DNA from: Longicatena caecimuris
Lineage (GTDB): Bacteria > Bacillota_I > Bacilli_A > Erysipelotrichales > Erysipelotrichaceae
DNA: 64,000 nucleotides
NCBI RefSeq assembly: GCF_004341945.1
Contig: NZ_SMBP01000011.1
Span: 1-64,000, forward strand
Direction: 5' to 3'
The notes under the pieces were generated by a model. That model saw only the letters and a list, made by a program, of their open reading frames with translations, ran no database searches and was not told the DNA's origin. Positions 1 to 64,000 of this stretch are shown in pieces; within the stretch, counting starts at the first letter, position 1, and each line of letters begins with the position of its first letter. Both the position numbers and the translations under genes were made by a program.

Positions 1-1
1 A

Positions 2-52
2 CTTATGGTTAATGAAATTTTTACATCTCGTATTGAAAAATATCTTAAATAG
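2..52 (+). CDS. possible C-terminal tail of a gene entering from the left
   Basis: Reading codons from base 2 gives an open 16-residue tail ending in Ile-Glu-Lys-Tyr-Leu-Lys and a TAG at 50-52. The composition looks like the end of a protein, but the stretch is too short to identify and could be chance. If real it converges on the minus-strand gene ending at 119. Confidence 0.3.
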   Translation, partial: LMVNEIFTSRIEKYLK

Positions 53-118
53 ATGTCTTAATCAATTTTACTTACACACTTTTCTTGACAAACCCGTTAT
101 CACAGCCTTCATATTATC

Positions 119-871
119 TTAAAATCCCATTCCTACCTCTTCAGGAACGCTGGCATTACTTGCCCGTAAAACACTAACTCCCAACGCCTTGCACACTTGT
201 AAAAAGTCCGCTTGCAAGCCATCATCCCCATGATGATACCGATAAGCCATGCTTGTATCATGTTCAACATAAATAGCTTTCTCTTTTAATATTTTCGCTA
301 ATTTATGAAATGTATGATCCATAGAAAAACTTGGTTTTATCTGACAAATCTTAATCGCATCAAACCCTGCAACCCCATCAAATAATTGACTTGTTAACAA
401 GGCGTTCATAGTTTCATAATAGCGACGATATAAGAAATTAGCATTATACTTATTCCACATCATCTCATAAGATTCATTCCATGAAAAAGCAACATTATCA
501 ATAAATTCAATATTGCCGACAAAAACATCATATGGATACGCTTGCTTCAACTGCTCAAGAAAACGTTCGTGTTGCGGCAGATAACTGACACATAGACCGA
601 ATTTTATTGCTATTGGGAACTCCTCTTGCTTCATTTCATCAATAAAATTTTGATATTCACGAATAGAGCATTTGGTTATATTATTATACCATTGATTCTG
701 ACATGGATAAGTTGCCCGTATTTCCTGATACAATAATTCACATTCTTGAAACTTATAGGTTGGCTCTAACACATAAAGCTCATCAATGTGTTTCTTTTGT
801 GCTGCCTTGCTATATTCCATCAACAACGCTTTGCTGTAGGATCCCTGTAAAGATACATGTGCATCTATCAT
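119..871 (-). CDS. PHP-family (histidinol-phosphatase-like) protein lacking metal ligands
   Basis: A 250-residue protein with the layout of the HisJ/HisK-type PHP phosphatases: start Met-Ile-Asp-Ala-His, a 'LEPTYKF' block at 35-41 where the family has LEHTHRF, a GNIEFIDN block where it has GSVHWIDG, 'VAGFDAIK' for LAHPDSIK, and 'ASNASVPEEVG' at 237-247 for ASDAHxPEDVG. Only His5 and Glu36 of the expected metal ligands remain; the other His and Asp positions are Ser, Pro, Tyr, Glu, Gly, Asn and Ser. Fold membership is a family-pattern judgement from memory; loss of phosphatase activity is inference. It starts 3 bases after the DegV stop, so the two are almost certainly co-transcribed. The reading frame is intact, arguing for a kept non-catalytic role rather than a fresh pseudogene. 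No clear terminator follows. Confidence 0.7.
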   Translation of the reverse strand: MIDAHVSLQGSYSKALLMEYSKAAQKKHIDELYVLEPTYKFQECELLYQEIRATYPCQNQWYNNITKCSIREYQNFIDEMKQEEFPIAIKFGLCVSYLPQHERFLEQLKQAYPYDVFVGNIEFIDNVAFSWNESYEMMWNKYNANFLYRRYYETMNALLTSQLFDGVAGFDAIKICQIKPSFSMDHTFHKLAKILKEKAIYVEHDTSMAYRYHHGDDGLQADFLQVCKALGVSVLRASNASVPEEVGMGF

Positions 872-874
872 ATG

Positions 875-1714
875 CTAATACCATATCTTTTTAATGCGTC
901 CAAAACCAATCGTGCCAGGTCCGGCATGAGACATAATAACCGCTTTAAACACATGCTGTTCTACCGGTTGATGAATTACCTCTTCCAATTGAAGCTTTAA
1001 TTCATTGCTTACCTCACGATTATCAGCATCAATGATCATCCAATCATATTCTGCCGGATCAATGTCCTTTGTAACATAAGCAATTCCCTCTTTGTATGCT
1101 TTTTTCAAGGTACGTACTTTATCTACTAAATCAATTGCCCCATGTTCAACCTTTAGCAATGGTTGAATTTTTAATAAACCTGCTAACGCTGCAGCAGCTG
1201 GCGAAATTCGGCCGCCATTCTTTAATGTCGTCAAATTTTCTGGGATCAAAACGGCAAATAGGCTGCCTTCCTTCTCCAGTTTTTCTTTTACTTGTAAGCT
1301 TGTATATCCCTTTTCAAACATCTTACGGGCCGTTTGCAACATTTTGACAACAGGATAACAAACATATTCACTATCTACTACTATGACTCTTCCTTCATAT
1401 GCATCAGCCAGTCCGATAGCAACATGGCAAGTTCCGCTTAGTGCTTTTGATAAAGGTAAATAAAATACTTCATCGTATGTTTGCAATAAGTCATCCCACA
1501 TCCGCGTAAGATCTCCGATGATGGGCTGTGCTGTTTTTACCTGATCACCATTCTTTAATGCCTGAATGATATCTTTGTCAAATATTGTCTCTTCTTCAAT
1601 AAATTCTTTTCCGTTCATGCTGATCGGCATGCGGATGACATGAATATCCAGCTCTTTTGCTTGTTCTTTGGTGATATCTGCGCTGGAATCACACATTAAT
1701 GCTATCTTTTTCAT
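875..1714 (-). CDS. DegV family fatty-acid-binding protein
   Basis: About 279 residues, the usual DegV length. The N-terminus 'KIALMCDSSADIT' and the central 'NLTTLKNGGRISPAAAALAGLLKIQPLL' region (quoted here only as family landmarks, roughly residues 155-185) are diagnostic of DegV/FakB proteins, which bind a fatty acid and can present it to a fatty acid kinase. I place the start at 1714 because AAGGAG lies 7 bases upstream; a GTG/ATG extension to 1735 would overlap the promoter. It is followed after 3 bases by the PHP-like gene. No FakA kinase is in the window, so a FakB role is possible but not shown. Confidence 0.9.
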   Translation of the reverse strand: MKKIALMCDSSADITKEQAKELDIHVIRMPISMNGKEFIEEETIFDKDIIQALKNGDQVKTAQPIIGDLTRMWDDLLQTYDEVFYLPLSKALSGTCHVAIGLADAYEGRVIVVDSEYVCYPVVKMLQTARKMFEKGYTSLQVKEKLEKEGSLFAVLIPENLTTLKNGGRISPAAAALAGLLKIQPLLKVEHGAIDLVDKVRTLKKAYKEGIAYVTKDIDPAEYDWMIIDADNREVSNELKLQLEEVIHQPVEQHVFKAVIMSHAGPGTIGFGRIKKIWY

Positions 1715-1734
1715 GGAATCACTCCTTACGTGCA

Positions 1735-1763
1735 ATTATAGCAATTTTACTTTAAAATCACAA
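1735..1763 (-). promoter_or_regulatory. promoter of the DegV gene
   Basis: TTGTGA (1758-1763), a 17-base spacer, and a perfect TATAAT (1735-1740) on the minus strand. The start codon lies about 20 bases downstream of the -10, giving a very short leader that contains the AAGGAG. Confidence 0.7.
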
Positions 1764-1851
1764 TACAGAATTAAGAATTACAAAGTTTTCAAGGGCAGCC
1801 TCTTTGAGCTACGTCATTTCTTCTTTCTTATTTTTACGACACGTACCGTTT

Positions 1852-1924
1852 ATCCCCATCGTCCGCGCATAAAAAAACCGGCGATGCCGGTTACCTGTTC
1901 TTATATGGGGCGGACGATGGGGAT
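1852..1924. repeat. 15-bp inverted repeat between tRNA-His and its 3' flank
   Basis: Bases 1852-1866 (ATCCCCATCGTCCGC) are the exact reverse complement of 1910-1924, which is the T-arm/acceptor 3' part of the tRNA-His gene. The flank copy lies beyond the tRNA terminator. An exact 15-base match so close by is unlikely by chance. It may be a remnant of a duplicated or rearranged tRNA end; no function is known to me. Confidence 0.7.
1871..1892 (-). terminator. rho-independent terminator of tRNA-His
   Basis: Perfect 7-bp stem AACCGGC / GCCGGTT with a 3-base loop, followed on the minus strand by seven T. It begins 14 bases after the encoded CCA end of the tRNA. Confidence 0.85.
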
Positions 1925-1982
1925 CGAACCCACGCATGACGGGACCACAACCCGCTGTGTTAACCACTTCACCACATCCGCC
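1906..1982 (-). tRNA. tRNA-His (GTG anticodon)
   Basis: A full cloverleaf can be drawn on the minus strand. The anticodon loop TTGTGGT carries GTG, the stem is CGGG/CCCG, the T-loop is GGTTCGATCC, and CCA is encoded at 1906-1908. The 5' end carries the extra G(-1) that pairs with C73, the identity feature of tRNA-His, so the acceptor has eight pairs. The gene has its own promoter and terminator and is a single-gene unit. Confidence 0.97.
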
Positions 1983-2008
1983 ATGATTTCTTTCATCAGG
2001 CGAGTTAT

Positions 2009-2037
2009 ATTATATCTTATCCCTTTTTATTTGTAAA
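2009..2037 (-). promoter_or_regulatory. promoter of tRNA-His
   Basis: TTTACA (2032-2037), 17-base spacer and a perfect TATAAT (2009-2014), about 26 bases ahead of the mature tRNA 5' end. Confidence 0.75.
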
Positions 2038-2063
2038 TAGTTTTTTTAATTTTTTTATAAAGA

Positions 2064-2092
2064 CAGGAATGGAATCGTAAAGTCCATTCCTG
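2064..2092. terminator. hairpin between tRNA-His and asnB
   Basis: Perfect 10-bp stem CAGGAATGGA / TCCATTCCTG with a 9-base loop. AT-rich DNA lies on both sides, but there is no clean U tract directly at the base in either direction. It may be a second weak terminator behind asnB. Bases 2100-2165 hold nothing I recognise. Confidence 0.45.
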
Positions 2093-2169
2093 GTGTTTTC
2101 TTTAAAACGGTTGGGATCTTCGCTTACACCTTACTTTTTCATCCAAGTTATCAACCTTGAGTTGCATCA

Positions 2170-2193
2170 CAAAAGACCGGTTAAACCGGTCTT
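2170..2193 (-). terminator. terminator of asnB
   Basis: Perfect 9-bp stem AAGACCGGT / ACCGGTCTT with a 3-base loop, 10 bases past the asnB stop, followed on the minus strand by TTG after the paired run of T. Confidence 0.75.
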
Positions 2194-2202
2194 CACTGCG
2201 CC

Positions 2203-4038
2203 TTAATGTAAAACAAAATACTGCTCATACCATAATAAGAAAGAATAGACTGTATAAATCTTACGCTGATAATTTCCCAAATTATTTTTATGATCTTCAA
2301 GCCATTGTAAGATTAACTTCTGGTTGAAGAACTCTGCCGCATATGGTTTTTCAAACATCGTTTTCACTTTTGCATAATACGCTTCTTCTCGCAGCCATAC
2401 ACGCAATGGAACAGGAAAGCCCATCTTTTTACGTTTGCCCCAATCACTTGGTATATTTTTCATAGCCGCCATACGGAACGCACGTTTGCTTTCTTCGCCT
2501 TTTATACAATATTCACTTTCCAGCGATTTTGCTAAGTTCCAAACTTCTTTATCTAAGAAAGGAACACGCAGTTCCAAGGAATGTGCCATCGTCATCTTAT
2601 CGGCTTTTAATAAGATGTCATGAGGCAGCCATAAGTGCATATCTAAATACATTTTCTTATGTAGGTCATCTTGTTCTTTTACACGTTCAAAGTAAGGTCG
2701 TGTAACATCCTGATAGCATAAAGCTGTCTTATAACCATCTGCCATGACCTCATCCGCATCTTCATTATCCATAATAAATGCCTGTCCGATATAAGAATCC
2801 TCTAAAGAAGTAGCATTGCGTTGTAAAAAGCCCATACCTCGTTTTTCAGCTCTGCCTTTTGCCCAATGCCCTAACTTTTTGCGTAATGCAGCAGGTACGA
2901 TTTTTTTATAAAGTTCATCATTTTTATTTTCTTTATAAGCATCATATCCGCCAAACAACTCATCGGCACCTTCACCACTTTGTACAACTTTCAGATCCTC
3001 TACAGCCATTTCAGATAAATAGAATAAAGGTACAGCCGATAAATTGGCATGAGGTTCATCTGAATAATATTGCACCTTTGGTAAAGCATCGAAGAAATCT
3101 TTTGAAGTTAATGTTTTTTTCTTGTTTTTCAGATGTAGTGTCTCACATAAATCTCTAGCATGGGTCGTTTCATCAAACCCTTGTACTTCAAAACCAACAG
3201 AATATGTTTTATCCGGACGTAAAACAGATGCAATATAGCTAGAATCTACTCCGCCGGATAAGAAAGAACCTACCTCAACATCAGCTATCTTATGATAAGC
3301 AACAGAATCCTTGACACTTTGATGAATGCACTCTACCGTTTCTTCTAATGATCTTGACGTTTCCTCAAAGGCAAAGGTAAAATAGCGTTTCACCTTAAAG
3401 TCACTACCATCATAGGTAAAACATGTACCTGGTTCTAATTTATAGACATCTTTGAACATTGTTTCTTCTAATGGATTGTATTGAAAAATCAAATACATTT
3501 TTAAAGCATCTTTATTCACCGCTTTGTGAAAAGCTGGATGAGGTAAGAAAGATTTAATTTCTGAACCAAATAATAAGGTGTCGTTCATCTTAGCATAGTA
3601 AAATGGTTTAATGCCAAATTGATCGCGTGCGCCAAACATCGTATGTGTTTCCTTATCATAAATCACAAAGGCGAACATACCTCTTAACATCTTTACGGCA
3701 TCTTCACCATAGGTTTTATATGCCTGTAAGATAACCTCTGTATCGCTATGTGTCGCGAATGTACAGCCATGTTTTTCAATCAGTTCTTTGCGAATATCCT
3801 GATAATTGTAAATTTCTCCATTGAATACGATGACATGTCTGCCATCCTCACTGTGAATAGGCTGAGAGCCTCCTTCTAAATCGATAATACTCAAACGACG
3901 AAATCCCAATGCTACATGATCATCTAAAAATGTTCCATCACTATCAGGGCCACGATGAGCAATACATTCACCCATCGCATCTAATATCTGTTTTCGATCG
4001 TAATTACCAAAACCGTAATAACCCGTAAATCCACACAT
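2203..4038 (-). CDS. asnB: asparagine synthetase B (glutamine-hydrolysing)
   Basis: Makes asparagine from aspartate, glutamine and ATP in the cytoplasm. The start at 4038 gives Met-Cys-Gly-Phe, leaving Cys as the N-terminal nucleophile of the class II glutaminase domain; upstream GTG codons fall inside the AGAGGTG ribosome site. The glutaminase half shows 'AHRGPDSDG', 'FNGEIYNY' and 'GARDQFGIKPFYY'. The synthetase half carries the pyrophosphate loop 'SGGVDSS' near residue 263 and 'GEGADELFGGY'. About 611 residues is normal for this family. It is transcribed alone between its own promoter and terminator. The window also encodes the unrelated ammonia-dependent enzyme AsnA (34115-35131), so the cell has both routes. 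Confidence 0.95.
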   Translation of the reverse strand: MCGFTGYYGFGNYDRKQILDAMGECIAHRGPDSDGTFLDDHVALGFRRLSIIDLEGGSQPIHSEDGRHVIVFNGEIYNYQDIRKELIEKHGCTFATHSDTEVILQAYKTYGEDAVKMLRGMFAFVIYDKETHTMFGARDQFGIKPFYYAKMNDTLLFGSEIKSFLPHPAFHKAVNKDALKMYLIFQYNPLEETMFKDVYKLEPGTCFTYDGSDFKVKRYFTFAFEETSRSLEETVECIHQSVKDSVAYHKIADVEVGSFLSGGVDSSYIASVLRPDKTYSVGFEVQGFDETTHARDLCETLHLKNKKKTLTSKDFFDALPKVQYYSDEPHANLSAVPLFYLSEMAVEDLKVVQSGEGADELFGGYDAYKENKNDELYKKIVPAALRKKLGHWAKGRAEKRGMGFLQRNATSLEDSYIGQAFIMDNEDADEVMADGYKTALCYQDVTRPYFERVKEQDDLHKKMYLDMHLWLPHDILLKADKMTMAHSLELRVPFLDKEVWNLAKSLESEYCIKGEESKRAFRMAAMKNIPSDWGKRKKMGFPVPLRVWLREEAYYAKVKTMFEKPYAAEFFNQKLILQWLEDHKNNLGNYQRKIYTVYSFLLWYEQYFVLH

Positions 4039-4133
4039 TGTTAACACCTCTTTACGCTATTTCATGCGTTATCTTCCAGTATCCTGTTTGTCTCATATAG
4101 ATAATTCTTTTGAATAAGACAGGAATCTTATTT

Positions 4134-4162
4134 ATTATAAAGGATGTACAAACGTTTCTCAA
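4134..4162 (-). promoter_or_regulatory. promoter of asnB
   Basis: TTGAGA (4157-4162), 17-base spacer, perfect TATAAT (4134-4139). This leaves an approximately 90-base leader before asnB containing an imperfect CCTGTCTT/GAGACAAACAGG pairing. I see no T-box sequence in that leader. Confidence 0.75.
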
Positions 4163-4253
4163 TAGCTGATTGCAAGAAAGCTATTAATAATTCTGAAAAT
4201 TGCGGATACTGTTGTATACTTTTACAATTTGTACAAGGAAATCGATGCGTTTA

Positions 4254-4284
4254 AGAAAAAAGGACAAGCACAATGTCATGTCCT
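4254..4284 (-). terminator. terminator of the sbcD-sbcC-sirtuin operon
   Basis: Stem AGGACA / TGTCCT with a 12-base loop, followed on the minus strand by TTTTTTCTTAA. It lies about 70 bases beyond the sirtuin stop. The 4285-4351 stretch between them shows nothing else. Confidence 0.65.
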
Positions 4285-4351
4285 ATTGTGAAATGCTTCC
4301 TACTTGATTCTATCATAAAGAAGTTTTTCTTTTCTCTTCGATCCATTTGCA

Positions 4352-5095
4352 TCAATCAACAAGCTTCGTATTATGGAGCACTACTTCCTGTAACACCTCG
4401 CCAATTGGATCATGAATTACGATATCTGCTTGATCATCCATTGCTGTTACCTCTTTATTTAACAGCACCAAGGTCTTACCTCGAAAATAACGCAATAACC
4501 CCGCAGCCGGATAGACAACTAAAGAGGTACCACCGATAATCATCACATCTGCATTGGCAATCGCTGTCACAGCTTCCTCCATTACTTGCATATCTAGTGA
4601 TTCACCATACAACACTACTTCTGGTTTGATGGTATGATGACAGTTCGGGCATTTAGGAATGCCATCTTTTTGCTTCAGCATATCCTCCAATGTAAAAAAA
4701 CTATGACAACTCTGACAGCGATTACGATGTATGCTGCCATGAAGTTCTAACACTTTTTTACTGCCTGCTTTTTGATGAAGTCCATCAATATTTTGGGTAA
4801 TCACAGCATCTAATTTCCCCAATGCTTCTAATTTTGCTAAAGCGAGATGTGCTGGATTTGGCTGCGCATTCGGATAGACCATCTCATGAAAGTAAAAATC
4901 ATAAAAAGCTTCTGTATGCTCATAAAAGAAATCATGAGATATCATTGTTTCCGCAGGATAAGGATATGTTTTTTTGCTATATATACCACTTTGTGAACGG
5001 AAATCGGGAATATTACTTTCTGTGGATACACCAGCTCCACCAAAAAAGACGATATGTTTATTTTCTTCTATAACTCTTTTTAATTTATCATACAT
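4352..5095 (-). CDS. cobB: sirtuin, NAD-dependent protein deacylase (CobB/SIR2)
   Basis: Removes acyl groups from lysines using NAD+. Visible motifs are the NAD-binding 'GGAGVSTESNIPDFR' at 19-33, 'TQNIDGLH' at 100-107, the catalytic His119 in 'LHG', and a zinc knuckle C127-x2-C130 with C149-x2-C152. The length of 247 residues is that of a single-domain bacterial sirtuin. The class-defining Tyr/Arg pair of desuccinylases is not obvious, so simple deacetylation is the likelier activity. It starts 2 bases after the sbcC stop and so is translated from the same message as the SbcCD nuclease, an arrangement that suggests but does not show a link between acylation state and DNA repair. Confidence 0.93.
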   Translation of the reverse strand: MYDKLKRVIEENKHIVFFGGAGVSTESNIPDFRSQSGIYSKKTYPYPAETMISHDFFYEHTEAFYDFYFHEMVYPNAQPNPAHLALAKLEALGKLDAVITQNIDGLHQKAGSKKVLELHGSIHRNRCQSCHSFFTLEDMLKQKDGIPKCPNCHHTIKPEVVLYGESLDMQVMEEAVTAIANADVMIIGGTSLVVYPAAGLLRYFRGKTLVLLNKEVTAMDDQADIVIHDPIGEVLQEVVLHNTKLVD

Positions 5096-5097
5096 AT

Positions 5098-8000
5098 TTA
5101 TGCTCCCTTTCGTATTTGGATATAACTGCCTTCTCTGGTTTTAACAACAGCGATACCTGCCTGAATATTTTCCTTTAAAATTTCCACATGGGAAATGATA
5201 CCAATCATGCCTTTGCCTTGTGTCATTGTCTGCAAGATAGCCAATGCGTCCGCTATGCTATGCTCATCCAGAGTACCGAAACCTTCATCAATAAACATAC
5301 AATCAAAACGGATTCCGCCATTCCTTGCTTGTACGACCATGGATAGTGCTAAGGACATGGCTAAGGATACTAAGAATTTTTCTCCTCCACTTAAGGATAC
5401 CACATTTCGTGGTTCCATGGAATAGGTGTCAAAAATGGATAGCTCTAAGCCATATTTGCGACTTCTTCCAGTTGTATCATCATTGCGAAAAATCTGATAG
5501 CGACCTTCATGGATATGGGCTAACAGCTTATTGGCTTGGGTGGTGATGTTATCTAATAATACCCCTAAGACATAGCGTTCTATGCCAATGCCTTGATCTC
5601 CGCGCATAGCTTTTACAAAGTGCTGCATGCGAAGATAATCTGGTTCAATAATTGCTAATTCTTTCATTTGATTTTGTAATGCAGACAAAGTGCGCGCATA
5701 GATCTTTTGTTCACTTTGTCTTTGCGCTAAGCGTTCCTGTATTTGCAACAGTTCTTCCTTAAGTTTAGCATCTTGTGCAACAAGTTTATCTAGATCAAGC
5801 CATATGATCTTAGCCAAGTATTCTTCTTGTTTTCGTATTTCTTTTTCTAAATGAGTAAGGTTCAAGAAATAACGTTCAACCTCACTTGCATTGTTTTCAA
5901 TATCCGTATCAGATGGCATTGTTTCCAGTTCCACTATCTTGACCTGTTGTTTGATAACTTCTTCTTCCAGTTGTTCTTGTTGTTGCTGTAACTGTTGCTG
6001 CGCCTGTCTATATTCCTGTTCGCTGGTCTGATAATGTTCAATAGCCTTATTGTATTCAATGATGCTTGCTTCCCTTTGCTGAAGCTGTAGATTCTTTTGC
6101 TCTTGTAAGTATTTCAGACTCTTTTGCTGTTGTTCATATTGTGTCTGCAACTGCTTTAAATCTTGTTGTGGTAGTCGCTTTTGTAAGGCAGCCACTTCTG
6201 CTTTGGCCATTAGATAGTTTTGTTGCTTTGTCTGCTCTTGTAGAAGGGAAGCTTCCAATTGTTCTTGTCTTTGCAAAGCACTGGATTGTAATACTTGTAA
6301 CTTTTGCCGCCTTTGGCTCTGCCTTTCTTCTGCTTTAATTAGCTCTTTATACTGCTTTTTGATCTGGTGATATTCTTCCAAAAGGAACGGTTTTTGTAAT
6401 AATTCCTGTATCTGCGTTTGGATATCCTTAAGCTGTTTCTTTAACAAGGCATAGGCAGCTTGTTGCTTTTCTTCTAAACGATACAGTTGTTCTTCCTTTT
6501 GCTTTCCTTCTTCCAACTGTTGTTTCAAAGAGCGAAGCGTAAGCAAATCAACGGCGGCTTTTTGTGCTACATATGGTTTTGGATGATGAAAAGAACCACA
6601 GACAGGACATGGCTTTCCTTCCTGCAAGCTTTCTGCCAACTGTAAAGCACTGTGTTCTAAAAACTGCTGATACAATGCATCATGTTGCTGCTGCCGTTTT
6701 TTTAAAGTTTCCTGTTGTTGCTGATACGCAGATTGCGCATTCATCCATGCCTGTTTCTGCTTGTTCATCTGTTCTTGTAACGCTGTTTGTTTTTGATAAC
6801 GTTTTTCTGCTAGCACGTAATACTGCCAATCTGCTTTGAGTTGTTCATGTTGCTTTGCTTCTTGCTCAAACGCTTGTATTTCTTGCTGCAACAACTGCTG
6901 TGTCTTTTGTAATGCCATATTCTTTTGCTTCCATTCGATATTCTGTTTATGTATTGCCTGGTATGCTGTTGCCAGCTGTTCACTTTGTTGTTTTTGCTTA
7001 TCAAAGGTTTTTAACAACCGCAGCTGCTCTTCGCACTGTAGCAATTGTTCTCTTGCAGTCTGTATTTGCTCTTCATAGCCCTGAATGCTTTTATTTTGCT
7101 CATCCAAACAAGCATATTGCTGGCTAGCTTTCTGTTTTCTGTCCTTTGCCTGTATATATTGTGCTTTACGTAATTCCTTCGCTTTTTGCAAGCGCTGCAT
7201 TTCCTGATACATATGTCGCAGTTGCTGCATCTGCTTCCAACGCAGTACCTGCTCTTTTTGTTGCTTCATTTGCCCTTCTTGTTGCTTCTCTTTTTCATAT
7301 TGTTGTTGTTTCAGCTTATAGTCTTCTTTCCAACGATGATATTCTTTCTGCTGTAGAAGATCTGCTTGAACGTTTTCCTGTTGCTGTAAAAGTGCGTTTT
7401 TTTGTTCATTGTCCTGTACAATCTGTTCCGTGAGCGAAGCATAGGTTTGCTGTGCTGCTTGCATGCTTTCTTCATTTAAAGAACGTAAATCCGCTGCCAT
7501 TTGCTGTTTTAAAAGATCTAAGGCATTCCGTTTCTGATTCAGTTTATCTGTAAGCCATCCATTTATAGAGCTCCAGCGTTCCATCTGAAATAATGTTTTC
7601 AGGATATCTTGCTTCTCTTCACTACGACTTGTTAAAAATTGTTCAAATTTTCCTTGTGGCAAAAGCATCACCTGCACAAATTGTAAATAGGATAAACCAA
7701 TCAGTTCTTGTGCCTTTTCTTCGACACTACGCAATTTAGGATTCTCAAAGAAAGGATGAAAGCAACCATCGATCATTTCACCAGCATCGACATTCACTTT
7801 ATATGCCTTTTCTTTATTTCGTTTGGTGCGAACTTCAACACTTCGAAAAAATCGATATTCCTTCTCCTTGATCGTAAACGTAAAATCAACAATCGTAGGC
7901 ATTTGCTCAGAAGCAAAGCGAGAACGCATACTTTCCAGATCTTCCCGCTGTCCACCGCTGCTCTTTCCATATAAGGCATATGTCATGGCATCTAACAACA

Positions 8001-8127
8001 TCGTCTTGCCACTTCCGGTTTCTCCTTCCAAAAGAAATAGGCGATCCTTCATAAATTGTGTAAAATCAATTTGCTGTTTCTTTACATATGGACCAAATGC
8101 CTGTACTTCCAATCGTTTTGGCAGCAT
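5098..8127 (-). CDS. sbcC: SbcC nuclease ATPase subunit (Rad50-like)
   Basis: ATPase subunit of the SbcCD exo/endonuclease that opens hairpins and blocked double-strand ends. The 1009 residues have the SMC/Rad50 plan: Walker A 'GETGSGKT' at 35-42, a long coiled coil broken by the zinc-hook C507-P-V-C510, a second coil, the ABC signature 'SLSGGEKF' near 913, and Walker B 'FIDEGFGTLDE' near 945-955. The coil is strikingly rich in glutamine with many QQ/QQQ runs, which makes the opposite strand rich in stop-free frames. The start at 8127 lies 3 bases after sbcD and has GAGGTG upstream. Confidence 0.95.
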   Translation of the reverse strand: MLPKRLEVQAFGPYVKKQQIDFTQFMKDRLFLLEGETGSGKTMLLDAMTYALYGKSSGGQREDLESMRSRFASEQMPTIVDFTFTIKEKEYRFFRSVEVRTKRNKEKAYKVNVDAGEMIDGCFHPFFENPKLRSVEEKAQELIGLSYLQFVQVMLLPQGKFEQFLTSRSEEKQDILKTLFQMERWSSINGWLTDKLNQKRNALDLLKQQMAADLRSLNEESMQAAQQTYASLTEQIVQDNEQKNALLQQQENVQADLLQQKEYHRWKEDYKLKQQQYEKEKQQEGQMKQQKEQVLRWKQMQQLRHMYQEMQRLQKAKELRKAQYIQAKDRKQKASQQYACLDEQNKSIQGYEEQIQTAREQLLQCEEQLRLLKTFDKQKQQSEQLATAYQAIHKQNIEWKQKNMALQKTQQLLQQEIQAFEQEAKQHEQLKADWQYYVLAEKRYQKQTALQEQMNKQKQAWMNAQSAYQQQQETLKKRQQQHDALYQQFLEHSALQLAESLQEGKPCPVCGSFHHPKPYVAQKAAVDLLTLRSLKQQLEEGKQKEEQLYRLEEKQQAAYALLKKQLKDIQTQIQELLQKPFLLEEYHQIKKQYKELIKAEERQSQRRQKLQVLQSSALQRQEQLEASLLQEQTKQQNYLMAKAEVAALQKRLPQQDLKQLQTQYEQQQKSLKYLQEQKNLQLQQREASIIEYNKAIEHYQTSEQEYRQAQQQLQQQQEQLEEEVIKQQVKIVELETMPSDTDIENNASEVERYFLNLTHLEKEIRKQEEYLAKIIWLDLDKLVAQDAKLKEELLQIQERLAQRQSEQKIYARTLSALQNQMKELAIIEPDYLRMQHFVKAMRGDQGIGIERYVLGVLLDNITTQANKLLAHIHEGRYQIFRNDDTTGRSRKYGLELSIFDTYSMEPRNVVSLSGGEKFLVSLAMSLALSMVVQARNGGIRFDCMFIDEGFGTLDEHSIADALAILQTMTQGKGMIGIISHVEILKENIQAGIAVVKTREGSYIQIRKGA

Positions 8128-8130
8128 TCC

Positions 8131-9243
8131 CTACACCTCCTCAAGCATAGACAGACCCTCTTGCAAGAGCTGAATATCTTCATCACAAAGAGTTTCCTGA
8201 AACATGTCTTGAAAGTAGCGTTTCACGATATTGACATCATTTAATCCATCTAGTTGCTCAACATCCAATGAAATTTTACTCTTTATCTGCTCATTTTTCC
8301 CACTCAACTGTAAAAGTCCTGGATAATGTTCCTGAAAATAAGTCAGCATTTCATACGATACACACACATCTAACAATTGCAATTTTACATAGCCCTGTGG
8401 ATATCCGTCATCAACTTGTCTTAGCTGTTGCAGATATGATAAGCTGCCTTTTAGAACATAAAGGGGATGTAAAGGTTCTATGGTACGTGCATATACCTTT
8501 TGATTGCATGTATCATATAGCAGCACCTGTTTCTGCTGTTCAGCTTCTGAAAAAGAATACGGCAATAATGATCCACTGTAATATACATGTTCCCCAACCT
8601 TTTGAGGACGATGAAGATGCCCCAAAGCTACATAATCAAATTCTTCAAATAGTGTGGCAGGCACCAGATCACTGCCTCCCACACGAGCAAATCGATCACT
8701 TTCACATACACTGGAGCCCGCAATAAAAGCATGCGCTATTGCAACATGGCATAAATTTTTCTCCTTATGCAGATGAATATCTTCACAAATAATACGAAAA
8801 GCCTCTTCTTGTGTTGCACATGGTTGTTCATACACTTGAGCTACCTGTGCAGGATGTAAATAAGGAATTGGATAAAACATTGTATCTTTGATCCGTAATC
8901 CTTTGACCTTCTCTTCCAACTTGCCATAAATATGCAGTCCCATAGGTGCCAACAATTCTGCACAGGTAGCCAGGCGAACAGCCGAATCATGGTTACCGGC
9001 AATTACTATGACCTGCTTTAGTAATTCTAAGCATAACATGCTCATACAACGATTATAAAGTTCAATTGCTTCTTTGCTTGCCAAGGTCGTATCGTACACA
9101 TCTCCAGCAATTACGATTACATCCACATCTTCTTTCATAACGATTTTCTTTATTTGCCATAAAGCATATTTTTGATCTTCCAGTAAAGATACCTTATGCA
9201 AATCAATGCCCAGATGCCAATCCGCCGTATGTAATATTTTCAT
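8131..9243 (-). CDS. sbcD: SbcD nuclease subunit (Mre11-like)
   Basis: Metallophosphoesterase nuclease partner of SbcC. Metal-binding motifs are in order: D8-x-H10 in 'HTADWHLG', D48 in 'IAGDVYD', N84-H85-D86 in 'AGNHDS', and 'ALGHLHRP' further on. I use the start at 9243 rather than 9276: the shorter protein begins with the conserved Met-Lys-Ile-Leu-His and a GGGG element lies about 7 bases upstream, while the longer start has no ribosome site. First gene of the sbcD-sbcC-sirtuin operon. Bases 9244-9400 upstream are AT-rich; a TATAAT occurs at 9337-9342 on the minus strand but without a convincing -35. Confidence 0.94.
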   Translation of the reverse strand: MKILHTADWHLGIDLHKVSLLEDQKYALWQIKKIVMKEDVDVIVIAGDVYDTTLASKEAIELYNRCMSMLCLELLKQVIVIAGNHDSAVRLATCAELLAPMGLHIYGKLEEKVKGLRIKDTMFYPIPYLHPAQVAQVYEQPCATQEEAFRIICEDIHLHKEKNLCHVAIAHAFIAGSSVCESDRFARVGGSDLVPATLFEEFDYVALGHLHRPQKVGEHVYYSGSLLPYSFSEAEQQKQVLLYDTCNQKVYARTIEPLHPLYVLKGSLSYLQQLRQVDDGYPQGYVKLQLLDVCVSYEMLTYFQEHYPGLLQLSGKNEQIKSKISLDVEQLDGLNDVNIVKRYFQDMFQETLCDEDIQLLQEGLSMLEEV

Positions 9244-9407
9244 TGTGATACCCCGTTTCCTTTTATTTCTTCGCATTATTTTCGTCTAGTAAATCAAGAT
9301 GCCCTATTCTCATATTCTATTTGATAGCATTTTGATATTATATGCAAATAGGTATTCCTCTTTCTATTTGCTACCAGCTTACATCGTTTGACCCTTCTAT
9401 AAAAAAT

Positions 9408-9444
9408 TGAAAAAAGATGGCGAAAGATCCTCTCACACATCTTT
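9408..9444 (-). terminator. probable terminator after the anchored hypothetical gene
   Basis: Stem AAAGATG / CATCTTT with an 18-base loop, followed on the minus strand by TTTCAATTTTTT. It is 55 bases past the stop of the 9500-10270 gene. The large loop makes it only moderately convincing. Confidence 0.45.
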
Positions 9445-9499
9445 GTGAACTACGCATTGTAAAAAGCTGAGGAAACGCGGTCATTTTATCACGAACCAT

Positions 9500-10270
9500 T
9501 TAATTTTCATTAGGATTTGCCTGCGTTGCGTTTCCCTTTTCTAATGTAAAATCAACACTGTCATTAATATCCTCAAAAGCCCAGCGGATGGAAAATTGCT
9601 GATACTCGACTGGATATTCATACCATTGGAATTCATATGTTGTTTTCGCGATAATCATTCCATTTTCTTCTTTATATTTCGTATCAATATAATCCATACG
9701 ATTATAATTAATCGTATCATCCAACATGATCAATTTGGGCACCTTAACCGGATGTTCCTTTTGATATTGATATGTTAGTGTTACTCTAGTACGTCCCTCT
9801 TCCTGCTTCACCTGTTGATCAAAACGAACGACATATTTCACAAATACATTTATTGTCTTTTTGATTTCCTTACCATTTGCCTGTGTAATGATCAAGGTAA
9901 AATCATTATCCCCTGTCGTTAAGCCATAGCTATCTCTTGGTAAAGTCCAAGAGCTATAGGAAGATACATCAATGGGATTATCCTTTGAATGATACAAATG
10001 AACACTTTCGATTTCAGTTTTTCCTGCAGAATAGCTCCAATGGAAATGAATTTGATCATCCATGCGATTATAGGTTCCTAAAAATTCGGTAATCATAGCA
10101 TCTTCTTGCGTAGGTTCTTCTTGTGTCGGTACATCAATCGGTGTATTGTTTTTCTCTACTAATTTCTGGGTTAGGATATAGATCGTTAAAGATAGGATGA
10201 TTAGCAATAAGACACTCAGCAGTAATACAAAAAATTTGTTTCTGCGAATAAACCCTTTTTCTTTATCCAT
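9500..10270 (-). CDS. membrane-anchored extracytoplasmic protein of unknown function
   Basis: I do not recognise the family. The protein has 256 residues: a short basic N-terminus, one strong membrane segment at about 12-34, an acidic Thr/Glu/Pro linker (45-56), then about 190 residues that look beta-rich and may form two Ig-like domains (one around 60-145 ending 'KKTINVFVKYVV', one around 150-245). There is no lipobox Cys, so it is probably a type II anchored protein facing outward. The start is backed by AGGAGGAG. It is a single gene between the sbcDC operon and the methionine importer, with no functional clue from neighbours. Confidence 0.75.
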   Translation of the reverse strand: MDKEKGFIRRNKFFVLLLSVLLLIILSLTIYILTQKLVEKNNTPIDVPTQEEPTQEDAMITEFLGTYNRMDDQIHFHWSYSAGKTEIESVHLYHSKDNPIDVSSYSSWTLPRDSYGLTTGDNDFTLIITQANGKEIKKTINVFVKYVVRFDQQVKQEEGRTRVTLTYQYQKEHPVKVPKLIMLDDTINYNRMDYIDTKYKEENGMIIAKTTYEFQWYEYPVEYQQFSIRWAFEDINDSVDFTLEKGNATQANPNEN

Positions 10271-10392
10271 ACGATCTCCTCCTGTTCATGTTTTTATTTA
10301 TTATACTGTTTTTTGGTGAAAAAAACCACTCTTTCTCATGCCTTTACAACAATTCCCTTAGCTTTTCCTAATAATGGCAGACGGCTCTTAAG

Positions 10393-10422
10393 AAAAAAAA
10401 GCATCCGTAATGGACACTTTTT
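10393..10422 (-). terminator. terminator of metN-metI-metQ
   Basis: AAAAAGTGTCC pairs with GGATGCTTTTT (two G-T wobbles) around a 5-base loop and runs into eight T on the minus strand, immediately after the metQ stop. Confidence 0.8.
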
Positions 10423-10426
10423 CAGC

Positions 10427-11248
10427 CTATTTTGTCGGAACTAAAGGCACGACAATCCCATGATATGTTTCGTCAATATAGTTTTTCACATCTTCTGTAT
10501 TTAAGGCATTGATCAATGCTTTAATTTTCTCATCATCTTTATGTGCTGTTTGTACAGCGATGATATTGCCATATGTTTTTGCAGCCTCACTGTCTTTTGA
10601 TTCGGTTGTAAGAACATTTTCACTGATTTTGGCATTTAAAGCATTATTCCCATTAACAACGGCATAGTCAACATCTTGAATGCTGGCTGCACATGTTTCT
10701 GCCTGCATCTCGATAATTTCGACTTTAACATTATATTTGGCGATATCGCTCTTTGTTGCATCTACACCTTTTCCATCCTTCAAAGTGATGATGTTATTAT
10801 CCGCTAATAATTTTAAAGCACGTCCACCATTGGTAGGATCGTTAGGTACTGAAATTTTCATACCATCTTTCACTTCATCCAATGATTTATGATTTACCGA
10901 ATAAATACCGATTGGTTCAAAGTGAACAGAGAACACACTTGTGATCTTATCTTGAGCACCCGCTTTTTTCGCCCAATCATCCATATATGGTTTGTGCTGG
11001 AAGAAGTTTGCATCCAGATCACCATCTACTAATGCCTGATTTGGTTTTACATAGTCTGTGAATTCCGTAATTTTCACCGTATAGCCTTCTTTTTCCAAAG
11101 CCGGCTGAATATGCTTAATAATTTCTGCATGAGGTGTTGTACTAGCACCAATACGCAATGTCTTATCTTCCTTACCTGTATCATCACTTTTTGCGCCGCA
11201 GCCTGCAAGTAAGACAACAGCTAAGAATCCTGCTACTAATTTTTTCAT
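10427..11248 (-). CDS. metQ: methionine ABC transporter substrate-binding lipoprotein
   Basis: Captures methionine outside the membrane and delivers it to MetI/MetN. A lipoprotein signal is clear with the lipobox 'LLAGC'. The NlpA/MetQ family body follows: 'LRIGASTTPHAEI', 'NFFQHKPYM', 'VPNDPTNGGRAL' and 'YAVVNGN'. I take the start at 11248 (Met-Lys-Lys-Leu-Val) because a GAGGG lies about 9 bases upstream; the longer start at 11287 would put a charged segment ahead of the signal peptide. Last gene of the operon; substrate specificity is supported by the T-box upstream of metN. Confidence 0.94.
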   Translation of the reverse strand: MKKLVAGFLAVVLLAGCGAKSDDTGKEDKTLRIGASTTPHAEIIKHIQPALEKEGYTVKITEFTDYVKPNQALVDGDLDANFFQHKPYMDDWAKKAGAQDKITSVFSVHFEPIGIYSVNHKSLDEVKDGMKISVPNDPTNGGRALKLLADNNIITLKDGKGVDATKSDIAKYNVKVEIIEMQAETCAASIQDVDYAVVNGNNALNAKISENVLTTESKDSEAAKTYGNIIAVQTAHKDDEKIKALINALNTEDVKNYIDETYHGIVVPLVPTK

Positions 11249-11363
11249 TGTTTTTTCCCTCTTTCTTTCTATTTTTTTATATTTCATCCAAACCTGCCTG
11301 ACAGGTACAACACATTCGACAGATTCGGCTTCCTTGTTTTAATATATGTTTCATATTTCACCT

Positions 11364-12044
11364 CTAATGGGTGGTTTTCCGGATTAAGATATTTCCTACA
11401 CCCTGAATCGTTGTCGTAATCAACAATAAGATAATCACACAAACATAAGTCACATCATTTTGCATACTATTATAACCATAGCGAATAGCAAAATCACCGA
11501 TGCCACCACCGCCGACAGCACCGACCATGGTGATCAAACCAATCAGTGAAATCAAGGTGATCGTTGTTGCACGTATAATGCCAGGAATACTTTCTTTCAA
11601 ATATACCCGAAAGATAATTTCCATTGGCGAGCTTCCCATTGCCTGACTGGCTTCAATTAATCCGCGATCGATTTCAGCCAATGCACTCTCTACCTGACGG
11701 GCAAAAAAAGGAATCGTTCCTACCATTAAAGGAAACAAAGCTCCGCGCAAACCAATCGTCGTTCCCGCAATAATGCGTGTCATTGGCCCTAAGAAGAAAA
11801 TCAAGATAACAAAGGGAATCGCACGAAACAAATCAATAATTTTTCCCAAAATGAAATAAATCACTTTATTCTCTAAAATATCACCACGTCTTGTAACAGT
11901 TAAAATAACACCAAATAATGTACCAAAAATAAAGGATACAGCACCGGTAATTCCCAACATGATAAAGAAGTCAAGAATGGCTTGCCAGAATTCCGGAAGT
12001 TTATTCATAATGTTTGGAATTAAATCATTTAGTACTTCTAACAT
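11364..12044 (-). CDS. metI: methionine ABC transporter permease
   Basis: Membrane channel of the MetNIQ importer. It has 226 residues with about five membrane segments and the coupling-helix region 'ALAEIDRGLIEASQAMGSSP' that contacts the ATPase. 'RAIPFVILIFFLGP' and 'GAVGGGGIGDFAIRYGY' are typical of MetI. Its start overlaps the end of metN by 7 bases with GAGGTG upstream, and metQ follows after 115 bases. Confidence 0.95.
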   Translation of the reverse strand: MLEVLNDLIPNIMNKLPEFWQAILDFFIMLGITGAVSFIFGTLFGVILTVTRRGDILENKVIYFILGKIIDLFRAIPFVILIFFLGPMTRIIAGTTIGLRGALFPLMVGTIPFFARQVESALAEIDRGLIEASQAMGSSPMEIIFRVYLKESIPGIIRATTITLISLIGLITMVGAVGGGGIGDFAIRYGYNSMQNDVTYVCVIILLLITTTIQGVGNILIRKTTH

Positions 12045-13072
12045 TCTTTCAGCACCTCAACTTTCACATCATGTTTTTCCATATAAGCAATTGCATTTTG
12101 AATATCTTCTTTTTGGCCACCAAAGATTACAACCAAATCTCCTAATGGGCTGTCTTTGATGATTTCTACATTGCCAAAGATGATATTCGTATCCACATGG
12201 AAATCACGGGAGATTTCGGATATTAACGCCTTCGAAGTATTTACCGCATCATAATTTAATTTCACTAGATGCTGTCCTGGTTTTAATTCTGTTAATGCAC
12301 TACCCTCATCTACCATTTCGTAAATACGGGATATATTGCTTGTAGTCGCAATGAAATCTTTGGTTACCTTCGCCTGTGGTTTACAGAAAACTTCTAAGAT
12401 ATTTCCTTCTTCTATGACTTTACCTTTTTCCATTACCGCAACACGGTCGCAAATTTCTTTTATAACAGCCATTTCATGAGTAATCAAAACGATGGTAATC
12501 CCCAGTTTTTCATTTACCTGTTTTAATAATTTCAAAATGCTCTTCGTCGTTTGCGGATCTAAGGCACTGGTTGCCTCATCGCATAATAAGACCTTTGGAT
12601 CATTTGCCAAGGCCCTGGCAATTGCCACGCGTTGTTTCTGTCCACCGCTTAACTGTGATGGATACGCATCTTTTTTATCGCCTAAATCGACTAATTCTAA
12701 TAATGAAGTGATTTTCTTATCCATTTCCTCTTTTGATAAGCCACTCCCCTTTAATGGAAAGGCGATATTTTGATATACGGTACGTGAACGCATCAAGTTA
12801 AAATGCTGAAAGATCATACCGATTTTCTTACGCACCTCACGTAATGCCTTTTCACTCATTTTCGTCAATTCCTCGTCGTCAATCCAAACTTTGCCGTTGC
12901 TAGGGCGTTCCAACAGATTGATACAACGTACCAAGGTCGATTTACCGGCACCGCTGAAACCAATGATGCCAAAGATTTCACCATCCTGGATTTCCAGATT
13001 GACCTCTTTTACTGCATGCACATCACCAGAAACGGTATCAAATGTTTTACTGACATGCTCTAAACGAATCAT
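12038..13072 (-). CDS. metN: methionine ABC transporter ATP-binding protein
   Basis: ATPase of the importer, 344 residues. Walker A 'GFSGAGKST' at 38-46, signature 'LSGGQKQR', Walker B 'VLLCDEATSALD'. The last 80-90 residues form the NIL domain that binds methionine and gives feedback inhibition in MetN proteins. AAGGAGG precedes the ATG. First gene of the operon, directly behind the T-box leader. Confidence 0.96.
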   Translation of the reverse strand: MIRLEHVSKTFDTVSGDVHAVKEVNLEIQDGEIFGIIGFSGAGKSTLVRCINLLERPSNGKVWIDDEELTKMSEKALREVRKKIGMIFQHFNLMRSRTVYQNIAFPLKGSGLSKEEMDKKITSLLELVDLGDKKDAYPSQLSGGQKQRVAIARALANDPKVLLCDEATSALDPQTTKSILKLLKQVNEKLGITIVLITHEMAVIKEICDRVAVMEKGKVIEEGNILEVFCKPQAKVTKDFIATTSNISRIYEMVDEGSALTELKPGQHLVKLNYDAVNTSKALISEISRDFHVDTNIIFGNVEIIKDSPLGDLVVIFGGQKEDIQNAIAYMEKHDVKVEVLKEC

Positions 13073-13091
13073 CCAACTACCTCCTTCTTAT

Positions 13092-13370
13092 AAAAAAAAG
13101 CTCTCATCCATTAGGACGAAAGCTTGTGCTTATCGTGTTACCACCTAAATTCACCCATCTTTTGCAAGATAGATCTCATCAAGTACGCCTTCAAACAGAA
13201 AGTTATACTCTATCGCTGTAACGAGCGAACACGTCATAGCCTAAACGTTCTTCGACCATGCGACTCCAAGACCATTTTCAACAGCTTCGCTTTATCCTCT
13301 TGCACCAAATGAGAACTCTCTGAGAAAGTATACACTGTCTACTCTTCTTTTCTACGTCATTTTGTTTACG
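13092..13370 (-). promoter_or_regulatory. T-box riboswitch, probably tRNA-Met responsive
   Basis: The minus-strand leader of metN has the T-box sequence AGGTGGTAACACG at 13134-13146, which pairs with uncharged tRNA-NCCA. A terminator follows: stem around AAGCTTTCGTCC / GGATGAGAGCTT at 13100-13126, then eight T. Upstream, Stem I shows AGTAGA at its base and the distal AGAGAG with GGTGCAAG. In the 3' side of Stem I the run GAAAATGG offers the specifier ATG at 13273-13275, consistent with methionine and with the gene controlled. The specifier reading is by eye; a covariance-model fit would settle it. Confidence 0.9.
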
Positions 13371-13376
13371 TGAATA

Positions 13377-13405
13377 ATGTTACTTTATTTTCCTAGATTC
13401 GTCAA
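13377..13405 (-). promoter_or_regulatory. promoter of the met T-box transcript
   Basis: TTGACG (13400-13405), 17-base spacer, TAACAT (13377-13382). Predicted transcription starts near 13370, right before Stem I. The -35 lies within the last codons of the small reading frame 13380-13619. Confidence 0.65.
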
Positions 13406-13619
13406 GTGAAATAAAACAAAATTCTGAATTATTCCAAATAAACGCTTCTTCAAACGTTTTGTTTACTGTCACACATAAGATTGCCACCAATATAGCTTTC
13501 GGATAAAACGAACCTATTTCAATTGGAAAAACCATATAGCGAGACACTTTGCTCATACCAACAAAAGCATATACGACACAATAATGATGTTGATTCACTC
13601 TTATTTCATCGTACAACAC
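13380..13619 (-). CDS. possible small hypothetical protein
   Basis: A 79-codon frame overlapping the end of the preceding gene by 14 bases. Its first codon is GTG and no ribosome site stands near it; coupling to the gene upstream is the only likely way to translate it. It carries one moderately hydrophobic stretch (FYPKAILVAILCVTV). It overlaps the promoter of the met operon. I do not recognise it and it may not be a gene. Confidence 0.35.
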   Translation of the reverse strand: MLYDEIRVNQHHYCVVYAFVGMSKVSRYMVFPIEIGSFYPKAILVAILCVTVNKTFEEAFIWNNSEFCFISLDESRKIK

Positions 13620-13947
13620 AGAGGAAAGTTCCTGTCACTAACCAGTATAAGAAGTAAACAGCATTGACTCCAAAAATAATGACAAAGAAAAAATTGCTTT
13701 TCTTTCGAGTGTAATAAAATTGCGCCAAATTATATAAAAACATGCCTATTTGGGCAAAGCTATGAAGATAATAATAGCGATCTGTATATGGCGGCCCTAT
13801 AAGCCAAACCACAACATCATATACAATCAACACACTCATAATAACACGAAAGCTCCATGAACTGGAACGCTCATCCAAATAGGTTATTCGCTCATCACCA
13901 TGCTGATTCTCTTTGCGCGCTTTCTGCAATAGCTCTTCTTTCTCCAT
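13606..13947 (-). CDS. small multi-span membrane protein (DUF6442-like)
   Basis: 113 residues. The charged N-terminus 'MEKEELLQKARKENQHGDER' resembles the DUF6442 family of small Bacillota membrane proteins; this assignment is from memory. Three hydrophobic segments lie at about 33-50, 63-78 and 86-107. AGGGG sits 9 bases before the ATG. Such proteins often accompany a small HTH regulator, which is not seen here. Function unknown. Confidence 0.65.
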   Translation of the reverse strand: MEKEELLQKARKENQHGDERITYLDERSSSWSFRVIMSVLIVYDVVVWLIGPPYTDRYYYLHSFAQIGMFLYNLAQFYYTRKKSNFFFVIIFGVNAVYFLYWLVTGTFLCVVR

Positions 13948-14306
13948 GTCTTATTCCCCTGTCATTCTCCTATGATGTAGTATCATCGTATCCTTTATCA
14001 AACGTCAAATAAAGTTTAGCACATTTTAAAAGCTTATAGCAAGTGTACTTTGCATAACGCCATCCTTACACCCTTATGCATTGTTTACAAAAGACACATA
14101 AAAAGATAATAAAAGCAGCTATCTAGTTGTCGAAAGTTTTCTTATATCCAACAGCAAAAGAAGCATCGTCTAGCACAGAGAGAAAGCAAAGCTTATGGAA
14201 AAATCTTAGCCAAAGCAACATTTACCTTATTTTCACAGATAATAAAGAAAAGCGATTTGCTATAGCTGTAAATGCAATGCAAATAGCTTTAAAGAACTCT
14301 GTAATA
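13948..14306. other. intergenic stretch without a supported gene
   Basis: A TTGACG with a poor -10 (GATACT, 18-base spacer) around 13985-14015 on the minus strand could drive the 113-residue gene. A 60-codon plus-strand frame at 14127-14309 starts with TTG, has no ribosome site and looks like noise. Nothing else is apparent. Confidence 0.5.
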
Positions 14307-14329
14307 TAAAATCCGCCCCTAAGACGGAT
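14307..14329 (-). terminator. terminator after the telokin-like gene
   Basis: Stem ATCCGTC / GGCGGAT (one G-T pair) with a 5-base loop, followed on the minus strand by TTTATATTA. It directly abuts the stop of the 14331-14795 gene. Confidence 0.65.
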
Positions 14330-14330
14330 C

Positions 14331-14795
14331 TTACCCTATTTTATATTTAAGCTTGTACGTTTTCCCCTCACTTTCATCATCAAAATATTCCGTATAGCTA
14401 AAGATGATTTTTTTTGCTGTAGATGAAATGATAAAGATCAAAGAGCCATATATTTCTTCCATTGGTTTTAACGCATATTCATCAGGAAGCTGATTTTTTA
14501 CACCAAAATAATCTTCTGCTTCGAATGGGCCTTCCTCATCAAAAGTTATCATAAAGTCATCCTTATACATATTTAATATTTCATTTGTTATATTTTTGAT
14601 GCGGACATGCAGCATTAGAAACTGCGCTTGCTCCTCAACTACAAAATCTTTTAATTCCTTACCCGGTAATTCAATTTTTGTCACCTTGCAAGTAAAAAAG
14701 ATTGTTTGAAATTCATTAATGAGAGCCTGATTAGGACAATAATCACCTGTCAGAAGCACATTCTGTTTTTCCTTTTCATGTTGTATGATTTCCAC
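14331..14795 (-). CDS. hypothetical protein with DUF4352-like (telokin) fold
   Basis: 154 residues without signal peptide or membrane segment. The pattern 'LMLHVRIKNITNEILNMY', then an acidic 'FEAEDYFG' and 'GSLIFIISSTAKKIIFSY' follows the strand order of DUF4352 immunoprotective/telokin-like domains, which are normally secreted and follow a lipobox; here the export signal is missing. It starts with GTG, supported by AGAGGTG seven bases upstream. Family call is a pattern judgement. It is about 60 bases downstream of the amidohydrolase-like gene and may share its transcript. Confidence 0.6.
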   Translation of the reverse strand: MEIIQHEKEKQNVLLTGDYCPNQALINEFQTIFFTCKVTKIELPGKELKDFVVEEQAQFLMLHVRIKNITNEILNMYKDDFMITFDEEGPFEAEDYFGVKNQLPDEYALKPMEEIYGSLIFIISSTAKKIIFSYTEYFDDESEGKTYKLKYKIG

Positions 14796-14855
14796 TTGTT
14801 TTCACCTCTCTAACATACTATATGACGAAGAGCTGAAAAACTGTCGAACTTTGTG

Positions 14856-15584
14856 TTATATGAGCAGATTTGGATAGATGCGGACACCTTTCTTCACGAT
14901 TTGCGTTATATGATTCTCATATAAACCTTGAAACAGATGTGATAAAGAATTACCATGACAAATCAAGATATCCGCCTGTTTTCCTTTTTTTAATACACCA
15001 ACATGGGGTAATTGTAGCGCTTTAGCAGGATAGCATGTCAATGCCTTTAAAAGCAATAAGGCATCCATGCCCTGCTTGATATGTAGCAACTGTGCCAGCA
15101 ATAATGGATCCTGCATGATGAAATGGTTATCTCTGGTACTAATACAGAACCGTTTTTTGGTATATTTTGTTGATGCTTTGATAATAGCATTCCCATATAG
15201 AATAGGATAGGTCAATGCTTGTTTGGGGACAATATCCATTTCAAGAAAGGATTGTGCATGGCTATCCATCGCCATCGTTAAGACCCCATGCTGCATATAC
15301 TGCATGCGATATTCTTGCAACTTTCTGGTTTTATTCCATTCATCACATGCAGGGTAAACTGCATCAGTTTCAATAAATGCTGGAATCGCAAAATGACTGC
15401 GTCCTTCTAAGATTCGCGTATCTTTATCCAAAAGATGTGTATAGCTTCCCTCACCGATTTCCAATATGACATCATGATGCATTGCCAAATAGGCGTGTGA
15501 ATAAATAACATCTTTTTGTTTAATTGTTTGCATAGTATAAATTTTCTCAAGATTTGTAATGAGTAACGTTGCTTTTTTCTTCAT
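14856..15584 (-). CDS. shortened amidohydrolase-superfamily protein without metal site
   Basis: 242 residues, against roughly 400 for typical imidazolonepropionase-like amidohydrolases. The N-terminal beta sandwich ends in 'IPAFIETDAVYP' (67-78), where the family has PGFIDxHxH: both metal His are replaced (Asp74, Val76). The C-terminal landmark is well kept: 'ALLLLKALTCYPAKALQL', then 'GVLKKGKQADILI'. The middle of the barrel is largely missing and the expected internal metal ligands cannot be found. The frame is intact and AAGGAGAATTC precedes the ATG. So it looks like an expressed non-catalytic relative, or a decaying gene. It diverges from the hydrolase gene at 15679. Confidence 0.65.
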   Translation of the reverse strand: MKKKATLLITNLEKIYTMQTIKQKDVIYSHAYLAMHHDVILEIGEGSYTHLLDKDTRILEGRSHFAIPAFIETDAVYPACDEWNKTRKLQEYRMQYMQHGVLTMAMDSHAQSFLEMDIVPKQALTYPILYGNAIIKASTKYTKKRFCISTRDNHFIMQDPLLLAQLLHIKQGMDALLLLKALTCYPAKALQLPHVGVLKKGKQADILICHGNSLSHLFQGLYENHITQIVKKGVRIYPNLLI

Positions 15585-15646
15585 GAATTCTCCTTATAGA
15601 CTTCTCTTATTATATGACAATTTCACACAGAAAGAAAAGTAAATTA

Positions 15647-15655
15647 TGATATAAT
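15647..15655 (+). promoter_or_regulatory. extended -10 promoter of the hydrolase gene
   Basis: TGATATAAT, that is a TG-n motif joined to a perfect TATAAT (15650-15655), with no good -35. The start codon follows 23 bases later after AAAGGAGG. Confidence 0.6.
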
Positions 15656-15678
15656 TAAACAAGTAAAGGAGGGATGTT

Positions 15679-16521
15679 ATGTTTGATTGGCTAAAAAAAC
15701 ACTTCGAGAAAGAGAATCTAGCAACAACCCCAAAAACAAAGCCTGTAATCCTAACAATTCATGGCTATGGAAGAAGACGTAAACATGAATTTGATAATCT
15801 TGCCTTATGGGGTAAAAAAGATGGATATGATATCGTCCAGTTTGATATGTATGATTTATTTGATGAAGAAGATCATGATTGGATGTGCTGGGTACAACGT
15901 GCAAAAGATCAGCTAGATCAATATAAAAAAACAAATCGCGATATTTACCTAGTGGGCTTTTCTATGGGCGGTGTTATAGCTTCTTATTTAGCCGCTATGG
16001 TACCTGTAAAAAAATTAGTTTTACTTGCGCCGGCATTTAGCTATATAAATATGGATATGATTACGGATGCGATCACCAAATCGGCAATTTCTTTATGGAC
16101 CAATGATAAAAAAGAAGAAATACAACTTCCCCGTTCCTTTTATAGTGCTTTTAGTGAACTCATTAAAAACCTTAAAAAGTATATTACAAAGGTTGATTGC
16201 CCAATCTTATTTCTACATGGTGATGAAGATGAAGTTATCTCAATCAAAAGCTCCATAAATGCATACGATAAAGTCCCACATGAACGTAAAAAGCTCATTA
16301 TTCTTCACGAAGGACATCATCGTCTTTTGATGGATGAAAAAGTAAACTGGGAAGCTTATCAAATTATGAAATTATTTTTTGATGATCATCTATTAAATGA
16401 ACAAAAAATAGAGATGGCAGAAGATATCATGGATAAGCTAATTGAAAAGAAACATCGCTTGGATGCTGAAAAAGAAAACTTAAAACAAGTGACGATACAT
16501 GAGGAATCGGTTACATCGTAA
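15679..16521 (+). CDS. alpha/beta hydrolase (serine esterase-like)
   Basis: 280 residues, cytoplasmic, no signal peptide. An oxyanion 'HGYG' near 30, nucleophile elbow 'GFSMGG' near 95 (Ser nucleophile), acid candidate in 'LHGDEDEVI', and a terminal His in 'LHEGHHRLL' fit the catalytic triad of the family. The last 45 residues are charged and helical, extending beyond the hydrolase core. AAAGGAGG lies just upstream of the ATG. Substrate unknown. The stop codon lies inside the terminator stem. Confidence 0.88.
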   Translation: MFDWLKKHFEKENLATTPKTKPVILTIHGYGRRRKHEFDNLALWGKKDGYDIVQFDMYDLFDEEDHDWMCWVQRAKDQLDQYKKTNRDIYLVGFSMGGVIASYLAAMVPVKKLVLLAPAFSYINMDMITDAITKSAISLWTNDKKEEIQLPRSFYSAFSELIKNLKKYITKVDCPILFLHGDEDEVISIKSSINAYDKVPHERKKLIILHEGHHRLLMDEKVNWEAYQIMKLFFDDHLLNEQKIEMAEDIMDKLIEKKHRLDAEKENLKQVTIHEESVTS

Positions 16522-16536
16522 TCGATTCCTTTTTCC
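16502..16536 (+). terminator. terminator overlapping the hydrolase stop codon
   Basis: A 13-bp stem AGGAATCGGTTAC / GTAATCGATTCCT (one G-T pair) with a 3-base loop, then TTTTTCC. The TAA stop is within the 3' arm, so the last codons double as terminator. Confidence 0.85.
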
Positions 16537-16565
16537 TTAAAGAAGTGATCATGTAAATAATATTA

Positions 16566-16592
16566 TAAAGAAAAGGAAGGATGCCCTTCCTT
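16566..16592 (-). terminator. terminator of the large surface protein gene
   Basis: Perfect 8-bp stem AAGGAAGG / CCTTCCTT with a 4-base loop, followed by TTCTTTATA on the minus strand, directly after the stop. Confidence 0.75.
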
Positions 16593-16594
16593 AA

Positions 16595-19500
16595 CTAATA
16601 TTTAATATATACTTTTCTAACAGTACTATAGGAACCAAAAACTTTGCTGCCTAAAGAATCTGTTTGATAGGCCCGTACCTTAACATAATACGTTTTCTTT
16701 ATTTTCATATTGCTCAGCGTTTTTGAAGTGGCACTGGTATACAAGCTTTTGGTTGTACTTTTCGTAAACTTTGAACTCGTGGAATACGTAATCTGATATC
16801 CCTTTGCGTAGGTTACCTTACCATATTTCACACTTAGTTTCCCTTTTGCACTATTTTTTAAAGTTGGTGTTTTTCCCTTACCTACACTAAGCTTACTCCA
16901 TCTTGCATACAGTTTCTTATTGCCCGTACTACCTTTCTTAATGGATGTCACTTTATACTTATATTTACTGTCACTGTACCATCCCTTAAACGTATAGCCT
17001 TTCCGTGTTGGACTTTTTAAGGTAATCGTATTGCTGGTTACCGTATAAGAGGATGGATTCTTGCCATTTTTCCCACCATTCAGCTGATAGCTAAGTTTAT
17101 AGGTGTTTTTGCTCCATTTCGCATACAGTGTCTTATTTCCGGTACTGCCTTTCTTAATGGATGTTACCTTGTATTTATATTTACTGTCACTGTACCATCC
17201 CTTAAACGTATAGCCTTTTCGTGTTGGACTTTTTAAGGTAATCGTATTGCTAGTTGCCGTATAAGAGGAAGGATTCTTACCATTTTTCCCACCGTTTAGC
17301 TGATAGCTAAGTTTATAGGTGTTTTTGCTCCATTTCGCATACAGTGTCTTATTTCCGGTACTGCCTTTCTTAATGGATGTTACCTTGTATTTATATTTAC
17401 TGTCACTGTACCATCCCTTAAACGTATAGCCTTTTCGTGTAGGACTTTTTAAGGTAATCGTATTGCTGGTTACCGTATAAGAGGATGGATTCTTACCATT
17501 TTTCCCACCGTTCAGTTGATAGCTAAGTTTATAGGTGTTTTTGCTCCATTTTGCATACAGTGTTTTATTTCCGGTACTGCCTTTCTTGATAGACGTTACT
17601 CTGTATTTATACTTACTATCACTGTACCATCCCTTAAACGTATAGCCTTTTCGTGTGGGATTTTTTAAGGTTATGGTATTGCTAGTATTATTATAAGTAG
17701 AAGGATTTCCCTGTTGTGTACCGCCATTTAGATAGTATGTGATTTTATAAGTATTGGGCTGTACGGTGATATTCACAGTAAGTTTCTTCCCATTTGGGCA
17801 AAGTGCATATACTTTTGTACTGCCTCCTTTAACACCAGTAACTACGCCATTACGGATGTTTGCAATTGAGCTATCACCACTGGACCATTGAATTACACTT
17901 GGTTCTACTTCATATCTTACTAAACTCCATCCATTGTTTTGACCGTATACACTTAAGGTAGTTGAAGCATTTGGTTTTATTGTTTTACTCGTGCTGCTGA
18001 TAGAATAGTTCTGAGAATTGTATTTTGCCTGTATCTGATAAGTTTTTAAAGCGTCAGATGCGTATGTCGTTTTTTTGGTACCTTTACTTCTTGAGAAAAC
18101 TTGCACCCAATAATGTACTCCATCATGATAAAAGCATCCAATACCGATGGACTGAAAACTTCCATTTATGATATTAGAATGATGCCCAAGTGAATGATTC
18201 CAATCATTCATTACACTGTTTGCATTAGATTGAGCCGCTGCTATATTTTCACCATCGATCAATGATGAAACACTATAACAGCTTAAACCGGAAGGACGCG
18301 TATGACTATAATATACGGCAAGCTCAGCTGCTCTTTGCTGGGCTGCTTCAAACAATGTTTCATCCATGATCAAATCAGCTCTGCCATTTGCCCGACGTTC
18401 CTTATTAACTAGATCAAGCACTTTTTTCGCTTCCGTGTACATGGAAGTTCCTTTAATTTTTAAATTTTCTATTTGAATATAACTACCATCGCTCATCTTA
18501 GATAAAGTAGATGGTACCACTTTCGCTAAATCCACACCGGCTGCTTCAAAGGCTCCTGCTTCAATATATTCCAATGAACTTGGGAATTTTAAAGAAGTTA
18601 ATTTTTTACAACCATAGAAGGCATACACATTAATTTGTTTAAGACTATTAGGGAATACAATATTGCTTAAACTATCACAACGATAGAAAGCTCTTGCAAA
18701 AATGGTCGTTATTTTCCCATCAAACACTACACTGTTTAATTTTTTGCATTCTGAAAATGAAAGATAAGGTAAAGTATCCAAAGAAGCATGAATCGTTGCT
18801 GTAGTCAGATTTTGGCAATCTTCCGCAACACCATAACCTAACTCTTTCAAAGAGGATGGTAACGTCAAAGAAGTAATGCCTGAGCGTACAAATACCCAAT
18901 CCTTCATTGTTTTAACTGATGAAGGGATGTATATAGCTTGTAATTCTTCAACATCACTAAAGGCATAAGATGCTATTGTTGTCACACTGGATGGTATCGT
19001 AAAAGAAGCTGATGTTTTATTTGCTGGATAAGCAACTAATTCTGTCTTATCTTTGTTATACAACACTCCATCTTTACTACTATACACTGGATTTCCTGCA
19101 GCTACATTAAATGTTGATACACTTCGCATAAATGCTAGTTCTTTACAGGTTTTCAATGATGCAGGCAATGTAACAGTGCTTAATGCTGTATCCTGAAAAG
19201 CGAAAGACTCGATTGTTGTCAGTCCTTCTGGAAAGGTAAAAGAAGTAAGATCGCTACATAACACAAAAGCTCCTTCACCAATGCTTTTTAAAGATTCTCC
19301 ACCGCTTACTTTTTGTAATCGGCGACATCTGTAAAAGGCGGAATCTTTAATGCTCGTAAGCCCTGCTGGCAGACTTACGCTTTCTAATGCATATAGATAG
19401 CGAAATGCTTGCTGTCCAATACTGGTAATCCCTTTATTTATAATGACCTTCTTAATATCATAATCATAATCGCCCCATGGTGCCGTACTCTTATCATAAT

Positions 19501-19822
19501 CAGGAATTTCACCAGTTCCACTGATTGTCAGAGTATCCCCCTGTAATACTGCATGAATATTTGCTGTCAGTGTATAAGTCTTACTGTCTGTAGAAGCACT
19601 GACACTTTTTAACGCTTTGACCTTGCTGGCTGGTCTTGTTAGTTGATAACCTTTCGATGCCTCTTTGTTTATTGGATTCGTCTGCGAAGTCTTTTGCGAT
19701 TCTCGTTCAGCAAACGAGATATTTCCATTTTCCTTCGCTTTCATTTGGAAAAACGGTTGTTCTCCCATTGCCATTCCTAACATACATGCTAGCAATACTA
19801 CAATTATCTTTTTTAATTTCAT
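16595..19822 (-). CDS. secreted leucine-rich-repeat / CAP / InlB-repeat surface protein
   Basis: 1075 residues. Order: signal peptide (about 1-21); linker; BspA-type leucine-rich repeats (about 85-450) with recurring 'F..C..L' and 'I..P.S.' motifs; a CAP/SCP domain (about 460-580) with 'NKERRANGR', 'YSHTRPSG', 'GENIAA' and 'WNHSLGHHSNI'; a Big2-like Ig domain (about 590-685); four InlB B-type repeats of 72 residues each (about 690-977) with 'GYTFKGWYSDSKY'; and a C-terminal fibronectin-like domain ending at 1075. There is no LPXTG, so attachment is probably non-covalent or the protein is released. Such architectures serve adhesion in gut Bacillota. GAGGGAA precedes the ATG. Repeats 2-4 are nearly identical, a sign of recent duplication or gene conversion. 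Confidence 0.9.
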   Translation of the reverse strand: MKLKKIIVVLLACMLGMAMGEQPFFQMKAKENGNISFAERESQKTSQTNPINKEASKGYQLTRPASKVKALKSVSASTDSKTYTLTANIHAVLQGDTLTISGTGEIPDYDKSTAPWGDYDYDIKKVIINKGITSIGQQAFRYLYALESVSLPAGLTSIKDSAFYRCRRLQKVSGGESLKSIGEGAFVLCSDLTSFTFPEGLTTIESFAFQDTALSTVTLPASLKTCKELAFMRSVSTFNVAAGNPVYSSKDGVLYNKDKTELVAYPANKTSASFTIPSSVTTIASYAFSDVEELQAIYIPSSVKTMKDWVFVRSGITSLTLPSSLKELGYGVAEDCQNLTTATIHASLDTLPYLSFSECKKLNSVVFDGKITTIFARAFYRCDSLSNIVFPNSLKQINVYAFYGCKKLTSLKFPSSLEYIEAGAFEAAGVDLAKVVPSTLSKMSDGSYIQIENLKIKGTSMYTEAKKVLDLVNKERRANGRADLIMDETLFEAAQQRAAELAVYYSHTRPSGLSCYSVSSLIDGENIAAAQSNANSVMNDWNHSLGHHSNIINGSFQSIGIGCFYHDGVHYWVQVFSRSKGTKKTTYASDALKTYQIQAKYNSQNYSISSTSKTIKPNASTTLSVYGQNNGWSLVRYEVEPSVIQWSSGDSSIANIRNGVVTGVKGGSTKVYALCPNGKKLTVNITVQPNTYKITYYLNGGTQQGNPSTYNNTSNTITLKNPTRKGYTFKGWYSDSKYKYRVTSIKKGSTGNKTLYAKWSKNTYKLSYQLNGGKNGKNPSSYTVTSNTITLKSPTRKGYTFKGWYSDSKYKYKVTSIKKGSTGNKTLYAKWSKNTYKLSYQLNGGKNGKNPSSYTATSNTITLKSPTRKGYTFKGWYSDSKYKYKVTSIKKGSTGNKTLYAKWSKNTYKLSYQLNGGKNGKNPSSYTVTSNTITLKSPTRKGYTFKGWYSDSKYKYKVTSIKKGSTGNKKLYARWSKLSVGKGKTPTLKNSAKGKLSVKYGKVTYAKGYQITYSTSSKFTKSTTKSLYTSATSKTLSNMKIKKTYYVKVRAYQTDSLGSKVFGSYSTVRKVYIKY
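16892..17755 (-). repeat. four tandem 216-bp coding repeats
   Basis: Period 216 bp, equal to 72 codons; for example the same decamer recurs at 16981 and 17197. The unit nearest the CAP domain (17540-17755) has diverged, with GTQQGNP in place of GKNGKNP. The other three differ at only a few bases, including synonymous sites. They lie wholly within the surface protein gene. Confidence 0.95.
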
Positions 19823-19848
19823 AACTATTCCCTCATTTCCCTACATTC

Positions 19849-19877
19849 ATAGTAACGCGAAACATATACAGACGCAA
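19849..19877 (-). promoter_or_regulatory. possible promoter of the surface protein gene
   Basis: TTGCGT (19872-19877), 17-base spacer, TACTAT (19849-19854). Just upstream is a perfect 7-bp inverted repeat TTCATAG / CTATGAA at 19882-19903 with an 8-base gap, possibly an operator. Confidence 0.45.
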
Positions 19878-19909
19878 GTGTTTCATAGCAATAATCCTAT
19901 GAATTTCAT

Positions 19910-19944
19910 GAAAATAACCAAAAAAACAAGAAAATAACCAAAAA
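19910..19944 (-). repeat. two direct repeats upstream of the surface protein promoter
   Basis: The 15-base block GAAAATAACCAAAAA (plus strand) occurs at 19910 and again at 19930, a period of 20 bases, about two helical turns. Its minus-strand form TTTGGTTATTTTC faintly resembles the direct-repeat sites of LytTR response regulators. It sits about 70-100 bases upstream of the predicted start of transcription. Confidence 0.55.
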
Positions 19945-19986
19945 TATTTGCAACATCCAAGCCGTAGATGCATATCGCTTAATGAA

Positions 19987-20007
19987 GAAAAAAAGGCTTT
20001 ACGCCTT
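19987..20007 (-). terminator. terminator of pncA-pncB-DUF2238 operon
   Basis: Stem AAGGC / GCCTT, loop GTAAA, then seven T on the minus strand. The stop codon of the DUF2238 gene lies in the loop. Confidence 0.75.
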
Positions 20008-20673
20008 CATTCTTGGTTTGATATTACGTTCATAAAATTTCTCATACACATTCGTAAAGAAATTACTTTTCCCACTCTTATAATACCTAACAATCAATAA
20101 GGTTAATAAGATACCGCCAACGGTAGCGCACATAACATCGGTAATCGTATCATGTACACCTTGTGTATAATGATTGATGCAATCGTTGTCAAAGAAGATC
20201 AACATCGCATATTCATAAAACTCCCATATTTCTCCAATCGCGATATTCACAGCATTAATAAACACTAAAAATAAAGTGAAATCTTTTTTTTCAGGAAAGG
20301 TATTACTTTTCCGAATGAAGAAAAACAGAATAACGGCTACTGTTGTAAACATCCAACCACTGGAAAAATGCAGAACCTTATCAAATCCTGTCAAAGAATA
20401 CCAATGGAAACTGCTGCCGATCAATGACGCAAAATAGGTGAAAACAGTCGATATGATATAGATTTCATATACGGGTTGAAAATGCAATACCTTAAATAGG
20501 ACAGGAACGATCAACGGTGTCAGCATTGCTACAAACCCCATGCCTAGCGCATTATAATCTTTGACCATAAAATTATGATAAAGGGCAAGAAACAACGTGA
20601 TGATATAAACAGCAGCACAACCATAAAGCAGACGTTTCAAAAAACGTTCGCGTTTATTTATTGGCATTGACAT
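19999..20673 (-). CDS. DUF2238 (YjdF-like) integral membrane protein
   Basis: About 224 residues with six or seven membrane segments. Family marks: 'GFDKVLHFSSGWMF', 'GEIWEFYEYAML' and 'GVHDTITDVMCATVGGILL', matching the DUF2238/YjdF group. Function unknown. I choose the start at 20673, which leaves GGAGG nine bases upstream; it overlaps the end of pncB by 20 bases, so translation is coupled. It is the third gene of an NAD-salvage operon, which may hint at a link but proves nothing. Confidence 0.85.
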   Translation of the reverse strand: MSMPINKRERFLKRLLYGCAAVYIITLFLALYHNFMVKDYNALGMGFVAMLTPLIVPVLFKVLHFQPVYEIYIISTVFTYFASLIGSSFHWYSLTGFDKVLHFSSGWMFTTVAVILFFFIRKSNTFPEKKDFTLFLVFINAVNIAIGEIWEFYEYAMLIFFDNDCINHYTQGVHDTITDVMCATVGGILLTLLIVRYYKSGKSNFFTNVYEKFYERNIKPRMKA

Positions 20674-22144
20674 GCTTAACATCCTCCAACATTTTAAGTT
20701 TTAGATCTAAGAGCTTTTTCGACAGATCCACATAGTATGTCTGTGGATATTCAAAGCGCAGAATTTCATCCCACATATGTGAGAATTCTGCTTCGCTGTA
20801 ATCACGTATTGCGGATAATTCCGGCACATCATATACAAGCTCACCATTTATGAAAATTGGCTCTAATAAATCTTTTATGATATAGGTTCCAGCTGGAATC
20901 GTTTTATTTTTCCAACTGTTCATCTGATGATAAATAGTCAAATCCTGATTAGGATCAAGCACTTCTCCATGAACCGTCATGATATCACCAATAGCTTTCA
21001 TCGTCTCTTTATCATATATCCGGTATAAATCCTTAAATGCCGGATTCGTTACTTTTTCGACATTTTCACTGACTTTGATTTTAGGAATCATTTTCTCATC
21101 TTCATAAACCGCACTCATTTTATAAACACCGCCGAACACTGGCGTGGATTTGCTGCACACAAGATTTTCGCCAACACCCATACTATTGATTTGGGCCCCT
21201 TGCGAAATCAAGGATTGTATCAAATACTCATCCAATGAATTGGACACAACGATGTTGCAGTCTTCCATTCCCGCCGCATCCAAAGCTTTACGAATCTTCT
21301 TAGACAAATATGCCATATCTCCAGAATCAATGCGCACACCCTGCATACGATAGCCATTAGGTTCCAAATATTCCTTAGCGACGCGAATCGCATTCGGCAG
21401 ACCGCTTTTTAAAGTATCATAGGTATCTAGCAAAACGGTACAGCTATCCGGATATGTTTTTGCATAAGCTAAGAATGCATCATATTCATTATCAAAAGAT
21501 TGAACAAAAGAATGTGCCATTGTACCTAAGACAGGCATACCAAATTTTTGACCGGCATATGTTGTTGCCGTACCTGCTACACCACCGATATAAGCAGCTC
21601 TTGCTCCATAATTGGCTGCATCAAAATTATGGGCACGGCGTGCACCGAATTCCATGATTGCTCTTCCCTTTGCAGCTTTGACAATTCTTCGTGCTTTTGT
21701 CGCAATTAAGGTTTGATGATTCACACATAAAAGCATTGCTGTTTCCAACAGCTGTGCTTCAATAATTTTTGCTCTTACACGAATTAATGGTTCATAGGGG
21801 AAGACTGGTGTTCCTTCTTTGATGGCATAAATATCACCCGTAAAGATAAAATGACGCAAATAATCTAAAAAGGCATCTGAAAATTTATGTAAGGAACGCA
21901 AATAGGCAATATCTTCATCTTCAAAATGAAGATTTTGAATATAGCCGATGATTTCTTCTAAGCCGGCAAATACAGCATATCCACCATTATCCGGATTCTT
22001 ACGATAAAACAAATCAAAGGTTACGATACGCTCACGCGCTTCTGAATTAAAATAGCATTGGCTCATGGTCAATTCATAAAAATCCATGACCAAACTCAAG
22101 TTACGTTCATCTCGAAAATCAAACTTATAATCTAGACTTTTCAT
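20654..22144 (-). CDS. pncB: nicotinate phosphoribosyltransferase
   Basis: Converts nicotinate and PRPP to nicotinate mononucleotide, the entry step of the Preiss-Handler NAD salvage route. 496 residues, the long Bacillota type. 'DFYELTMSQ' near the N-terminus, 'EFGARRAHNFDAANYGARAAYIGG' region (landmark spans about 165-190), 'GTMAHSFVQS' and 'RIDSGDMAYLS' are typical. AGAGGG precedes the ATG and the gene follows pncA after 5 bases. Confidence 0.95.
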   Translation of the reverse strand: MKSLDYKFDFRDERNLSLVMDFYELTMSQCYFNSEARERIVTFDLFYRKNPDNGGYAVFAGLEEIIGYIQNLHFEDEDIAYLRSLHKFSDAFLDYLRHFIFTGDIYAIKEGTPVFPYEPLIRVRAKIIEAQLLETAMLLCVNHQTLIATKARRIVKAAKGRAIMEFGARRAHNFDAANYGARAAYIGGVAGTATTYAGQKFGMPVLGTMAHSFVQSFDNEYDAFLAYAKTYPDSCTVLLDTYDTLKSGLPNAIRVAKEYLEPNGYRMQGVRIDSGDMAYLSKKIRKALDAAGMEDCNIVVSNSLDEYLIQSLISQGAQINSMGVGENLVCSKSTPVFGGVYKMSAVYEDEKMIPKIKVSENVEKVTNPAFKDLYRIYDKETMKAIGDIMTVHGEVLDPNQDLTIYHQMNSWKNKTIPAGTYIIKDLLEPIFINGELVYDVPELSAIRDYSEAEFSHMWDEILRFEYPQTYYVDLSKKLLDLKLKMLEDVKHVNANK

Positions 22145-22149
22145 ACAGC

Positions 22150-22773
22150 TTACCCTCTTTCTATCCTTGAAACCATTAAGATTCCATTACTCTCCATATT
22201 GCGGATACTATATTCATTATGCGTAACACACTCATGAACATTTTCGATATGAAAAGTATCAATACAATCAATAGGAATAATAATACGCATATCATCATAA
22301 TTATGTTCATTTAACCAGGCATTCAAACACAGCGCAAATTGTAGGATACAAATATCGGTACAACAACCGGTGATGACAATATCCTGGTAATTCTGAATAC
22401 GTTTTCCCAAAAATGCTTGAAAGTCTGGACATGTAAAGGTATTTGTGCTGTTTTTATGCATTACTTCATCTACATGAGGTTGTAATTCCTCAATGATTTC
22501 ACTTTCACTTGTACCAATGACACAATGGCTTGGATAAGCATTAAATTCTCTTGTCTTTGGCGGATGGGCATCTGCGATAAAGATACACCGACACGCTTTA
22601 TCTTGAAGCAAATGTTGGATATTCGCAGTGATATCATGAATTGCTTCATCATGTAATGCGCCTTCTTTTACAAATCCATTAATCATATCCACAACAAAAA
22701 TGATTGGTTTTTGAAGCTTGTCCATCTGCATTGCTTGATACGAATTCAAAAAAGTTTCACTAACTCTTGCCAT
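22150..22773 (-). CDS. pncA: nicotinamidase-like cysteine hydrolase
   Basis: Isochorismatase-fold hydrolase, 207 residues, that most likely deaminates nicotinamide to nicotinate for the next enzyme PncB. Catalytic residues are visible as Asp29 in 'VVDMINGF', a Lys in 'MHKNSTNTF', and the nucleophile Cys in 'VITGCCTDICI'. Metal-site candidates 'DAHPP' are present. The specific activity is inferred from adjacency to pncB. AAAGGAG precedes the ATG; first gene of the operon. Confidence 0.9.
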   Translation of the reverse strand: MARVSETFLNSYQAMQMDKLQKPIIFVVDMINGFVKEGALHDEAIHDITANIQHLLQDKACRCIFIADAHPPKTREFNAYPSHCVIGTSESEIIEELQPHVDEVMHKNSTNTFTCPDFQAFLGKRIQNYQDIVITGCCTDICILQFALCLNAWLNEHNYDDMRIIIPIDCIDTFHIENVHECVTHNEYSIRNMESNGILMVSRIERG

Positions 22774-22809
22774 AAGAAAGATTCTCCTTTAAAAAATTTA
22801 TTCTTTATC

Positions 22810-22838
22810 ATTATAGTCTTTTTTTTCAAAATAGGAAA
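22810..22838 (-). promoter_or_regulatory. promoter of pncA operon
   Basis: A perfect TATAAT at 22810-22815 on the minus strand, with a weak -35 TTTCCT at 17 bases. The AAAGGAG of pncA follows within the leader of about 30 bases. Confidence 0.5.
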
Positions 22839-22927
22839 CAAAAATCAAGGAATTGCTATTTGTTTTACGGTTTTATACATCATAAGGAAGGACAATTACT
22901 GTGAATAACAATCATCCTTCATCAAAT

Positions 22928-22955
22928 AAGAAAAAATCAGGAAATTCCTGATTTC
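22928..22955 (-). terminator. terminator of feoA-feoB
   Basis: Near-perfect palindrome AAATCAGGAA-A-TTCCTGATTT, followed on the minus strand by a T run and TCTTATT. It lies about 35 bases after the feoB stop. Confidence 0.75.
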
Positions 22956-22989
22956 TTATACTCCTGCACAGCTTTCCTTTGTATTAGTA

Positions 22990-25101
22990 TTAAAATAAAG
23001 AAAAGATCTGAAAGATAAGTAAGGAAACTAGATATGGTATTAATAACATACTGCCAATCGATATGCTCATCAGTTTCCATCCATATTCATGATACATCGC
23101 TTGCAAGGTCATAATACAAGGAATGCTTAATAAGACGTAAACCATAAAACAAAAAGCTCTAAGATTCGCATGTTCATCTGACCATAAGGATTGTATCATA
23201 GATACCTGGGCATCGTTATCCGGCTTCAGACGAATTTGTGGTCGGATGAAGGCAAAAATACTATCCGTTAATGCCGTTTGGGCATGTTTACCAATTGCCG
23301 CCATATCTTCCAGCGGCTGTAAGGATTGTTGTGTTTGTTCCTCTTTCAATGGATGGGAAAGCGTTTCAAAGTAGCCGACAATTGTTTCTTTCGCAATGAT
23401 ACCTCCAGGCAATGCTGCCACACATTCCCAACGATTGCCAAAGCCTAATGGCTCAAAAAGAGGCGCTACCTTCTGCGATATAGTTGCTAAATAACTAGTT
23501 GATACCTGTCCATTAGGGAAATAAGATAGACCCCATAAAATAACCATGGCCCATAAAACTATCCCAGTGGCTTTTTTGATATAACCTTTTACTTCCAAGA
23601 CTACTTTGGCAAAGACCATGCGTAGTTTAGGAAGACGGTAAGGAGGCAGCTCTAAGATAAAGATAGCATCTTCTTTAAACGCCGTAAATCGTGAATAGAC
23701 AAAGGCTAAGATAAGGGCCAAAAAGACACCTAATGCATACATGGTAACAATCATCAATCCGGCTTTGTGGGGAAAGAATGCCGCAGCGAATAAAACATAA
23801 ATAGGTAAACGCGCTCCACATGACATAAAAGGGATTAATAAAGCACACATTTTTTTCTGTTTTTCATTATCTAAGGTGCGGGTAGAATAGATTGCCGGTA
23901 CATTACAACCAAAGCCTAACAATAAGGACACAAAGCTTTTCCCACTTAAATGAAAACTTCGCATAGCTCGATCTAATAGAAAAGCAATGCGTGACATATA
24001 ACCGCTTTCCTCTAGGATCGATAAGACCATGTAGAGAAAAGCCATTAAAGGAAGAAAAACCAGTACTCCGCCAACACCGGCAAGAATACCATCCAGAAGC
24101 AGTTTTTGCACTGCTATTGGTAAAAAACTTATTCCAACTGCCAGATATTTGTATAAAATGTCATGAATCAGATAATCAATAAAAGTCGTCCATGGGGCAC
24201 TGGCTTGAAAAACAAATAACAATACTATTGTAAAAATAGCCAAAAAGATTGGCATACCAAGATATGGATGCAAAATCATACGATCAATGCGCCGTGATAT
24301 TGCATAGCGTTGATGTTCATCTTGTTTTACATACTTCATAAAGGAATGAATGATCTCATAGCGGTGTTGCTGCATCGTTTTATCATCCAACCTTTGTGCA
24401 AACGCTTGTAATTCTATCTCTTGTATCCCCCAGTTTTTTAATTGCCGCCATGTTGCAGCATCCTTATGGATAAAACGCATACAAAGTCGATGCAATTCAT
24501 CTTCTTCATAAACGCTATCTTTAGGAACTGCCTTTTCGATACGCTCAAACAACTGTATGTATACCTGTAATTCTTGTTTTTCTAACAATGGATAATAACA
24601 GACCTTTTGTTTCGTCATTTGGATGATTGCCTTTTTTACTTCTCCATAATGTTTTTTATCCAAAGCACTGTAAGGCAATATTGGTATTTGAAGGCGTCGC
24701 TGTAATGCATTCATATCGATGTGAATATGTTGTTTTTCTACTTCATCCATAAAATTAAACAATAAAAGCATGGGCAGCTGCAATTCACGCAATGACAAAG
24801 TGAGTAATAAATTTCTAGACAGGTTGGTTGCATCAAGCACATTTACGATGATATCTACGTGTGCTTCTTTTAGGAACTGTGTGGTTATACGTTCTTCATT
24901 CCCTATTGTTTCTAAACTGTAACAGCCGGGAAGATCAATAAAATGATATTGAGCATCTCCCCATGTGACGATGGCTTCTTTCTTTTCAACGGTAACACCT
25001 GGCCAATTCCCCACTTGGAAATGCGCATTACTTAACGCATTGATCCAGGCACTTTTCCCAACGTTTGGATTGCCTACAAAGGCCACCTGATACTGTTTCA
25101 T
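22990..25101 (-). CDS. feoB: ferrous iron transporter FeoB
   Basis: Imports Fe2+ across the membrane; 703 residues. N-terminal GTPase domain with G1 'GNPNVGKS' at 10-17, a G2 Thr in 'GNWPGVTVEKK', G3 'DLPG' at 56-59 and G4 'NFMDE'. The membrane domain has the two Gate motifs, including 'LLLGFGCNVPAIYSTRTL' and 'MSCGARLPIYVLFAAAFF' (the conserved Cys are present), and 'ALPGGIIAKETIVG'. The start codon shares its A with the feoA stop. Such systems fit an anaerobic or microaerobic life. Confidence 0.96.
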   Translation of the reverse strand: MKQYQVAFVGNPNVGKSAWINALSNAHFQVGNWPGVTVEKKEAIVTWGDAQYHFIDLPGCYSLETIGNEERITTQFLKEAHVDIIVNVLDATNLSRNLLLTLSLRELQLPMLLLFNFMDEVEKQHIHIDMNALQRRLQIPILPYSALDKKHYGEVKKAIIQMTKQKVCYYPLLEKQELQVYIQLFERIEKAVPKDSVYEEDELHRLCMRFIHKDAATWRQLKNWGIQEIELQAFAQRLDDKTMQQHRYEIIHSFMKYVKQDEHQRYAISRRIDRMILHPYLGMPIFLAIFTIVLLFVFQASAPWTTFIDYLIHDILYKYLAVGISFLPIAVQKLLLDGILAGVGGVLVFLPLMAFLYMVLSILEESGYMSRIAFLLDRAMRSFHLSGKSFVSLLLGFGCNVPAIYSTRTLDNEKQKKMCALLIPFMSCGARLPIYVLFAAAFFPHKAGLMIVTMYALGVFLALILAFVYSRFTAFKEDAIFILELPPYRLPKLRMVFAKVVLEVKGYIKKATGIVLWAMVILWGLSYFPNGQVSTSYLATISQKVAPLFEPLGFGNRWECVAALPGGIIAKETIVGYFETLSHPLKEEQTQQSLQPLEDMAAIGKHAQTALTDSIFAFIRPQIRLKPDNDAQVSMIQSLWSDEHANLRAFCFMVYVLLSIPCIMTLQAMYHEYGWKLMSISIGSMLLIPYLVSLLIFQIFSLF

Positions 25102-25325
25102 TAAATCACCTCCACCTGAATGTTTTGAGCATCTTTTTTTCTTAGAATCAATTGATTGCCTTGTGCAAAATATAATATAGGATCCTTCATGGGCGCTTTT
25201 TGCAGCATCGTAAGGACGCCTCCTTCATAGATGCCTAAATAGAATAAACGTTTTTTATCTGTCTTTGACATTTCAATATGCTGAATTATAGCACGCTGCC
25301 CTTCCCGCATTTCACTTGCTTTCAT
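25101..25325 (-). CDS. feoA: FeoA, SH3-like accessory protein of iron uptake
   Basis: 74 residues, standard FeoA length: 'EGQRAIIQHIEMSKTDKKRLFYLGIYEGG' region carries the G-x-x-G landmark, then 'GNQLILRKKDAQNIQV'. It probably acts with FeoB at the cytoplasmic face. The TAA stop overlaps the feoB ATG. The 180 bases upstream to gdhA hold the gdhA promoter; I see no convincing Fur box. Confidence 0.93.
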   Translation of the reverse strand: MKASEMREGQRAIIQHIEMSKTDKKRLFYLGIYEGGVLTMLQKAPMKDPILYFAQGNQLILRKKDAQNIQVEVI

Positions 25326-25452
25326 CTTATCACCGCTATCATCGTAAGCGATGCAGGTTTCAAAATGCGTCGGAATAACACGAAATTATATGGTTCTATT
25401 TTTCATAAGAAATGAATATATTTTCAAAAATATGAAAAAATTAAATTTTTTA

Positions 25453-26839
<1,387 letters not shown>

Positions 26840-26850
26840 TCACCTATTCT

Positions 26851-26903
26851 AAAAAATCCCCTACACTTGCCCTTCGCTAGTTGGCAGTGCGGGGATTTTT
26901 TTT
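26851..26903. terminator. strong bidirectional terminator between gdhA and acyltransferase
   Basis: AAAATCCCC pairs with GGGGATTTT, and inside it CACTTGCC with GGCAGTG (one bulge). It is flanked by A6 and T8, so it can end transcription from both convergent genes. Confidence 0.85.
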
Positions 26904-26953
26904 GAGCTTATGTATAAGACTTTTTTCAAATGGATGCTTAAATTTATGATTAC

Positions 26954-27985
26954 CTATTTTGCTTTGGTTAATAGGGCATTTATCCATCGCCCGATTGTTT
27001 TATTATATGTATAACTAATGAAAGAACATAGCGCAAACGTAGCTAGGATTGCCCCTATCGCATATAAAATTAAACGATTATCGTTCGCATGTTCCGCACT
27101 ATGAAATACCGTTTTCCATAAGAATGGTCGAATATATTCATTTTCATGAAGTAAATAAACACCGAAGGTTGTTGCGGCAATCGTATTTATCACCTTAGAA
27201 TGCTTAATATTTAGATTTTTGAATCCTATAAATAAGAAGATTGAACAAAACAACATCGTGATGGAATCTATTCTTGCAAAATAAGTAGCATAATCACTAA
27301 AAATAGCAATTTTTGTACCAATGATATCAAATAGTACACAAGATCCTAAACAGAAAACATATCCTATTGCCCCAATCATTAAACTGTGATCAAAAACTTT
27401 ATTTGTCAATGCATATAAACGTATTCGGGCAGCGATGATATATAACAGAAAAAACCACATAAGGGTAGATGTCATACGTGCTGCCATAAACGTAGGCAGA
27501 ATCGAACATATGACGATTAACAATAAGATGAGATGATCCAATTCCCTTTTAGATAAAGCACAAATTAGTTTATTGATATATCCGGATAGCAAATACATCA
27601 TGAAATAAGATGTCGCAAACCACCACATGTTATAAGGTATCGGAAAGATATTCTTTACGACTTCAAAGAAGTTGAAATCGGTACCGGCAATAGCAAATAT
27701 AAGCATGATGATAATCGCATATATAGAAATATCCATCCACAGCTTCACCGCTTTTTTTACTTTGAATTCATTCTTTACCAAAAAATAACCACTGATCAAT
27801 ACGAATAAGTTAACGCCAAGCTGACCCCCATATGATAAAAATTGAATGAAGACGCTATTCATTGTTATCGTGGATGAAGGATATCGAAAACCACTATACA
27901 ACGCAAAATGATGACATATGATCAACAACATGCTGATGATTCTTAAAATTTCAAAATTCGATAATCTTTCCATGGTTTTTTTCAT
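26954..27985 (-). CDS. acyltransferase 3 family membrane protein
   Basis: About 343 residues with around ten membrane segments. The N-terminal 'RLSNFEILRIISMLLIICHHF' with the His at the end of the first helix is the catalytic signature of acyltransferase-3 enzymes, which O-acetylate (or otherwise O-acylate) envelope sugars. Substrate cannot be told. Start set at ATG 27985 with AAAGGA upstream; the in-frame TTG six bases earlier is less likely. It lies 57 bases after the SNF2 helicase gene and may share its transcript. Confidence 0.88.
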   Translation of the reverse strand: MKKTMERLSNFEILRIISMLLIICHHFALYSGFRYPSSTITMNSVFIQFLSYGGQLGVNLFVLISGYFLVKNEFKVKKAVKLWMDISIYAIIIMLIFAIAGTDFNFFEVVKNIFPIPYNMWWFATSYFMMYLLSGYINKLICALSKRELDHLILLLIVICSILPTFMAARMTSTLMWFFLLYIIAARIRLYALTNKVFDHSLMIGAIGYVFCLGSCVLFDIIGTKIAIFSDYATYFARIDSITMLFCSIFLFIGFKNLNIKHSKVINTIAATTFGVYLLHENEYIRPFLWKTVFHSAEHANDNRLILYAIGAILATFALCSFISYTYNKTIGRWINALLTKAK

Positions 27986-28042
27986 AAACAAAATGTCCTT
28001 TCTGCTCTACAGGATACGAGCATGTTTCTTATTTGGAATGGC

Positions 28043-31000
28043 TTATTCCATATCAAAAAGGGAAACAATTTCATCATAAGACATATGATAAATACTGCCT
28101 TCATTTTCTTCTACAAAATGATCTGATAAATCTTTTTTCATCTTCTGCAATGTTTGTATTTTTTCTTCAATACTATCTTTCATAATCAGCTTGTAAACCT
28201 GTACATTCTGATTCTGACCGATGCGATACGCACGATCAGTTGCTTGATTTTGCGCAGACACATTCCACCATGGATCAAAATGTATAACAGCACTTGCTGC
28301 TGTCAAATTCAATCCGGTTCCCCCGGCCTTTAAAGATATTAGGAAAACATCTGTCAAACCATTTTGAAACTGCTGTACCATATCGCGGCGCTGTTGTTTT
28401 GTATTGTTGCCTGTCAGCTTCAAATAAGAAAAACGACGCTTGATAAGTTCCTCTTCCAAGATATCTAATACAGATGTAAATGATGAAAACAACAAGACTC
28501 TTTGATGATTTTCCCGTAAAGTTTCTAACAAATCCAAACAATATAGTAATTTACTACTTGCAGTAGTAATGTTCTCATATAGGATACGCGGTTCACAACA
28601 AATCTGACGAAGCCGCGTTAACATGGCAAGAATCGCAAATTTATCCGGACGTTCCATCTGCAGATGTTTGCTTAATGCTTGATTGACCTGAGATAAATTT
28701 GCCAAATATAGTTTCTTTTCAGTATCTTCAAATGGAATCATGAGCGTATGTTCAATTTTATCTGGTAACTCCTTTAAGACCTTGCTTTTGGTACGTCTTA
28801 AAATAAACGGTTCCACCATCTTTTTCAGTTTCATTTGTGTTTGCTCATCATGATTTTGTACAATATTCTTTTCGAAATGTGTTTGAAAATAATGATAATT
28901 AAACAAATATCCCGGCATTAAAAAATCAAAAATGCTCCATAATTCAGCTAATGTATTTTCAATCGGAGTACCACTCAATGCCAAGCGATGCACAGCTTTA
29001 AGCTGCTTCACACATTCCGCATTTTTCGTCTTTTGATTCTTAATGAACTGTGCTTCATCTAATACAAGATAGTAAAAATGAATGGTTTCATACTGTGTAA
29101 TATCACGTTTTAAATAATCATAAGATGTTATCAATACATCATATTGTGAGAAAGATGCTATTTGCATGCATCTTTCTTTGGCATTTCCCATAATGCATTG
29201 TACACGCAAATCCGCCTGAAATTTCTGCAATTCATCTTCCCAATTTAACACCAAAGAGCTTGGAGTAACAATCAAGGAAACCTGTCCTTCTTGCTTCATT
29301 GTTTCTAATAAAGCAATGACCTGCAAAGTTTTTCCTAAGCCCATATCATCTGCTAAAATACCACCGAAATGATAATGGTGCAATGTCTGCATCCATTTCA
29401 CACCTTCTTTTTGATAATCACGCAGCACATGTTCATAACGAGAAGCAATGTCCGCTAGCTTGATATCCTTTTTGTGATATTGTGAAAGATAATCTACATA
29501 GCTTTGCTTCGCTGTAATATCGACATCATGATCTTGCTGTAAAACATCTTCCATATGAAAGCTGCGATATGCTGGCATTTGTACACTGCCTTTTTTAATA
29601 TCTTTTAAATCAATTGCTAAATCATCTAATAAAGCATTGGTTTCTTCTAGCTCTTTTCCTTCTAAAGATAATAAGCGTCCATCCATCAGACGATAATATT
29701 TCCGTCTCTTTCGATATGCCCTTAAAATATCATATAACTCATCCGCTGTAACATCAACACTGGCAATATCAATCTGTAAAAGATCATTTGACATGCCAAT
29801 GCCAACACTTACATGCATGGCCATAGGTTCATTGATGCTCTTTAACGCATCGGATACAAAGATATCACAATAACGGCTTAAGTATGGTAAGCCTTCCTGT
29901 AGAAAGACTAATGTTGTATCCTGCTGTTGGCTTAGATAAGCAACATGTCCATCATAATCAATCGTTTGTGCATATGCCTGTACGCATTCACATACCAACT
30001 GTACATGCAAAAGTTGCTCCTTCACCGTATCATCAAAGCCATTCACTATGGTACCATCAGGCATGTGTGCTTTGATGCGGATACTAATTAATCCTTGCTC
30101 ATCCATATCCGCAAATAGCTGTATATAGTCTTCTTCCATATAAACAGGCAGACATTCTTTATTCTTCACCGTAAGATAGCCTTTACACTGTTTTATGATA
30201 TGGCCTTGAAAACGACGAATATCGTTTTTACCAATCCAAAAATCTTCTTCTAGTAGTTGTTTTAATAAAGAAACGCTGTAATGATTCATCGTTTTACGAA
30301 TCAGCGTCTTTTCCTTAATTTTATACACATGCTCTTTCCCCAAGATCATATTGCGTTTGGGGCTTAACAGAACAATCTGATAATCCTCATCCTTAGGAAG
30401 TATTTCAATGCACATCTTTCCTTTTTCTTCCACAAGATTAAAATCACGAAACTCCCTTGGTATATCCAGCATCTTGTCATAAAAAGCATCCAGTTTTTCT
30501 TCTTGTATCCGCATTTCACGTCCTGAATAATAATAAAGATGATCGGACATATTATCCTTTAACAGTTGAATAAGCTCTTGTGATGTTACATCAAATTGCT
30601 CCATCGTATGAGTAAAAGCTAGCTCTTTTCCATAACTGATATATTCTTCATGAGCGATAGCTTCCAGAAATTCCTGTATTCTCTTAACGATGTACATGCG
30701 TTTACGGCCTTTGCCAATTTTTAATGAAATATAGCAATCCCTTAAATGACTTCCATATTCACTACCTATATTCTCTAACTGCACATATAAATGGATATCC
30801 TGATGTCCTTGCAGAATGGGAAACTGTTGATCCTTATGCCACTGCTCATCCAGCCATTCATGCGCTTTCTCCATAAGACGCTTACGCTGTTCAAGTTCTA
30901 ATTGACGCCGATATTCCTCGTATTCACGCAACCGTCTTGCCTTACGTTCTTCATATCGCTGTAATAGGCTATTTTGCTGTTTTTGCTCTTCTTCATTATT

Positions 31001-31366
31001 TCTGGTTTGCTGATATTCCTGATAACGAAGTAAGAATTTCTGTCTTTGAAAATGATAAGGGAACATACATGGCTCCATAATAGAGATGATCATCAACACT
31101 TCACCAACGTGAGCACAGCCACTTTCTTGCGTACAAAAAGGGCAACTACATTCATATGCCGTCACATGATAATTTTCATCTATGGTAATGGTAATATGAT
31201 TACTATAAACATCCTGATTTATATGGGCATCCACATGATATTGTCCGGATGCATCACATAAAACGACCATGCTTTCTATATCAGCAGCCTTCAGATATTT
31301 CTTTGCCAAAGTATAATTTTGTACATTACTAACGACACGTTTTATTTCCTCTTTCGTTATCTGCAT
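28043..31366 (-). CDS. SNF2-family helicase with SWIM zinc finger
   Basis: 1107 residues. SWIM motif near the N-terminus ('CSCPFCTQESGCAHVG', pattern C-x-C-xn-C-x-H), a charged Arg/Glu/Gln coiled segment (about 115-170), the bacterial SNF2-associated region, and a full ATPase core: Walker A 'DDMGLGKT', motif II 'DEAQ', 'SGTPIENTLAELWS', and motifs V/VI 'LKAGGTGLNLTAA' and 'QATDRAYRIGQ'. Likely a dsDNA translocase that remodels DNA-protein complexes, role in Bacillota unclear. GGAGGG lies five bases from the ATG. Confidence 0.93.
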   Translation of the reverse strand: MQITKEEIKRVVSNVQNYTLAKKYLKAADIESMVVLCDASGQYHVDAHINQDVYSNHITITIDENYHVTAYECSCPFCTQESGCAHVGEVLMIISIMEPCMFPYHFQRQKFLLRYQEYQQTRNNEEEQKQQNSLLQRYEERKARRLREYEEYRRQLELEQRKRLMEKAHEWLDEQWHKDQQFPILQGHQDIHLYVQLENIGSEYGSHLRDCYISLKIGKGRKRMYIVKRIQEFLEAIAHEEYISYGKELAFTHTMEQFDVTSQELIQLLKDNMSDHLYYYSGREMRIQEEKLDAFYDKMLDIPREFRDFNLVEEKGKMCIEILPKDEDYQIVLLSPKRNMILGKEHVYKIKEKTLIRKTMNHYSVSLLKQLLEEDFWIGKNDIRRFQGHIIKQCKGYLTVKNKECLPVYMEEDYIQLFADMDEQGLISIRIKAHMPDGTIVNGFDDTVKEQLLHVQLVCECVQAYAQTIDYDGHVAYLSQQQDTTLVFLQEGLPYLSRYCDIFVSDALKSINEPMAMHVSVGIGMSNDLLQIDIASVDVTADELYDILRAYRKRRKYYRLMDGRLLSLEGKELEETNALLDDLAIDLKDIKKGSVQMPAYRSFHMEDVLQQDHDVDITAKQSYVDYLSQYHKKDIKLADIASRYEHVLRDYQKEGVKWMQTLHHYHFGGILADDMGLGKTLQVIALLETMKQEGQVSLIVTPSSLVLNWEDELQKFQADLRVQCIMGNAKERCMQIASFSQYDVLITSYDYLKRDITQYETIHFYYLVLDEAQFIKNQKTKNAECVKQLKAVHRLALSGTPIENTLAELWSIFDFLMPGYLFNYHYFQTHFEKNIVQNHDEQTQMKLKKMVEPFILRRTKSKVLKELPDKIEHTLMIPFEDTEKKLYLANLSQVNQALSKHLQMERPDKFAILAMLTRLRQICCEPRILYENITTASSKLLYCLDLLETLRENHQRVLLFSSFTSVLDILEEELIKRRFSYLKLTGNNTKQQRRDMVQQFQNGLTDVFLISLKAGGTGLNLTAASAVIHFDPWWNVSAQNQATDRAYRIGQNQNVQVYKLIMKDSIEEKIQTLQKMKKDLSDHFVEENEGSIYHMSYDEIVSLFDME

Positions 31367-31406
31367 ATATACCCTCCATGCGCTTCTTGTAGGATACTCA
31401 AATGTT

Positions 31407-31434
31407 TAATAAAACGCACATGAACCATGTGCGT
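31407..31434 (-). terminator. terminator of gmk
   Basis: Perfect 9-bp stem ACGCACATG / CATGTGCGT with a 3-base loop, then TTTATT on the minus strand. Confidence 0.8.
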
Positions 31435-31440
31435 ATAAAG

Positions 31441-32016
31441 TTATTTATTATCCGTTTCCATGTGACGTCTAATGATCGAACTGATTAATTCTGCAGCCAA
31501 TTTAGGGTCATCATTACAAACAATATATTTATAATTATTCACCATCTTCATTTCTTTTCCAGCTTTCGCCAAACGCTGCTGTACAACCTCTTCTGGCTCA
31601 CTTCGACGACCGCGAATTCGATTTTCCAATTCTTCCATACTCGGTGGAATAATAAATATTGTTAAAGCATCTGGACATTTTTCTTTTACTTGCGTAGCCC
31701 CCTGCACTTCGATTTCCAAAAGGACATTTTTTCCTTCATTGCGCAGTTTTTCTACCTGTGACATGGGAGTGCCATAATAATTGCCAACAAATTCAGCCCA
31801 TTCTAAAAGTTCACCATGTTGGATTGCCTCTTCAAATTTTTCCTTCGTAGTGAATATGTAATCAACGCCATCCTGTTCACCAGCTCTTGGTGATCTTGTC
31901 GTCATGGAAATGGAATATGCCAATTTCAATGACGCATCATTCATAAAGTAATTACGCACGGTTCCCTTTCCTACTCCACTAGGACCACTGATAATAATTA
32001 ACAGACCTTTTTTCAT
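31441..32016 (-). CDS. gmk: guanylate kinase
   Basis: Phosphorylates GMP to GDP. P-loop 'SGPSGVGKGT' at 10-19, GMP-binding 'TTRSPRAGEQDGVDY', and 'LEIEVQGATQVKEK'. About 191 residues. The start at 32016 has AGAGGG upstream; the GTG two codons earlier overlaps that site. It diverges from rqcH; in Bacillus subtilis the orthologues yloA (rqcH) and gmk are also close neighbours, though there on the same strand. Confidence 0.96.
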   Translation of the reverse strand: MKKGLLIIISGPSGVGKGTVRNYFMNDASLKLAYSISMTTRSPRAGEQDGVDYIFTTKEKFEEAIQHGELLEWAEFVGNYYGTPMSQVEKLRNEGKNVLLEIEVQGATQVKEKCPDALTIFIIPPSMEELENRIRGRRSEPEEVVQQRLAKAGKEMKMVNNYKYIVCNDDPKLAAELISSIIRRHMETDNK

Positions 32017-32098
32017 TTGCACACCCTCTATTCTTTATACTTATTTTACTAGTAGTGATTTCGCTTGTCAAACATGTTTTCGCTATTTTCTGCTTTTA

Positions 32099-32107
32099 TG
32101 CTATAAT
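32099..32107 (+). promoter_or_regulatory. extended -10 promoter of rqcH
   Basis: TGCTATAAT: a TG-n element fused to a perfect TATAAT (32102-32107), with no good -35. The GAGGTG of rqcH follows. Confidence 0.6.
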
Positions 32108-32128
32108 GTTACTCACGAGGTGATAAGC

Positions 32129-33790
32129 ATGGCAATTGATGGATTATTATTAAGACAGTTACGAATAGAAATAGCGCAAGCTTTACCAGCTAAATTATTA
32201 AAATTGCAACAAATAAGTGATACTGAATTATTATTTACATTACGTACCCAAACAGGCAATCAAAAACTGTTAATCTCTTTGCACAGCGTTTATAATCGTA
32301 TAAATTTCACAAAAGAATCCTATACGACAATGGAGGTTCCCAGCAACTTTTTAATGTTGTTGCGAAAACAGATTGATGGCGGCATCCTCCATACCATAGA
32401 ACAGCTTGGTCTTGACCGTATCCTCCATATGGAGTTGGAAGCACGCAACGAATTAGGTGATATTCATAAAAAGCACTTATATATTGAATTAATGGGCAAA
32501 TATGCCAATATCATTTTGGTAGATGAAGATGGACGCATCGTTGATGCCTTAAAACGTATCCCGCCGTTTGAAAACAGTAAACGTACCATTTTACCCGGTG
32601 CAGTATTTACCTTGCCAGAGCCACACAGTAACAAACAAGACCCATATCATCACGGACCATTTGATGCCGAAGAATCTTTCAGCAAACAGTTTCATGGCTT
32701 TTCCCCACTCTTGTCTAAAGAGGTACAATACCGCATGCACAAAGGTGAGGCATTCAACGATATTTTAAAGAAGATTCACGATTCCAACACTTTATATATT
32801 AGCGATGTTAAAGATCAGGTTTATTTTCATTGTATTCCACTTACACATCTAACAGATACGTATCGTCAATATCCTTTAATGCATGGCATGGATATTCTGT
32901 TTTATGAAAAAGAAGAAAAAGTGCGCATCAAACAACAAAGTCAAGATTTATATCGCAGTGTCAAACGCGAGTTGCATAAAAACACCTCAAAGCTCCCAAA
33001 ACTTAAGCAATCTTTAGCTGAATCTATGGATTGTGATAAATATCGAGAATATGGGGATTTATTATTTGCTTATATGCATGAAATTGAGAAACAACCGATA
33101 ATTACGCTGCCCTCTTTTGAAACAGGAGAAGAGATTGCGATTCCTATCGATATGCGTTTTGATATAAAAGGTAATGCCAATCGCTGGTATCAGAAATATC
33201 ATAAAAGCAAACGAGCACAGAGTATTTTAAGGGAACAAATCGCTTTGTGTGAGAAAGAAATTGCATATTTTGAGGCTATGGAAACGCAATTATCGCAAGC
33301 TGGTGTTCAAGATGCCATTGAGATACGGGAAGAATTGGTAAAACAAGGGTATTTACGTGCACAGAAAAGTCGTATCCGGAAAAAGAAAAAGCAAGAGCTT
33401 CCTCATTATGAAACGTTTCTATTTGATGATTATCGCATATATGTAGGTAAAAACAATTTGCAGAATGACTATGTCACATGGAAACTCGCACGAAAAAAAG
33501 ATACATGGTTGCACGCAAAAGATTTGCATGGTGCTCATGTCATCCTTACTTTAGAACAGCCAAATGAAGCTGCTTTACGGACTGCGGCCATGTTAGCTGC
33601 CTGGTATTCTATCGGGCGCTATTCCTCCAGTGTTCCAATCAATTACTGCCAACAACGACAATTAAAAAAGATTCCTGGCAATAAAGGAAGCTTTGTATCC
33701 TTAACGACCTATAAGACCATTTATATCGATCCAGATGCAGCCGTCATTCAACGATTGCTAGATGAACACAGAGAAAACAAAAGAAAATAG
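32129..33790 (+). CDS. rqcH: RqcH, NFACT ribosome quality control protein
   Basis: Binds obstructed 50S subunits and recruits tRNA-Ala to add C-terminal alanine tails that mark stalled peptides for degradation; older name fibronectin-binding protein. 553 residues from the ATG at 32129 (GAGGTG upstream). NFACT-N at about 1-170 with the Asp96-Arg97 pair needed for tailing, HhH and coiled-coil middle, and the NFACT-R domain with 'DTWLHAKDLHGAHVIL' near 455-470. Monocistronic. Confidence 0.94.
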   Translation: MAIDGLLLRQLRIEIAQALPAKLLKLQQISDTELLFTLRTQTGNQKLLISLHSVYNRINFTKESYTTMEVPSNFLMLLRKQIDGGILHTIEQLGLDRILHMELEARNELGDIHKKHLYIELMGKYANIILVDEDGRIVDALKRIPPFENSKRTILPGAVFTLPEPHSNKQDPYHHGPFDAEESFSKQFHGFSPLLSKEVQYRMHKGEAFNDILKKIHDSNTLYISDVKDQVYFHCIPLTHLTDTYRQYPLMHGMDILFYEKEEKVRIKQQSQDLYRSVKRELHKNTSKLPKLKQSLAESMDCDKYREYGDLLFAYMHEIEKQPIITLPSFETGEEIAIPIDMRFDIKGNANRWYQKYHKSKRAQSILREQIALCEKEIAYFEAMETQLSQAGVQDAIEIREELVKQGYLRAQKSRIRKKKKQELPHYETFLFDDYRIYVGKNNLQNDYVTWKLARKKDTWLHAKDLHGAHVILTLEQPNEAALRTAAMLAAWYSIGRYSSSVPINYCQQRQLKKIPGNKGSFVSLTTYKTIYIDPDAAVIQRLLDEHRENKRK

Positions 33791-34114
33791 CTTTTTCACG
33801 GCATTGTCAGCTAAAATCCATGCTGTTGATTAGAGCATGCTATGAATAAAAAATCATACAGTGTAAAACAACAAAATGAATATGCTAGTAAAAATGCTAT
33901 CCTACTTAAGAACACATCAAAAAAGTGAACAGGATACGATCATGTGTCCTCTTCACTTTTTTTCACTAGCTTTATCTTTACCAAAACACACAGTGCTATT
34001 GTTCCAACCTTTATTTACGTAAGCACTTTTTAAACCATCATACTATGAATTAAAATAGCAATGATAGTTACTATCATATGCAATAATATGCCTCTCAAAT
34101 ATTGATACTTATCA
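33791..34114. other. convergent intergenic region between rqcH and asnA
   Basis: Contains the bidirectional terminator at 33919-33963, a CATGCT/AGCATG pairing near 33822-33842, and a perfect 7-bp hairpin ATGATAG/CTATCAT at 34061-34077 just beyond asnA. No reading frame is supported. Confidence 0.5.
33919..33963. terminator. bidirectional terminator rqcH/asnA
   Basis: A 10-bp stem AAAAAGTGAA / TTCACTTTTT, with an inner AGGA/TCCT pairing, flanked by A and T runs on either side, placed between two convergent genes. Confidence 0.8.
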
Positions 34115-35131
34115 CTATAATAAATATATATGATGTCGTTCACATTCGGCAATCATATCATCGCTCCACTGTGATACCTGCACCTCACCGATATGTGCTT
34201 TATTTAAAAGAATCAAACATATTCTTGATTGCCCAATCCCTCCACCTATTGTAAGCGGCAATTCATCATGTAACAACATTTGATGATAAGGCAAAGTTAA
34301 ACGTTCTTCACAATCAGCTTTTTTCAGCTGTTCTTGTAGTGCCTTAGCATCTACACGAATGCCCATACTGCTAATTTCGACAGCACAATCCAAAATAGGA
34401 TAGTAAATAAGAATATCTCCATTTAATGACCAGTCATCATAATCCGGTGCACGTCCATCATGTTTCTGCCCACTGGATAAAATATCGCCAATTTGCATGA
34501 TACATACTGTTTTATGTTCCTTTGTAATCGTATATTCTCTTTCTTTAGGCGTCATATCCGGATAGCGATCTTCGAGTTCTTGTGCGGTAATAAAATACAC
34601 ATCCTCGCGTATAAACGGTTCTAAATTTTCAAAGATGATATCCAATTCTTTCTCTGTTTCTTTAAGCGCCTTCATAATATTACGCACTGTCATTTTTAGG
34701 AAATCAAGATTACGATCATGACGATCGATAATTTTTTCCCAATCCCACTGATCAACATATGTGGAGTGCAGATTATCCAAATCTTCATCACGACGGATGG
34801 CATTCATATCCGTATAAATACCTTTTCCATAGCCGATATGATAACGTTTTAATGCCATTCGCTTCCATTTAGCAAGTGAATGGACAATCTCCATTTCATC
34901 TTCATCAATCTCTTTAATATCAAAGCCTACTGGACGCTCAACACCATTTAAATTATCGTTTAATCCACTACTTTTTCTTACATACAGCGGCGCCGAAATG
35001 CGCATAAGATTCAAATGATGAGCCAATCTACGTTCAAATAAATCTTTTACATATTTAATGGCAACCTCTGTTGAGATGACATCTAATTTATTTTCATAAT
35101 GTGATGGAAGGATCAAATCCTTAACTGCCAT
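34115..35131 (-). CDS. asnA: aspartate-ammonia ligase
   Basis: Ammonia-dependent asparagine synthetase, structurally related to class II aminoacyl-tRNA synthetases. 338 residues. 'RISAPLYVRKSSGLNDNLNG', 'HSLAKWKRMAL', 'YTDMNAIRRDED', 'STYVDQWDWEK' and 'TIGGGIGQSRICLILL' are family marks and cover the ATP and aspartate sites. Monocistronic with its own promoter. The paralogous function AsnB uses glutamine instead. Confidence 0.96.
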   Translation of the reverse strand: MAVKDLILPSHYENKLDVISTEVAIKYVKDLFERRLAHHLNLMRISAPLYVRKSSGLNDNLNGVERPVGFDIKEIDEDEMEIVHSLAKWKRMALKRYHIGYGKGIYTDMNAIRRDEDLDNLHSTYVDQWDWEKIIDRHDRNLDFLKMTVRNIMKALKETEKELDIIFENLEPFIREDVYFITAQELEDRYPDMTPKEREYTITKEHKTVCIMQIGDILSSGQKHDGRAPDYDDWSLNGDILIYYPILDCAVEISSMGIRVDAKALQEQLKKADCEERLTLPYHQMLLHDELPLTIGGGIGQSRICLILLNKAHIGEVQVSQWSDDMIAECERHHIYLL

Positions 35132-35180
35132 ACTATCAACTCACTTTCATGTCTTTTATTATACCGCATTTATGTTACAA

Positions 35181-35209
35181 AATATATCTTTTTTTGAAAT
35201 TTTTTACAA
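35181..35209 (-). promoter_or_regulatory. promoter of asnA
   Basis: TTGTAA (35204-35209), 17-base spacer, TATATT (35181-35186). A second perfect TATAAT at 35158-35163 lacks a -35 and may be an alternative. Confidence 0.6.
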
Positions 35210-35273
35210 TCAATTTTTACATATGTTTCATCCACTTTCTTACTATATGCAACAACCTCTTTCATCATGCCAG

Positions 35274-35308
35274 AGAAAAAGCAAACAGTCTCAATTATAC
35301 TGTCTGCT
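35274..35308 (-). terminator. terminator of the ilv operon
   Basis: AGCAGACAGT pairs with ACTGTTTGCT (one G-T pair) over a 9-base loop, then TTTTTC on the minus strand, 10 bases past the ilvD stop. Confidence 0.8.
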
Positions 35309-35318
35309 TCTTATTTTC

Positions 35319-36983
35319 TTATTTTAAAACAGCACCTTCATCCGCCGAAGTTACAAGATGTGCATAGCGATACAGCCAGCCTTCTTTGATTTTCGCTTCT
35401 GGTTTCACCCAAGCATCCATCCGTTTTTGCATTTCTGCTTCATCAATCATCAGATTGATCTTACCGGCATTGATATCGATGCTGATGGTATCTCCCTCTT
35501 GAATGATGGCAATCGGGCCATGCGCTGCGGCTTCCGGTGATACATGTCCGATAGCTGCCCCACGAGTTGCCCCAGAGAATCTTCCATCCGTAATCAAAGC
35601 GACTTCTTTATCCAGTTTCATACCAGCCAATGCACTTGTTGGATTCAGCATCTCTCGCATGCCCGGTCCACCTTTTGGTCCTTCATAGCGGATAACGACA
35701 ACATCGCCTTTGACAATTTTTCCCTGATAAATAGCATCAATAGCATCTTCTTCACTATCAAAGACACGGGCACGTCCTGTATGCACCAACATACTAGGAT
35801 CCACAGCGCTGCGCTTTACCACACAGCCTTTTGGTGCTATGTTACCAAATAATACGGCAATGCCACCAGTAGGTGAATTAGGTGTATCAATATCCTTGAT
35901 GATCTTATGATCTAAATTGACAGCCTTAGCTAAATTTTCTTTGATTGTCTTGCCAGTTACGGTCATTAAAGAATCATCAATCAATTGTTTCTTCTGCAAT
36001 TCTTTCATAACTGCCTGTACGCCACCGGCACGATACAAATCTACGATATGATCCGGTCCGGCAGGTGCTAATTTACACAGATTTGGAGTTTTTTGTGATA
36101 CCTCATTGATTATATCCAGATCAATATCCACATGCGCTTCTTTCGCAATGGCCAAAAGATGTAAGACCGTATTTGAGGAACAGCCTAATGCCATATCACA
36201 AGCCAATCCATTACGTAAAGCCTGCTCATTTATGATATCTCTAGGCTTGATATCTTTTTCTACCATATCCATGATTGCCATACCGGCTTTTTTAGCTAAC
36301 TGCATGCGAGCCGAATAAACGGCTGGTATGGTGCCATTGCCAGGCAAGGCAATTCCCAACACTTCACATAGACAGTTCATCGAATTCGCTGTAAACATAC
36401 CGGAACAAGATCCACATCCTGGACAAGCATTTTGTTCAATGTACGTCAATTCTTCTTGATCAATCAGTCCTGCTTTTTTCGCTCCTACCGCTTCAAACAT
36501 GGTCGATAAACTCATATCTTTGCCTTTATCATTACCAGGCAGCATCGCTCCTCCACTCATGACTACAGCTGGCAGATTCACGCGCAAAGCGCCCATCAAC
36601 ATACCAGGAACAATCTTATCACAATTCGGTACAAGTACCAAACCATCAAACCCATGCGCATTAGCCATGGTTTCTACACTATCCGCAATCAATTCACGAG
36701 ATGCTAAGGAGTACTTCATTCCAATATGCCCCATGGCAATACCATCACATACACCAATGCTAGGTACCATGATTGGCGTACCACCTGCCATGCGAATACC
36801 GGCTTTCACGGCCTCGCTAATCTTATCCAAATGCAAATGTCCCGGAACAATTTCACTATACGCACTGACAACACCGATCAAGGGACGATTTAATTCTTCT
36901 TCGGTTAATCCCAAAGCATAGAAGAGGGAGCGCTGCGGCGCGCAGGCATCTCCCTTTAAAACTCGATCACTTGCTCTACTCAT
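35319..36983 (-). CDS. ilvD: dihydroxy-acid dehydratase
   Basis: Fourth step of valine/isoleucine synthesis: dehydrates 2,3-dihydroxy acids to 2-oxo acids with an iron-sulfur cluster. 554 residues. Cluster Cys lie in '[11 protein letters not shown]' and '[16 protein letters not shown]'; C-terminal '[21 protein letters not shown]' is conserved. Last gene of the ilv operon, 19 bases after ilvC. Confidence 0.96.
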
Positions 36984-37002
36984 CCTTCTTCACCTGCTCT
37001 TC

Positions 37003-38025
<1,023 letters not shown>

Positions 38026-38058
38026 CTATCTTATAGCATCAAAAGATGCTTGAAAAGA

Positions 38059-38544
38059 CTAATCGTTTCTGGATAATTCCATCGCCACACCACCGGTGCG
38101 GCTGATTTCCACAATCTTATAATCCTGTAATTCTTCAATGAAATAATCAATGCTTGCCGGTGTATCTGTCAATTCCACGACACAACATCCCTTTTCGATC
38201 AACTGACAGCGTCCTCCAAAATCTTTTACTGCTTTTAAGAAGTTATCCTTTTGATCTTTATTTACCTCAACCTTGATCAATACAACTTCACGGATAAACA
38301 GTAGATCCTCTGGTATCTCTTCAACTTTTTTAACATCCTCTAATTTGGCCAGTTGCAATTTGATTTGATTGATGATTCCCTCATCTCCGCGTGTTGTAAT
38401 CGTAATACGCGAAAACTTAGGATTTTCCGTTTCACCAACCGATAAAGTATCAATATTAAAGCCTCGTTGTCCAAATAGATTGGTCACTCTGGTCAGCACA
38501 CCGAAGTGATTTTCCACAAGTAATGAGATTACTCTTCTCTCCAT
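38059..38544 (-). CDS. ilvN: acetolactate synthase small (regulatory) subunit
   Basis: 161 residues: N-terminal ACT domain 'RRVISLLVENHFGVLTRVTNLFGQRGFNIDTLSVG' region (landmark from about 3) that binds valine for feedback inhibition, and the IlvH/IlvN C-terminal domain. Start at ATG 38544 with AGGAGG eight bases upstream; the GTG at 38553 is inside that site. Follows ilvB by 12 bases. Confidence 0.94.
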   Translation of the reverse strand: MERRVISLLVENHFGVLTRVTNLFGQRGFNIDTLSVGETENPKFSRITITTRGDEGIINQIKLQLAKLEDVKKVEEIPEDLLFIREVVLIKVEVNKDQKDNFLKAVKDFGGRCQLIEKGCCVVELTDTPASIDYFIEELQDYKIVEISRTGGVAMELSRND

Positions 38545-38556
38545 TCTGTCCACCTC

Positions 38557-40227
38557 CTAGTTTCCATATAAGATGATATCCTTACCACTTTTTCCCGGTG
38601 GAATGATCGGATATACACAATCATCTTTATCGATCCAACAATCGACGATGCATGGCACTTTACTGCTCAATGCTTCTTTCATAACCGGTTCAATATCCTG
38701 ATGTGTTTTAATACGTAACCCTTTCCCGCCAAATGCTTCTGCAAGCTTGACATAATCTGTCTTACGTTCAATGCTTGTATTTGAATAGCGATGGTCATAA
38801 AATAAGGTTTGCCATTGTCGTACCATACCAAGTACGGTGTTATTAAAAATCAGAATAACAATTGGCAACTGTTCACTGACAGCTGTTGCCATCTCATTCA
38901 TATTCATATGGAAACTGCCATCTCCACTTACCAATATAACCGGACGATGTGGATTTGCGACCTTTGCGCCAATAGCTGCGCCCATACCATAGCCCATGGT
39001 TCCTAAACCACAAGAGCTAATAAAACTACGCGGACGTGAAAATTGATAATATTGCGCCATGATCATTTGATGTTGACCAACATCTGTCGCTATGATGGCA
39101 TCTTCTCCGACAATATTGTGTAAGGTCAAAGCTAAATCGCGTGGATCTACTTTATCATCACCTCTAGGTTTTGGTAAGTCTTTCTTATCTTTAAAAGCTT
39201 TTAAAGTATCTGTCCACTCTTTATGCTTTGTTTCCGGCATACGGGCAATCATTTTTTTCAATATATAGCGAGCATCGCCAACGATCGAAATATCGGTTGC
39301 GACATTCTTAGAAATTTCTGAAGCATCGATATCAAAATGAATAATTTTGGCATCCTTACCGAATTCTTTACGATTGCCTGCTACACGATCAGAAAAACGC
39401 GCACCGATGGCAATGATCAAATCGGTATTCAAAGTTGCATAATTAGAAACAGGGGTTCCATGCATACCAATCATGCCTAAGTATAAATCATAATCATAAG
39501 GTACGGAGGATAATCCCATCATGGAACAGCATACTGGTATATCCATGTGTTTAGAAAATTTCAATAGCTCTCTTGTTGCATTTGAGCTGATCACACCACC
39601 GCCGGCATAGATCATTGGCCGCTTAGCCTGCCGAATCGCTTCCAATGCTTCTTCAAATTTTGCATCATCAACCTTTGGCAGCTTACGAATCCGATATCTT
39701 GGCAGTTTTACATATTCAGTAAGCGCCGCTGTGACATCTTTTGGAATATCAATCAAGACCGGTCCTTTTCTTCCTGAATTGGCAATTACAAATGCTTTTC
39801 TTACGACATATGCCAGATCTTCAACATTTTGTACGATAAAATTATGCTTTGTGATTGGCATCGTGATTCCAGCAATATTCACTTCTTGAAAGGAATCTCT
39901 CCCTAATAAATCATTCGGCACATTACCTGTAATGGCAACAACAGGAATACTATCCATATAAGCTGTCGCAATTCCCGTAACTAAATTCGTAGCACCCGGG
40001 CCACTGGTTGCCAAGCACACACCGGTTTTCCCGGTACTTCTGGCATAACCATCGGCGGCATGCGCAGCACCTTGTTCATGTGATGTAACAATATGATGTA
40101 TATCATCACTTCGCTCATATAAAGCATCATAAATATTTAAAACGGAACCTCCTGGATATCCAAATATGGTATCCACTCCTTGATCAATTAAGGCTTGTAT
40201 CAGTATTTGCGAACCATTCATCTTCAT
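38557..40227 (-). CDS. ilvB: acetolactate synthase large (catalytic) subunit
   Basis: ThDP- and FAD-dependent enzyme that makes acetolactate or acetohydroxybutyrate from pyruvate. 556 residues. 'FGYPGGSVLNIYD' and catalytic Glu in 'SHEQGAAHAADGYAR', central FAD domain, and the ThDP motif 'GDGSFHMNMNEMATA' with 'NNTVLGMVRQWQ'. Start at 40227 with GGAGG nine bases upstream; a GTG at 40245 lies in the ribosome site. Confidence 0.96.
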   Translation of the reverse strand: MKMNGSQILIQALIDQGVDTIFGYPGGSVLNIYDALYERSDDIHHIVTSHEQGAAHAADGYARSTGKTGVCLATSGPGATNLVTGIATAYMDSIPVVAITGNVPNDLLGRDSFQEVNIAGITMPITKHNFIVQNVEDLAYVVRKAFVIANSGRKGPVLIDIPKDVTAALTEYVKLPRYRIRKLPKVDDAKFEEALEAIRQAKRPMIYAGGGVISSNATRELLKFSKHMDIPVCCSMMGLSSVPYDYDLYLGMIGMHGTPVSNYATLNTDLIIAIGARFSDRVAGNRKEFGKDAKIIHFDIDASEISKNVATDISIVGDARYILKKMIARMPETKHKEWTDTLKAFKDKKDLPKPRGDDKVDPRDLALTLHNIVGEDAIIATDVGQHQMIMAQYYQFSRPRSFISSCGLGTMGYGMGAAIGAKVANPHRPVILVSGDGSFHMNMNEMATAVSEQLPIVILIFNNTVLGMVRQWQTLFYDHRYSNTSIERKTDYVKLAEAFGGKGLRIKTHQDIEPVMKEALSSKVPCIVDCWIDKDDCVYPIIPPGKSGKDIILYGN

Positions 40228-40304
40228 GTGTGTAAACCTCCTCACAACTTTCCCTTACCATCTTTATCCTTAATAACACCTTAAAAACGGGTTATCATCA
40301 ATTA

Positions 40305-41507
40305 TTATTCCATTGTAATTTCATAACCTTTCTGTTTTAATGCTTTGATTAACGCATCCCCATGTTCTTTACTGGAAACCTCAACGGCCACATGGATAAT
40401 TGTTTCATTCAAATTCAAATCCGCTTGAATGCGATCATATTGAACCTCAATGATATTGGCATTTGCCTCTTTGACGATATGAGCAAAATGTTCCAGACTT
40501 CCCGGTACATCTAACATTAATGTTTTAAACTTTATATTACGACCTCGTGTTACAAGGCCTTTTTCTACGACCTTATGAATAAAGGAAACATCAATATTAC
40601 CTCCGGACAACACACAAACGACACGTTTTGCGGTAACATCCATCTTATGATTCAGCACCGCTGCTAAAGAACTCGCTCCGGCCGGTTCTACTACCAACTT
40701 TTCGCGTTCTAACAAAAGCAGTATCGTTGCGGCAATCTCGTCATCACTGACACTCACCATTTCATCGACATTTTCCTGTATGAGCTTTACTGTTTTTTCA
40801 CCGGGGTTCATAACAGCAATTCCATCCGCAATCGTATTGACACGTTTTGTTGAGCAATGCTTCTTTTGCTGAAACGATTGAACGATTGCATCAGCGCCTT
40901 CCGCCTGTACCCCGACAATTTTGATGCGCGGATTGATTTGTTTTGCATAATAGCTAATACCGGCAAGTAATCCGCCTCCTCCCGCAGGAACAACGATCAT
41001 ATCGACATTAGGTAAATCATGACAGATTTCATAAGCAATTGTACCTTGTCCAGCGATCACATCCTCATCATCGAAAGGATGAATAAAGGTTGCCTTTTTT
41101 TCTTTTTGTAAACGCAAGGCCTCTTCATAACATTCATCATAATTATCACCAGCGAGCACGACATCAGCACCATACCCTTTGGTTGCCAACACCTTCGCAA
41201 TCGGTGTGCTTTTGGGCATAACGATCGTTGCATGCATACCTAGCTTACTGGACGCATAACTGACCCCCTGTGCATGGTTTCCAGCTGAGCTCGCTATGAC
41301 CTCGTTGGTTTTTCCCTCTTCTTTCAATTTCGCCAATTTATTAAATGCTCCGCGAACCTTAAAGGAGCCTGTCTTCTGACGATTTTCACATTTTAGAAAT
41401 AAATCACAGCCGCTCATCGCCGAAAAAGTTTTCGAGCTTGTGACCTTAACGTTATGGATATTCCCCTGCAACCTCGCGGCTGCCATCTCGACTTCCTTGC
41501 TATTCAT
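40305..41507 (-). CDS. ilvA: threonine dehydratase
   Basis: PLP enzyme turning threonine into 2-oxobutyrate, the entry to isoleucine. 400 residues: catalytic domain with the PLP Lys50 in 'TGSFKVRGA', phosphate loop 'SAGNHAQG' and 'PAGGGGLLAG', then a single C-terminal ACT-like domain (about 325-400), the one-ACT form. First structural gene of the operon, which supports a biosynthetic role. AGGAGGA precedes the ATG. Confidence 0.94.
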   Translation of the reverse strand: MNSKEVEMAAARLQGNIHNVKVTSSKTFSAMSGCDLFLKCENRQKTGSFKVRGAFNKLAKLKEEGKTNEVIASSAGNHAQGVSYASSKLGMHATIVMPKSTPIAKVLATKGYGADVVLAGDNYDECYEEALRLQKEKKATFIHPFDDEDVIAGQGTIAYEICHDLPNVDMIVVPAGGGGLLAGISYYAKQINPRIKIVGVQAEGADAIVQSFQQKKHCSTKRVNTIADGIAVMNPGEKTVKLIQENVDEMVSVSDDEIAATILLLLEREKLVVEPAGASSLAAVLNHKMDVTAKRVVCVLSGGNIDVSFIHKVVEKGLVTRGRNIKFKTLMLDVPGSLEHFAHIVKEANANIIEVQYDRIQADLNLNETIIHVAVEVSSKEHGDALIKALKQKGYEITME

Positions 41508-41528
41508 AAGACTTCCTCCTATTTAATC

Positions 41529-41561
41529 AAAAAAGCAGCACATTTTCTCATGGCTGCTTTT
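41529..41561 (-). terminator. attenuator terminator ahead of ilvA
   Basis: Stem AAAAGCAGC / GCTGCTTTT (9 bp) with a 13-base loop, ending in six T on the minus strand. It lies between the leader peptide and ilvA, 22 bases before the ilvA ATG, so it must be read through for the operon to be expressed. Confidence 0.85.
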
Positions 41562-41614
41562 CTTTCGTTCTCTTACGCCCTTGTACATACGACAAAAGTG
41601 ATCTGTTGGTGAGT

Positions 41615-41631
41615 GACTCATCATATGAGTC
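41615..41631 (-). promoter_or_regulatory. hairpin across the leader peptide stop codon
   Basis: Perfect 7-bp inverted repeat GACTCAT-CAT-ATGAGTC. It spans the last codons and stop of the leader peptide, where a ribosome stalled upstream would leave it free to form. This is the place expected of an early (pause or anti-antiterminator) arm in attenuation. Confidence 0.6.
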
Positions 41632-41701
41632 TTGAAAGAAAAACAGACTTACTTAGGACTATGAGAATAATAATAATGACGCTAATCGTTATAGTCACCA
41701 T
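41621..41701 (-). CDS. ilvL: ilv operon leader peptide (attenuator)
   Basis: 26 codons plus TGA, too short for most gene finders. It begins Met-Val-Thr-Ile-Thr-Ile-Ser-Val, then four Ile codons in a row (all ATT), then Leu-Ile-Val-Leu; 8 Ile, 4 Val and 4 Leu in all. AAAGGAAG stands 7 bases before the ATG, and a TTGACA promoter lies just upstream. Followed by hairpins and a terminator before ilvA. The layout matches ribosome-mediated attenuation as known for the enterobacterial ilv operons: scarcity of charged Ile/Val/Leu tRNA would stall the ribosome in the leader and prevent the terminator. The symbol is by analogy. Confidence 0.82.
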   Translation of the reverse strand: MVTITISVIIIILIVLSKSVFLSRLI

Positions 41702-41748
41702 GAGTCCACTTCCTTTCTATTGCCTCACTCAAGTTACTGATTGCATAT

Positions 41749-41777
41749 AGTTTAAATCTTTTTTGAAACGTTGTCAA
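41749..41777 (-). promoter_or_regulatory. promoter of the ilv operon
   Basis: Perfect TTGACA (41772-41777), 17-base spacer, TAAACT (41749-41754). Transcription would start about 40 bases ahead of the leader peptide. Confidence 0.75.
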
Positions 41778-41803
41778 TGATTTTTGATAATATTTTCAAT
41801 AAA

Positions 41804-41822
41804 ACTGTAAATTATTTACAGT
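41804..41822. promoter_or_regulatory. perfect 19-bp palindrome between divergent promoters
   Basis: ACTGTAAAT-T-ATTTACAGT. It is 27 bases upstream of the ilv -35 and 36 bases upstream of the -35 of the ATPase gene, so a bound dimeric regulator could act on either. The half-site spacing does not fit the TnrA consensus. Regulator unknown. Confidence 0.6.
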
Positions 41823-41857
41823 AATTCATGAAAATTATATTTTATTTATTCATTTTC

Positions 41858-41886
41858 TTTTCAAAACACTTTCTCTTCGGTATAAT
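41858..41886 (+). promoter_or_regulatory. promoter of the DUF815 ATPase gene
   Basis: TTTTCA (41858-41863), 17-base spacer, perfect TATAAT (41881-41886). The same -35 hexamer and spacing occur at gdhA. Confidence 0.65.
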
Positions 41887-41915
41887 AAAGACAATTCAGG
41901 AAGTGAGGCGTGCCT

Positions 41916-43235
41916 ATGTATAAAGAAAGTGCTAAGCTAGTTTTATATCGCAATTTTGGAAATGACAGTATCTTTCAACAGTTATGTGAAATTTGTCGTG
42001 ATTTTGATGAAGGACAGTATAAGGAAAGTGTCTTAATTGAACGTATCTATGTACAAATCAAAGCCCTTTTGGATCTTTCAACGAGTTATGGCTTTGATGA
42101 TAATTTATGGCATAATTATCTGACATACCTATTACTGATGAATGAAAATTCTTTTTCTTTAGTCAGTGAAAAACGAGGTGCTCAACAAGGGAGTGTGAAT
42201 CATTTCGCGAAAAATGATTTTAAAATCTTTAAAAACTTGTTTGATTATGATTTTTCAAAAATGGAAGAAACCCTGCAAATCGATTGTTTCACCATCATCA
42301 CCCAGTATCATGCCATTGAAAAAAAAGAACGCATGTATAATAAAAATGTCTCTGAAATGGTCCGCAAGATCAGTAAACAAATTGAACAAGCCAAAGATGA
42401 AGAAGATATCTTTCACATTATTACCGACTTTTACGCCCAATACGGCGTCGGTATGTTTGGTCTGAATAAAGCCTTTCGTATACAACCCAATATAGATGGC
42501 AGTGTAAAGTTCTTACCAATCAATAATATGGAAAATGTATATCTAGATGATCTCATCGGCTATGAGCTTCAGAAACAGTTGCTTGTGGATAATACAAAAG
42601 CTTTTGTGGAAGGACGTAATGCGAATAATGTATTATTATATGGTGACAGCGGTACCGGTAAATCCACATCCATTAAGGCAATCGTCAATGAATTTTACAA
42701 AGATGGATTACGCATGATTGAGATTTATAAGCATCAGTTCCAAAATCTATCGGCCATTATCTCACAGATTAAGAATCGTAATTACCGTTTTATCATTTAT
42801 ATGGATGATTTGTCTTTTGAAGAGTTCGAAATTGAATATAAGTTTTTAAAAGCCGTGATTGAAGGCGGTGTCGAAACTAAGCCAGATAATGTACTCATTT
42901 ATGCCACTAGCAACCGACGTCATCTCATTCGGGAAACATGGGGCGATCGCAGTGATATGAGTCAAGATGAGCTGCATCACAGTGATACCATGCAGGAAAA
43001 ACTATCCTTGGTTGCTCGCTTTGGTTTAAGTATCTGTTATGAGCGCCCAAATCAGAAAAATTATTTCCACATTGTAAAAGAATTGGCAAAACATTATCCC
43101 GAAATTACTTTGACAGAAGAAGAATTGCTTGCCGAAGCACGTAAATGGGAATTGAGTCATGGCGGTATGAGTGGTCGAGCGGCACAACAATTGATGAATG
43201 ATCTGTGTGCAAGAAGCACGGTTGAAAAAACCTAA
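41916..43235 (+). CDS. DUF815 AAA+ ATPase
   Basis: About 439 residues. N-terminal helical region (1-190) then an AAA+ core: Walker A '[12 protein letters not shown]' near 243-254, Walker B '[14 protein letters not shown]' near 290, sensor '[15 protein letters not shown]', and a lid with '[11 protein letters not shown]'. This is the DUF815 family found across bacteria, function unproven. The start at 41916 leaves GGAAGTGAGG upstream; the GTG six bases before is too near. Monocistronic. Confidence 0.88.
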
Positions 43236-43295
43236 GCATTCTTTAAAATAAAATTGACTTTTGTTCAGCATATCGTTTCCAGTATAGCAAAATGT

Positions 43296-43343
43296 AAAAG
43301 GAAGTTACAAACGCATCCATGCACGTTTAAAACTTCCTTTTTT
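43296..43343. terminator. bidirectional terminator at the end of the EPS operon
   Basis: AAAAGGAAGTT pairs with AACTTCCTTTT (11 bp), inner AAACG/CGTTT, with T runs on both sides. It serves the ATPase gene (+) and the exopolysaccharide operon (-). Confidence 0.85.
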
Positions 43344-43380
43344 AACATCGTAGTTTCTATGTTGGCGATGAGCTTACAAC

Positions 43381-43914
43381 TTAAAATCGTTGAATCAGCA
43401 TAAAAAGGGATCCATCCATGGCAATGGCTTGACCTATTGCTGTTTTCATACGCTTTAATGTTTCTTTAATATCACTTTCATACCCTGTTGTATAGCGATA
43501 TCCGGGTTTTTTAACCAATTTCTGATAAAATGCACTTTTCCTCAACTTAGACAGACGTTCATACACGGATAAAAGCAACTCCTTATCCTCCACCACCATC
43601 CAATATCGTTCATTCTCATCCTGACGCAGGATAAAACGCACACTTTTCTCAATACTCTTTGTAGTTAACATTTCCCATATACGAAAGAAATCTTCAAAAC
43701 GACATATGAGTATTTGTTTACTGATTGCTTTTCGATCAATTTCAAAGTGCCATATATCATAATACGAATCGTTTTGTTCAGCCTCAATACGCTCTAGGGC
43801 ATGTACGACATCTTGTTCTACCACATATAGTTCTTTCATAAGGTTCTCCATTTTCTTAGCTTGTATAGACAGGATGATATCTTGCAATAAGCACTCTTTA
43901 GATTCATTTGCCAT
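43381..43914 (-). CDS. unrecognised cytoplasmic protein at the end of the EPS operon
   Basis: 177 residues, no signal or membrane segment, rich in charged and aromatic residues. Helical prediction by eye: 1-45 amphipathic helices, then 'YYDIWHFEIDRKAISKQILICRF', a central 'FILRQDENERYWMVVEDKELL', and a C-terminal 'PGYRYTTGYESDIKETLKRM'. I do not recognise a family. Only 12 bases separate it from the tyrosine kinase gene upstream, so it is the last gene of that transcript; regulation of the kinase or of polymer assembly is a guess. Confidence 0.7.
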   Translation of the reverse strand: MANESKECLLQDIILSIQAKKMENLMKELYVVEQDVVHALERIEAEQNDSYYDIWHFEIDRKAISKQILICRFEDFFRIWEMLTTKSIEKSVRFILRQDENERYWMVVEDKELLLSVYERLSKLRKSAFYQKLVKKPGYRYTTGYESDIKETLKRMKTAIGQAIAMDGSLFMLIQRF

Positions 43915-43926
43915 ACAGCTATTTGA

Positions 43927-44601
43927 TTATTCATAGGTGTAATAGTAATCATAGGATGATAAATTTTGTGTTTTTGTTAAAACAATTCCTAATATCTTTG
44001 ACCGGCTGCGTTCTAATTGCCGTATCGAAGATAGTGCTATGTCTTTTTTTGTATCTTTCATGGATATGACAAAAATAGTTCCATCACTGACATTACTTAC
44101 ATAAAAAGTATCACTGATCATACTGATAGGAGGACAGTCCAAAATGATGAAATCATATTGTTTGGATAAAGCCTGCAGCAGCTTCTTGAATTTGGATGAT
44201 CCTAACAATTCTTGAGGATTTGGCACTTTACTTCCAGATGTCAAAACGGAAATAGCATTCTCACAATCCGTTACTGTAACTTCTTGAATATAAGTGCTTA
44301 AATCCGGCTGTTTATCGATAAACACCAGCAAATCAGATAAGCCTACTTGATTACTGATTTGAAAATAACGATGCATTTTCGGTCTGCGTAAATCGCAATC
44401 GATGACCAATACCTTTTTATACTTTGCCGCATACACTTGCGCAAGATGAAAAGCCACTGTTGATTTTCCTTCATTCGCACAGGAAGAAGTAATATTAACA
44501 ACTTTGATCGGTTTTTCTACTGCGGAAAACTCGATGTTCGTTTTCAATTTACGAAATGCTTCCATGTTATCAAATTTATAGGTATTTTTATTTTTTGACA
44601 T
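43927..44601 (-). CDS. CpsD/CapB-type tyrosine kinase of polysaccharide assembly
   Basis: BY-kinase, 224 residues. Walker A 'SCANEGKST', Walker A' 'VLVIDCDLRRPKMHR', Walker B 'FIILDCPP', and a Tyr-rich C-terminal tail 'SSYDYYYTYE' that is the usual autophosphorylation cluster. It works with the membrane activator encoded just upstream (14-base overlap) to control polymer length and export. No partner phosphatase (CpsB/Wzh type) is in the window. Confidence 0.93.
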   Translation of the reverse strand: MSKNKNTYKFDNMEAFRKLKTNIEFSAVEKPIKVVNITSSCANEGKSTVAFHLAQVYAAKYKKVLVIDCDLRRPKMHRYFQISNQVGLSDLLVFIDKQPDLSTYIQEVTVTDCENAISVLTSGSKVPNPQELLGSSKFKKLLQALSKQYDFIILDCPPISMISDTFYVSNVSDGTIFVISMKDTKKDIALSSIRQLERSRSKILGIVLTKTQNLSSYDYYYTYE

Positions 44602-45325
44602 ATGCTTTGACCCTCCTTTTGATGCTTTTTCTTGGATGATTCTCTTGGTTTAATTCATCGACAAAAGGAATACTTCCCAACACCGGATAACCAAAATATT
44701 CTTCCGCCTGATCACTGGATTTAATGCGATTATCAAGCAAAAATACCAAGATGAAATAAATATAGGATAAAGCAAAGCCAAAAATACCGCCTGCAATACT
44801 ATTCAATTTAATGTTTGGCGAAATATAATGCGTTTGTAAGGTAGCTTTATCAATTACTGTGATGTTATCTATTTCACTGATTTTCATCATTTCTTGTGTA
44901 AAAACAGCAATGGTCTCTTTCACAATGTTTTGGGATAAATACGGGTCCTCACTATTTGCCCTTATGGTGATGATATTGGAATTATCTTCGACATTTGTTT
45001 GGATAGCTTTGCTACATGTACCATCCGCCAAATGCAGCTTTTTATCTACCTGTGACAAGACGGTTGTCCCCTGCAAGATTTTTTCATAATCTTTTACCAA
45101 ATTACGATTCGTAATGACGGTTTGATTATCAATAATTCCTTCAGAGGTTGTCTTTGGTTTTAAATATATATTGGAATCACTCGCATACTTCTTTGGCAAT
45201 ATACACAAAGAAACGACCATTAAAAACACCATACACAGCAAAGTACAAAAGAGAATGACTTTGTAATGCTTTTTAAATATCCCGATTAAATCATTTAAGC
45301 GAAGCTTTATTTCTTTTTCATCCAT
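44588..45325 (-). CDS. CpsC/CapA-type chain-length regulator (Wzz family)
   Basis: 245 residues, two membrane segments (about 22-44 and 180-203) enclosing an outward domain, with 'PNIKLNSIAGGIFGFALSYIYF' containing the Pro-rich approach to TM2 usual for Wzz proteins, and a basic C-terminal tail toward the kinase. It sits 3 bases after the polymerase gene and overlaps the kinase gene, forming a split Wzc-like unit. Confidence 0.92.
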   Translation of the reverse strand: MDEKEIKLRLNDLIGIFKKHYKVILFCTLLCMVFLMVVSLCILPKKYASDSNIYLKPKTTSEGIIDNQTVITNRNLVKDYEKILQGTTVLSQVDKKLHLADGTCSKAIQTNVEDNSNIITIRANSEDPYLSQNIVKETIAVFTQEMMKISEIDNITVIDKATLQTHYISPNIKLNSIAGGIFGFALSYIYFILVFLLDNRIKSSDQAEEYFGYPVLGSIPFVDELNQENHPRKSIKRRVKAYVKK

Positions 45326-45328
45326 TTA

Positions 45329-47197
45329 TTACACCTCTATATCTTTCTGATACGCGATTTGCGTTAAAACAACAAAACCAGTCAAATCTTCAACTTCATC
45401 CTTTGATTGAAATGTATTGTGCTGGCGCTTTCGTATGTAGAAAACAAGCAAGATGAGGAAAGAGGAACTTAGGGCACATAAGAGATAACGAACTATGCTC
45501 TCTTGGGTGGTCTCTTGATGCTTTGCTACTTCTTCATTAATTTTATACAATGTTTTATTATGCTTTTTAAAATCCTGCAAGATGCGTTTTTCAATACGCT
45601 TGTCTATTTTTAAGACATCCTGTTGCTTTTCAGCTTGAATCGATATATGTAAAACACTTCCGCTACTTTTTGCATGATATTTGACCGTTTTCACATGCAT
45701 CTTTTCCGCTATCTCCATATGAGCGTCATCACTATTGATCATATAGCTATAATCTGTTAATAACCCCTGATTGACAAGAATCGTATTTGCATTCACTGAA
45801 GCATTAGGACTGATTTCATTTTGCAAATAATATGCCACATCACCATAATAATCATCACTTATTTTATATTGACTTACAAAGATCATCACCGCTATAAGCA
45901 TAATGGTTTGCAAATAGTATTGACGTTGCTGCAGGATATCTTTTATGTCTGCTAAAAATTTTTTAGGAAGCTTAATACGATGGTGCCCTGTTTCTATTTC
46001 TAAAGGCAATAATACGAAGATAATCAACCCATTTGCCACGCTTAATATTGGGTTCATTAATGAGAAAAAGCCAATGGCAAGCATGCATATGATACAGGCT
46101 CCCTTCTGCATGCTACGATATCGTATCTGCTTTAAAAAGCAACGGATGCTCAATATATAAAAGGTCACACCGATACCGCCATAGTATGCAAAATCGTCTA
46201 ATATTTGACTATGTAAGCTAATGAGCCCTTGAACATTGCTGTGATGTCTTCCTATGCCAAAGAAGGGATGGGTAATGAAAGTATGCAAGCTGTCTTGATA
46301 CAGTGTAAGACGACCAGACATCGTGATTTCTGATTGAAATTGATTATCCAACATATGTAGGATTTCTAAACCACGTTTCTTGATCATCTCATCCGGTATT
46401 GAAGAAACTAAAGCATTGCAGCCATTCATGATCGCATCGGAATTTATCACAAAATAGAGAAGCAGTATGCCAAAGATAGCCAATATACATAGAAAAAGTT
46501 GTTCATTTCGCTGTCTCAAATAATATAACAGCATGCCTATCAAACTACATGTACATATGATGATTGATATCATAGAGGAAGACAGAATAATGGTAAAATA
46601 GGTACATAGAGCAAGAAGCAAATGTAAATAACGAATGCGTGTTTTGATCGTTAAGTAACGATGTAAGAATAACAGACATAAGACGATTTCCCCTAATAGC
46701 TCCGTGGTGGTAAAAATATTTAATTGTGTGACGTTACCTGCAAATTGACCACCTGTTACATATTTTGATAGATATGGATCTTGGATGAGTTGAATGAAAT
46801 TACTGAACATATTGATAATCAGAATACCATAGAGCACTCTTTTGCATGTATTTTTTTCTGCCATTTGCATATGATTGCGATAATAATCATAAAAAATTAT
46901 ACATAGCCAAAAGGTCAGACAAGTATACAAATTTCCGATATTATTATCTGAGATGTGTAAGATTTGTAATAACATTAAATAAAAGATCCAAAAAAGCAGA
47001 AGCAGATGCATGAGACGAAAAGTCAAAAAATAAGTTGCATCGTGCAAGAAGGCTGTCACAAACCATAACAGCAGCAGACCAATCATGAACATATACGATG
47101 TGTTATGCAATAGAATAGGCGTAAAACTGATGCATGCAATACTAAGAAAGAGCAGTTTGTTTATAAAATGCATCAATTTCTGGAAACTGTTATTCAT
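45329..47197 (-). CDS. O-antigen polymerase-like (Wzy) protein with Wzz-like C-terminal domain
   Basis: 622 residues, longer than usual Wzy proteins (about 400-450). The first 410 or so contain around eleven membrane segments and the large loop before 'HPFFGIGRHHSNVQGL', typical of the Wzy/O-antigen ligase superfamily. After a further membrane segment near 430 comes an outward domain of about 140 residues with 'ISPNASVNANTILVNQGLLTDY' and a coiled stretch, then a last membrane segment (about 587-607) and a short basic tail. TM-outside-TM with this layout resembles a Wzz chain-length domain. It probably polymerises the repeat units. Overlaps the preceding gene by 8 bases. Confidence 0.8.
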   Translation of the reverse strand: MNNSFQKLMHFINKLLFLSIACISFTPILLHNTSYMFMIGLLLLWFVTAFLHDATYFLTFRLMHLLLLFWIFYLMLLQILHISDNNIGNLYTCLTFWLCIIFYDYYRNHMQMAEKNTCKRVLYGILIINMFSNFIQLIQDPYLSKYVTGGQFAGNVTQLNIFTTTELLGEIVLCLLFLHRYLTIKTRIRYLHLLLALCTYFTIILSSSMISIIICTCSLIGMLLYYLRQRNEQLFLCILAIFGILLLYFVINSDAIMNGCNALVSSIPDEMIKKRGLEILHMLDNQFQSEITMSGRLTLYQDSLHTFITHPFFGIGRHHSNVQGLISLHSQILDDFAYYGGIGVTFYILSIRCFLKQIRYRSMQKGACIICMLAIGFFSLMNPILSVANGLIIFVLLPLEIETGHHRIKLPKKFLADIKDILQQRQYYLQTIMLIAVMIFVSQYKISDDYYGDVAYYLQNEISPNASVNANTILVNQGLLTDYSYMINSDDAHMEIAEKMHVKTVKYHAKSSGSVLHISIQAEKQQDVLKIDKRIEKRILQDFKKHNKTLYKINEEVAKHQETTQESIVRYLLCALSSSFLILLVFYIRKRQHNTFQSKDEVEDLTGFVVLTQIAYQKDIEV

Positions 47198-48167
47198 ACA
47201 CGTGCAAAGCCTTTGTTATTGCTTGCTTTGTATACATTCCCATAAGCAGCTTATCACGTAAACGTAAAAGATTATCTACATATAGCTGATAGGTTGATGA
47301 ATGCATCGTTAGGATTCGACCTTCTATTTCCGTTAAACTATCTACGACAAAACCAATGTTGTGCTGTATTACAAATGGTGCGATTGCCGCTTTTGACCAT
47401 GTTATAATTGGCAATAATGAAACGATATATAAGGATAATTTATGTGGATTATTATAACGCATATATTCTCCATTTAACCCACGACAGCCATTTAAATCAT
47501 CACCATCCCAAATGAGTCCAAAGCTTCCCTTTAAAGCAGCCGGTAATGTATTCGCCGGATATGCTCCTTCATATAAAATATGTCTGCTCTGATTTGCCTT
47601 TATATATCTTCCATATAAACGAAAAATAAGATTGTCCAAATGATGCAATTGCGATATAAAATGACTTTTTTCTAAATTGCCCGCATAGACAATTTCCTTT
47701 GTCAGCTTTCTTTGTTGCCAAGGTATGGGATTGCTTAGATAATCAAATACCATAAGTTCTATGATGTTCCCTTGAAAACCAGTTTGTCTGATTAGTTTTG
47801 CCATCACGCTATTATGAACAATCAGTGTATCCATTGACGTAAAGTTTTGCAGATCTTCTTGCAGCAAACGCCCACAACGTATGGATTGCAAATCATGGAT
47901 CAAATAAATAATTCCTTGTCCTTTGCTGCGTCTTAAGATTTTCTGATTCCATCTGCTGATGGGATATTGGACAATCAAACGCTTGTCCTTTTTCTTAATA
48001 AAAGTCAGTTTAATGCTTTCTAATAATCGTTTCAACCGACTTTTTTCATAATGATGCAAAAGGGCTTCGATGCCTTGTTCATGCAGAATCTGACATACAT
48101 CAATACGCGCTTTACTGCCCGCATCAACACCTTGCACATCATAATCCTCTAACTGATATATGTTCAT
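47190..48167 (-). CDS. glycosyltransferase, galactofuranosyltransferase-like
   Basis: 325 residues. 'YDVQGVDAGSKARIDV' at the N-terminus, 'LIHDLQSIRC' and 'IVYAGNLEKSHFI' followed by 'GSFGLIWDGDDLNGCRGLNGEYMRYNNPHKLSLY' features resemble the Gtf3 / beta-1,6-galactofuranosyltransferase group. The UDP-galactopyranose mutase in the same operon would supply the donor, which supports the call. Overlaps its neighbours by 4 and 8 bases. Confidence 0.75.
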   Translation of the reverse strand: MNIYQLEDYDVQGVDAGSKARIDVCQILHEQGIEALLHHYEKSRLKRLLESIKLTFIKKKDKRLIVQYPISRWNQKILRRSKGQGIIYLIHDLQSIRCGRLLQEDLQNFTSMDTLIVHNSVMAKLIRQTGFQGNIIELMVFDYLSNPIPWQQRKLTKEIVYAGNLEKSHFISQLHHLDNLIFRLYGRYIKANQSRHILYEGAYPANTLPAALKGSFGLIWDGDDLNGCRGLNGEYMRYNNPHKLSLYIVSLLPIITWSKAAIAPFVIQHNIGFVVDSLTEIEGRILTMHSSTYQLYVDNLLRLRDKLLMGMYTKQAITKALHVYE

Positions 48168-49246
48168 TTTATCATCTCCTTCAGCCTACGTTCATAAGAT
48201 ACAGCCGCTGTCTCAATTGACAATTCACGAAACACCATTTTATCGTTGTTATGTCTGCACATACGAGGCAAGTTCATAATTTTTTCAGCCCATTCTTCCT
48301 TGCTTTGAATGGATGCTCGCAGGCAAGTATGTGTGATATCGGTTTCCTGAGGAATCGTATCTGATAAAATAACTTGTAATCCATTGATTTGTGCTTCAAT
48401 TGCCGATATACAAAAACCCTCATAGAAGGAAGGCACCAATAGGATGTCAGACATATCGAGTAAGGCACAAACATCATTTCGTTGCCCAAGGAATGTAATT
48501 TGCTCTTGTAAACCTAATGACATAGTCAAAGATGTCAACGCTGCTTTTTGTTCCCCCTCACCGACAATGACCAAATGATATTGGTCATCTAACAACTTCA
48601 TTAGACGAATAGTGAAGGCGATGTTTTTCTCTTTGGATAAACGTGAAATTACAAGCAATACCATTTTGTGCTGTAACTGATAATGACGGCGATATTGGAT
48701 ACGTGTGGCTTCATCAAATTGAAAATCAGAAAGAGACATGGCATTGTACATAAGAAACCCATGTTCTTTCCAACGTTTTTTGCCATACAACAACTCTCCA
48801 CACGTTGGCCCTGTCGCATAATAATCATTTGCCATATGCACATTCAGAAATTTCATTAGGCGAATCATGAGATTTGGTCGTTGTGTTGTCAAAGCGTAGG
48901 TGGAGTGCGCATGGGTAATACGCAAAGGAACGTTATGGAAACGTGCAATCAGTAAAGGGAAACATGACAGATAGCCTTGATGAACATGAATGACATCATA
49001 CGCACCGTGGGCAATAATGTTATTCATGGCAGCCAGATTTTTTCTTAACGAAGTATGTTTGGAGGGAATGCGATATATACGAATACCTAATTGTAAAAAT
49101 CGTTGATAAAGCATACCTTGCTCATTCTCATCATGCGTCATAATTTCAAAAGTGATATTCCTGTCCTTCATATAGTGAAGATAGCGATAAAGCATGGTTT
49201 CAATGCCACCGCTTTGCAATACAGATACGACATGTAATACCCTCAT
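48164..49246 (-). CDS. GT4-family glycosyltransferase (EpsF-like)
   Basis: 360 residues, GT-B fold. 'SVLQSGGIETMLYRYLHYM' at the N-terminus, 'DVIHVHQGYLSCFPL', 'THAHSTYAL', donor-binding 'ISRLSKEKNIAFTIRLMKLL', and 'VPSFYEGFCISAIEAQ' with the E-x7-E type element. Retaining transferase; acceptor and sugar unknown. It overlaps the radical-SAM activase upstream by 4 bases. Confidence 0.9.
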   Translation of the reverse strand: MRVLHVVSVLQSGGIETMLYRYLHYMKDRNITFEIMTHDENEQGMLYQRFLQLGIRIYRIPSKHTSLRKNLAAMNNIIAHGAYDVIHVHQGYLSCFPLLIARFHNVPLRITHAHSTYALTTQRPNLMIRLMKFLNVHMANDYYATGPTCGELLYGKKRWKEHGFLMYNAMSLSDFQFDEATRIQYRRHYQLQHKMVLLVISRLSKEKNIAFTIRLMKLLDDQYHLVIVGEGEQKAALTSLTMSLGLQEQITFLGQRNDVCALLDMSDILLVPSFYEGFCISAIEAQINGLQVILSDTIPQETDITHTCLRASIQSKEEWAEKIMNLPRMCRHNNDKMVFRELSIETAAVSYERRLKEMIK

Positions 49247-50052
49247 ATACGCATCACCTCAATCACTTGATCCTTTTGCGCAATTGCTTGTGCAAATGTT
49301 TGTAACTCTTCCTCAGATACACCTTCATATGCAGGTTGCGTCATTCCCAATACTTGATATTTCTTTGTCGCTAACTTATGTATTGAAAATAGTTCAATCT
49401 TTTCAAATTGGTAATTGGGTAAAAACCGTTTGATAGCTTCCAAATTGGCATTTGTGAACGTGTAAGGTTTTACTAACGGAATCCGTAGGATGATATGTTT
49501 TTGCTGAGCAGTTAAGTAATTTAGATTTGTTATATACTCATTTAAATTCCCTTTTAGCTTACTGATGCAGGCAGGTTCTAAACTCTTTAAATCCACATAC
49601 CATGTATCCACATAGGGAAGCAGCAATTGCAACTGTTTTAGCGAAGCATATAATGAGGTTTCCACACAAATCGTTATTTGTTCTTTTTTTAAGGCTTGCA
49701 TGACACCTACCAAAACATCTGCTTGTAACAATGGCTCACCACCACTAAAGGTGACACCTCCATCAGCTTGATAATACTTTCGATCTTGCATGCAGGCCGC
49801 AAGACATTCTTGCACATCGATCCTTTTTCCAATTGAACGCATAGCTAGACAAACAGCATTTGACTTACGACTGGGGCAAATTGGATAGAAACAGTTATCC
49901 ATATCGATGGCCATTTGTTCTTGCAGCGATTGTGTTTCCGGATTACAGCACCAAGGACATCGCAATTGACATCCCTTTAAAAATATCGTCGTACGTATAC
50001 CAGGACCATCATAAAGGCAAAAGCGTTGTATGTCAGTGATACACAGTTTCAT
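49243..50052 (-). CDS. radical SAM activase of the glycyl radical enzyme
   Basis: About 269 residues. 'YDGPGIRTTIFLKGC' followed by the radical-SAM cluster C-x3-C-x2-C (C31, C35, C38 counted from the GTG at 50061) and 'GGVTFSGGEPLLQ' near 101-113 identify a PFL-activase family member. It would abstract H from the partner's glycine. The auxiliary-cluster insert between the motifs has five Cys (C57, C62, C71, C86, C90) instead of the eight usual in two-ferredoxin-cluster activases. Start set at ATG 50052, ten bases after AAGGAGG; it overlaps the GRE gene, so the two are coupled. Confidence 0.92.
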   Translation of the reverse strand: MKLCITDIQRFCLYDGPGIRTTIFLKGCQLRCPWCCNPETQSLQEQMAIDMDNCFYPICPSRKSNAVCLAMRSIGKRIDVQECLAACMQDRKYYQADGGVTFSGGEPLLQADVLVGVMQALKKEQITICVETSLYASLKQLQLLLPYVDTWYVDLKSLEPACISKLKGNLNEYITNLNYLTAQQKHIILRIPLVKPYTFTNANLEAIKRFLPNYQFEKIELFSIHKLATKKYQVLGMTQPAYEGVSEEELQTFAQAIAQKDQVIEVMRI

Positions 50053-52033
50053 ATTCTTCACACCTCCTTATGACAATATCCTGATAGCTTTTTGGTAAAT
50101 CAATGAAATACGCACTGAATCCCCATACGCGAACAATCAAATCTGCATGCTTTTTAGGATGTTGCTGTGCATCCAGTAAAACATCTTTTTGTAATACATT
50201 CATTTGCAATTGAAAGATTCCCTGATCCAAGGCACAAAACAGCAGTGTCCGACATTTATCTTCGAAATTATTCAATAATTGAGGATTCATCATGATATCT
50301 ACCACATTACCATTGCACCTGCCATGATCATAATGTAGTTTTGCCGCAAAATTTAATAATGACGTATAAGCTCTGCCTGCGATTCCGGAAATATGTGTCA
50401 TGAAAGGCTCTCCATATGCGCGCCCATCTGCCGTTGCAGGAAAGGTAGCAGCACTACTTACATAGCCTGGAGAACTAAGACCAAAAACAAAATGACCGCC
50501 CCATTGATTTTTTTCTTCGGCAAATACTTGTGCTGCATAGGCCGTTATTTGATTGATGCGTGAAATCATCGTTTTCTGTTCATCATCACCAAAAACACCT
50601 TTTTGTTGCAGAAAATAGCGAAATTGTTCTCCATATTCTGCATCTTCTAAATACATTTGCAATTGAGCAAGCGTGAAAAGTTTTTTCTTATACACGAATT
50701 CTTCAATATTGAAAAGAGCATTTATCGCATTGCCCATAGCCACCGTGGTAATACCGGTGTTATGGTAACAGGCACCACCTTCTGCAACATCCTTTACAGA
50801 CTGCCAACAACCATCAATACATAAAGATAAAAATGCATCTTTTTCATATACCAATGCTTTTGAAGCCTGACAAATTCTTAAAATTTCTTCCTTTAAGTAA
50901 CTAAAATATCGTTGATAGACTTCTTCTATCGTCAAAAGATCATCGTTCATAAGTTTTACGATAGGAACAAGGAAATTCAGAATCGATGTATTATTTTGCG
51001 AACTATCTTTTCCGATAAGCAAAGGTTCCCAACAAGCGGATGTTCCATAATGCAAAGCATCAACTTGTGCAATACCTGCTTGTTGCAAACAAGTTAGAAT
51101 AACATCGTCATTACTTAGCAAAGGCGATCCATTCCCCTTTTTTAGAACCCTAAAAATTTGTTCCTTTATGACATTAGGGCAGGTTTGGGTATATCGATAC
51201 AACAGCTTTGGCTCTGGTTTATCATATTTTTCAAAAACTTGTAAGATAAGCTTCGTAAAGGCCGTATTCGCTTGGAGATCTTTTCCACCAAGAATCAAAA
51301 TTTGCCCCGTATCCCCTAATAACTCACTGCTTTTAAACCAATAATCTTGATGTAAAATATGACAAAACTCCAAAAGCATAGACTTTGCTTTTTCTTCTGT
51401 GATATACCCAGTCTGTAAATCCTGCTCATATAATTGAAACAACAATGCATCAAAGCGTCCCAATCCAACCAATTCATGACCGCTTTGCCAAAGCATCTGA
51501 TTCAAAAACAATATTCTTTGCATCCCATCTTGTAGATGTCTAGCTTCACCCTGCACCATTTCGGCAAACAGCTGCTGTAAATCAAAACGTTGCATAGCAT
51601 GAAGCTTTGTGCTGATTGTTTCAATTTGTGTCATGATAGCTAATAACACGCAGTTTTGCTGTTTTTTAAATGATGTATTGGGTAAGTTCTCGCCTTCTGC
51701 TAACAAGGCTTGAAAACTATTTTGAATGAATTTTTCATATGCAATCGTGATATTACTAAACACATGATGTCGCTGGCTTAAGGATAGATAGGGATTTATA
51801 TAATAATAAAAATATTGATAACACCCTTGTTTGTGAAAGGATGCTTTTTGGCATAAATTTTGGAAGTCTTTTGCTGCATCATCACTTCTCATTACGATTC
51901 TTGTTTTTAAGAAAGCCTTGCATAAAAACAGCAAATCGTTTTCTCTTTCAAATAAACGCTGATGTTTCTGATACAACTTTTTGATATGCTTTAAATATTG
52001 GATAAATCGAAAATTACGCCAATTCATATCCAT
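50033..52033 (-). CDS. divergent glycyl radical enzyme of the EPS operon
   Basis: 666 residues, shorter than pyruvate formate-lyase or diol dehydratases (about 760-850), mostly by a short N-terminus. The C-terminal glycyl motif is intact: R635-V-W-G638-F-S-A-Y-F. The thiyl Cys334 lies in 'GTSACWEPL', a C-x-E-P arrangement as in the dehydratase/eliminase group (glycerol and propanediol dehydratase, choline lyase) and unlike the double Cys of formate-lyases. 'GGACYHNTG' and 'TADGRAYGEPF' are further family marks. So an elimination on a polyol-like or sugar-like substrate is the best guess; the substrate is unknown. It starts at the wzx stop (TGATG), with AAGGAGG 4 bases before; Met3 is an alternative. 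Confidence 0.9.
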   Translation of the reverse strand: MDMNWRNFRFIQYLKHIKKLYQKHQRLFERENDLLFLCKAFLKTRIVMRSDDAAKDFQNLCQKASFHKQGCYQYFYYYINPYLSLSQRHHVFSNITIAYEKFIQNSFQALLAEGENLPNTSFKKQQNCVLLAIMTQIETISTKLHAMQRFDLQQLFAEMVQGEARHLQDGMQRILFLNQMLWQSGHELVGLGRFDALLFQLYEQDLQTGYITEEKAKSMLLEFCHILHQDYWFKSSELLGDTGQILILGGKDLQANTAFTKLILQVFEKYDKPEPKLLYRYTQTCPNVIKEQIFRVLKKGNGSPLLSNDDVILTCLQQAGIAQVDALHYGTSACWEPLLIGKDSSQNNTSILNFLVPIVKLMNDDLLTIEEVYQRYFSYLKEEILRICQASKALVYEKDAFLSLCIDGCWQSVKDVAEGGACYHNTGITTVAMGNAINALFNIEEFVYKKKLFTLAQLQMYLEDAEYGEQFRYFLQQKGVFGDDEQKTMISRINQITAYAAQVFAEEKNQWGGHFVFGLSSPGYVSSAATFPATADGRAYGEPFMTHISGIAGRAYTSLLNFAAKLHYDHGRCNGNVVDIMMNPQLLNNFEDKCRTLLFCALDQGIFQLQMNVLQKDVLLDAQQHPKKHADLIVRVWGFSAYFIDLPKSYQDIVIRRCEEYETVYH

Positions 52034-53481
52034 CAGACCTCCTTTTTACACCTACCCAGCTTTTGCGACAAGAAGTGTAACATATTGCCAAATAAGGTGT
52101 CCTTGCTTATATATAAAGCTATTCCATAAGAAACACTCGCCATAACCCCCACCAATACCATATAAAGGATGATGGGAATATCCAAAACGTTGATCCAAAT
52201 GATGCAAAGAAACATAATGCCGGCACATAAACCATAATGAACGCATTCTCTGAAAACTTTGCGAAATGCTATCTTCTTGCGAACGATATAAAATTGCACT
52301 GCGGTAATCAAAAACTCTGCACAGACACTTGAAAGAATTGCCCCTTTGGCAGCAAATTGCGGTATCAGTAAGGCATTCATGATAAAATTTAAAACAGCTC
52401 CTAACACTACCGTGCATGTAAATGCATTTTGTCTTCTTGTAGATATCAAGTATTGCATGCCGGTAACATTATTTAAGCCAATCAGCAACAGCAAAGGTGT
52501 ACTCCATTTTAATAAGCTGATTGCCGCATCATAAGATGGTCCTAAAAACCATGGGATAAAACGATTGGCAATGCACAGCAATAGAAAAATCGCAGGCATT
52601 GCTAATAACAATGCAAATTTATAGGATATATAAAGATAATGAAGAATCTTGTCGTCCTGATCTTCTGCCTGAATACTTGCAATGCGTGGCATCATGACCG
52701 TGCCAAGGGATGTGATAAAGATGAGAATCAGACGAATGATTTTCTGTGTCTGATCATAATATCCGGTTTGCGCATAGGTAGATAAATACCCTAACATGGT
52801 CCTATCGAATAAGGTGTAGATCTGCATGGCAATCTGAGGTAAAAATACCATGAAAATAGGAAAAAGATGACGTTTTAAATGAAGCTTTGTAATATTTGAT
52901 AACTGCATCGTTTTATGTAAGGCTAACCATAAGGATAGATTAGCGATGAGTCCAACCATCCCCAAACATACGATATACAGCCACATATCAGCTTTCCTTC
53001 TGATAAATGTAAAGATACAAATTGCTCCGATGAGCTTTACGGCTATATTACGAAATGTGATATAGCGAAAATCTTCCATTCCTTGATAATACCAAGAAAT
53101 ATCAAACACATTCGCGATAATTTCAATCATCTGCAGTAAAAACAAAAACTGTAATTCCTGTACCTGTCGCAAATACAATACGTATACTATGATGCTTACC
53201 ATCAGCATTAGACAGCGAATAATCAGTATTTCTAAAAAGACTTGCGAACGCGCTTCTTGTTTATTTTGATAATAAGCGATTTCTCTTTGTCCATACAACC
53301 CGGTTCCTAATGTTCCAAATAAAATAAAATATGAGCTAATCGATTGTACATAGCTTAAACTTCCTATTCCTTCAGCACCAAAAACTCTTGCCAGATAAGG
53401 GGTCGTCAACAAAGGAAGGAAAATGATCAGAATTTGATAAAGGGTGTTATAAATATAATTGCTAATTAATCTTTTATGCAT
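52033..53481 (-). CDS. Wzx-type polysaccharide flippase
   Basis: About 482 residues, some twelve to fourteen membrane segments, MOP/MATE exporter superfamily. 'NYIYNTLYQILIIFLPLLTTPYLARVFGAEGIG' region opens the protein as in RfbX/Wzx flippases. It would move lipid-linked repeat units to the outer face. Start at 53481 (Met-His-Lys-Arg-Leu-Ile) overlaps the end of glf by 8 bases; the frame extends further up but without a ribosome site. Overlaps the GRE start by one base. Confidence 0.92.
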   Translation of the reverse strand: MHKRLISNYIYNTLYQILIIFLPLLTTPYLARVFGAEGIGSLSYVQSISSYFILFGTLGTGLYGQREIAYYQNKQEARSQVFLEILIIRCLMLMVSIIVYVLYLRQVQELQFLFLLQMIEIIANVFDISWYYQGMEDFRYITFRNIAVKLIGAICIFTFIRRKADMWLYIVCLGMVGLIANLSLWLALHKTMQLSNITKLHLKRHLFPIFMVFLPQIAMQIYTLFDRTMLGYLSTYAQTGYYDQTQKIIRLILIFITSLGTVMMPRIASIQAEDQDDKILHYLYISYKFALLLAMPAIFLLLCIANRFIPWFLGPSYDAAISLLKWSTPLLLLIGLNNVTGMQYLISTRRQNAFTCTVVLGAVLNFIMNALLIPQFAAKGAILSSVCAEFLITAVQFYIVRKKIAFRKVFRECVHYGLCAGIMFLCIIWINVLDIPIILYMVLVGVMASVSYGIALYISKDTLFGNMLHFLSQKLGRCKKEV

Positions 53482-54574
53482 CGCTTTTCTCACACAGCTG
53501 AGCAAAACATTTGCATGCCTCAGCTACGATCTGATCTATGTTATAGTATTTAAAATTTGCTAATCGTCCTAAAAAAATAACATCCTTTTCCTGTTCTGCC
53601 AATCTCTGGTATTGTGCTAATATCGCATTTATTTTAGGTTGTAAGATCGGATAACATTGGATTCCCTCTTGCACGGGAAACTCTTTCAGTATGACCGTGT
53701 GCTTATGTTCTTGGCCCGTCAGCTTTTTAAATTCGGTGATACGTGTGTAATCATAATCATTGGGATAATTGATTACCGCTGCTTGTTGATACGATGGGGT
53801 ATCATGTGTTTCAAACGCAAAACGTAAACAACGATAAGGAAGGTGCCCATAACAATAATCATAATAGGCATCCAATGGTCCTGTATAGATTAGTTTTTCA
53901 TAGGATATTTCATCTTTAATCTGTTGATAATCTGTATTCAGAAGAATATGCATTTTCGCATTTAACATTCGCTTCATCATGGCTGTAAAGCCGGCTTTGG
54001 GAATTCCCTGGTAACGATCAGAAAAATAACGTTGATCATTATTCAGACGAATCGGTATTCTTGAAAAGATGGAAGCATCCAATTCTTTGCATGGCATACC
54101 CCATTGCTTTTCCGTATAGTGTTTATAAAACATCTCATATAAATCAGCTCCCACACTGGCTATTGCTATATCCTCAAAAGTTTTGCAAGATTGAGGATCC
54201 TGTTGTACCTTTTGAAAATATTGTTGTGCTTTTTCTTTCGTAAACGGCTCATGAAATATTTGGCTAAGTGTACATAGATTTACAGGAAATGGAACATATT
54301 CGCCATTTACATAAGAAAGCACTTTATGTTGATATTCATGCCAAGTGGTAAATGTACTTAAGTAAGAAAATACAGATGCATCATTTGTATGAAAGATATG
54401 CGGTCCATAGGCTTGTATGAGAAGCCCATTCTCATCATAGCAATCATATAGATTGCCACCTATATGTGATCTTTTTTCAATAATCAAAACCTCTTTATGC
54501 AAAACATTTGTAATACGTTCTGCCATACACAAACCGGCAATCCCTGCACCTACGATTACATAATCAAATTTCAT
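53474..54574 (-). CDS. glf: UDP-galactopyranose mutase
   Basis: FAD enzyme interconverting UDP-Galp and UDP-Galf. About 366 residues. FAD loop 'VGAGIAGLCMAERI', 'IIEKRSHIGGNLYD', 'YGPHIFHTND' and 'RIPIRLNNDQRYFSDRYQGIPKAG' elements are typical. The start at 54574 has AAAGGA upstream and overlaps the stop of the GT2 gene (ATGA). Indicates galactofuranose in the polymer. Confidence 0.96.
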   Translation of the reverse strand: MKFDYVIVGAGIAGLCMAERITNVLHKEVLIIEKRSHIGGNLYDCYDENGLLIQAYGPHIFHTNDASVFSYLSTFTTWHEYQHKVLSYVNGEYVPFPVNLCTLSQIFHEPFTKEKAQQYFQKVQQDPQSCKTFEDIAIASVGADLYEMFYKHYTEKQWGMPCKELDASIFSRIPIRLNNDQRYFSDRYQGIPKAGFTAMMKRMLNAKMHILLNTDYQQIKDEISYEKLIYTGPLDAYYDYCYGHLPYRCLRFAFETHDTPSYQQAAVINYPNDYDYTRITEFKKLTGQEHKHTVILKEFPVQEGIQCYPILQPKINAILAQYQRLAEQEKDVIFLGRLANFKYYNIDQIVAEACKCFAQLCEKSDA

Positions 54575-55641
54575 CTCTTTTTCCTTTCTGTGGCATATAA
54601 AATCCATTTTATTCTATTTCTTATGCATTGTTCAGCGAACATGAGTGTGACATGTCCCTGATAAAATCCTTTGCGATATTTTCGGGGAATACTGAATAGT
54701 TCCTCAAGATGAAATAAAGAAAGTTCCTCTTGTATATGATAGTCTTTAAAAACCTGCTTTAGATAGGCTCTACGTTTCCAAAAGGAGGCCTTTGCATCGA
54801 CTTTACTTTGATTCACGATTTCCTCATAGTAATTCATGAGCCTGCGATAAGCAAAACTCTTTTTTAATTGCTTTGCCAAAGCAGGCTGATGCAACGTGAT
54901 CTTCTCTAGCAATAGCTCATGACTATGCACCATATCTGTAAAATAATGAGGCATATAGCTTTGCGTCGTCGTCCGTCTGGTTTTTTGATAATGATAAAAC
55001 GGCTGATTCATAAAAACGACAGTTCGGCATTGTAAAATGTAATCCACCAAAAATTGTAAATCTTCTGTAAACCGCACAGCGGTATCAAACGTGAGCTGTT
55101 TTTTCTGAATGAGCTCCTTACGAAATAAACACCGACACACACTTCCTATGATAATCTTCTGTCGTGTATTCGTTATTGAATATTCCGATACCATAGCAGG
55201 AACAATTTCCTGCATAACCTTTTCATGTGTGTATTCCTGCTGTTCTTGTGAAAACGGAAATAACATCGGTTGTTTAATATTACGAAAAGATAACTCATAG
55301 GAACACATGACTAAATCTACGTCCTTGTGAAATTGTTTCGACATTTCTTCATACATGTGTTTATCAATCGTATCATCTGAATCAATGAAAGAAATAAGCT
55401 TACCTTTTGCATGTTGCAGGCCGATGTTACGAGCAGCTGAAGGGCCTTGGTGTGGACAAGACAAATACTGTATGCATGGGTATAATGTCGCTAAGTGTTG
55501 ACATAGTTGTGCCGTATTATCCGTAGAACCATCATCACAAAGTAAAATTTCCGCAACACCTTGTTGTTGTAAGATTGATTCTACACAAGCTTTTATCGTG
55601 CTTTCAGAATTGTACATTGGTACAATGACTGATATCTCCAT
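54571..55641 (-). CDS. GT2-family glycosyltransferase
   Basis: 356 residues. GT-A N-terminus 'ISVIVPMYNSESTIKACVES', 'DDGSTDNT', and the DxD-type 'ISFIDSDDTID' near 85-95. The C-terminal third is helical without membrane segments. Inverting transferase; the sugar is unknown. Overlaps glf by 4 bases. Confidence 0.92.
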   Translation of the reverse strand: MEISVIVPMYNSESTIKACVESILQQQGVAEILLCDDGSTDNTAQLCQHLATLYPCIQYLSCPHQGPSAARNIGLQHAKGKLISFIDSDDTIDKHMYEEMSKQFHKDVDLVMCSYELSFRNIKQPMLFPFSQEQQEYTHEKVMQEIVPAMVSEYSITNTRQKIIIGSVCRCLFRKELIQKKQLTFDTAVRFTEDLQFLVDYILQCRTVVFMNQPFYHYQKTRRTTTQSYMPHYFTDMVHSHELLLEKITLHQPALAKQLKKSFAYRRLMNYYEEIVNQSKVDAKASFWKRRAYLKQVFKDYHIQEELSLFHLEELFSIPRKYRKGFYQGHVTLMFAEQCIRNRIKWILYATERKKR

Positions 55642-55661
55642 TTTTTCATCCTCCTTCCCTA

Positions 55662-56690
55662 TTAACGCAAAGTTTCACGCAAGTATTTATTTTTATATAA
55701 AACCTTACATACCACTACAAGCACAACAAATACGAAATTACTGAAAAGAAAATACCATATCGTGCTGAAAGGCCATTGCAATATGAACTGAAATAATGGA
55801 GATGTCATCGTTAATAATGGCAATTGCAGGATATAGATTCCTATAAAATAAGTTGCGATATGCAATGACCTATGCAATTGTAAAGCAGCTTGCTGCCGAT
55901 ACGTAAAGCAAAGGCAAAGACTGCATATGACCAGTATCGAACCATAAAACATTTCAGGCATACAAGTGTCTATTCGCTCACTTGCTATCAATAGCAGAAA
56001 AAGCGTAATAAACACACTTAGCAAGACCTTACTTTTCGTTACGATCATGCACCTTTCCATCCTTTGACAAACATCCGATAAGCAGCCACCAAGCATAAAA
56101 TAAAATAGCCATATCCACATTCGCAATATTTGTGGTATTCGCATTATGCAAGCATATCCTTGTATTTCACATCCCAAATTAATACTATCAAATAAGATAC
56201 ACAGTAGCCCCAACCACATAACTACTTGAAGATAACGTTTTTTGTGCGTGGTATATAAGCGATATAGTAATGGGGTGATACTGTATAAAAACATCAAGAG
56301 ATATAAAAACCAAAATTGATAAAAATAACTCCCCTGCCATACATCTTTTATCATCTGTAGCAATGTCATTTGTAAGATAGTAAGAATCCCTTGTTGCCAA
56401 TAGACAACTATAGCATATAAGAAATTCCAAAACGCAATCAAAGCGATAAAATGCATGATTTTCTTAGATATTTCGCGATAGCTATACGCTCTTCGCAACA
56501 TCAACTTTCCCGATATGATGATAAAAATCGGTATTGCATAGACAATCGCATTGAAAAGGGTATGTAAGAAAACAGAGTTCATCACAAAATCCAGATGTAG
56601 GATACAAACATGTGCAAAAAAGACCAGATAACAACCGATTCCTCTTATGAAATCAAAGTACTGATTTCGTTGCTCATATGCTTGCTGCAT
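55662..56690 (-). CDS. acyltransferase 3 family membrane protein (EPS modification)
   Basis: 342 residues with about ten membrane segments. 'YFDFIRGIGCYLVFFAHVCI' carries the conserved Arg and catalytic-type His near residue 25. By operon position it probably O-acetylates the repeat unit. Overlaps the GT14-type gene by 17 bases. A second, unrelated-locus member of the family lies at 26954-27985. Confidence 0.88.
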   Translation of the reverse strand: MQQAYEQRNQYFDFIRGIGCYLVFFAHVCILHLDFVMNSVFLHTLFNAIVYAIPIFIIISGKLMLRRAYSYREISKKIMHFIALIAFWNFLYAIVVYWQQGILTILQMTLLQMIKDVWQGSYFYQFWFLYLLMFLYSITPLLYRLYTTHKKRYLQVVMWLGLLCILFDSINLGCEIQGYACIMRIPQILRMWIWLFYFMLGGCLSDVCQRMERCMIVTKSKVLLSVFITLFLLLIASERIDTCMPEMFYGSILVICSLCLCFTYRQQAALQLHRSLHIATYFIGIYILQLPLLTMTSPLFQFILQWPFSTIWYFLFSNFVFVVLVVVCKVLYKNKYLRETLR

Positions 56691-57591
56691 AAAACTCCTC
56701 TTCTAATCGATCTATCAAGGTATCACTGATTCCACTAACTGCTTTGCGAAAGAATAATGCTTCACTTGCTTTAAGATATGCGTAATCGTCATTACTATAT
56801 GGCGAGACTTCACCATATGCATTGATTTTCATCACATGCAAAGCTGTCCACCGATGGATATCATCAACATAAGCCGCTTCAACACCTTTTTTAAACGTAT
56901 GATCACGAAAAGGTGAATTAAAGAGGATCGTTTGAAACAACATTTCATCCGGTGCATATGAAGTTTGAAAATATGTTAATAACTTTGGCTGGGTATCAAT
57001 CAAATCCATCATATAGCTTGCAAACGCATGCGTTAACGCGTGCCATTGTCCTCCACCATACACCGTATAAGTTTGTCCTTGTAGAATTAAGTCCGTTTTT
57101 TTATAAAACAGACGATTCTTTGTAATACCATAACGTAACAGGTGATGAAGAAATCTATCCGCTTTTTTGTTATGGAAAAAAGGCTTCATAAAATGTCGTT
57201 GCTGAATCTTAAAATAATCTTGGTTCTTATCCGTGATTGCAAATCCTCTGATAAACTCTACATCGGCATGCTTTGCAAAAAAAGTCTGCAAATCTTTTTG
57301 TGCATACAATGGATAATCTTGTCCGGATAATAAAACATAGCGATCATATTTTTTCTGTAATGCGGCACGATACAGTAATAAGGTAGCTTCTACTAAGCTG
57401 ATATCTCCCCAATAGCACCTTGTGCGTTGTGTAAGGATATATAAGGATGAATAGTCATTTATTTCATCGATGGAGAAATCAGCCTTTTGATCCACATGCA
57501 AATACACATCCTGCATTTCACATAACTGTTTTAACAATCGATTCAATTGTTTGACATCTGTATGTGCCAATATTAAATATGCAATTCTCAT
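56674..57591 (-). CDS. GT14-type (core-2/I-branching-like) glycosyltransferase
   Basis: 305 residues. 'MRIAYLILAHTDVKQLNRLL', 'VYLHVDQKADF', 'YVLLSGQDYPLY' and 'SYAPDEMLFQTILFNSPF' are the conserved blocks of the Branch domain family of beta-1,6-N-acetylglucosaminyl- or xylosyltransferases. Sugar unknown here. Overlaps both neighbours. Confidence 0.88.
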   Translation of the reverse strand: MRIAYLILAHTDVKQLNRLLKQLCEMQDVYLHVDQKADFSIDEINDYSSLYILTQRTRCYWGDISLVEATLLLYRAALQKKYDRYVLLSGQDYPLYAQKDLQTFFAKHADVEFIRGFAITDKNQDYFKIQQRHFMKPFFHNKKADRFLHHLLRYGITKNRLFYKKTDLILQGQTYTVYGGGQWHALTHAFASYMMDLIDTQPKLLTYFQTSYAPDEMLFQTILFNSPFRDHTFKKGVEAAYVDDIHRWTALHVMKINAYGEVSPYSNDDYAYLKASEALFFRKAVSGISDTLIDRLEEEFYAASI

Positions 57592-58775
57592 ATGGTATCC
57601 TTCCCATCTTCATGTAACCGTCCTTCGTATAAGGTAATATACGCAAGAAACGCTCTATTCTTATCCAAATGAGCCTTTTCTTCTGGAAGCAATTGTATAC
57701 GCTGCAATGGCTTTTCCTTTAAAAGCTTCAAGAATTCGTTTACGTTATGTACAACATAGCTTCCTTTACACAAGGTTTCTTTACATCCGCCCACATCATA
57801 ACTAACAATTGGGCAGCCACATGCCTGCGCTTCAAGATTAACACTTGGGTAAGTATCCTCATATGTTGGATTGAAAAAGACATAGCTTTGCTGATACCAG
57901 GAAACAAGCTCTTTCACATCGTGTGTTTCTTTATATCCTTTGATATTGGATGGCAATTGATGCAGCTGTTGTTTCGTTAACCCAATCATAACGATTTGAT
58001 ATGCATCTGGAATGTGCTTTGCCAAAGCGATAAAATCATCAAACCCTTTTGCAGCAGTCCATTTCCCAGCAACCCCAAGAATCGTTTTCGTTTTTTTATC
58101 CATCGCGGTCTTCCTTGGAGAAAATACTTGTAAGTCAATTCCATTATGAATGGTATAGATTGGATATGCTTGTAGAAAGGAAGCTTGCACTTGCTGCAAA
58201 AGCCAATCGGAAGGAGTAATCAAGATGAGATTTTCTATGCCGGTAAAACATGCTTTCTTTTTCTGAAAGCTGCGTGTCATATCGCTCTTTATTGTCTTAG
58301 GATAGCCATCATGATGCTGACATTGACGACATTGTGATTGCCATTGCATACAGCCATGACCATTGTAGTGTGCACAATTCCCTGTAAAGCTCCAACAATC
58401 ATGTAATGTCCAAATTTTTTTTATTTCCGGATGACGTTTTAAATATGCACAAAATAGTGGTAAATTCAGATAATAGCCATGCAGATTATGCAAATGAAGA
58501 ATATCCGGCTGTAGCCGTTCGAGCTTTTTAATAAAGCGTTTGGTCGCAAAATAGCTGCCAAAACCATTTTTTCCTAAAAAGCGTGCCTTTCCCACATGCC
58601 ATAAAACATCAAAGATCGTTCCTATTTTTATTGTTTTATAAGTTGCCTCTGCCTTGCCTCTGCCATAAGCAATGTAACAGCTATACCCTTTTTGCTGTGC
58701 CATTGTATACAATGTCTTGCATATCCTTCCTGTACTGCCATAGCATACGGTATTCACGAAAACTATTTTTTCCAT
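57588..58775 (-). CDS. GT4-family glycosyltransferase
   Basis: 395 residues. 'VNTVCYGSTGRICKTLYTMAQ' and 'ILHLHNLHGYYLNLP', then a Cys/His-rich 'SFTGNCAHYNGHGCMQWQSQCRQCQHH' segment common in this subfamily, and donor-binding 'LGVAGKWTAAKGFDDFIALA' with 'NPTYEDTYPSVNLEAQACGCP'. Retaining GT-B enzyme. Overlaps the epimerase gene upstream by 13 bases. Confidence 0.92.
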   Translation of the reverse strand: MEKIVFVNTVCYGSTGRICKTLYTMAQQKGYSCYIAYGRGKAEATYKTIKIGTIFDVLWHVGKARFLGKNGFGSYFATKRFIKKLERLQPDILHLHNLHGYYLNLPLFCAYLKRHPEIKKIWTLHDCWSFTGNCAHYNGHGCMQWQSQCRQCQHHDGYPKTIKSDMTRSFQKKKACFTGIENLILITPSDWLLQQVQASFLQAYPIYTIHNGIDLQVFSPRKTAMDKKTKTILGVAGKWTAAKGFDDFIALAKHIPDAYQIVMIGLTKQQLHQLPSNIKGYKETHDVKELVSWYQQSYVFFNPTYEDTYPSVNLEAQACGCPIVSYDVGGCKETLCKGSYVVHNVNEFLKLLKEKPLQRIQLLPEEKAHLDKNRAFLAYITLYEGRLHEDGKDTI

Positions 58776-59899
58776 ACGGTTTTATTTATGATGGAAGTAT
58801 AGGATTGAAGGATTCTTACGACTTTTCCACTGATTGGCTCAATATAATCATAAACAGGCAAGCTTTTTTCATGATGCTTTTCTAATTGTATTGCTAAGGC
58901 AACCGCCTGTAATACCTCTTCCTTTTGGATACCGGCAAGAATGAAATTTCCTTTTTCCATCGCCTCAGGGCGCTCGGTACTAGTACGTATGCAAACAGCC
59001 GGAAATCCTAAATCGATGGATGAGAAAAAGGCAGCTTCTTCAGGAAGTGTTCCAGAATCACTTACAACAGCCAATGCCTGTATCTGTAATTGATTGTAAT
59101 CATGAAAACCTAATGGCTTATGAATACGGACACGTTCATCAAAAGAAAAATTCCTTTCCCTAATAAACTTTTCTGCTCTTGGATGACAAGAATATATAAT
59201 AGGCACATTGTACATATCTGCTAAGGCATTGATTGCCGTAAACACATCATAAAAAGCTTCTTCATGATCGATATTCTCTTCCCGATGCGCGGATAACAAA
59301 ATATATTGTTGCTTTACTAAACCAAGTTCTTTAAGAATCTTTGATTCACGGATTTGCGTTAGATTCTTCGTAAGAACTTCAGCCATTGGAGATCCTGTTA
59401 CAAACACTCTGTCTTTTGCTACTCCTTCCGCCAAGAGATATCTTCTGGCATGTTCGCTATAACACAAATTTACATCTGCAATATGATCTACGATACGACG
59501 ATTCGTCTCCTCTGGCAATCGTTCATCAAAACAGCGGTTTCCAGCTTCTAGATGAAAAATCGGGATATGCAAGCGTTTTGCCGCGATCACACTTAAGCAA
59601 CTATTGGTATCTCCCAGCACCAGCACTGCATCGGGACGAACATTTGCCATTAGATGATAGCTTTTTGCAATAATGCTGCCGATTGTCTCACCAACTTCAT
59701 CTTTTGCGGCATTTAAGTAAAAATCCGGTGCCCGCAGCTGCAAATCCTTGAAAAAGATCTGATTCAGTTGATAGTCATAATTCTGCCCGGTGTGTACAAG
59801 GATTTGTTCAAAGTATAAATCACATGTTTTGATGATTTCTGATAATCGTATGATTTCCGGTCTGGTACCAACGATTGTCATCAATTTTAATTTTTTCAT
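58763..59899 (-). CDS. capG: UDP-GlcNAc 2-epimerase-family enzyme (CapG/FnlC type)
   Basis: About 378 residues of the WecB fold: 'MTIVGTRPEIIRLS', 'HTGQNYDYQLNQIFF', 'VLGDTNSCL', 'HLEAGNRCFDERLPEETNR', and 'SDSGTLPEEAAFF'. Placed with CapE- and CapF-type genes, it most likely makes UDP-L-FucNAc from the talose-configured intermediate rather than UDP-ManNAc. Start at 59899; AAGGAGG is 13 bases off, and the GTG at 59911 is almost inside it. Confidence 0.9.
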   Translation of the reverse strand: MKKLKLMTIVGTRPEIIRLSEIIKTCDLYFEQILVHTGQNYDYQLNQIFFKDLQLRAPDFYLNAAKDEVGETIGSIIAKSYHLMANVRPDAVLVLGDTNSCLSVIAAKRLHIPIFHLEAGNRCFDERLPEETNRRIVDHIADVNLCYSEHARRYLLAEGVAKDRVFVTGSPMAEVLTKNLTQIRESKILKELGLVKQQYILLSAHREENIDHEEAFYDVFTAINALADMYNVPIIYSCHPRAEKFIRERNFSFDERVRIHKPLGFHDYNQLQIQALAVVSDSGTLPEEAAFFSSIDLGFPAVCIRTSTERPEAMEKGNFILAGIQKEEVLQAVALAIQLEKHHEKSLPVYDYIEPISGKVVRILQSYTSIINKTVWKK

Positions 59900-59907
59900 A
59901 AGGGTGT

Positions 59908-61041
59908 TCACACCTCCTTATAATAGGTATCCGGATAAGTTTCATCAAATACTTCATTTGCCCAAATAATTACTACCATATCCTGCGTTCCCGTATTTTC
60001 AATACAATGTAAATACCCCGGTGGTATATCCACTACTTCCATTTTGTTCGCCGAAAGATGATAGGTAAGAAGCTTATGATCATCGTCATAAAGATTGCGC
60101 AATTTAACATTTCCTTCGCCGGCGACAACAACATATTTTTCATTTTTGCTCATATGCCAATGATTTCCTTTTACAATACCCGGATGCAAAACATTTACAC
60201 TCACTTGTCCATAAGTATCCATATGAAACATCTCGGTAAAGCTGCCTCGCGCATCCTGATGCATTGTTAAAGAATACGATAAGTTTTCTTGCGGCAGATA
60301 AGACAAATAGGTGGCATATAGCTTTTTAACAAATGCCGTTTGATTAGGCAATGTAAGATTCTGCTGCTCATTTTTAAAGGAATATAAGATATTTCTTAAT
60401 TCCGATAAACGACACCTCGTTGTTGGTTCTACCTTATAGAAATCAGATTCATCTGCAACCGTTGCCTTTCCTTGCAGACAATTCAGTATTTCCGTGATGA
60501 CATCATCAATATAACAAAGCGTGATTTCCTTTTGTTCATCGTGAATCTGAATATCCTGATTTCTAGCAAGGTGGTAACACCAAGTTGCTACGACACTGTT
60601 GTAATCAGGGCGGCACCATTTCCCATATACATTCGGCAGACGATATAGATAAATTTTATTACCGTTTTTTTGCCATAGCGATCTTAAGCAATTTTCAGCT
60701 GCACGTTTGCTTCTTCCATAATCATTATCTAGCACTGCCTGAATCGATGAGGTCATTAAAATGGGACATGTATTCCTATGCTGAATTAATTCATCACAAA
60801 TAAACTGTGTGAATCCTTTATTCCCTTCTTCATATTCTTGTGCTTTCTGTGGTCGATTGACACCGGCTAAATGAATGATGAAATCACAATCCGTCAAGTA
60901 TTCTTTTAAGTCTTCTATCGCATCACGGCGATCATAGGTATACAACTTCAGTGGTTGTAAAAACGACAGTTCTTTACTTTGTAATACATGTATTAAATTT
61001 CGGGCAATAAAACCATGAGCTCCAGTTATTAAAATGTTCAT
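59908..61041 (-). CDS. capF: CapF/FnlB-type nucleotide-sugar reductase
   Basis: About 377 residues. N-terminal SDR domain 'ILITGAHGFIARNLI' with 'IHLAGVNRPQ' and 'DYGRSKRAAEN', and a C-terminal cupin domain from about 245 with 'GSFTEMFHMDTYGQVSVN', 'KGNHWHMSKNEKYVV' and 'PPGYLHCIENTG'. This two-domain plan is specific to CapF, which reduces the 4-keto intermediate of UDP-L-FucNAc synthesis. Start at 61041 overlaps the CapE stop by 4 bases. Confidence 0.93.
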   Translation of the reverse strand: MNILITGAHGFIARNLIHVLQSKELSFLQPLKLYTYDRRDAIEDLKEYLTDCDFIIHLAGVNRPQKAQEYEEGNKGFTQFICDELIQHRNTCPILMTSSIQAVLDNDYGRSKRAAENCLRSLWQKNGNKIYLYRLPNVYGKWCRPDYNSVVATWCYHLARNQDIQIHDEQKEITLCYIDDVITEILNCLQGKATVADESDFYKVEPTTRCRLSELRNILYSFKNEQQNLTLPNQTAFVKKLYATYLSYLPQENLSYSLTMHQDARGSFTEMFHMDTYGQVSVNVLHPGIVKGNHWHMSKNEKYVVVAGEGNVKLRNLYDDDHKLLTYHLSANKMEVVDIPPGYLHCIENTGTQDMVVIIWANEVFDETYPDTYYKEV

Positions 61042-62087
61042 GCGTATTGATGCTCCCAAGTACGCAACTCTTGTTGTACATAAGCCACTTCCAATAGCTT
61101 GGCTTTTACTTCCTCAGTATCCATAAGAACTGTCGTATCGGAATTAAAATGGGATATGCGAACATGTTCATTACTGCCCGTATAAAACTTGTCATAATTC
61201 AAATCCCGCTTATCTACCGGAACACGATAGAAATTACCCAAATCAATCGCACTTGTACATTCCTCATCCGTTAATAGTGTTTCATACATCTTTTCCCCAT
61301 GGCGGATGCCAATGATTTTGATAGCATTATCGGCATGGAATAATTCTTTTAATGCCTCTGTTAATACTTTTATGGTACACGCAGGTGCCTTTTGCACAAA
61401 AATATCGCCACTTTCACCATGATTGAAAGCAAAAAGCACCAAATCAACCGCTTCTTCTAAAGTCATTAAAAACCTTGTCATATTGGGATTGGTTAACGTC
61501 AATGGCCGACCTTCTTTGATCTGCTTGATAAATAATGGTACTACCGATCCTCGAGAAGCTAATACATTCCCATATCGTGTACACATGATACTTGTTTTAC
61601 GTGGATCCACGATGCGACTTTTCGCCGTAATCACTTTTTCCATCATCGCTTTACTTGTGCCCATGGCATTCACGGGATAGGCTGCTTTATCTGTGCTTAA
61701 GCAGACCACTCGTTTCACTTGATACTCAATTGCTGCACTTAACACATTATCTGTACCTATGATATTTGTTTTCACAGCCTCTAACGGAAAGAATTCACAG
61801 GAAGGCACTTGCTTAAGCGCTGCCGCATGAAAGACGAAATCAACACCATGCATGGCATTGCGAATAGAATCAATGTCACGAACATCACCGATATAAAACC
61901 GCAATTTATGAAAAAGCACAGGATACTTTGCTTGATATTCATGACGCATATCATCTTGTTTTAATTCATCTCTGCTAAATACACGTATTTCTTTGATATC
62001 CGTTTCAATAAATCTTTTTAAGACCGCATTGCCAAAGGAGCCTGTACCTCCCGTTATTAACAACACCTTATCTTTAAATATGCTCAT
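61038..62087 (-). CDS. capE: CapE/FnlA-type UDP-GlcNAc 4,6-dehydratase/5-epimerase
   Basis: 349 residues. 'LLITGGTGSFGNAVLKRF' NAD motif, 'HAAALKQVPSCEFFPLEAVKTNIIGT' region, and 'NAMGTSKAMMEK' in which Met replaces the usual Tyr of YxxxK, as in the inverting dehydratases CapE and PseB. First enzyme of the UDP-L-FucNAc pathway from UDP-GlcNAc. Overlaps the transferase upstream by 14 bases. Confidence 0.93.
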   Translation of the reverse strand: MSIFKDKVLLITGGTGSFGNAVLKRFIETDIKEIRVFSRDELKQDDMRHEYQAKYPVLFHKLRFYIGDVRDIDSIRNAMHGVDFVFHAAALKQVPSCEFFPLEAVKTNIIGTDNVLSAAIEYQVKRVVCLSTDKAAYPVNAMGTSKAMMEKVITAKSRIVDPRKTSIMCTRYGNVLASRGSVVPLFIKQIKEGRPLTLTNPNMTRFLMTLEEAVDLVLFAFNHGESGDIFVQKAPACTIKVLTEALKELFHADNAIKIIGIRHGEKMYETLLTDEECTSAIDLGNFYRVPVDKRDLNYDKFYTGSNEHVRISHFNSDTTVLMDTEEVKAKLLEVAYVQQELRTWEHQYA

Positions 62088-63282
62088 CTTTTAACACCCT
62101 CATTTCTTTTATTAATTGCTCAATCAAGACTTGTTTATCAAAATGCGCCTTTCCATATGCTAGTGCATTCTTGCATAAACGATCATAACGTTCCTTGGGA
62201 CATGTTAAGAATTGTTTGCATACACTTGCTAAACCAGCAGCACTGATTTCATCTGTCACGATTCCTGCTTCTGCTTCTAAAAGAATACGTTTGCTTTCTC
62301 CTTTAACACAACCCACGATGGGGACACCACATGCCATATACGTCTGCAATTTCGCCGGTAACGCCATCTTAAATACATCATCATCCTTTAAAATTAATAA
62401 AGCAGCATCTGCACTCGCTAAATATTGAGGTACTTGTGTTTCTGGTATCCAACCATGGAAAATTACACACTTTTCTAATTTCCGCTGCTTCACCATCGCT
62501 ACTAATTTCGTCATATATCTTCCGGTACCGATGAAATGCCATTGCACATGGAAATCTTTGAGCATATCAGCTGTTTCTATAGCGATATCCAATCCTTGCG
62601 CTTCACCGATATTTCCGGTAAAAACAATATGAAACGCCATCTCATCAAACAATACCTTGCTTTTTGCAACCTTTTCCACCGTAGCGTATTGCGGCCAAAA
62701 CATGATCTTATCACTGCTTGTCCCCAAATATCTTTGAATACTTTGCTCATAGCTTTTTGAGGAAATTAAGATCTTATCACAAGAACGATAAATATAACGC
62801 ATTAGTTTATCTAATATGCAGACACAAAGCGAATTTTTTAAACCGGTAATAGCTGTTACATATTCCGGCCATAAATCTTGTACATTTAAGATAATCGGGA
62901 TCTTCCATTTTTTCTTCAAATAAATAGCGGGCAATGCTGAGGTAAGTGGTGATACGCCAAATACATACAACAGATCAAAGTTTTGTTCTTCAAGTATTTT
63001 ACTTTTCTTTATCGCTTGGTAAGCATAGCTTAGATAATTGCGCACAAGTTGTAGGCTGCCTTGTCCTCTTGGTCGCATATTGCAACGATATATGGAAATA
63101 TTCTGCCACTTTTCATCATTGTTCTTTGTTTTACTATACCCTTGATAATAATGTCCTTTGGGATAATTAGGCAGTCCGGTTAAAACACTGACCTCATTGC
63201 CTAACTGTTGTAAAGTTATTGCCAGATCGTTAATGCGAAAATGCTCCGGCCAGAAATACTGACTTACAATTAAGATTTTCAT
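62074..63282 (-). CDS. WbuB-like GT4 glycosyltransferase (probable L-FucNAc transferase)
   Basis: 402 residues. 'ILIVSQYFWPEHFRINDLA', 'GLPNYPKGHYYQGY', 'FVFTGNIGEAQGLDIAIETA'-type donor region, and 'ACGVPIVGCVKGESKRIL' are the marks of the WbuB/WcaI group. WbuB is known in E. coli as an L-FucNAc transferase, and the donor pathway is encoded next door, so the same sugar is likely here. Confidence 0.88.
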   Translation of the reverse strand: MKILIVSQYFWPEHFRINDLAITLQQLGNEVSVLTGLPNYPKGHYYQGYSKTKNNDEKWQNISIYRCNMRPRGQGSLQLVRNYLSYAYQAIKKSKILEEQNFDLLYVFGVSPLTSALPAIYLKKKWKIPIILNVQDLWPEYVTAITGLKNSLCVCILDKLMRYIYRSCDKILISSKSYEQSIQRYLGTSSDKIMFWPQYATVEKVAKSKVLFDEMAFHIVFTGNIGEAQGLDIAIETADMLKDFHVQWHFIGTGRYMTKLVAMVKQRKLEKCVIFHGWIPETQVPQYLASADAALLILKDDDVFKMALPAKLQTYMACGVPIVGCVKGESKRILLEAEAGIVTDEISAAGLASVCKQFLTCPKERYDRLCKNALAYGKAHFDKQVLIEQLIKEMRVLKDEHI

Positions 63283-64000
63283 GATTTCCTACCTTTGACA
63301 ATATCCTCAATACTACCAGGTAAAGGGCATAAGGTATCTGCTTTCTGATTGCTGTAAATTGTCGAAGAAAATAACTTTTCAAAATTTCTAATGGATAGAA
63401 AGACATCCTTTTTTTTCATTACTTTATAAAAAACACCAAGAAACAAGATCATTGCTTCACATAACAAATAAGGCATTCGAATATGATATTTACACCAGCC
63501 TTGCGCTTTATAAAAGGTAATTAATTCTTTCGCACTCACTGCCTTTTTATCACTAAGATTATAAATTGTATTTCCATAGGTATCTTTTTCAATTAAAAAC
63601 GTCACAAACGTTATAATGTTATTTACTGAACAAAAATGAAATTGATATTCCCCATTTTTAAAATAATAAGCCAATGGTATTGGTTTTAATAATATTCGTT
63701 TATCAATGTTCAAGGTAAACGCTTCGCCATAAACAGGAGCAAATCGTAAAATGGCATAAGTTAACTGATCGCTATGCGTACGTAAATATTCCTCTGCTTT
63801 ATATTTTGCGATAGCATAATAACTCTTAGGAGAACACACTGTACTTTCCTTCACCAATGTCTGCTGATGATTTCCATAGACTTCAATCGTTGAGGAAAAA
63901 ATTAATTTACAGTTTCTCTGTATGCATTCATCAAAAATATTACATGCACATTCATAATTGATAAAATCATAGTTCGCTTTTGAGGTATCCGCATGATTTT
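63279..64000 (-). CDS. NAD-dependent epimerase/dehydratase, 5' end beyond the window
   Basis: The frame stays open to the right edge, so the gene is partial; the visible 240 codons begin in '...DTSKANYDFINYE'. SDR features: 'LIFSSTIEVYG' with the catalytic Ser/Thr, 'SYYAIAKYKAEEYL' with the YxxxK pair, and 'ILRFAPVYG'. An internal TTG at 63857 is not the true start. The C-terminal half carries a hydrophobic stretch. It probably acts on a nucleotide sugar or lipid-linked sugar for the polymer. Most upstream gene of the operon seen; a priming transferase is not in view. Confidence 0.85.
   Translation of the reverse strand, partial: NHADTSKANYDFINYECACNIFDECIQRNCKLIFSSTIEVYGNHQQTLVKESTVCSPKSYYAIAKYKAEEYLRTHSDQLTYAILRFAPVYGEAFTLNIDKRILLKPIPLAYYFKNGEYQFHFCSVNNIITFVTFLIEKDTYGNTIYNLSDKKAVSAKELITFYKAQGWCKYHIRMPYLLCEAMILFLGVFYKVMKKKDVFLSIRNFEKLFSSTIYSNQKADTLCPLPGSIEDIVKGRKS

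Follow-up and report, generated by a model that had tools for sequence, protein, structure and literature searches.

What does a glycyl radical enzyme (GRE) do between a flippase gene and a glycosyltransferase gene? In the open-licence literature that we searched, GREs serve primary metabolism and small-molecule breakdown, and no polysaccharide role for a GRE was found. The case that raises this question lies in a 64,000-nt stretch of Longicatena caecimuris DNA (assembly GCF_004341945.1, contig NZ_SMBP01000011.1, positions 1-64,000), hereafter the window, to which all coordinates refer. This GRE belongs to a subfamily of surface-glycan loci that is real, conserved and apparently undescribed.

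A GRE and its activase in a Wzx/Wzy-type locus

The GRE gene (50033..52033, minus strand, like every window gene given here) encodes a 666-aa protein with Pfam matches above cut-off to PFL-like (PF02901, 1.2e-42) and Gly_radical (PF01228, 1.2e-12), and both the thiyl site C334-W-E336-P and the radical motif R635-V-W-G638-F are intact. The adjoining radical-SAM GRE activase (49243..50052) has Pfam matches to Fer4_12 and Radical_SAM, scores 230.8 bits against TIGR02494 ('glycyl-radical enzyme activating protein', cut-off 174.35) and carries a CxxxCxxC motif at C31/C35/C38 in the numbering of its GTG ORF, which reaches 50061; a CxxCxxxC auxiliary Fe-S motif is absent from it. ORFs, Pfam and TIGR02494 thus confirm the intact GRE motifs and the radical-SAM activase of the initial annotation. 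The overlaps that it gives (1, 20 and 4 bases) hold as well, the second provided that the activase begins at its ATG: by ORF coordinates the flippase gene shares 1 base with the GRE start and the activase end shares 4 bases with the next glycosyltransferase gene, while the GRE/activase overlap is 20 bases from the activase ATG at 50052 and 29 from the GTG. This ATG is residue 4 of the GTG ORF and the start point of the activases of many relatives.

The surroundings are those of a Wzx/Wzy-dependent polysaccharide locus, with flippase, polymerase, chain-length protein/kinase and glycosyltransferases all present. On the flippase side lie the Wzx-type flippase itself (52033..53505), UDP-galactopyranose mutase (Glf, 53474..54607; TIGR00031 375 bits, cut-off 303.75), a GT2, an acyltransferase, a Branch-type glycosyltransferase and a GT4 (54571..58775), a UDP-HexNAc 2-epimerase with two sugar-nucleotide enzymes, probably of a UDP-FucNAc-type pathway (58763..62087), and a GT4 with an epimerase (62074..63998). 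On the activase side follow a GT4 glycosyltransferase (48164..49246), a WbbI-like galactofuranosyltransferase homologue without a Pfam match (47190..48167; E. coli K-12 WbbI, 30% over 336 columns, E 5e-42), a Wzy-like polymerase (Wzy_C by Pfam, 45329..47197) and a Wzz-like chain-length protein plus tyrosine kinase (43927..45325). Upon sequence inspection, the locus extends on the contig beyond 63998 with glycosyl-phosphate transferase-like and PHP phosphatase-like genes. Terminator-like sites between 43.3 and 60 kb were not above chance (6 found vs 9.9 expected), and Pfam revealed no microcompartment shell domains among 20 window proteins scanned. The E. coli K-12 O16 antigen locus (glf, wbbI, rfbX) also brings Glf, a WbbI-like transferase and Wzx together, but without a GRE or activase.

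Relatives and genomic context

In 273 genomes of the window's bacterial family, identity to the best GRE matches was no more than about 26-31%. The nearest of these (about 28-30%) have NagA-like, PTS and other genes as neighbours and lie outside polysaccharide loci; context and tree rule them out as orthologues. A class-wide search returned one 38% relative (E 5e-133), which adjoins an activase, a polymerase-like protein, a GT2 and Glf. When contigs were scanned with the window GRE alone, no match was obtained; the query that succeeded was a two-member alignment of the window GRE and this relative, and its profile recovered 36 related loci. Most of these show 33-39% identity; they come from Bacilli, Clostridia, Lachnospiraceae and Methanobrevibacter, and many belong to gut metagenome assemblies. 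The initial annotation proposed that polymer structure would depend on anaerobiosis; the carriers appear to be anaerobes in any case. A 31-member profile then split cleanly, with full-length family members at 750 bits or more and the next GREs at 426 or less. In the bacterial family of genome G762, 7 of 299 sampled genomes have a family member, and in one Methanobrevibacter-group genus all four that were searched do, one of them in broken form. Among the Methanobrevibacter copies, stops or frameshifts interrupt that of G1069, and neither the Cys nor the radical domain is left in that of L080.

In the tree, all placed members, including the window GRE on a long branch (1.69), form one clade of 39 rows with support 100. 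A clade of short GREs is its sister, and PflD, YbiW and PFL fall elsewhere; clustering with a GRE of central metabolism was thereby checked, and the family proved to be a clade of its own. The Methanobrevibacter sequences nest together inside it, a topology that fits a single transfer from bacteria. Spread by phages or plasmids was rejected as an explanation: viral contigs held no family members, and neither did plasmids, where the best match was 31% over 61%.

The family and its sister clade differ sharply in context. At least one polysaccharide-assembly gene (a glycosyltransferase, flippase, Glf or similar) was found nearby in 39/44 family loci vs 0/17 sister-clade loci (Fisher P 5e-11, a guide only because the loci are related to each other), as judged by one BLAST yardstick that was in part taken from family loci. 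By gene count, the figures were 148/624 around the family and 0/262 around the sister clade. In three of the five exceptions (L057, L080, L082) flanking sequence is nearly absent or the GRE is degenerate. In the other two (L066 and L184), inspection showed that other neighbours resemble sugar-nucleotide enzymes. A Pfam tally of 131 immediate family neighbours was headed by Glycos_transf_2 (21), Polysacc_synt (20) and GLF (10); among 91 sister neighbours, HTH, amidohydrolase, FBP aldolase and transporter families were seen. The claim that the GRE is part of the operon and not a bystander was borne out, in function and not in position alone: the clade occupies surface-polysaccharide loci across phyla. 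Whether homologues lie mostly outside such loci has a divided answer: within the clade they lie inside, while the closest GREs of the same bacterial family, which belong to the sister clade, lie outside.

In one subclade (L059, L061, L074, L077, L084) a flippase gene, sometimes with Glf, stands between GRE and activase, so the pair is not a compact hitch-hiking cassette. In another locus (L186:11011-13251), a single 746-aa ORF joins a GT2 domain (6-222) to a radical-SAM activase (508-661). The auxiliary Fe-S motif CxxCxxxC was found in 0/33 family activases vs 5/11 sister-clade activases.

As controls for the family loci we used loci of the window's bacterial family that have its Wzx subfamily but lack a GRE. 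An uncharacterised protein of 320 residues, GT-A in fold by model and Foldseek (for example L050:12586-13554), occurs near the GRE in nine loci vs 0/20 controls, in one of some fifteen comparisons and without correction. The Wzx subfamily was rejected as a GRE-specific partner, being present in 35/146 related genomes, and no sugar-specific partner enzyme was constant across family loci.

Active site, fold and N-terminus

The family is a member of the GRE superfamily, nearest the eliminases by fold and by CxE. An AF2 model of the window GRE (pLDDT 86, pTM 0.89) retrieved only GREs among its top 50 Foldseek matches, the nearest being PflD, propanediol dehydratase (PD), CutC and glycerol dehydratase (GD). 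Nevertheless, the NCBIfam curated cut-offs for CutC, HypD, HpsG, HpfG, HPAD, IAD and PFL were all missed by this protein, and the broad PFL2-3 model gave 191 of the 678 bits needed. With CutC, HypD and other curated GREs it has the superfamily fold and motifs in common, but its scores fall far short (HypD, 127 of 1100 bits; CutC, 119 of 1050).

In the alignment, C334, E336 and G638 are invariant in 39/39 clade members, as are the motifs C334-W-E336-P and R635-V-W-G638-F that contain them. The eliminase His that precedes the D-Y motif, and that we take to be HypD H160, is replaced by Asn94 in 39/39 family and 16/16 sister sequences, vs His in 22/25 eliminase-type GREs aligned. H160 is essential in HypD, and CxE in the Cys loop is a signature of GRE eliminases (PMC7077986). 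The initial annotation had read C-x-E-P as the mark of dehydratases and eliminases; CxE holds in this respect, but the P does not, since the next residue varies and is L or T in most eliminase-type GREs aligned (mostly F in the sister clade).

GD and PD resemble the family in fold, C-x-E and activase, and GD also in CxEP, but their substrates are small free polyols and they have the His before the D-Y motif. In a pairwise alignment of GD with the window GRE, His281 is kept as His186, Tyr339 becomes Gly243 and Asp447 becomes Asn348, the last being Asn in the whole clade. Because the His that is paired with Glu in eliminases is Asn94, the family is not simply a diol dehydratase, and with both His to Asn94 and Asp447 to Asn348 fixed clade-wide, the acid-base chemistry must differ. 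Eliminase-type chemistry with a changed acid-base set is likely. The sister clade (L037-L043, L049, L192-L200) is also short (about 650-700 aa) and has Asn94, Asn348, CWE and RVWG or RIWG; it differs in a Tyr for Lys234, in the G-N-V-V-D region and in retaining CxxCxxxC in some activases. Lys234, Asn442, His547, Asn576 and Asp579 are invariant within the family and are other residues in the sister clade.

The best fold match is PflD/YbiW (8yjo, 8id0), which also has CxE and a carbohydrate-derived substrate. The two enzymes cleave 1,5-anhydrohexitol phosphates (1,5-anhydromannitol-6-P and 1,5-anhydroglucitol-6-P; PMC12441222 and PDB titles), and so set a precedent for sugar-like GRE substrates. 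At position 243 the window GRE and PflD have a small Gly, vs Tyr in YbiW and many other eliminase-type GREs. However, PflD/YbiW are about 765-810 aa long, keep the catalytic His, are only 21-23% identical in the fold alignment and are catabolic (PTS genes adjoin pflD in E. coli); they form a separate clade, and the family does not branch with either E. coli protein.

The N-terminus is peculiar in its charge. Over the first 50 residues, the median net charge is +9 in the family vs +2 in both other groups, and a basic helix is predicted at 3-25 in the window GRE (local pLDDT 60-74, AF2). A raised amphipathic moment was considered and dropped, the hydrophobic moment being 0.48 vs 0.53 in the sister clade. 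That the enzyme may be held at the membrane is a suggestion only, based on charge and a helix of modest confidence since the hydrophobic moment is not raised.

Proposed role and alternative explanations

Comparative genomics gives good support to a role of the family GRE in polysaccharide synthesis. We consider it probable that it is a dedicated biosynthetic enzyme of surface polysaccharide loci. Its substrate would be a sugar, or a precursor linked to one, from which it would eliminate a C-O group, possibly at the membrane, with an effect on the polymer. In the proposed mechanism, the activase would use SAM and a 4Fe-4S cluster to place a radical on Gly638, which would pass to Cys334. The Cys334 thiyl would then abstract H from a C-OH carbon of this substrate while Glu336 serves as base, and elimination of the adjacent C-O bond would yield a deoxy-keto or aldehydo unit. 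This unit might be handed to glycosyltransferases, or might arise already within the lipid-linked repeat unit before Wzx flipping; the clade-peculiar basic, mostly helical N-terminus may anchor it to the inner face of the membrane. In a sharper version, which is tentative and falls short of an even chance, an undescribed biosynthetic GRE family of gut Bacillota and Methanobrevibacter acts at the membrane on an undecaprenyl- or nucleotide-linked sugar (or an archaeal lipid equivalent); radical elimination, carried out by an acid-base set that has Asn instead of the eliminase His, would install a deoxy-keto sugar.

The GRE could instead make a small non-sugar or alditol-derived substituent, for example from glycerol or ribitol phosphate, for later LicD- or acyltransferase-type transfer, leaving the sugar ring unchanged. 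Small diols are the substrates of PD and GD, which rank with the nearest folds, and LicD (7/35 family loci vs 1/20 controls, P 0.23) and IspD-like cytidylyltransferases (6/35 vs 0/20, P 0.08) are in excess near the family; but neither excess is significant, these genes are missing from most family loci, including the window as far as scanned, and the best fold match, PflD, shares Gly243 and takes a sugar-derived phosphate, which leaves this option unlikely. Galactofuranose is a substrate that the window itself brings to mind, since its exocyclic C5-C6 diol resembles propanediol, Glf and the WbbI-like Galf transferase flank the GRE pair, and Glf occurs in 15/35 family loci. Yet Glf is not within reach in many of the family loci, and among loci of at least 12 kb Glf is equally frequent in GRE-less controls with the same Wzx subfamily (10/15 vs 14/27 in the family, P 0.52), so the association does not favour Galf, and we regard this substrate as improbable.

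Chance carriage of a catabolic or fermentative GRE in polysaccharide islands would be in keeping with the sister clade, which adjoins sugar-catabolism genes (NagA-like, aldolase, PTS); it is harder to reconcile with the same context across bacteria and archaea, the clade-specific residues, the flippase genes inserted between GRE and activase and the GT-activase fusion, and is still less probable than Galf. Least probable is a GRE-like protein that has no catalytic activity and serves in regulation or structure; it could be read from the L080 and G1069 copies, but the invariant Cys334, Glu336 and Gly638 and an activase close to nearly all of the 39 clade members argue against it.

The presence of this distinct family of oxygen-sensitive GREs in surface polysaccharide loci of gut bacteria and some gut methanogens suggests that radical chemistry, known mainly from nutrient breakdown, is also used for building surface glycans. 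The active site (C334, E336, N94, N348, H186, K234) is a direct target for substrate discovery. The family would predict sugar residues that are unexpected from present gene lists, and it would give a marker gene to find them. If the clade is fixed in these loci, surface structures would be among the things that radical chemistry builds.

Glycosyltransferases and other genes beside the GRE

In polysaccharide loci of the GRE family, the GRE is frequently adjoined by a member of an unnamed GT-A-fold glycosyltransferase family (L050:12586-13554 and relatives, alignment A4), for which no Pfam model scored above the cut-off. A GT2 glycosyltransferase and the GRE activase are fused in a single ORF at L186:11011-13251. 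In two loci (L071 and L184), the GRE is adjoined by IspD-like, nucleotidyltransferase-kinase and HAD-like genes, which together look like a pathway to a nucleotide-activated sugar or polyol. Three polysaccharide loci (L075, L068 and L078) each carry two family GREs, each with a separate gene neighbourhood. The window's own genome encodes a second Wzx-like flippase (G000:C12:77240-78676), 41% identical to the window's Wzx.

Altered copies in Methanobrevibacter and its group

A GRE relative from Methanobrevibacter (L080:77-2068) reads S-S-T-L-E-P, the active-site Cys being gone, and the Gly-radical motif is also absent; it is either a pseudoenzyme or a degenerate copy. In a Methanobrevibacter-group family member (L191, G1069:C122), the reading frame is interrupted by stops or a frameshift; the adjoining activase is intact, and related genomes hold intact copies of the split GRE.

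GREs of a Vibrio plasmid and of the sister clade

A Vibrio plasmid carries a GRE (NZ_CP045340.1:510158-511429) together with its activase; this GRE shares 31% identity with a family member in an alignment that covers 61% of the length. The uncharacterised sister clade of short GREs (L037-L043, L192-L200) has the same Asn94/Asn348 pair as the polysaccharide-locus family, neighbours sugar-catabolism and other genes, and probably represents a further undescribed GRE reaction.
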